Origin: Kouleothrix aurantiaca
GTDB lineage: Bacteria; Chloroflexota; Chloroflexia; Chloroflexales; Roseiflexaceae
Reading direction: 5' to 3'
DNA length: 22,890 bases
Assembly: GCA_001399705.1 (NCBI GenBank)
Contig: LJCR01000006.1
Location: 1-22,890, forward strand
Under the pieces are notes generated by a model that did not search any database, was not told the DNA's origin, and was given only the letters and a program-made list of their open reading frames with translations. Shown piece after piece: positions 1-22,890 of this stretch. Numbering within the stretch: position 1 is the first letter of the stretch; every line of letters begins with the position of its first letter. Position numbers and translations under genes: made by a program.

Positions 1-22
1 GATCGGGCTGTGTCGTGGTCAT
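1..22 (-). CDS. Start of a minus-strand gene running off the left edge
   Basis: Only seven codons are visible, reading M-T-T-T-Q-P-D from an ATG at 22-20 leftward to the window edge. The ATG is preceded on the minus strand by a purine-rich AGAGGA about 7 nt upstream, a plausible ribosome binding site. It lies about 80 nt downstream of the stop of the gene at 102-962 and has the same orientation, so the two could be co-transcribed. Nothing can be said about function. Confidence 0.45.
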
Positions 23-101
23 GGTATTATCCTCTCAGCATGTTGCGCGCGGCTGATCACAACCGCCGCGCTACTTGTCGGCCGTCTCCAGTCATACGGG
101 C

Positions 102-962
102 CTAGCGCTCGCGCCCCTCATTGAGCGCCGTCCGCGCCTCCTCCAGCCGCGTGCGCGTGTGCTCCGCCGGGCGGCCGGCCAGGCCGGCGCGAATCAGGGT
201 ATCTGCCGAATCAAAGAGGGAGCAATCGAGCGCGCAGAAGGCGGCAGATGAGCAGAGGATGCTGCGGGTCGGCTCGGCCTGCTCGATAGGCTGGCGCAGC
301 ACGATCGCCGCGGCGCGGGCCTCGTCGCGCCAGGCGCCGATAAGATCGCCGGCGTTCAGCTTGTTCCTCATTCGCTTTGCGACAACGTTTCGCTCGGCCT
401 GCGCCATCGCCGCCTCATGCAACGCGCGCACCGTCGGCGCCGCGGCGGCCGCGGCCGCGTCGACGAGCGTCTCGGCAGGCATGCCATCCAAGGTCATCAG
501 CACGACTTGACCCAGAAAAACGCATGTCCGCAGCGGGACCGGGCACCCCTGCGGATCGCCGAGCGCGCCATACCAACCCATCCCCGGCTCCTGCGGCGTG
601 AGCAACTCGTCCCAGATCCAGCCCGGCTGAAGCGCGTTGAGCTGCCCTACCAGCTCGGCGACGACCGCGCGGGTGCGGGCGATCTGGATCGCCCGTTCGA
701 CGGCCCAGGCAGCATCGCGAAGGTTGGCCTGCTTGCGGCGATCGCTTGTGGCGCGACGCCTGGCTGCCGCGCGGGTTTCGTCTGGCTGGGGTAAGGTGAG
801 CTGTGACTCGCGGTATATCTGCTGGTATTGGCTGAACGCGCTGCGCGCCGCGAGCGGTAGATTTGCCGGGTCTACAGTTCCGACGATCGAGCCGTCGGCG
901 TCGAACTCCACCAGGTGGCCTTCTGGTGTAGTATGGAGGGTGTTGCCGAGAATAAAGCTCAT
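102..962 (-). CDS. Hypothetical protein, 286 aa, with N-terminus duplicated elsewhere in the window
   Basis: I do not recognise the family. The N-terminus (residues 1-35, beginning MSFILGN) recurs almost unchanged in the truncated gene at 2806-2958, which supports the start codon at 962. After that come an Arg/Ala-rich helical stretch (about 60-110), a Trp/Gly/Pro-rich middle (about 115-150) and a long Ala/Arg/Glu-rich helical C-terminus (about 165-286). The composition looks cytoplasmic, with no signal peptide or clear membrane segment. A strong sigma70-like promoter lies upstream at 1186-1214, giving a leader of roughly 220 nt that is conserved in the second copy. Coding appears real because codon bias is consistent with the GC-rich neighbours and the amino-acid sequence is conserved between copies. 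Function unknown. Confidence 0.7.
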   Translation of the reverse strand: MSFILGNTLHTTPEGHLVEFDADGSIVGTVDPANLPLAARSAFSQYQQIYRESQLTLPQPDETRAAARRRATSDRRKQANLRDAAWAVERAIQIARTRAVVAELVGQLNALQPGWIWDELLTPQEPGMGWYGALGDPQGCPVPLRTCVFLGQVVLMTLDGMPAETLVDAAAAAAAPTVRALHEAAMAQAERNVVAKRMRNKLNAGDLIGAWRDEARAAAIVLRQPIEQAEPTRSILCSSAAFCALDCSLFDSADTLIRAGLAGRPAEHTRTRLEEARTALNEGRER

Positions 963-1218
963 GATGCCCTCAAACGCACAAGTGAGTGGCGATGCTCTGG
1001 ATGAATAAAGAGTAACCGCTTGCTGTCATGTCCCGGCGCCCATCTTGCCACGCACAACACAGGGCTGCCCGGCTCAATCACGTACGACCGAGCCAATTTT
1101 TAGCGAGCAGGATGACGCCCATAGGCGCATCGACCGCCGTATGAGAAAGACTATTATGCAATGCACACGGCATCCACATACGAGAATAATATCACCTTAT
1201 GATACTTTTGTCAAGCAA
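860..1218. repeat. Direct repeat copy A (gene 5' end + leader + promoter)
   Basis: This segment closely matches 2868-3221 in the same orientation. Shared blocks include the first 35 or so codons of the MSFILG gene, the region just upstream of its ATG (nearly identical for about 90 bp after 957), and a more diverged distal part that still conserves the promoter elements. Small indels shift the offset from 1996 to about 2003. The boundaries are approximate, estimated by eye. Confidence 0.85.
1186..1214 (-). promoter_or_regulatory. Sigma70-type promoter for the 102-962 gene
   Basis: On the minus strand TTGACA (1214-1209) is followed after exactly 17 bp by TATTAT (1191-1186). This is a full -35 consensus and a 5/6 -10 match. 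The same arrangement is kept in the duplicated copy at 3189-3217, which argues for function. Transcription would begin near 1178 and give a leader of about 215 nt before the ATG at 962. Confidence 0.75.
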
Positions 1219-1224
1219 GAGGTG

Positions 1225-1379
1225 CAGCCATTCTGCTGGCCGAGGGCAACTGTGCCTTTTCACAAGGAGGCGCTGTTTTCTCAGAAGCCGTTCGCACCGC
1301 GTACTAGCTAGCGATGATGGTCAGCGAGGTTCTGGATGAGTGTCACGCTGAACCCTCAGGCTCGGCCATCGAGAGCTAA
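1225..1379 (+). pseudogene. Remnant of a hybrid histidine kinase receiver domain
   Basis: Around 1231-1250 the DNA resembles the start of the receiver domain of the intact kinase (5538-5560, the LLAED block), with an acidic residue changed to Gly. It then joins directly to sequence matching that domain's end: 1267-1300 encodes EALFSQKPFAPR, against EPLLLQKPFAPR in the kinase. After a frameshift near 1300, 1311-1379 reads A-M-M-V-S-E-V-L-D-E and ends in TAA, matching the kinase's ALAMKVREVLDA tail. The middle of the receiver, with the phospho-acceptor Asp, is missing, as is everything upstream. This is the decayed counterpart of the 3333-5933 gene left after the duplication. Confidence 0.75.
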
Positions 1380-1421
1380 GCCGCCTCCCCCCAGCGCCAG
1401 CGGTAGCTCGTCTACCGGTAT

Positions 1422-2048
1422 CTACCGGCGATGTTTATTGATATGGACGCCTTTGATCAGTAGGTCGCACACGTAGCGCTGCTGGTACTCATGCGGATCA
1501 TGTGTGTTGCGGGTGGCGCTCACGGCAAACGAGGGCATTGTGGAATCGGCCAGCAGCAGTGGCTGGAGATGACGCTTTGCGGTGGCTAAGGTCTGCTGCC
1601 AGTTGGCCAGGCTTTCCGGCCGCAGGTGATAGCCGCCGGTCGACGCCTGGATCTCACCCTGGTGCAGCGCGTAGCGATAATCTTTCCAACCCCAATGGCG
1701 CGAGACCGGCTGGAGACCAAGCATCAGCGTCAGCGACGGTCCAGCGCTCTCTTCGATGGCGATAGGCCGAAGACCGGTGACGCTGCGCCCGGCCCGCCCA
1801 TGCAGTTCAGCCGGGCGGTAGGCAATCTCGGTCGCCGGTGGGTCCAGCAGTGGGAGGGTCACCGTTTCAGTGATCTCAACCTCTTCGCTGTGAAAGTGCC
1901 GCTCGAACGCGACGAATCGCGGTGCGACGGTATCCGCGATCTGCGCGAGTTCGTCGCTCCGGTAGGCGGCAGCCGTCAACACCACGTAGGCATTCGACCA
2001 GCCATGCCGCTGGGCGCGCTTCTTCACTTCGATGCGATACACAGCCAT
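1422..2048 (-). CDS. Hypothetical protein, 208 aa
   Basis: Family not recognised. The protein starts with a basic strand-like stretch (MAVYRIEVKKRAQRHGW), followed by an Ala/Tyr-rich helix and an acidic segment with HFHSEE and several Glu/Thr repeats (about 50-70). A Pro-rich middle leads to a Trp/Tyr/His-rich second half. No signal peptide or membrane segment is seen. It starts 15 nt downstream of the stop of the 2064-2435 gene on the same strand, so the two probably form an operon; the ribosome binding site is weak. A role in a mobile element is possible but unsupported. Confidence 0.65.
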   Translation of the reverse strand: MAVYRIEVKKRAQRHGWSNAYVVLTAAAYRSDELAQIADTVAPRFVAFERHFHSEEVEITETVTLPLLDPPATEIAYRPAELHGRAGRSVTGLRPIAIEESAGPSLTLMLGLQPVSRHWGWKDYRYALHQGEIQASTGGYHLRPESLANWQQTLATAKRHLQPLLLADSTMPSFAVSATRNTHDPHEYQQRYVCDLLIKGVHINKHRR

Positions 2049-2063
2049 AGCTTGCGTTCGTCG

Positions 2064-2435
2064 CTAGCGCGGCGGCTCTGATGTGGGCATCCGCTCACGA
2101 AGGGCAGCTTCGAGCGCCTGAGCGCGTGAGGCAAATGCGCCCACGAGCGGCGCACCGTGCCAGGTATAGGCCCAGGTCGTCCGATCGCGCTGGTGAATCT
2201 CCAAGCCAAGATGGCGGAGAACCTCCCATACCGCTTGATAGGCTTCGGAAAGTAGACTGTAGTGCTCAGCCTCGGCCGCAAGATCCATTTTGGCCTGCTC
2301 AAGAACAGGCTTCCAGATACGACCTTTTGCTACCCATTGGTTCTGCTGAGTGCGCGGATGATCGAGGAAGAATTGAATCTCGGCCAACATTGTGTCCAGA
2401 CCGGTGATCGTGCGGGTTGCAGGATGATCGGGCAT
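2064..2435 (-). CDS. Hypothetical protein, 123 aa
   Basis: Family not recognised. The sequence is mostly helical and charged, with Trp-rich patches (WVAKGRIWKP near 35 and TWAYTWHG near 90) and ends in a Pro/Arg tail. I place the start at 2435 (MPDHPATRT) because on the minus strand GGAG lies 9 nt upstream of that ATG. An in-frame ATG at 2444 would overlap this site and add three residues. The gene leads a probable two-gene unit with 1422-2048. No catalytic motif is evident. Confidence 0.6.
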   Translation of the reverse strand: MPDHPATRTITGLDTMLAEIQFFLDHPRTQQNQWVAKGRIWKPVLEQAKMDLAAEAEHYSLLSEAYQAVWEVLRHLGLEIHQRDRTTWAYTWHGAPLVGAFASRAQALEAALRERMPTSEPPR

Positions 2436-2565
2436 GGTGTGCATCTCCGCATGTTGCTAATGATAGGCTTGATGGGCTAGATTGTAGCACATCGCGAGCG
2501 GCGAGGCGCCGGATGGGTGCTATATCACGACCCAATGACTGATACAAGATCGTTGGCTCGTCGCA

Positions 2566-2799
2566 TCACGTTGCCTTCGCTGCGCTACTCGACCGCGCGT
2601 CGATCATCGTGAGCCGCTGGAGCAGCACCGCAACACGCTCAGCATCGTTGAACCGCGCGTCTTCTTGGCGCAGCTCGCAGGCCACAAACGGCAGCACCGC
2701 TTCGGCGAGCCAGCGCCGCGCAAGCGCATCGAGCCGCGGTACGTCTTCCTCCAGCTCCGCGAGCAGCGCGAGATCCGCGAGTAGGTGCGGAACAGTCAC
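2566..2799 (-). CDS. Small hypothetical protein, 77 aa, GTG start
   Basis: The reading frame opens with GTG at 2799 and encodes a Leu/Ala/Arg-rich, almost wholly helical polypeptide (DLALLAELEEDVPRLDALAR near 8-27). It begins 6 nt after the stop of the truncated MSFILG copy (2806-2958). It could be a separate translationally coupled small gene, or the displaced 3' part of a once longer gene whose reading frame was broken. I see no similarity to the C-terminus of the 102-962 protein. Function unknown. Confidence 0.45.
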   Translation of the reverse strand: MTVPHLLADLALLAELEEDVPRLDALARRWLAEAVLPFVACELRQEDARFNDAERVAVLLQRLTMIDARSSSAAKAT

Positions 2800-2805
2800 A
2801 CCGAT

Positions 2806-2958
2806 TCAGATCAGCATCGTGCGGTGGGGCCGGGCGGCGGCGGAAGCTGCCAGTCGATCGCCTGGGTTTACGGTTCCGACGATCGAGCCGCCCGCGTCGA
2901 ACTCGACCAGGTGACCGTCAGGTGTGGTATGGAGGATGTTGCCGAGAATAAAGCTCAT
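2806..2958 (-). pseudogene. Truncated second copy of the MSFILG protein, 50 aa
   Basis: From the ATG at 2958 the frame encodes MSFILGNILHTTPDGHLVEF and continues to a TGA at 2808-2806. The first 32 or so residues match the protein at 102-962 with few changes, after which similarity ends and the frame closes early. It shares the conserved leader and promoter (3189-3217). It is therefore probably transcribed but encodes only the N-terminal segment. It may be a decayed duplicate, or an independently retained short peptide. Confidence 0.65.
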
Positions 2959-3221
2959 GATGCTCTCAAACGCACAAGTGAGTGGCGATGCTCTGGATGA
3001 ATAAAGAGTAACCGCTTGCTGTCATGTCCCGGTGCGCATCTTGCCACGCACAACACAGGGCTGCCGGGCCCGAACCACCACTCGCGTGAGACCCGATTGT
3101 TTAGTGAGCAGGATGGCATCTATATGAGCATTGGCACGCCGTATAAGAAGATCGCCTGTGGAGCACAGAACGTCTATAATATACGAGGACAATATCACTT
3201 TATGATATACTTGTCAAGTTA
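2868..3221. repeat. Direct repeat copy B (gene 5' end + leader + promoter)
   Basis: This is the partner of 860-1218 in the same orientation. Conservation is highest over the start codon and the following 90 bp of leader (2950-3060). It drops in the middle and rises again around the promoter (3181-3218). Edges are approximate. Confidence 0.85.
3189..3217 (-). promoter_or_regulatory. Sigma70-type promoter, duplicate copy
   Basis: On the minus strand TTGACA (3217-3212) and TATTGT (3194-3189) are spaced by 17 bp, matching the arrangement at 1186-1214. It would drive leftward transcription into 2806-2958 and 2566-2799. Confidence 0.7.
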
Positions 3222-3255
3222 ATTTTACTCCCGCTGCGTTCGCATGTATCCAGGG

Positions 3256-3284
3256 ATGACGTGTGTGCCGGAGTGTGGTACGAT
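3256..3284 (+). promoter_or_regulatory. Possible promoter of the hybrid histidine kinase
   Basis: ATGACG (3256-3261) and TACGAT (3279-3284), each 4/6 to consensus, are separated by 17 bp. They sit about 50 bp upstream of the kinase start codon, so the region between the two divergent genes would carry back-to-back promoters. This is a moderate match only. Confidence 0.35.
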
Positions 3285-3332
3285 CAGCGGGCACCGAGCC
3301 GCATATTCGGCCACAGGTCGTGAGGAGGCAGA

Positions 3333-5933
3333 ATGCGAGAAGCGTCTACCCATTCGCGCCGGAGCCCATCGCAGCTAACTTCCTTCCAGGCGCTTGAGCA
3401 GTCCGGCGCGGCGGTCATCGTGGTGGATACAGCAGGCCAGGTTCAGCATTGGTCGCAGGCCGCGAGCGAGCTGTATGGCTGGACACCGAAGCAGGCCCAA
3501 GGGCGCCGGCTCATCGAGCTGATCCGCGAGCAGTATCCCTACGCCGAAGATCAGAATCTGGCCCAGGCGGCGCTGGGCGCGCGAGCAAGCTGGTCAGGTG
3601 TTGTCGTCCAGCACCATCGGAATGGACGCCCGCTTTGGGTGCTCTCTTCGCGCCGGGCGGATGATACAGTGCCGGGCTGCGTTCTGATCACCAATCAGCA
3701 GCTTCCAGAGTGGGCGCGCGCTATCCTTGAGCATGCAAGCAATAACGACCGCGCCGGCGCGCCGGAGGAGCTTGCGCAGATCCTGGAGATCACCGACATC
3801 GCGCTGTCGCATCTGGATCTGGATAGCTTGCTCCGCGAGTTGCTCACGCGCATCCGGGCTGCGGTCGGCTGCGATACCGCCGCGATCTTGCTGCGCGAGG
3901 AAGGCGGCGAGAACATGGTCGTCCGCGCGGCACTGGGGCTGGACGTCGAGGCGCTACGGCATATGCGGGTGCCAGTTGGCCAGGGCTTCGCCGGGCAGAT
4001 CGCGGCTCGCCGCCGGTCGCTGATGGCGGAGGATCTCACCAGCTATCTGACGACTAGCCCGGTATTGCGGGAGGCAGGCGCCCGGTCGGCGCTGGGGGTG
4101 CCGCTCGTGGTCGGCGATCAGGCGATCGGCGTGCTGCACGTCGGATCGCTCAGAGAACGCAACTTCACCGAGGCCGACGTGCGGCTGTTGCAGCTTGTGG
4201 CCGACCGCGCGGGGCGCGCGATCGACCATGCCCGGCTTGATGCCGACCTGCTCGCCCGAGAGCGCCACCTGGAGGACGCTCACGCGCTGCTCGACACCAT
4301 CTTCGCCACCGCGCCGGTCGGATTCGCGTTTTGGGACACCGCGCTGCACTACGTCCGCGTCAACGATGCTCTCGCCGCCATTCATGGAGTTCCAGCCAGG
4401 GATCACCTTGGACGCAGAATCGGCGAGCTGGCACCGGAGATAGAGCACACGGTCGAGGGGCTGCTGCGCCAGGTACTGGCCACCGGGGAGCCGGTGATCG
4501 ACCAGGAGATGGCCTGGGAGGAACTACAGCAGAGGGCAGAGGGCGGAGACGAGAACGGCAATTCATACCTGACCCGCCACGCTTCTGGCCTCAAAGCGCG
4601 TCACTGGCTGGCCAGCTACTACCCGGTTCGCAGCGGCACGGACGCGCTGATTGGCGTCGGCGGGATTGTGCTCGAAATTACCGCTCGCAAGCGCCTGGAG
4701 GCCCAGCTTCTCCAGGCGCAGAAGATGGAGAGTATCGGGCGGCTCGCCGGCGGGATCGCGCATGATTTCAACAATGTCCTGACGGCGATCGCCGGCTACA
4801 CCGAGCTGCTGATCGAGGAACTTGAGGATCGGGTAATGAAGCCGGATGAAGAGGCCGGAGCGCATTCTTCCGCCTCCCTACCATCAAGCGTCCTCCAGGA
4901 CTTGCAAGAAGTGCGGAAGGCCGCGCAGTCAGCCAGCGTGCTCACCCGCCAACTGCTGGCCTTCGCCCGGAAACAGCAGCTCACGCCCGAGGTCGTCGAC
5001 CTGAACGCGCTCGTCGCCGGCATGCAGGGGATGCTCGGGCGCCTGATCGGCGAGGACATCACGCTGACGATCCGCCCAGCCGTTCGTCTCCGGCCCGTGA
5101 AAGGCGATAAGGGCCAGATCGAGCAGGTCATCGTCAACCTGGTCGTGAACGCCCGCGACGCGATGCCCACGGGCGGTACGCTGACGATTGAGACCGCCAA
5201 CGTCACGCTCGACGAGCGGTATGATGAGACTCACCCTGGCGTCAAGACCGGCCCGTACGTCATGCTCGCCATCAGTGATACCGGCGCTGGTATGGATGCC
5301 GACATCCAGGCACGCGCGTTCGAGCCGTTTTTTACGACCAAGGCGCCTGGCGAAGGCACCGGGCTCGGGCTGGCGACCTGCTACGGTATCGTTAAGCAAC
5401 ACAGCGGCGCGATCTGGATCTATTCGGAGGTCGGCCGCGGCACGGCGGTCAAGGTCTACTTGCCGCCGGCATCCGAGCAGGTGCTCACCAGCGCGCAGCC
5501 GCCCGTCGCCGCCGCGCTGCCGACTGGAAGCGAGACTGTCCTGCTGGCGGAGGACAATCTGTCCGTCCGCGCGCTGGCCGCTCGTGTGCTGCGCGCGCAG
5601 GGCTATACCGTCCTGGAGGCGGAAAACGGCCAGGAGGCGGTGCGGCTCGCGAGCGCGTACATCCCGGCCCGGATCGATCTCCTTGTAACCGACGTGGTGA
5701 TGCCCAGGCTCAGTGGCGCCGACCTGGCGCATGAGTTGCGGCGGCTGTACCCCGAGGTTGTCGTGCTGTACACATCTGGGTACCCGAACGCGGCCGTGAC
5801 CCAGCACGGTGCGTTCGCGGAGGAGCCGCTGTTGCTTCAGAAGCCATTCGCGCCGCGCGCGCTGGCCATGAAGGTGCGGGAGGTGTTGGATGCTGCCTCT
5901 GATGACCGAGGATTGGCAGCCGCGGAGCAGTGA
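3333..5933 (+). CDS. Hybrid sensor histidine kinase (PAS-GAF-PAS-HisKA-HATPase-receiver)
   Basis: A cytoplasmic sensor kinase of 866 aa; no membrane segment is visible. Domain order is PAS (about 20-110), GAF (about 150-310), a second PAS/PAC (about 320-455), then HisKA with the phospho-accepting His477 in GGIAHDFNN. The HATPase domain has Asn606 in the N box, Asp649 in DTGAG and a GTGLGL G2 box near 675. The C-terminal receiver has acidic E740/D741, phospho-acceptor Asp787 in TDVVMP and Lys837 in QKPFAP, so all catalytic residues are present. Phosphate would pass from His477 to Asp787 and on to an unseen phosphotransfer partner. The start is supported by GAGGAG just upstream. The signal sensed is unknown; PAS and GAF domains commonly bind small ligands or chromophores. 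A decayed counterpart lies at 1225-1379. Confidence 0.95.
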   Translation: MREASTHSRRSPSQLTSFQALEQSGAAVIVVDTAGQVQHWSQAASELYGWTPKQAQGRRLIELIREQYPYAEDQNLAQAALGARASWSGVVVQHHRNGRPLWVLSSRRADDTVPGCVLITNQQLPEWARAILEHASNNDRAGAPEELAQILEITDIALSHLDLDSLLRELLTRIRAAVGCDTAAILLREEGGENMVVRAALGLDVEALRHMRVPVGQGFAGQIAARRRSLMAEDLTSYLTTSPVLREAGARSALGVPLVVGDQAIGVLHVGSLRERNFTEADVRLLQLVADRAGRAIDHARLDADLLARERHLEDAHALLDTIFATAPVGFAFWDTALHYVRVNDALAAIHGVPARDHLGRRIGELAPEIEHTVEGLLRQVLATGEPVIDQEMAWEELQQRAEGGDENGNSYLTRHASGLKARHWLASYYPVRSGTDALIGVGGIVLEITARKRLEAQLLQAQKMESIGRLAGGIAHDFNNVLTAIAGYTELLIEELEDRVMKPDEEAGAHSSASLPSSVLQDLQEVRKAAQSASVLTRQLLAFARKQQLTPEVVDLNALVAGMQGMLGRLIGEDITLTIRPAVRLRPVKGDKGQIEQVIVNLVVNARDAMPTGGTLTIETANVTLDERYDETHPGVKTGPYVMLAISDTGAGMDADIQARAFEPFFTTKAPGEGTGLGLATCYGIVKQHSGAIWIYSEVGRGTAVKVYLPPASEQVLTSAQPPVAAALPTGSETVLLAEDNLSVRALAARVLRAQGYTVLEAENGQEAVRLASAYIPARIDLLVTDVVMPRLSGADLAHELRRLYPEVVVLYTSGYPNAAVTQHGAFAEEPLLLQKPFAPRALAMKVREVLDAASDDRGLAAAEQ

Positions 5934-5981
5934 GACAGAAAGGAACCAAAGCCCGTACGTGTCCAACATTCAACGATGACC

Positions 5982-5999
5982 AGGCGTGCATACACGCCT
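5982..5999. terminator. Small hairpin between convergent genes
   Basis: AGGCGTG (5982-5988) and CACGCCT (5993-5999) form a perfect 7-bp stem with a 4-nt loop, between the 3' ends of the kinase and the convergent gene whose stop it overlaps. It could act as a bidirectional terminator, but no U tract follows on either strand. Confidence 0.4.
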
Positions 6000-6582
6000 A
6001 ATCAGGATCATCCCGGACTGGCGCTGATTGCGCCTCTGCTTGTAGTTCTAAACGTAGCTGCTCCACCTCGCTCAGCAGGACGCGCTGTGCGTGGCGTGGG
6101 TCGATATATGGTGTGAGCCTGCCTTGCTTTATCAGTGAGCGGATACGCTGGGTGAGCGTGCTGGGCCGCAGGGTCTCAGCATCGTCAAAAAGCACGAACG
6201 CTGCGTCAGTGTATGAAAGTAAGTCGTCGCCGTACAGCCATCGAACAACAGCAGCACATACCTGCCCCATACCCGGAAGATCCCAGAATGCCGGCAGCCT
6301 AATTTTCGTCTTGGCGGTAAAGACGTCCACTACTTGTTTGAGCGCAGCCGAAACCTCTTCGATGCCTGCATCGTCTGCGGCGTCACGGCTTATTTCACGG
6401 TTTGCCACGCGGACAAGCAGGTCAACCTTATCCACAACGTGACTATATTCCTGCATGAGGGCAGCCACAATCGCGGCGGTCTCACTCTTGAGCGCCTCAG
6501 CGTCAAATCGCAGTCTTTTCGTGCGCCTCGCTCTATCAGCGGCTGTTGTCACTACCGTTCCTGCAAGATCGACCACGTACAA
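5998..6582 (-). CDS. Hypothetical protein, about 194 aa, possible DNA-binding C-terminus
   Basis: Family not recognised. The N-terminal half is helical and charged (about 15-90). The middle has an aromatic/hydrophobic block with LPAFWDLPGMGQVCAAVVRW (about 108-128). The C-terminal part (about 145-185) reads like a winged-helix or excisionase-type segment, with a polar helix, then IKQGRLTPYIDP, then a helix with VEQLRLELQAE. That DNA-binding reading is inference only. The longest frame starts at a TTG (6582) with no clear ribosome binding site; a GTG two codons later or a further internal GTG are alternatives. A weak TTGGGA / AATATT promoter pair sits immediately upstream (about 6597-6619), which would make the transcript nearly leaderless. 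Confidence 0.6.
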   Translation of the reverse strand: MYVVDLAGTVVTTAADRARRTKRLRFDAEALKSETAAIVAALMQEYSHVVDKVDLLVRVANREISRDAADDAGIEEVSAALKQVVDVFTAKTKIRLPAFWDLPGMGQVCAAVVRWLYGDDLLSYTDAAFVLFDDAETLRPSTLTQRIRSLIKQGRLTPYIDPRHAQRVLLSEVEQLRLELQAEAQSAPVRDDPD

Positions 6583-6966
6583 ACTGGTTTTAATATTCCA
6601 TCACATTAGCACATCCCAATGATCCCATAACGCCAGAACCATGCCAACGTTGGGATCTGCGGGGGGAAAAGCGCCTCCGCGACGGCACAAGCGATACTAC
6701 CACACCAGGCACCCTGCCCTACCAGCTTGTGTCGCTGATCTTGCCCAACAGGCGGCGCCAGGCACGCATCCCGCTCTGGAGTCATAAAACGCTAGATGCG
6801 AGAATATTAACATCACCCGAAAATGCACGCAAGGTCGATCCAGCTTATCATGCCGCCTTCGCCGTGATATTCACCTCCACGCCAGTCGCCACCAGGAGTT
6901 GGAGCAGGAAGGCCGCGAGACCGTGGCGATCTACAGCCGGTTCTAGAAACAACGAGGAGCATCACA
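6583..6966. other. Intergenic region between divergent genes, 384 bp
   Basis: The region lies between the minus-strand gene ending its promoter at about 6619 and the plus-strand cluster starting at 6967. It must hold the promoter of that cluster, but I see no convincing -35/-10 pair on the plus strand. Its last 15 bases carry GAGGAG (6954-6959) 7 nt before the ATG at 6967. No RNA gene or repeat was recognised. Confidence 0.5.
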
Positions 6967-7365
6967 ATGGCAACAGCACTGGACACATCGGTCTACGAGA
7001 ACAAGGTCGTCGGCGAGCTGAACGGGGTGCGGCTGTACCGCCGCTCCGAGGGGCCTGAGCCGGGCTTCACCCTCCAGGTGGACGGCAAGGTGAAGAAGTT
7101 CGTGCGGGCCACGCGGGCATGGAAGGCCGAGCTGGCGGCGATCACCAAGGAGGCCGAGGCGCTGGCCGGCGGCCCACTCGTCGAGCCGCAGCCGAAGCGC
7201 ATCAAGATCCAGGGCAACACGCTCCCTCCGGAGGACTACGAACAGGCGCGGATGCTGGGCGGCTTTGCGGCGCAGCTGCGGCCGACGGTCGAGGCCTTCG
7301 GCGAGGATCTCGGTCAGCGGCGCCGGGTCGGCCCGCTCGGCGCAGACGCGGAGCAGATCGCATGA
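6967..7365 (+). CDS. Hypothetical protein, 132 aa, first gene of a plus-strand cluster
   Basis: Family not recognised. The N-terminal part (about 10-60) alternates short strands with basic residues (GELNGVRLYRRSEG, then FTLQVDGKVKKF), suggesting a small beta-rich fold. It is followed by a helix, a basic segment PKRIKIQG (about 76-83) and a Gly/Arg-rich C-terminus. A good GAGGAG site precedes the ATG. The stop overlaps the next start by 4 nt (ATGA at 7362), so translation is probably coupled to the sigma-region-4-like protein downstream. Confidence 0.7.
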   Translation: MATALDTSVYENKVVGELNGVRLYRRSEGPEPGFTLQVDGKVKKFVRATRAWKAELAAITKEAEALAGGPLVEPQPKRIKIQGNTLPPEDYEQARMLGGFAAQLRPTVEAFGEDLGQRRRVGPLGADAEQIA

Positions 7366-7733
7366 TTTCCCTTGATGCGCCGCTCCAATTCTGGAGCCGC
7401 AGCGGCAGTGAAGACGGACCGAGCCTCCACGAATTCGCAATCGTGGAGGCTCCTGAGTCCCTGCCGGATATGACGGTGCTGCGCGAGGCCCTGCCAGAGC
7501 TGCTGTGCGGCCTCGACGACGACGAAATCTACATTCTTGGCTGGCGGTTCGGTCTGGTCGATGGCCGCGCGCGGAACCTGGGCGAGATTGCCGATATTCT
7601 GGCAGCAATCGGCAAGCCTCTGAGCTTCAATGACTTGTATGCTGTGGAGCAGCACGCATTGGCGAAACTTCGGCATCCTGAAATCGCGGCCGCGATCGCG
7701 GCCATCCTTGGAGAAACACCGAATGACAACTGA
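7362..7733 (+). CDS. Small protein resembling sigma-70 region 4
   Basis: This 123-aa protein has a C-terminal half that follows the pattern of sigma-70 region 4. LDDDEIYILGWRFGLVDG (about 51-68) corresponds to the usual L-D-E-R-E-x-x-V-L-x-x-R-F-G-L block. It continues with NLGEIADIL, a longer-than-usual turn, a recognition helix ending VEQHALAKLRHPE, and an Ala/Ile helix. Regions 2 and 3 are absent: the first 45 residues are acidic and unlike sigma. It may be an anti-sigma-like or phage-type transcription regulator that touches the -35 element or the RNA polymerase flap, which is inference. The start is chosen at 7362 because the ATG overlaps the upstream stop as ATGA; it overlaps the next gene by 11 nt. 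Confidence 0.75.
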   Translation: MISLDAPLQFWSRSGSEDGPSLHEFAIVEAPESLPDMTVLREALPELLCGLDDDEIYILGWRFGLVDGRARNLGEIADILAAIGKPLSFNDLYAVEQHALAKLRHPEIAAAIAAILGETPNDN

Positions 7734-8160
7734 GGTTACTATCACCCCGATCGGCATCCCTGACGTCGAGGAAGTGCAGGGAATGTTTGACCTGGTGCTC
7801 AGCCAGCTCGCTCAGGGCATCACACCCGTCGAAACCGCGCTGGAGGTGGGCATCACTGAATTGGAGAACGTCGAGCGCGTCAGCGGCGTGCTCGAGGCCG
7901 CCAAGACCGGCGCCCGCAAGTTCCTGGAAAAGGTGATGCAGCACGCCGGCCTGACCTCGACCATGACCGACACGCGCGCGCTCACGCTCGTCGAGCCGAC
8001 CGAGACCGAGAGCTTTGACAGCGACAAGCTCAAGTCGCTCATCGCCGACCTGGTCGGCAATGGCGGCCGCGACGCGGAGATCGCAGGCCTGCTGGCCAAG
8101 TGCCGTAAGAAGAACAAGCGCGCCGGCTACCTGATGGTGAAGGCGCGAAGCGGCGAATAG
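7723..8160 (+). CDS. Hypothetical protein, 145 aa
   Basis: Family not recognised. The protein is mainly helical: a strand-like N-terminus (TTEVTITPIGIPDVEEV), amphipathic helices over about 20-75, a Thr/Glu-rich linker, and a basic C-terminus KCRKKNKRAGYLMVKARSGE. The start at 7723 is chosen because GGAG lies 9 nt upstream and the 11-nt overlap with the preceding gene implies coupling. It sits third in the cluster after the sigma-region-4-like gene, so a linked regulatory or structural role is possible but unproven. Confidence 0.65.
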   Translation: MTTEVTITPIGIPDVEEVQGMFDLVLSQLAQGITPVETALEVGITELENVERVSGVLEAAKTGARKFLEKVMQHAGLTSTMTDTRALTLVEPTETESFDSDKLKSLIADLVGNGGRDAEIAGLLAKCRKKNKRAGYLMVKARSGE

Positions 8161-8184
8161 CCGTTCAGCAACAAGGAGAAACCA

Positions 8185-8937
8185 ATGCGCCCTATCACAC
8201 GCGCCGCGATCGCGGCGTTTGTCGCGCTGCACCTCTTTGCCGCCACCGCTCGCGCGGCCGCCGCGCCGGACTACCTGACAGGGTGTAGCGCACCCGTTCA
8301 CCCGGTCACCTGCTTCGTCGTCGAAGGCTTCGCGCACGAGAGCACCCAAAATCGAACAATGTGGGAGCTGATCAACGACGCGCAGACGCCGGCGACGGTC
8401 AGCTACTACCTGTACAACCCGACCACCGGCACCTCGGTGTACGAGCAGCCCGCTGCGGCGGTGGTTCAGCCAGGCGGGCACCTCGAGTACCCTGACATCC
8501 ACGACGTTCAGCGCACCGATTGGACGCCTGACTCGCTCATCGGCGTGTTCACGAGCGACATCACGATGACACTGCAAATCATCGGCCCGACCGTCCAGTG
8601 CCCGCGCGCCGCGGCCGGCAACATCACCTGCACCGAGGTTCACGCGGTCGCTGGCGCCGAGTTCTACAGTTTTTATAATCAGATGGAAAACCCGAACGCG
8701 GTCTGGATCCACACGCTCTACATCGGCGGCGTGGCCCAGGCGCCCTTCAGCGACGTCATGAGCGGGCCTGAGACCAAGCAGTACGCAACGGGTATGGGCC
8801 AGGAGCAGGGCGTGCAGATCGCCGCGGCGCCGCTGGCTTGGCAGGCCAGGACGACGCGCTACACCGGCGGGCCGCTGCCGCCGCGCTACCAGCCGCCGCT
8901 GAACAACAAGCTGTACCTGCCAATCGCCACCTGTTAG
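8185..8937 (+). CDS. Secreted hypothetical protein with signal peptide, 250 aa
   Basis: The N-terminus has the tripartite shape of a Sec signal peptide: MRPITR, then a hydrophobic stretch AAIAAFVALHLFAA, then ARAAAA as a likely signal peptidase I site near residue 26. The mature part is rich in Thr, Tyr, Pro and Gly, with several Cys that could form disulfides (near 32, 42, 138, 149 and the C-terminal Cys250). It ends in NNKLYLPIATC; a terminal LYLP-type motif is common on exported Chloroflexota proteins, from memory. It is probably an extracellular beta-rich protein. AAGGAG precedes the start. It closes the cluster, with a hairpin terminator 18 nt downstream. Confidence 0.75.
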   Translation: MRPITRAAIAAFVALHLFAATARAAAAPDYLTGCSAPVHPVTCFVVEGFAHESTQNRTMWELINDAQTPATVSYYLYNPTTGTSVYEQPAAAVVQPGGHLEYPDIHDVQRTDWTPDSLIGVFTSDITMTLQIIGPTVQCPRAAAGNITCTEVHAVAGAEFYSFYNQMENPNAVWIHTLYIGGVAQAPFSDVMSGPETKQYATGMGQEQGVQIAAAPLAWQARTTRYTGGPLPPRYQPPLNNKLYLPIATC

Positions 8938-8954
8938 TCGCATACCAAACCGTC

Positions 8955-8981
8955 AAAGCCGGCCCTTCGTGGGCCGGCTTT
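8955..8981 (+). terminator. Strong terminator hairpin after the secreted-protein gene
   Basis: AAAGCCGGCCC (8955-8965) pairs perfectly with GGGCCGGCTTT (8971-8981) around a 5-nt loop. The stem is GC-rich and ends in TTT, as expected for an intrinsic terminator. It is symmetric enough to act on both strands. It separates the 6967-8937 cluster from the next gene. Confidence 0.8.
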
Positions 8982-9005
8982 GCTATGCCGAAAAGGAGGC
9001 ACCCA

Positions 9006-9935
9006 ATGATCGTCGTTTCCGCATCGCAACGCACCGACATTCCGGCGTTTTACTCTAGGTGGTTCATGCAGCGCGTCAGAGCCGGCTTTGCCGAGGTCAA
9101 GAACCCCTACAGCGCGCAGGTCTACCGCGTCTCGCTGCTGCCCGAGGATGTTCACGCGATTGTTTTTTGGACCAAGAACTTCGCGCCGATGATCAAGCAC
9201 CTCGACGAGCTCGATGCGCGTGGCCTGGATTTCTACGTCCAGTACACCATCAACGGATTCACGCTCGACGAGCGCACCCGGCCGATGGAGGCGAGAGTGC
9301 CGCGCCCCGAGATCGTGCTGCGCGGCTTCCGCGCGATCACCGAGCGCTACAGTCGACAGCATGTCCTGTGGCGCTACCACCCGATCACGTTCAGCCAGGT
9401 CTGCACACCAGAGTGGCACCTCCAGAAGTTCGCCGAGCTGGCTGAGATGCTGGCCGGCCTGACGGAGCGCTGTGTGGTCGGCTTCCACGACAGCATGAAG
9501 AAAGTCGACCGCAACATGGGGCTGCTGCCGAGGGAGCTGCACGCCTACGAGCCGCCAGTCGAGACGCAGATCCAGGTCATCCGCGAGATGGCGCGGATCG
9601 CCGGCGGCGTCGGGATAACCCTGCAAACCTGCGCCGAGGATTTCGCCGCGCTCGGAGCGGTCGAGGGCGGTGGGTTGGTCGAAAGAGGTTCTTGCATCGA
9701 CAAGGGGCTGCTCGACCGCTTATGGCCGCACAAAGCGCAGGCGATGGCTGCCTACCCGAGCCGCGAGCAGTGCGGCTGCTACCACAACCGCGACCTTGGC
9801 CAATATGACACATGCCTCCACCAGTGTGCGTACTGCTACGCGGTCAACAGCCACCAGGTCGCGCTCCAGCGCTACAAATCACACGATCCGCTGAACGACA
9901 CGCGGAATGCTCCCTACAAGCCACCAGTTGAGTAG
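9006..9935 (+). CDS. DUF1848 family protein with C-terminal CxxxCxxC motif
   Basis: A 309-aa protein recognised as DUF1848 by its N-terminus (IVVSASQRTDIPAFYSRWFM), the IVFWTKNFAPM segment near 48-60 and its C-terminal cysteine cluster. That cluster is C256-x-C258 followed by C270-x3-C274-x2-C277, the last three having the spacing of a radical-SAM [4Fe-4S] site. The position is C-terminal rather than N-terminal, and the biochemical activity of DUF1848 is, to my knowledge, not established; comparison with spore-photoproduct-lyase-like enzymes is inference. The start at 9006 is supported by AGGAGG 6 nt upstream. It lies just after the terminator and probably has its own promoter. Confidence 0.85.
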   Translation: MIVVSASQRTDIPAFYSRWFMQRVRAGFAEVKNPYSAQVYRVSLLPEDVHAIVFWTKNFAPMIKHLDELDARGLDFYVQYTINGFTLDERTRPMEARVPRPEIVLRGFRAITERYSRQHVLWRYHPITFSQVCTPEWHLQKFAELAEMLAGLTERCVVGFHDSMKKVDRNMGLLPRELHAYEPPVETQIQVIREMARIAGGVGITLQTCAEDFAALGAVEGGGLVERGSCIDKGLLDRLWPHKAQAMAAYPSREQCGCYHNRDLGQYDTCLHQCAYCYAVNSHQVALQRYKSHDPLNDTRNAPYKPPVE

Positions 9936-10032
9936 TCGGATGCCCATCGCTCAGCGCCTGCGTGATCAGCGCCGCCATAGTCCATTGTCAGGAACGCTGC
10001 CCAGAGCGCCCATTGCACCGATGCTACCGCTG

Positions 10033-10872
10033 CTACCGCTCGGGCGGCTCCTGGACGCGGCGCAGTTCCCCCAGCCTCCTCGCCTTCTTCGCCTTCTGTA
10101 GCGCGCGCTTCTCGCCATTTTTGTCGATCGAGTATCTGGTGCGCCGGGCCTTCCCGCTCGGGTCACGCCACGCGACCTCGAACACCGCATGACCACACAC
10201 GGTGCGGCGACTGATACCCAGCTCGCCGGTATTGCTGTTGGCATAGCCGATAACGGTGCGGTCGGTGCGCGGTTTGCCGATCCGCGCCTCGGTATGGTCG
10301 CGCCAGGCAACGGCCGCGTCAAGCGCGGCGAGGCGGTCGCCATATTTTAGGTCGCTGAAGAATGCCTGGTGACGCTCCTTCCGCCAGAACACGCGCACCA
10401 TATAGCCGTGCGTGGCGGTGATGCGCCGGCCATCCGGTTGGCGCCCCGCGTCGCGATCGATGCGGGTCACGCCCTTGTACTTGGTGGTCTTCATGCGCGC
10501 TGGCCCAGTGTTACGTCGCCGGCGGCGGGCTGGAATGGGCGGCTCAGCGACGATCGGCGGCTGATAGTCGATCTGCTGATCAAGGTCATAGCGCAATGCG
10601 CGTAGGTCGAGATCTGGTGGTGGAGCTTCACGGAACGGTGGTGCGTCGCCGAGCACCAAGCCATCAGTCGGCGGCTGCACGAGCCGTGCTTCAGGCAACC
10701 ACAGGACATAGCCGCTGGCGATGCGCGCGCCGTTGGAGAGGGTCAATGGCTGTGATTCCCATTGCACATAGGCCTCCGCAATGTCTTGGGCCTGCGCATC
10801 GAGATCGCCACGCGTAAACGACGCACGTAGACCCACAAATACCCGCCCGCTCCGCCGTCTGACTGTCTTCAT
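10033..10872 (-). CDS. AP2-like DNA-binding protein, 279 aa
   Basis: Residues about 127-195 fit an AP2/ERF-type domain: TKYKGVTRIDR, then YMVRVFWRKERHQAFFSDL, then a helix LAALDAAVAWRDHTEARIG. This is the three-strand-plus-helix pattern found in plant AP2 factors and in bacterial or phage HNH/homing proteins. A second, more diverged unit follows (about 205-265, with ISRR, HAVFEVAWRDPSGKARRTRYS and a basic helix). The N-terminal 120 residues are Pro/Arg-rich and carry no nuclease motif I can see. A GGAGG site lies on the minus strand just upstream of the ATG. It is probably a sequence-specific DNA-binding protein of mobile-element origin; the target is unknown. Confidence 0.75.
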   Translation of the reverse strand: MKTVRRRSGRVFVGLRASFTRGDLDAQAQDIAEAYVQWESQPLTLSNGARIASGYVLWLPEARLVQPPTDGLVLGDAPPFREAPPPDLDLRALRYDLDQQIDYQPPIVAEPPIPARRRRRNTGPARMKTTKYKGVTRIDRDAGRQPDGRRITATHGYMVRVFWRKERHQAFFSDLKYGDRLAALDAAVAWRDHTEARIGKPRTDRTVIGYANSNTGELGISRRTVCGHAVFEVAWRDPSGKARRTRYSIDKNGEKRALQKAKKARRLGELRRVQEPPER

Positions 10873-11013
10873 ATAGTCCTCCGCCGTATCAGATCGCCAT
10901 AATCTTGTCTGGTTTTGGGCGAATTGTCAAACAGGCGAGCCGCACATATGCCATGGTGATCAGCGTGGCGGCCTATCGACATCCCCGATCGACAGAGTGT
11001 CTGGAGGTAGCAC

Positions 11014-11493
11014 ATGACAACGCCGGCAGAACTCATTACGCACTTCCGCACCACGTCCGATATCCCGGCTTTCCTGAAGGTATGCAGCGTCGGTGAGCTG
11101 CGCCAGCTGACGTGCGCCTACCGCTCCTCGCATGGCCTCCAGGAAAGCAATGGACGCACGATGTACCCTAATTTGCTACCTGATCACCAAGGCACGTCGT
11201 CCTATCGGCGATCAACCAGGGTTCTCCACCCGCGATCGACCCGCATTAAATTCCAAAAACAGGTAAAAATTCAGCCGAAAAGACCAGGGAATACTGCCCC
11301 TAATTGCCCGAAGCTCTCCACGTGTGGATTGCGACATCGGGAACTGAGTTTGATAAGCAAGCTCAGTTCCCGGTCACAACCTGTGTCAAGTGCGGATGCT
11401 GCCAAACAACGCTGTGCAGCAGTCGGTTATAATCGCGGTGTTCGATATGCACTTGGTCTGGACTACATGCCGCTTACACGGCATAGTATGTAG
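11014..11493 (+). pseudogene. Possible truncated small gene with good start signals
   Basis: GGAGGT (11003-11008) precedes an ATG at 11014, and the first 45 or so codons (MTTPAELITHFRTTSDIPAF onward) have the look of a real protein. Beyond roughly 11160 the frame stays open to 11493 but the amino-acid sequence becomes irregular (Ser/Arg/Pro/Thr-rich, no pattern). It runs through the long hairpin at 11338-11372. I read it as the 5' remnant of a gene disrupted by later insertion. A genuine 159-aa protein cannot be excluded. Confidence 0.35.
11338..11372. repeat. Long hairpin, 15-bp arms
   Basis: Bases 11338-11352 pair with 11358-11372 (CGGGAACTGAG outside, with one G-T wobble inside) around the 5-nt loop ATAAG. 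No T tract follows, so it does not look like a simple terminator. It could be a structured RNA element, a single-strand recombination site or an insertion scar. Confidence 0.6.
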
Positions 11494-11671
11494 CCTGTGT
11501 GGTGAGCCCAATGATTTGGTCAGCCAGACATGTGAGCCTTTTCTTTCCTCAACGCGGTCAGGGCGCTGCACAGCAGGCCGAGTCAAGACTTCGTCAGGAT
11601 GGTATAGCCGCCTTAAAGGGGATGGCGTGCGATATCGACAGCTGGTGGTGTTGGGATGTCTTGACCGGTCT

Positions 11672-11824
11672 GTGTCGTGCGACCTAAGAACTGGCTCTTG
11701 CGCAAAGATCGTGCTATAGCTTGGGCGATCTTTTGTCTGTGCCACAAAGCCCTTTCCGGTATCGGATAGATTCAGCCCCTAGCACGGAAGATGCGCAAGA
11801 GCCAGTTTTTGGGTCGCATGACAC
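11672..11824. mobile_element. MITE-like element with 33-bp inverted repeats
   Basis: Positions 11672-11704 and 11792-11824 are inverted repeats matching at 30 of 33 positions, both carrying the core ACTGGCTCTTGCGCA at their inner ends. They enclose about 87 bp with no gene. Inside lies a further hairpin, AAAGATCG (11704-11711) with CGATCTTT (11726-11733). Size, symmetry and lack of coding fit a non-autonomous miniature transposable element. No clear target-site duplication was found flanking it. Confidence 0.55.
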
Positions 11825-11871
11825 CTTGCAGGTTGAACTGACCTACATAGTAGTCCAATCTCATAATATTA

Positions 11872-11890
11872 TGTGACGATAGGTGTCACA
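11872..11890. promoter_or_regulatory. Operator-like palindrome upstream of the operon
   Basis: TGTGAC (11872-11877) and GTCACA (11885-11890) form an inverted repeat with a 7-nt centre, directly downstream of the AT-rich segment 11861-11871. The half-sites resemble those of CRP/FNR-type regulators, but the spacing is 3 bp too wide for the standard site. It is placed where a repressor or activator of the five-gene operon could act. Confidence 0.4.
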
Positions 11891-12092
11891 CGTACTGCGT
11901 ATGATTAACTATTGCCGCAACGTTCTGCATATTACTGCTCCTAGCGTAGCTTTGGAATACTGGCAGTTACGGCCAAGCCACTGCTGTCAGCAATGGTCAT
12001 CCGGATTATTCCAAATCAATGCGTGGGTCAGTAACTTCCGGCTCTTCAAAGACAAAGCGGTAGGCAATTCGCGCAACAGCCAGGTTGTAAGC

Positions 12093-12098
12093 AGGAGG
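12093..12098 (+). promoter_or_regulatory. Ribosome binding site that fixes the SIS-HAD start
   Basis: A perfect AGGAGG ends 6 nt before the ATG at 12105. None of the earlier in-frame starts (from 11883) has such a site, so 12105 is preferred. Confidence 0.75.
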
Positions 12099-12104
12099 CT
12101 AGTT

Positions 12105-14069
12105 ATGGGAAAACCCTACGCTTCCGAGTTAGCGGCCCTTAAGGCGACGTACGAGCAATTAATGACTGCGCCTATTGACCTGTTGGCACAGGCCCTAGCG
12201 GCCTGTGCATCCATGCCCCTTATCGTTGTTGGATCGGGAGGATCGCTAACAGCAGCCCATTTTACAACATGGCTTCATCAGCGTTACACGGGTAATATTG
12301 CTAAGGCTGTCACCCCTCTCGAGTTTGTGTCCGCATCACTGTCCTTGTCGGAGATCGGTATACTATTTGTAAGTGCTAGTGGACGAAACCCAGATATTAT
12401 CGGGGCATTCAAGCATGCTGTAAAGCATGGGCCAAAGCACATTATCATCATTTGTTCCGATGCTGATAGTCCGCTCGCGCATCTGGCAAAAGGGTATCAA
12501 TGGATTAATTGCATCACGTTCGAACTCCCTGTCAAGAAAGATGGTTTCCTCGCTACCAATTCCTTACTAGCGACAATGATGTATCTTTGCCGCGGATATG
12601 TAGCTACTTTGATAACAGCCGAAGAGTTACCGGCAACGTATGCAAACCTCATCTCTTTATTCAATCCACAGGGGCAAATCGATGACTATCTACGCGAGCA
12701 ATGCCGTCTGTTGTGGGAAAGAGACACGCTGATTGTGTTGTATAGCACGACAACGCAGATGGCAGCATTCGATCTCGAATCGAAATGTACCGAAGCTGCG
12801 CTTGGCCATGTGCAAATCGCTGATTATCGTAACTTCGCCCATGGGCGTCATCATTGGTTAGCCAAACGAGGGTTTTCCACAGGTGTAATTGCCTTTGTGA
12901 CAGACGACGATCGTGAGCTTGCTCAGCGTACTCTTCGCCTATTACCTTCTGATATTGTTGTGATCCATGTTAATATTCAAAGTGGCGGTATCCGTGCCAG
13001 CTTCGCGGCGCTCATTGCCGCATTGTATATCGTAGGGTTAGCTGGCGAGGCTTGCGGGATCGACCCTGGACGCCCAGGAGTGCCGCCATTCGGGCGGAAA
13101 ATCTATCACTTACGTGCGCTGGAAACAATACCGAAAAACGATCATCAAGTTGACCCTCCTGCTATTAGAGCGATCGAACGCAAAACACATACGACACTAG
13201 ATATCTTGCATGCGCGTGGCGAATTGGCTTTCTGGAAGGCAGCCTATGCTACCTTTACACGATCACTATGCCAAGCCTCATTCAGAGCCATTGTGTTAGA
13301 CTATGATGGTACACTCTGCGATCAAACTAAGCGAACTGCGGGTTTGCAGAACCCAGTGACTGAGCACCTTCACCGTCTTTTACAGGCAGGTATCGCCATT
13401 AGTATTGCAACTGGTCGTGGCAGGTCGGTCAGACAGGAACTGTGCAAGGCGATTCCTGAACATTGGTGGTCACGCATCTTAGTGGGCTACTATAACGGAG
13501 CTGACATTGGTTTCCTCAGCGATGAAAATCATCCGAATGGGACAGACTTGCCTTGTGAAGCACTTCGACCGATTGCAATGGAACTCCAATCACACACACG
13601 TTTACAATCGTTAGCGACATGCACGTGCCGCCCAATGCAACTCACGGTTGAACTGACGCCACCGGCATCTTTCGACATTGTATGGGGTATTGTACAGAAT
13701 ATCGTACATTTAACCGTAGCCACTGGTGTCACGATGGTTCGTTCCAGCCATTCCATTGATGTGCTTGCTCCGACCATTTCAAAACGGGCAGTCGTGGATA
13801 GGACTGCAGCCGTGACAGGAATTGATCCTGAGCAAATATTGTGCATTGGTGATTGCGGGCGATGGCCAGGGAACGATTTTGCCCTTCTTGCGGCCCCGCT
13901 CGCTTTGAGTGCTGATGAAGTATCAACTGATTCTGCGACAGGCTGGAACCTTGCGCCCGTTGGTTATCGCGGTATACAGGCTACCCTTGCGTATCTCCAA
14001 GCACTCGAGACTCAAGGATCCTTTTTGCGTTGGAATGCGCAAGCGATGGAGCGTGAGGTAACTTTATGA
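12105..14069 (+). CDS. SIS-domain (sugar isomerase) / HAD phosphatase fusion, 654 aa
   Basis: The N-terminal 350 residues form a double SIS (phosphosugar-binding) module of the GlmS/AgaS type: GSGGS at 43-47, VSASGRNPD near 89-97, and a second SIS lobe around 205-345. The C-terminal part is a HAD phosphohydrolase with all four motifs: D399-Y-D401-G-T (nucleophile and acid), T436 in SIATGRGRS, K560, and G-D583 followed by G-N590-D591. The large segment between motifs I and III suggests a type-II cap, as in Cof/phosphomannomutase-like HADs. The fusion suggests sequential isomerisation and dephosphorylation, or removal, of a phosphosugar; the substrate is unknown. It is the first gene of the operon and overlaps the next by 4 nt. 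Base composition is lower in GC than the flanking regions, consistent with transfer. Confidence 0.85.
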   Translation: MGKPYASELAALKATYEQLMTAPIDLLAQALAACASMPLIVVGSGGSLTAAHFTTWLHQRYTGNIAKAVTPLEFVSASLSLSEIGILFVSASGRNPDIIGAFKHAVKHGPKHIIIICSDADSPLAHLAKGYQWINCITFELPVKKDGFLATNSLLATMMYLCRGYVATLITAEELPATYANLISLFNPQGQIDDYLREQCRLLWERDTLIVLYSTTTQMAAFDLESKCTEAALGHVQIADYRNFAHGRHHWLAKRGFSTGVIAFVTDDDRELAQRTLRLLPSDIVVIHVNIQSGGIRASFAALIAALYIVGLAGEACGIDPGRPGVPPFGRKIYHLRALETIPKNDHQVDPPAIRAIERKTHTTLDILHARGELAFWKAAYATFTRSLCQASFRAIVLDYDGTLCDQTKRTAGLQNPVTEHLHRLLQAGIAISIATGRGRSVRQELCKAIPEHWWSRILVGYYNGADIGFLSDENHPNGTDLPCEALRPIAMELQSHTRLQSLATCTCRPMQLTVELTPPASFDIVWGIVQNIVHLTVATGVTMVRSSHSIDVLAPTISKRAVVDRTAAVTGIDPEQILCIGDCGRWPGNDFALLAAPLALSADEVSTDSATGWNLAPVGYRGIQATLAYLQALETQGSFLRWNAQAMEREVTL

Positions 14070-15169
14070 GACAGGAACTGGCACTCCGCATCCTAAGTGA
14101 AGTAATGCACTGGGATACATCGAAATCACGAGAGGAGTTTACTTGGCTACGTCTAATGTCGCGCCTCAAGTATAACCGTTACCAGGACTTTCTCGCTGGT
14201 GCACGTTTCATAGAGAGTCTGGTAGATTGGTTGCAGCAATTTGAACATGCCGATCGGGCGACGGCATACGAGTTTGTTCGGAACCATCTAGTTTACGTGA
14301 GTCATGCTGAAATGCAGCACCTCGTTGAACTCGCATATTCTGAAACCATCCGACCCTATCTTACAACTGCGGTTGCAACACGCCTGAATATTCCGACGTA
14401 TCGCGTTTGGTCCCAGCTAGATGCTCGACAGCTGTACACGAGGCTGCTACGTCAAACGCTGTTTCTGGCGCTTAGTGATGGAGCTCGCATAGATATCTTC
14501 CGCCGCTCAAATGTTGGTGCTATTAGTAATGAGCAAGTGCTGGTAACACCACAACCTAACAGTGCAAAATGGAATGGTTTGCTGCGCGATCTGCGAACCG
14601 ATTTGAATGATCCTTCAGCGCGATTTGCCTTCGTATTTCTCATCGACGATTTCGTAGGCAGCGGGACGACCCTTTTACGGTTGGATGATAATACCTGGGA
14701 AGGCAAATTGGTTACCTTCTTGAGAAATATCGAAGAGATAGCACAGACCCATTTAGAGCCACAGTGGAAGCTCGGCGTTCATCACTACATTGCAACACAC
14801 AAGGCATGCGAGAACTTGGATGAGCGCGAAGCCAAGGCCCGCCGATCCCCCGATGCCAAACAGTGGTTTCATGAAACTACATTTTCTTATGGCATGATTC
14901 TTCCAGCTGATCTACCTATCGATGAGCGGCGATATCAAGATCTCATGCGCCTTATTACTGTCTATTATGATTCCAGTATCGCAACCCGCCATTTTGAGAA
15001 GGGTGGAAGTGATGATGCTCGGCTCGGATTTGGCCACTGTGCGCTTCCCTTAGTGTTGGATCATAATACGCCTAACAATTCAATCGCCTTACTTTGGGCC
15101 GAGTCTGAAGATCCCAACTGCGCTCATGCAATGCGACCGCTGTTTCGCCGTAGGCAACGACATCTTTAA
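14066..15169 (+). CDS. Phosphoribosyltransferase-like protein, 367 aa
   Basis: The clearest motif is FLIDDFVGSGTTLL, with D194-D195 and the G198-S-G-T-T202 loop. This matches the PRPP-binding signature of type I phosphoribosyltransferases (hydrophobic strand, two acidic residues, then a G/T-rich loop). Around it, FAFV... gives the preceding core strand. The roughly 170 N-terminal residues are helical and unlike biosynthetic PRTases, and the protein is nearly twice the usual 180-210 aa. It resembles, from memory, the PRTase-CE group described in computational surveys of prokaryotic conflict systems; I could not search to confirm. It would transfer phosphoribose to, or remove it from, a base or nucleotide. 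Translation is coupled by the ATGA overlap with the SIS-HAD gene. Confidence 0.7.
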   Translation: MRQELALRILSEVMHWDTSKSREEFTWLRLMSRLKYNRYQDFLAGARFIESLVDWLQQFEHADRATAYEFVRNHLVYVSHAEMQHLVELAYSETIRPYLTTAVATRLNIPTYRVWSQLDARQLYTRLLRQTLFLALSDGARIDIFRRSNVGAISNEQVLVTPQPNSAKWNGLLRDLRTDLNDPSARFAFVFLIDDFVGSGTTLLRLDDNTWEGKLVTFLRNIEEIAQTHLEPQWKLGVHHYIATHKACENLDEREAKARRSPDAKQWFHETTFSYGMILPADLPIDERRYQDLMRLITVYYDSSIATRHFEKGGSDDARLGFGHCALPLVLDHNTPNNSIALLWAESEDPNCAHAMRPLFRRRQRHL

Positions 15170-15177
15170 GGTGGAAA

Positions 15178-17106
15178 ATGGACAACCCTTTCATGAAACG
15201 CGCGACAGAATTCCTGCGCGATGAAGAAGCGTTCCTTGCACTGGTAAGTCCCGAGCCTGTCCGCTATTTCTTACATCAACCAGGTGCATCTGGCGTGCTC
15301 TATGATCGGCTTGTTCTTATCCAAGGTACGCCTGGTAGTGGCAAGACTACTCTCGCACGACTCTTCACCTATCCTGCCGTTGCAACCCTACTCCGTAACA
15401 GTAGCATGAGTACCTACCAGCCTCTTGTCCATGCCTTACGTGAGTGCGGAGGACTCACCGATAGAAATCCTAGTGTCGTTGGCTGTCGCCTACCACTTGA
15501 GACAGATTACCGCGACTTTTGGGAGTTCCCATACTCTGATGAACTCAAAATGGGGCTGATGATGGCCCTTGTTCAGGCGCGCGCAGTACTGGGGTGGTTC
15601 CGTAATCTTATGCAGGCAGGCGTAGATTTGTCTCGGGTTTCAATCGTGCCGCGTGCTGATGCTGATGCAGCGACAGCAGCAATAGGTGGCGTTATTGCTT
15701 CAGATATCATGGAACGTGCCCGCTCAGTCGAAAGATCCATCTACGATATTATTGGTGCACTTGTAGCCCCCGAGCTTTCTCAGCTTCCAATAGCTGCAAC
15801 GAGCGCATACCGTCCTTTCGATGTCATAGATCATATTCATATCGTGAATGTCAATCCCGATACTCCATCGATACTTTCCTTACGCCCACTTGTGATGTTG
15901 GATGATGCCCACACACTCCATCCAGCACAATTTCGTGGTTTAATCCGCTGGCTGACACGGCGTGAGTTGCGCGTTGCGCGATGGGTTCTTACACGCTTTG
16001 ATGTATTTCATCCACGTGAGTCATTAACCACGATCTCCGATGAACAAGCCACAGCGATCGAGCTTCCTGGCATCACAGCAACCCGCGATACGGTCGATAT
16101 TCGTCTACAGAGCGGCGTAACAGATCGCACAGAGCAACGTCAGGCGTTCCGGCGAATGGCGAAGGATATGTCAGGCCGTTATCTGCGTCAGATGTCACTC
16201 TTTAGTAGTCGCAATCTCTCGCAGCTTACAGATCTTCTAAGTACGGAGTCTGAACCGCTCGCACCTACGAAACTACATTATCTAGAGGCGAGTATTAGCA
16301 ACCTGCAACATCAGCTACATATCACCGATTCACGCTGCGCTACTCTATTAGCGACCGTGGATGCGTATCGCTTTGGCAAACAGCAGATACCTGATGATGT
16401 TCGCCTCGCCATGTTAGCCATTTTATTGCACCGCTATGCAAAACGCACCGCGCAACGTCATATGTTTGAAGAAGACCCCGATCCTGCTAAGCCGATTGAG
16501 GCCGACTCAACTGTATACAATGCCGCGCGCTTGCATTTGTTACACCAGCACGATCGCCCGTATTATGTTGGAATAGATGCGGTCTGCGATGCTAGCTCTG
16601 AAAATGCAGAACAATTCTTGCGTCTTGCTGCCATCCTTGTCGCTGAAGCATCTACCCAACTGATTCGTGGGCGATCCCCATCGCTTAATGCACGCACACA
16701 GAATTTGCTCCTGCGCCAACGCGCAGGTGAAATTCTTGATGTTTGGGACTTTCCACAATGCAAGCTTGTTCGGCACTTGGTCGGGGGTATCGCAACACAG
16801 TGCCTGTCGACGTCCCTCGAACCCAACGCTTGGCTAGGCTCGGGCGCGAATGCCTATGGTATTCGACAGTTGGAATTTGATGAGCTCCCAGAGAAATATC
16901 CGCAGCTTGCTCAAGTATTACATTATGCGATTGCTTACAATGCGGTGACGCTAATTCCTCACTATCAGTGTAAAGATCAAGAGTGGTGTCTACTCGAATT
17001 GGGGGGTATGGTAATCCTCCACCATGGTTTAACGCTGTTCCGCGGTGGGTTCTTAGAAGGAACTGCCAAAGAACTCTTGCGAATGTTGCAAGGGGAGACG
17101 CAATGA
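15178..17106 (+). CDS. P-loop ATPase, ORC/CDC6-like AAA type, 642 aa
   Basis: Walker A is G50-TPGSGKTT58 and Walker B is LVMLDDAH with D242/D243, followed by a helix and WLTRRELRVARWVLTRFDVF, a plausible sensor-1 region. The roughly 190-residue insertion between Walker A and B is long and mostly helical. The C-terminal 300 residues are helical with no enzymatic motif I recognise. The general pattern resembles the ORC-CDC6-like ATPase group reported next to PRTase-like proteins in predicted conflict systems (memory, not searched). It may sense or remodel a nucleic-acid or protein trigger and gate the enzymes. It starts 8 nt after the previous stop with AAGGTGG upstream, and overlaps the next gene by 4 nt. 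Confidence 0.75.
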   Translation: MDNPFMKRATEFLRDEEAFLALVSPEPVRYFLHQPGASGVLYDRLVLIQGTPGSGKTTLARLFTYPAVATLLRNSSMSTYQPLVHALRECGGLTDRNPSVVGCRLPLETDYRDFWEFPYSDELKMGLMMALVQARAVLGWFRNLMQAGVDLSRVSIVPRADADAATAAIGGVIASDIMERARSVERSIYDIIGALVAPELSQLPIAATSAYRPFDVIDHIHIVNVNPDTPSILSLRPLVMLDDAHTLHPAQFRGLIRWLTRRELRVARWVLTRFDVFHPRESLTTISDEQATAIELPGITATRDTVDIRLQSGVTDRTEQRQAFRRMAKDMSGRYLRQMSLFSSRNLSQLTDLLSTESEPLAPTKLHYLEASISNLQHQLHITDSRCATLLATVDAYRFGKQQIPDDVRLAMLAILLHRYAKRTAQRHMFEEDPDPAKPIEADSTVYNAARLHLLHQHDRPYYVGIDAVCDASSENAEQFLRLAAILVAEASTQLIRGRSPSLNARTQNLLLRQRAGEILDVWDFPQCKLVRHLVGGIATQCLSTSLEPNAWLGSGANAYGIRQLEFDELPEKYPQLAQVLHYAIAYNAVTLIPHYQCKDQEWCLLELGGMVILHHGLTLFRGGFLEGTAKELLRMLQGETQ

Positions 17107-18188
17107 AAACGCGAAGGTGGGAATATTGTGTGTATCAGCGTGGGAGCGAAATTCCTACCTTTGTCGACGATTATTTTGCCGCCAAAGATCGGCGCGTTTT
17201 GGTCATAGCCGGTTTAGGTTTTGATTGGCGCTCCATAAATATCAGCGCTACAATTGCATCACCACTTGGGGAGCGTGTGCAAGGACTTCTCCTTCAGGAA
17301 GAGCGGCCAAATCCTGATCCTCGGCTTGTCGAACGCGTATCCCTATGCCTCCATCAGATGCAGAGCTTGATCCCTGTCTGCGATGTTCAGACAATAGAGA
17401 TCTTCGCTCCTGACGGTGCCGTTGTGAGTGGACGAAATGCTGTTCGCGTGATTCGACAAACCTCACTTGACAGCTTCACAGATATCGTAATCGATGCTAG
17501 CGCGTTGTCGATAGGTATTCTATTTCCACTAGTGCGCTATGTGCTCCACAAAGCTGAAAGCAGCATCTCCCCATTGCATGTACACCTGATGTTTACCTCG
17601 GTACCAGCCTATGATGATGCGATCACTGCTACTGCGAGCGATATCGTCGGAACAATTCATGGCTTTAAAGGTGGGTTAAACCTGGATCAGAATTATGATG
17701 CAGCGCGACTTTGGCTTCCTCAATTAGTGAAGGGGCAGCGAGCCGTACTGGATCGCCTTCATACCTATGTTAATCCACACGATGTTTGCCCTATTTTGCC
17801 ATTCCCAGCACACCATCCTCGTATGGCCGATCGTCTAATCGAATATTATCAGCAAGAGTTTGAGAGTACATGGGAGGTTGATGATAGCGCGATTGTATAT
17901 GCTGCTGAGCACAACCCTCTTGATCTCTACCGAACCGTTTTACGAATTGATGAAACGCGCAAGCGGATATTTGAGGTCATGGGTAATTCCTTAATTGTAC
18001 TCTCACCGATAGGGAGCAAAACCCTTGCCCTCGGTGCGATGATGGCTGCTATTGAGCGAGATCTACCAGTTACTTATGTCGAAACTGTAGCTTACATGGC
18101 TGATTGGTCCGCTCTCCCCCAACAGCCTACTAGCGAAGGCGAGATTATACATCTGTGGCTCTATGATGGTGAGCATGATCATAGCTGA
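17103..18188 (+). CDS. Uncharacterised Rossmann-like protein, 361 aa
   Basis: I do not recognise a family. Hydrophobic strand/turn patterns suggest alternating alpha/beta folds: RRVLVIAGLGFDWRSINI (about 30-47), FTDIVIDASALSIGILFPLV near 125-145, LHVHLMFTSVPAY near 160-172, and NSLIVLSPIGSKTLALGAMM near 297-316. The last block, with a Gly-Ser-Lys turn after a strand and a following helix, is reminiscent of nucleotide-binding CARF/SAVED-type sensors, but that is speculation. No metal-binding or nuclease motif is seen. The start at 17103 is chosen for its ATGA overlap with the ATPase gene; an earlier in-frame start would lie 120 nt inside that gene. Confidence 0.75.
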   Translation: MKTRRWEYCVYQRGSEIPTFVDDYFAAKDRRVLVIAGLGFDWRSINISATIASPLGERVQGLLLQEERPNPDPRLVERVSLCLHQMQSLIPVCDVQTIEIFAPDGAVVSGRNAVRVIRQTSLDSFTDIVIDASALSIGILFPLVRYVLHKAESSISPLHVHLMFTSVPAYDDAITATASDIVGTIHGFKGGLNLDQNYDAARLWLPQLVKGQRAVLDRLHTYVNPHDVCPILPFPAHHPRMADRLIEYYQQEFESTWEVDDSAIVYAAEHNPLDLYRTVLRIDETRKRIFEVMGNSLIVLSPIGSKTLALGAMMAAIERDLPVTYVETVAYMADWSALPQQPTSEGEIIHLWLYDGEHDHS

Positions 18189-18202
18189 ATTACAAAGGCA
18201 TC

Positions 18203-19306
18203 ATGTATATGAATGGAACGATCTTCGATGTCGCCAAGCTGCGGCCATCGATCATTGGCACTGGATTGATTGCACTTGATGTTGTTATCAACGAAGATGT
18301 AAGGGCATCACCGCGTCTCTGGGCTGGCGGGACGTGCGGTAACGTTCTTACAATCTTAAGCTACCTAAATTGGCAATCTTTTCCGATTGCTCGCTTTGGT
18401 GAGGATAAAGCCGCGCAACTAGTGCGTCATGATCTTCAAAAGTGGGGTGTGTGTCTCGATTGGTCCTCTCTTGAGCCAAAAGGAGAGACACCTATTTTCC
18501 TGCACTACATACAGAAGAATGCATTTGGGAATCCCGTTCATCGCTTCGTACGAGTTTGTCCACAATGCGGAACAACGTATCCGGGCTATAAACCAGTGCA
18601 TGCTACTGTAGCTGCAGACATAGCAACTCACCTTATGGTTCCCCAGGTGTTCTTTCTCGATCGGCTCTCTCGCGGCGCACTAACCCTTGCGCAATCTTGT
18701 GCTAATCAAGGGGCCATTATTGTATTTGAGCCTTCAGGTATTAAGGAGGAAAATCTGTTCAATGAAGCAATGGCGCTAGCCCATATCGTCAAATATTCTC
18801 AAGAACGACTCGTCAACATAGATGCTTTCAATCGTTCATCAGGACCACTCTTGGAGATCCGAACTATGGGTGGTGCCGGTCTAGCGTATCGTAGTCGGAT
18901 AGAGAAATGCTCCACTAATGGTTGGCAACATATCGATGCATATCCAGCCATGATGCTTCGTGATTCGGCAGGGGCTGGTGATTGGTGTACTGCAGGCATT
19001 ATCCACACAGTGGGACGAGGCGGTATTGCTGAGTTCTGCTTGATGACACCAGAGAAATTGTATGAGGCGTTGTGTTTCGGTCAGGCACTGGCTGCATGGA
19101 ATTGTGGCTTTGAAGGCGCCCGAGGCGGAATGTACGAGGTGTCCAAAGAAGTACTTCAGTTGGAGATAAAATCGATTCTCGATCGACACCTAGAACCCAG
19201 GCTCGCAAGTATTGAAAGACTATTAGAAACAACTGATGGGGAACCCGATAGTGATGTGCTCCAAGAGATTTGTCTGACGTGTCGGTGTAGCCGTGATGAA
19301 ATGTGA
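18203..19306 (+). CDS. PfkB-family carbohydrate/nucleoside kinase with extra cysteines, 367 aa
   Basis: The second PfkB signature is present as DSAGAGDWCTAG (254-265), with catalytic base D260 and the GAGD anion hole. The N-terminal G-x-G-x-x-A-x-D pattern (IIGTGLIALDVVINED, about 17-32) and AGGTCGNVL (about 42-50) are also typical of ribokinase-like enzymes. The protein would phosphorylate a sugar or nucleoside using ATP. Unusual additions are a CPQC pair (C119, C122) within the lid region and a C-terminal C357-x2-C360-x-C362 tail; together they could bind a metal, which is inference. It is last in the operon, 14 nt after the previous gene. It may supply or consume the phosphosugar handled by the SIS-HAD and PRTase-like proteins. 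Confidence 0.85.
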   Translation: MYMNGTIFDVAKLRPSIIGTGLIALDVVINEDVRASPRLWAGGTCGNVLTILSYLNWQSFPIARFGEDKAAQLVRHDLQKWGVCLDWSSLEPKGETPIFLHYIQKNAFGNPVHRFVRVCPQCGTTYPGYKPVHATVAADIATHLMVPQVFFLDRLSRGALTLAQSCANQGAIIVFEPSGIKEENLFNEAMALAHIVKYSQERLVNIDAFNRSSGPLLEIRTMGGAGLAYRSRIEKCSTNGWQHIDAYPAMMLRDSAGAGDWCTAGIIHTVGRGGIAEFCLMTPEKLYEALCFGQALAAWNCGFEGARGGMYEVSKEVLQLEIKSILDRHLEPRLASIERLLETTDGEPDSDVLQEICLTCRCSRDEM

Positions 19307-19406
19307 AAACCAGTTCGTGTCCAGTTATCCATGCATCTACCGGCCCAGAGTTTCCGACCATCTACACCTATGTGACCACGTACAGTCCTGGCATACCTGG
19401 CTAAGC

Positions 19407-20414
19407 TCATATCTTCGCCCGCTCCATTGCTTTGCGCATATCATCGTCGCTTGGCGTGAGATATATGCCGGTGGTGGCGATACTACTATGGCCCAGCGTT
19501 CGCTGCACTACCGCCAAATCGGCACCCGACTCAAGTAGACGGCGCGCGAGACTGTGGCGCAGGGTATGCGGCGTGGTGTGTTCCAGGCGCTGCGCCAAAT
19601 CGACCATTACGCCGACCCGCTCTAGTGAAGATACCAGTTGCGCGTCTAAACGGAAACGCGCGGCGGCCTCGTGTGCACGCTCCTCGACGACCCGTTGGAC
19701 CAGTCGTTGGTTAACGCCGGGATGTATTGGCCGACCAGCTGTGGTCGAAGCAAATCCGACGATCAGCGGCTCGCGCTCGGCATCACTGCCAATCAGGGGG
19801 ATGCCGTGCGGGCAGCGCAGGCGAGTCAGATAACGGCGGAGCAGATGGATCGCCTCGGCGCTCAGCATCACGCGGCGCATGCGGCCGCCTTTGCCGTGGC
19901 GGATCGTCACGTTGGCACCTGCGAGATCGAGATCGCGGAGCTGGACATCGCAGACTTCCTGCGCCCGCAGCCCAGCGTAGATCAGGAGCGCCAGCAGCGC
20001 TTCGTCGCGCAGGCGGATGCGCTCATCTTGTTCGCTGCGCACCGCCCGCAGGATGGCATCCACAGCTTCCGTGGGAATCGACTTGGGCGTTGGCTGGCTG
20101 GTTGGGATCGCCTTTATCTCCTCGGCGGGATTTTCCGTGATCAGCCCAGCGTCCGTCGCCCACGCGCAGTAGGCGCGGAGAGTCACCAGCGCGCGGTTGA
20201 TCGTGGTCGGCGCGGCGGCATCGTCCTTCTGGCGGGCCAGCCGCCACGTGTGCAGGTCGCCTTCACGTAGCAGCGCGGGATCGAATGGGCGACCACGCCA
20301 ACCCTCCCACCAGGTCACGAAGCCGGTGAGATCGCCCCGTGCCGCCTTAACGGTGAGCGGCGAGCGCCCCTTCTCGGCGAGGTATGTGAGGTAGTGGCTG
20401 ATTGACGCGTGCAT
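19407..20414 (-). CDS. Tyrosine recombinase / integrase, 335 aa
   Basis: A complete XerC/D-like site-specific recombinase. The N-terminal SAM-like core-binding domain covers about 1-100 (SHYLTYLAEKGRSPLTVKAA). The catalytic domain has R150 (AGLRAQEV), K175 (GKGGRMRR), H283-x-x-R286 (HTLRH), H309 (LGHS) and nucleophile Y318 (GIYLTP), so all active-site residues are present. An unusual insertion of about 25 residues lies around 250-278. GGAAG sits a few bases before the ATG. It converges on the five-gene operon with about 100 bp between, so it may be the recombinase that moved this island; inverted repeats lie directly upstream. Confidence 0.92.
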   Translation of the reverse strand: MHASISHYLTYLAEKGRSPLTVKAARGDLTGFVTWWEGWRGRPFDPALLREGDLHTWRLARQKDDAAAPTTINRALVTLRAYCAWATDAGLITENPAEEIKAIPTSQPTPKSIPTEAVDAILRAVRSEQDERIRLRDEALLALLIYAGLRAQEVCDVQLRDLDLAGANVTIRHGKGGRMRRVMLSAEAIHLLRRYLTRLRCPHGIPLIGSDAEREPLIVGFASTTAGRPIHPGVNQRLVQRVVEERAHEAAARFRLDAQLVSSLERVGVMVDLAQRLEHTTPHTLRHSLARRLLESGADLAVVQRTLGHSSIATTGIYLTPSDDDMRKAMERAKI

Positions 20415-20486
20415 GTGGCTTCCGTTAGGCAGGCGGAAAACAGTAAGCAGATCCTAGCAAAGGTTATCTGACATGTCAATGGGGAA

Positions 20487-20506
20487 TGGCTTTTTTACAA
20501 AAGCCA
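20487..20506. repeat. AT-rich hairpin
   Basis: TGGCTTTT (20487-20494) and AAAAGCCA (20499-20506) form a perfect 8-bp stem around TTAC. Because it is flanked by T and A runs it could work as a weak terminator on either strand, but it lies upstream of the integrase, so a recombinase- or regulator-related role is equally possible. Confidence 0.5.
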
Positions 20507-20513
20507 CAGGTTC

Positions 20514-20574
20514 TCCGACATGATGCCAGGTCAACTGACGGTTTCATGTCGGATATGTCGTAGCCTCCGACATG
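20514..20574. repeat. Three copies of the 9-mer TCCGACATG
   Basis: TCCGACATG occurs at 20514-20522 and 20566-20574, and in inverted orientation at 20545-20553. A related TGACATGTCA palindrome lies nearby (20469-20478). The inner pair makes a 9-bp stem with a 12-nt loop. Repeated short sites upstream of an integrase are typical of recombinase arm sites or regulator-binding sites; which applies here is not shown. Confidence 0.6.
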
Positions 20575-20671
20575 CTGAATAGTAATCAACTTTCATGAAG
20601 TCATAAAGGGTTGAAGAGGTTTCCATATCGGTTTCGTTGGGATATCAATTGGTGGTAATAGATACGACGCA

Positions 20672-20722
20672 CGTTTCCCCACCATCCGTTCGGCCGCGTG
20701 CCTGGCGGATGGTAGGGAAACG
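20672..20722. repeat. 17-bp inverted repeat, 17-nt spacer
   Basis: CGTTTCCCCACCATCCG (20672-20688) and 20706-20722 are inverted repeats matching at 16 of 17 positions. They flank a 17-nt GC-rich centre. A neighbouring 7-bp inverted repeat (ATCGGGA at 20730-20736, TCCCGAT at 20744-20750) follows. Possible explanations are a recombination site, an operator pair or a remnant of an inserted element. Confidence 0.65.
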
Positions 20723-20726
20723 CTAG

Positions 20727-21176
20727 ACAATCGGGAGTCGCTATCCCGATGTCCTCGACGGATTTTACCACACGTACACGCGAGTTGGGCTGAGACGAGC
20801 GCTGTTACTCCCCAGGCTACCGCGCAGCGCGTCCGGCGCGCTGCTGCGCTTGCTGCACCGCTTCTACGGCCAGGATCTCGCAACGGTCGCGCCGGACGCG
20901 GCCGTGTGGCCGAGCCTATCTGATCGGAACTATGGCGCGCCGATCTCCGGCCAGACGCTTGCCGACATCTGCAAGCGGCGGCTGGACTTCTCAGCCGTTC
21001 ACCAGATCCGCCATACCTTCGCCAAGGAACTGGAGGAGCGCGGCGTGAAGCCGAGTGAAATTCAGCGGCGGCTTGGCCACCAGTCGCTGCGCACGACGAC
21101 GATCTACCTGGGCCGGCTCTCGTCGGCGGAGAATCCGGTTAGCGAGGCGATGGCGGATGATCTGGGCATCGAGTAA
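20727..21176 (+). pseudogene. Truncated second tyrosine recombinase (C-terminal fragment)
   Basis: The frame is open from 20727. Its last 110 or so codons clearly match the C-terminal catalytic half of a tyrosine recombinase: HQIRHTFAKELEERG gives H-x-x-R, QRRLGHQSLRTT gives the second His, and IYLG gives the nucleophile Tyr. The first catalytic Arg and the whole N-terminal domain are missing, and no start codon with a ribosome binding site is visible. It cannot be a functional integrase alone. It differs clearly in sequence from the intact recombinase at 19407-20414, so it came from another element rather than from a local duplication. Confidence 0.8.
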
Positions 21177-21388
21177 GGAGCGGCGGTGCAGAAGATAACT
21201 GTCAATGACAAGCGCGATCAGGCTAGCAATTCCAGCCACTCGCTGACTTCTTTCGCGCTTGCCGGTCGTTTGTTCAGCTGCGGTGCCAAGAGACTGCGCA
21301 GCATGCCATTGGCGTCGTCAGGTAGGGCAGCTTTGTCAACCTTTGGGAGCAATAGTGGCTCGTTCGCAGGATGCCCCACAGACTTTGG

Positions 21389-22890
21389 TCACACTCTAAA
21401 GATATCCACTTTCGTCTCTAGACACTTTCGCAGCGACAGGTCGTTCGCGCCAATCTCGAACCAGCTCGTCGGCTTCTGGTAGAAATCGAGGCCACGACCA
21501 ATCTTGAGCACCCAGCCGTTATCGATGCGGATCTCCCGGTCGTGCATGGTGGCGCTAAATTCAAGATCTAGCACGATATCCTGCTCGAGCAGGCTCTGCT
21601 GCAGGTCGCTCAGCTTGTTCTGAGCGTCAGCGCGTTGGCTTTCATCGTCGTAGCTGGTGATCAGCTTGATGCGCCGGATGGTCGAGCTTGTCAGCACGAC
21701 CTCGCAAAAGCGGACGAAGTTCTGGATCTGGTGGGGCATGCGGATATATGGGTCTTCGACAACCACCTTCTGGGCACCGCGTAGGTATGCGGCCATAATC
21801 GACTCGTAGCTGTGGCCGGTGTCGCCGTAGAAGATCGTGTAGTGCTGCTCTTTGAGCTCCGGTTCGCGTGTAGCCGGGCGCACCGGCTCGCTTGAGTCGA
21901 GTGGCGTAACAACGGGTGCTGGTGCCGGCTGCTGGGCCTTGCTCGCGGTCTTCTTCACGTCAGCTGTTGCCCCCAGTACATGTCGGGTCGGCTGCTGGGT
22001 GGCCGCGGCACCACGCGATTCTGGACAGTACACGATGACCTCGCGGCCGTCAGTGGCAACGTACGACAGATCAATCTTCGCAAACTCGTCGTCGGGCTTG
22101 CGCTTGTTCATCTGCTCCTTGATCCGCCGCCGACATTCGACCGCGTAGGTCACGTACTCCTCGAATTCGGCATCACTCGGTGGTCCATCAGGATGCAGAA
22201 TCTTCAGAAACGCTGCGATCGTCTTCTTAATGCCTTTTTCGTCGCGCCCCTCCACCGCCGCGCCGAGCCGCACGCGCTTGGTGACTTCCTCGTAGCGGTT
22301 GCTGTGCGCGAACTGGTAATGGAAGGCCTCAGCCAGGTAGTCGGTGATAAAGCCGTAGCTGTTCGTCAGGAACTCGCTGCTGTTCTTCGGCATCTCCCAG
22401 CCGGGCAGATAACACGCGAATCGGTCAAGAATCGCCAGATCAAACTCCTTGGCCAACGGTAGAAACAAATCATGCTCGGCTGAGTTGACGATCTGTTCGA
22501 CGGATTGGTCGATATTGCCAACAAAGGCCAGGCTGGCGTCAGCGATCACCTCCACCCCGCGCGAGAAGCGCCCATTGGCCATGAAGTCTTTCATGATCTG
22601 CATGGTGTCGGGATCGTTGATTCTAATACCGCCGACCTCGTCGAACGCGACGGTGTCCCAATAGCCGACCAAACCGATCCGCTTGCGCGCGTTGTTATAG
22701 AAGAGGGTGGCCTTGGTCGCCTGCCCGCCGCTGACCAGCGTGGCATAGGGTGAGAATTCGCTGAAGAAGTACGACTTGCCGGTGCCACGCGGCCCAAGCT
22801 CGATCAAGTTGAAGTTTGGCTCGACCAGCGGAGCCAGTCGCGCGATGAAGTGCAGTTTTTGCCGCGCGGAAAGCTTGGACGGCTCCAATC
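21389..22890 (-). CDS. brxL: BrxL-like ATPase with MIT_C-like C-terminus (5' end outside window)
   Basis: About 500 residues are visible. The first in-frame start in view is a TTG at 22888, very likely internal: BrxL normally has a further N-terminal region, and the frame is open to the edge. The core has Walker A G-PRGTGKS (residues 32-39 as numbered here), Walker B VAFDEVGG (D83, E84) and the YNNARKRIGLVGYWD and FVGNI segments characteristic of BREX BrxL. A Lon-type protease domain is not evident. After a Pro/Ala-rich linker (about 295-350), residues about 358-495 resemble the MIT_C (phospholipase-D-like) domain: HYTIFYGDTGHSYESIM, VEDPYIR, LEFSATMHDREIRIDNGWV. That domain combination suggests a variant BREX or related defence role. 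No other BREX genes are in view. Confidence 0.8.
   Translation of the reverse strand, partial: LEPSKLSARQKLHFIARLAPLVEPNFNLIELGPRGTGKSYFFSEFSPYATLVSGGQATKATLFYNNARKRIGLVGYWDTVAFDEVGGIRINDPDTMQIMKDFMANGRFSRGVEVIADASLAFVGNIDQSVEQIVNSAEHDLFLPLAKEFDLAILDRFACYLPGWEMPKNSSEFLTNSYGFITDYLAEAFHYQFAHSNRYEEVTKRVRLGAAVEGRDEKGIKKTIAAFLKILHPDGPPSDAEFEEYVTYAVECRRRIKEQMNKRKPDDEFAKIDLSYVATDGREVIVYCPESRGAAATQQPTRHVLGATADVKKTASKAQQPAPAPVVTPLDSSEPVRPATREPELKEQHYTIFYGDTGHSYESIMAAYLRGAQKVVVEDPYIRMPHQIQNFVRFCEVVLTSSTIRRIKLITSYDDESQRADAQNKLSDLQQSLLEQDIVLDLEFSATMHDREIRIDNGWVLKIGRGLDFYQKPTSWFEIGANDLSLRKCLETKVDIFRV

What the first reader, a model, noticed from the sequence alone, without database searches (positions are those of the whole stretch)
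12105..19306. Uncharacterised five-gene operon: SIS-HAD, PRTase-like, AAA ATPase, unknown Rossmann-like protein, PfkB kinase
Seen: five genes, all on one strand, with 4-nt overlaps or gaps of 8-14 nt, lower GC than both flanks, next to a tyrosine recombinase and a BrxL-like gene. Known: SIS, HAD, PRTase and PfkB families all act on phosphorylated sugars or nucleotides, and I recall PRTase-CE and ORC-CDC6-like ATPases being listed together in surveys of conflict systems. Inferred: an ATPase-gated pathway that makes, modifies or destroys a nucleotide-sugar molecule in response to phage or other DNA. The set resembles a complete biochemical cycle (kinase, transferase, isomerase, phosphatase), which is unusual for a defence locus.
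Basis: partly seen in the sequence, partly recalled or inferred. Interest (0 to 1): 0.93.

Follow-up and report, generated by a model that had tools for sequence, protein, structure and literature searches.

The report
Mobile five-gene CARF–PRTase conflict operon
A tightly conserved, horizontally spreading set of five bacterial genes joins a ribose-transfer enzyme of a family that retron immune systems use as effector to a CRISPR-type signal sensor, a DNA-motor-like ATPase and sugar-phosphate enzymes, which suggests an uncharacterised immune system with unusual chemistry.

Summary
In detail: five same-strand genes, 4-nt overlaps or 8/14-nt gaps, 49% GC against 60-63% in the flanks. The "unknown Rossmann-like" gene is a CARF protein (PADLOC CARF6, E=4e-105; its AlphaFold model aligns to CARF structures in the top 24 rows). 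Gene 2 is PRTase-CE, the retron type III effector family; gene 3 is an ORC/Cdc6-like AAA+ ATPase.

The set is real and mobile. All five genes occur in 63 of 64 CARF6 loci with enough flank (nine named phyla, four gene orders), on plasmids and among restriction, DISARM and conjugation genes. Anchored on the SIS-HAD fusion instead, 6 of 6 carriers have PRTase, ATPase and CARF adjacent. Catalytic residues are conserved. Cas10 was found in 7 of 51 carrier genomes, the window's own included.

Two facts bear on mechanism. Of 18 sampled Pseudomonadota PRTase-CE genes, 9 sit beside a reverse transcriptase and one beside only an ORC-CDC6-like ATPase. NADAR, an N-ribosyl glycosidase family, directly adjoins 20 loci of this system and PRTase-CE in two other operon types.

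Best reading: a PRTase effector in a PRTase–ATPase–CARF core, with SIS-HAD and PfkB handling its sugar-phosphate ligand or product. No activity is shown.

The parts
12105..14069 (+). Gene 1: SIS-HAD fusion, 654 aa. Tandem-SIS aldose/ketose isomerase-or-deaminase part (about 1-360) and Cof-type HAD phosphatase part (about 390-654)
   Evidence: Pfam SIS 2.8e-6, Hydrolase_3 4e-10; nearest solved SIS structures 8eol/3hba (glucosamine-6-phosphate deaminase / putative phosphosugar isomerase), E 3e-5 to 2e-6; E230, H246, D399, D401, K560, D583, D591 identical in 29 of 29 aligned members
14066..15169 (+). Gene 2: PRTase-CE phosphoribosyltransferase, 367 aa, PRPP loop around 194-202, invariant C-terminal HNxPNN...RxxRH
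   Evidence: PF24390 3.5e-19; PADLOC PRTase_III-A (retron) 2.8e-16; D195 and G200 36 of 36, D194 34 of 36
15178..17106 (+). Gene 3: ORC/Cdc6-like AAA+ ATPase, 642 aa, with Walker A and B; C-terminal part with a winged-helix-like order of elements (not tested alone)
17103..18188 (+). Gene 4: CARF6 protein, 361 aa, no fused effector domain seen; model shows two Rossmann-like CARF lobes (about 30-190 with the last strand, and 191-329)
18203..19306 (+). Gene 5: PfkB-family kinase, 367 aa, with a CPxCG-type knuckle insert
   Evidence: PF00294 1.7e-9; nearest solved structures fructokinase 5ey7 5e-20, putative sugar kinase 1tyy 6.5e-18, ketohexokinase 2hlz 1.7e-15; D254, G257, G259, D260 34 of 34
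19407..20414 (-). Tyrosine recombinase next to the operon (perhaps the mobility gene of the island)
   Evidence: Phage_integrase 9.3e-29; XerC 7.1e-50, below NCBIfam's cut-off
21389..22888 (-). BrxL (Lon-like, BREX), cut by the contig end; neighbour, not part of the system
   Evidence: PADLOC BrxL 3.4e-192

Best explanation
A mobile conflict (probably anti-phage or anti-plasmid) system. Its effector is the PRTase-CE enzyme, which would use PRPP to put phosphoribose on a base or other amine of a cell molecule, or burn PRPP/nucleobases, to stop growth. PRTase, AAA+ ATPase and CARF form the fixed core: the ORC/Cdc6-like ATPase is the invader- or DNA-state switch, and the CARF protein binds a nucleotide-type ligand and sets the switch. 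SIS-HAD and PfkB make, remove or recycle the sugar-phosphate ligand or product (kinase, then C-N/aldose-ketose chemistry, then phosphatase). Where present, NADAR removes an N-ribosyl adduct. Shown: gene identity, conserved catalytic residues, co-occurrence, mobility, defence surroundings, PRTase-CE beside reverse transcriptases, NADAR adjacency. Inferred: every activity, the trigger, the ligand, and which protein switches which.
For: All five families in 63 of 64 roomy loci. Gene orders differ but PRTase-ATPase-CARF stay contiguous on one strand in 86 of 88 loci where all three were found (both exceptions have a split ATPase), while SIS-HAD and PfkB move; PRTase and ATPase share one open frame in L041. 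Of 18 Pseudomonadota-phylum PRTase-CE genes, 9 have a reverse transcriptase next door (YADD in all nine; Pfam RVT_1 checked for 3, the other 6 by BLASTP to these) and 1 (L143) has an ORC-CDC6-like ATPase without the other three families in the 14 kb held, so it can occur without the sugar enzymes. Flanks of 15 loci: 214 PADLOC families matched among 126 proteins against 60 among 132 control proteins from the same 15 genomes. 17 plasmid records. CARF fold. NADAR at most 421 bp from the genes in 20 loci; the same profile found none farther off in the loci held and none in 16 control regions.
Against: No phage test exists. All catalytic inferences rest on sequence. The CARF protein has no recognised effector domain and its ligand is unknown. 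SIS-HAD and PfkB are nearly always present, which an effector-only view does not explain; they could equally be the core and the PRTase a biosynthetic step. NADAR is absent from most loci (present in 13 of 67 with room) and from the window. The PADLOC counts are of families, several of which match one protein, and the control regions also held a type I-D Cas10 and CBASS-type matches. The window's own genome has a Cas10, so a CRISPR-made ligand is possible here.
Confidence: 0.55

Rival explanations
1. Signal-synthesis pathway (Ter-like): PfkB, SIS-HAD and PRTase together build a nucleoside/nucleotide-like second messenger that the CARF protein senses; the ATPase is the trigger or the responder.
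For: Enzymes with intact active sites and a ligand-binding-type CARF protein together in 63 of 64 loci; the Ter system is described as PRTases plus HAD phosphoesterases that make a signal which other proteins might sense (PMC7824862, passages).
Against: PRTase-CE occurs beside reverse transcriptases and beside a lone ATPase, without the other enzymes; SIS-HAD and PfkB order is loose while PRTase stays with ATPase and CARF; in two loci no PfkB was found in the 14-15 kb held.
Confidence: 0.22
2. Ancillary module of type III CRISPR: the CARF protein senses cyclic oligoadenylate made by Cas10 and switches the ATPase-PRTase effector.
For: CARF fold closest to Csm6, Can2, Card1, Cam1, Cad1; the window's own genome holds a 738-aa Cas10-like protein with a GGDD motif on another contig.
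Against: By the Cmr2/Csm1 models Cas10 is seen in 7 of 51 carrier genomes (4 of them over a curated cut-off), not in 44, among them the complete Terriglobus roseus DSM 18391 (G033). Drafts can miss genes.
Confidence: 0.08
3. Ordinary mobile catabolic operon for an unusual sugar, amino sugar or glycated compound (PfkB kinase plus SIS deglycase/deaminase, as in the FraD-FraB pathway), with PRTase and ATPase as passengers or regulators.
For: PfkB is nearest to fructokinases, SIS to NagB-II; a kinase-deglycase pair of this logic is known (PMC9609667, passages).
Against: PRTase-ATPase-CARF are the fixed core; flanks rich in restriction, DISARM and conjugation genes, controls mostly housekeeping in the families shown; PRTase-CE is otherwise often beside reverse transcriptases; none of the five window genes is a transporter or a recognised regulator.
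Confidence: 0.06
4. DNA- or RNA-modifying system: the enzymes make and attach a modified base or sugar to host nucleic acid, marking self, without toxicity.
For: NADAR also sits in a PRTase-CE/NADAR/DUF1156 methylase-like operon; the ORC/MuB-like ATPase suggests DNA.
Against: No nuclease or methylase among the five; retron copies of the PRTase are described as effectors (PMC12548924, passages).
Confidence: 0.09

Closest known systems
Retron type III-A PRTase effector
   Same: Gene 2 is the same family (PADLOC PRTase_III-A, Pfam PRTase-CE); 9 of 18 sampled Pseudomonadota family members sit beside a reverse transcriptase
   Different: No RT among the window proteins scanned; ATPase, CARF, SIS-HAD and PfkB instead
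PRTase-CE + ORC-CDC6-like ATPase pair (Pfam PF24390/PF24389; example L143)
   Same: The same two Pfam families adjacent as an apparent two-gene unit
   Different: Lacks CARF, SIS-HAD and PfkB in the stretch held; sequence is distant
CARF proteins of type III CRISPR (Csm6, Can2, Card1, Cad1, ring nucleases)
   Different: No fused nuclease or deaminase recognised, and no Cas10 found in 44 of 51 carrier genomes
DprA-PRTase and ShosTA/RqlHI-type PRTase systems
   Same: A PRTase proposed as effector or toxin, gated by a DNA-sensing partner; the DprA-PRTase pair protects against T7 and lambda (PMC9122126, passages)
   Different: Partner is DprA, not ATPase plus CARF; whether that PRTase is PRTase-CE was not tested
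Ter system
   Same: PRTase and HAD enzymes with ligand-binding partners in a conflict setting (PMC7824862 passages)
   Different: No Ter proteins; HAD fused to SIS, plus PfkB, CARF, AAA+
DarT-NADAR toxin-antitoxin
   Same: NADAR beside an enzyme able to attach a ribose group (PMC11125620 abstract and passages)
   Different: Writer would be a PRTase using PRPP, not an ADP-ribosyltransferase using NAD; NADAR optional and absent in the window
FraD-FraB (FrlD-FrlB) deglycation pair
   Same: Kinase then deglycase on a sugar-amine phosphate (PMC9609667 passages); the SIS part here keeps a Glu-His pair 16 residues apart as in GlmS/FraB (family numbers recalled)
   Different: Fused to HAD; context is conflict genes; substrate unknown

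Membership tests
CARF superfamily | CARF (Rossmann-like) fold shared with Csm6/Can2/Card1 | tested here: met
CARF superfamily | Binding of cyclic oligonucleotide | not testable with these tools
   -
Type III CRISPR ancillary module | Cas10 in the same genome | tested here: inconclusive
   Met in the window's own draft genome (other contig) but in only 7 of 51 carriers; drafts can miss genes
Type III CRISPR ancillary module | cas genes beside the operon | tested here: not met
   No cas match among the 9 window proteins scanned with PADLOC other than CARF6 itself
Retron type III | PRTase effector of the III-A family | tested here: met
   PADLOC PRTase_III-A 2.8e-16
Retron type III | Reverse transcriptase beside the PRTase | tested here: not met
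   No RT among the 18 window proteins scanned with Pfam
PRTase superfamily (catalytic) | PRPP-binding loop with two acidic residues and Gly | tested here: met
   D195, G200 36 of 36; D194 34 of 36 (Glu in 2)
ORC/Cdc6-like AAA+ ATPase | Walker A/B and ORC/Cdc6-type fold | tested here: met
DarT-NADAR type TA | NADAR antidote beside the writer | tested here: not met
   No NADAR match in the window; beside 20 other loci
FraB/GlmS-type SIS enzyme | Catalytic Glu and His 16 residues apart | tested here: met
   E230 and H246 29 of 29; family residue numbers recalled
BREX | PglZ, BrxC, methylase and BrxL together | tested here: inconclusive
   Only BrxL is seen, at the contig end
Anti-phage defence system | Protection against phage | not testable with these tools
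   -

The most novel reading that the evidence does not exclude
An immune system built on reversible N-phosphoribosylation: on activation the PRTase writes phosphoribose from PRPP onto bases or amines (DNA, RNA or nucleotides); NADAR erases the N-glycoside; and PfkB plus SIS-HAD, a kinase-deglycase-phosphatase set of the fructosamine-repair type, erase the rearranged (Amadori) form, while CARF and the ORC-like ATPase gate the writer. This would be a new class of immune chemistry beside ADP-ribosylation.
Probability: 0.15. Interest if true: 0.95.

Novelty: new variant of a known kind. Interest (0 to 1): 0.78.

Why it matters
It is a widely spread (CARF6 rows from 11 named phyla in the tree), sharply delimited operon. 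PADLOC recognises two of its five proteins as families. It ties three lines that are studied apart, retron PRTase effectors, CARF signalling outside CRISPR, and NADAR glycosidases, and so gives a direct way to ask what PRTase-CE effectors do; the mode of action of retron PRTase effectors was called unknown in 2022 (PMC9122126, passages). If the sugar enzymes act on the ligand or adduct, it would reveal a new signalling or toxic small molecule.

Tried and rejected
Prior art: the two papers most likely to have touched these families (the CARF classification in NAR 2020, doi 10.1093/nar/gkaa635, and a conflict-system survey in J Bacteriol 2020) are not held, so novelty is stated with that gap; that they may mention such operons is recall, not a result. 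Listings for the combination showed no title or abstract about it, and 'PRTase-CE' gave 0 papers. The DefensePredictor paper (PMC13092281, passages only) names PRTase in the legend of its validated systems and mentions NADAR domains among its proteins; its supplement could not be seen, so one of its systems could be a relative.

PADLOC 'PRTase_III-A' was first taken for CRISPR III-A; the retron paper (passages) and the RT neighbours corrected this.

CARF6 against PDB sequences: nothing at E<=1; Foldseek alone ranked cation-chloride cotransporter domains first with low TM-scores and was not used for the claim. ATPase by Foldseek: no match at E<=0.001. PRTase against PDB: best 0.04; the L143 PRTase alone nothing useful. 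No match of CARF6 in 50,697 phage records; 2 loci in viral contigs. No Rfam match in the window. Direct repeats around the island: best pair 19 nt at 84% (10818, 20664), which looks like chance; no attachment site claimed. First Cas10 test with the palm domain alone (19 of 50 at E<=1e-3, 13 over cut-off) mixed in partial GGDEF-like matches, and a cut at 1e-10 would have missed the window genome's Cas10, so the Cmr2/Csm1 models were used. There the union at E<=1e-3 is 9 of 51; G010 and G013 (single short Csm1 matches near 1e-3) were not counted; 4 (G001, G021, G025, G032) are over a curated cut-off.

Limits of the counts. Loci were drawn with a CARF alignment (80 best of 132 in genome contigs, plus 2 viral); 82 went into, of which 64 had room (5.6 kb before and 1.5 kb after CARF). 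The exception, L072, has SIS-HAD and PfkB, no PRTase or ATPase match and a truncated CARF. Of the 18 without room 5 had all five, 13 did not. Nine phyla: counted by me from the tree labels of the roomy loci; the tree's 11 include Actinomycetota and Zixiibacteriota rows from loci without room. In some searches at most 4 candidates a genome were scored. 6 of 17 plasmid hits were read. Flank test: greedy ORF calls, 126 of 161 flank and 132 of 144 control ORFs scanned (size cap; one flank ORF, L076:6184-6774, was lost in copying the list); the tool counts families, shows 25, and several models can match one protein. NADAR: 19 plus L075, which that script missed because of an extra PRTase fragment; the NADAR profile came from three seeds. 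RT identity: Pfam for 3 of 9, BLASTP for the other 6; no retron RNA was looked for there.
Full report
What is there. The window is one whole contig (22,890 bases) of a 7.8-Mb draft genome in 3,843 contigs, 83.5% complete and 7.5% contaminated. Five same-strand genes fill 12105-19306, each starting with ATG, overlapping by 4 nt (genes 1/2 and 3/4) or spaced by 8 and 14 nt. Their GC is 0.494 against 0.628 and 0.599 on the two sides. A tyrosine recombinase and a BrxL gene cut by the contig end follow on the other strand.

Do the five belong together? Of 17 plasmid records with the CARF gene six were read: five show the same five genes in the same order, the sixth (Paenarthrobacter) has them as PRTase-ATPase-CARF-SIS-HAD-PfkB. 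A scan of one genome per species gave 132 relatives; the best 80 loci and 2 viral-contig loci were typed with profile HMMs made from the window and those plasmid copies. Of 64 loci with enough flank, 63 hold all five; the exception, L072, keeps SIS-HAD, PfkB and a truncated CARF. Orders: SIS-HAD first and PfkB last in most, PfkB-SIS-HAD-PRTase-ATPase-CARF, PRTase-ATPase-CARF-SIS-HAD-PfkB, two divergent blocks in L078, and SIS-HAD-PfkB-PRTase-ATPase-CARF in L131. PRTase-ATPase-CARF are contiguous on one strand in 86 of 88 loci where all three were found, and in both others the ATPase is split. In L041 PRTase and ATPase share one open frame. G001 also holds SIS-HAD and CARF fragments on other contigs, one CARF piece with stops. 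No PfkB was found in the 14-15 kb held of L132 and L153, both of which have NADAR next to SIS-HAD; L138 ends after CARF.

Spread. The CARF tree has rows from 11 named phyla, very close copies in different families or orders (Stappia and Aquamicrobium; Ruegeria and a Kiloniellaceae MAG), and an Entotheonella copy inside a proteobacterial group (metagenome bins can be contaminated). The system is rare: PRTase-CE is over cut-off in 6 of 400 genomes of the window's phylum, two of them (G000, G139) with this system and none of them among the 8 other genomes of the window's family that were drawn. Of the 17 plasmid records 8 are typed conjugative. Flanking proteins of 15 loci match 214 PADLOC families at E<=1e-10 (among those shown DISARM, type I and IIG restriction, PrrC) and Pfam conjugation and methylase families; control stretches 200 kb off in the same genomes match 60 PADLOC families (among those shown a type I-D Cas10 and CBASS cyclase and phospholipase) and, in the list shown, mostly housekeeping Pfam families.

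Ligand source. If the CARF protein answered Cas10's cyclic oligoadenylate, carriers should have Cas10. Cmr2/Csm1 models find it in 7 of 51 carriers, one being the window's own genome, where a 738-aa protein with GGDD lies on another contig. So Cas10 does not seem to be needed in general, but in this host it could feed the sensor.

The PRTase elsewhere. In 398 genomes of the phylum of G008 (Shinella, Pseudomonadota) 18 have PRTase-CE at E<=1e-8. Contexts: a reverse transcriptase next door in 9, this system in 5 (one without PfkB), PRTase-CE/NADAR/DUF1156 in 2, PRTase-CE with an ORC-CDC6-like ATPase in 1, other in 1. In the window's phylum G315 has an AAA ATPase, PRTase-CE and NADAR in a row.

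NADAR. A profile from three seeds finds NADAR directly beside 20 loci of this system, at most 421 bp away, in several positions and both orientations; it finds none farther off in the loci held and none in 16 control regions. The states need at least 6 changes on the CARF tree. Among loci with 1.5 kb of room on both sides it is 13 of 67. [quoted passage not shown] PMC9503650 passages). The recurrence with PRTase-CE in three operon types suggests shared N-ribosyl chemistry; this is inference.

How it most likely works. The fixed PRTase-ATPase-CARF core is read as effector, switch and sensor; SIS-HAD and PfkB as enzymes for the ligand or for undoing the product. A kinase followed by a deglycase is a known pair for sugar-amine adducts (FraD/FraB, PMC9609667 passages; that these are PfkB and SIS proteins is recalled), which gives the bolder reading of a reversible phosphoribosylation system. 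None of the activities has been tested.

Novelty. The parts are known families. I saw no description of the set as a unit, or of its link with NADAR, in the listings, but two key papers and one supplement could not be read. I therefore call it a new variant of PRTase-effector conflict systems, with a real chance that it is more.

Noticed in passing
L140:6330-11364 and the matching part of L141: PRTase-CE, NADAR and a DUF1156 methylase-like protein in a row: an apparently different PRTase/NADAR operon, perhaps tied to BREX-related systems (L140 proteins checked with Pfam; L141 by its likeness)
   Followed up: partly
L134:4670-9550: AAA ATPase (892 aa), PRTase-CE and NADAR in a row, with none of the CARF, SIS-HAD or PfkB profiles matching in 15 kb
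   Followed up: partly
L143:6331-9080: Apparent two-gene unit: PRTase-CE plus ORC-CDC6-like ATPase
   Followed up: partly
window 18203-19306: The PfkB kinases carry a CPxCG-like knuckle insert (C119 in 32 of 34, C122 in 28 of 34 rows) and often a second CPxC near the C-terminus, a possible zinc site
   Followed up: no
G000:C2380 (L156): The window's genome encodes a Cas10-like protein with GGDD, followed by a gene that looks RAMP-like by eye, on another contig
   Followed up: partly
window 8838-9935 and 3333-5933: DUF1848 protein and a PAS/GAF hybrid histidine kinase upstream of the island
   Followed up: no
window 10818-10836 and 20664-20682: 19-nt direct repeat at 84% identity around the low-GC island; probably chance, but it brackets operon and recombinase
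   Followed up: no
L041:6928-9987: PRTase and ATPase encoded by a single open frame
   Followed up: no
L088 and L089 (IMG/VR contigs): Two contigs classed as viral carry the operon (L089 from the PRTase gene on, at a contig end)
   Followed up: no
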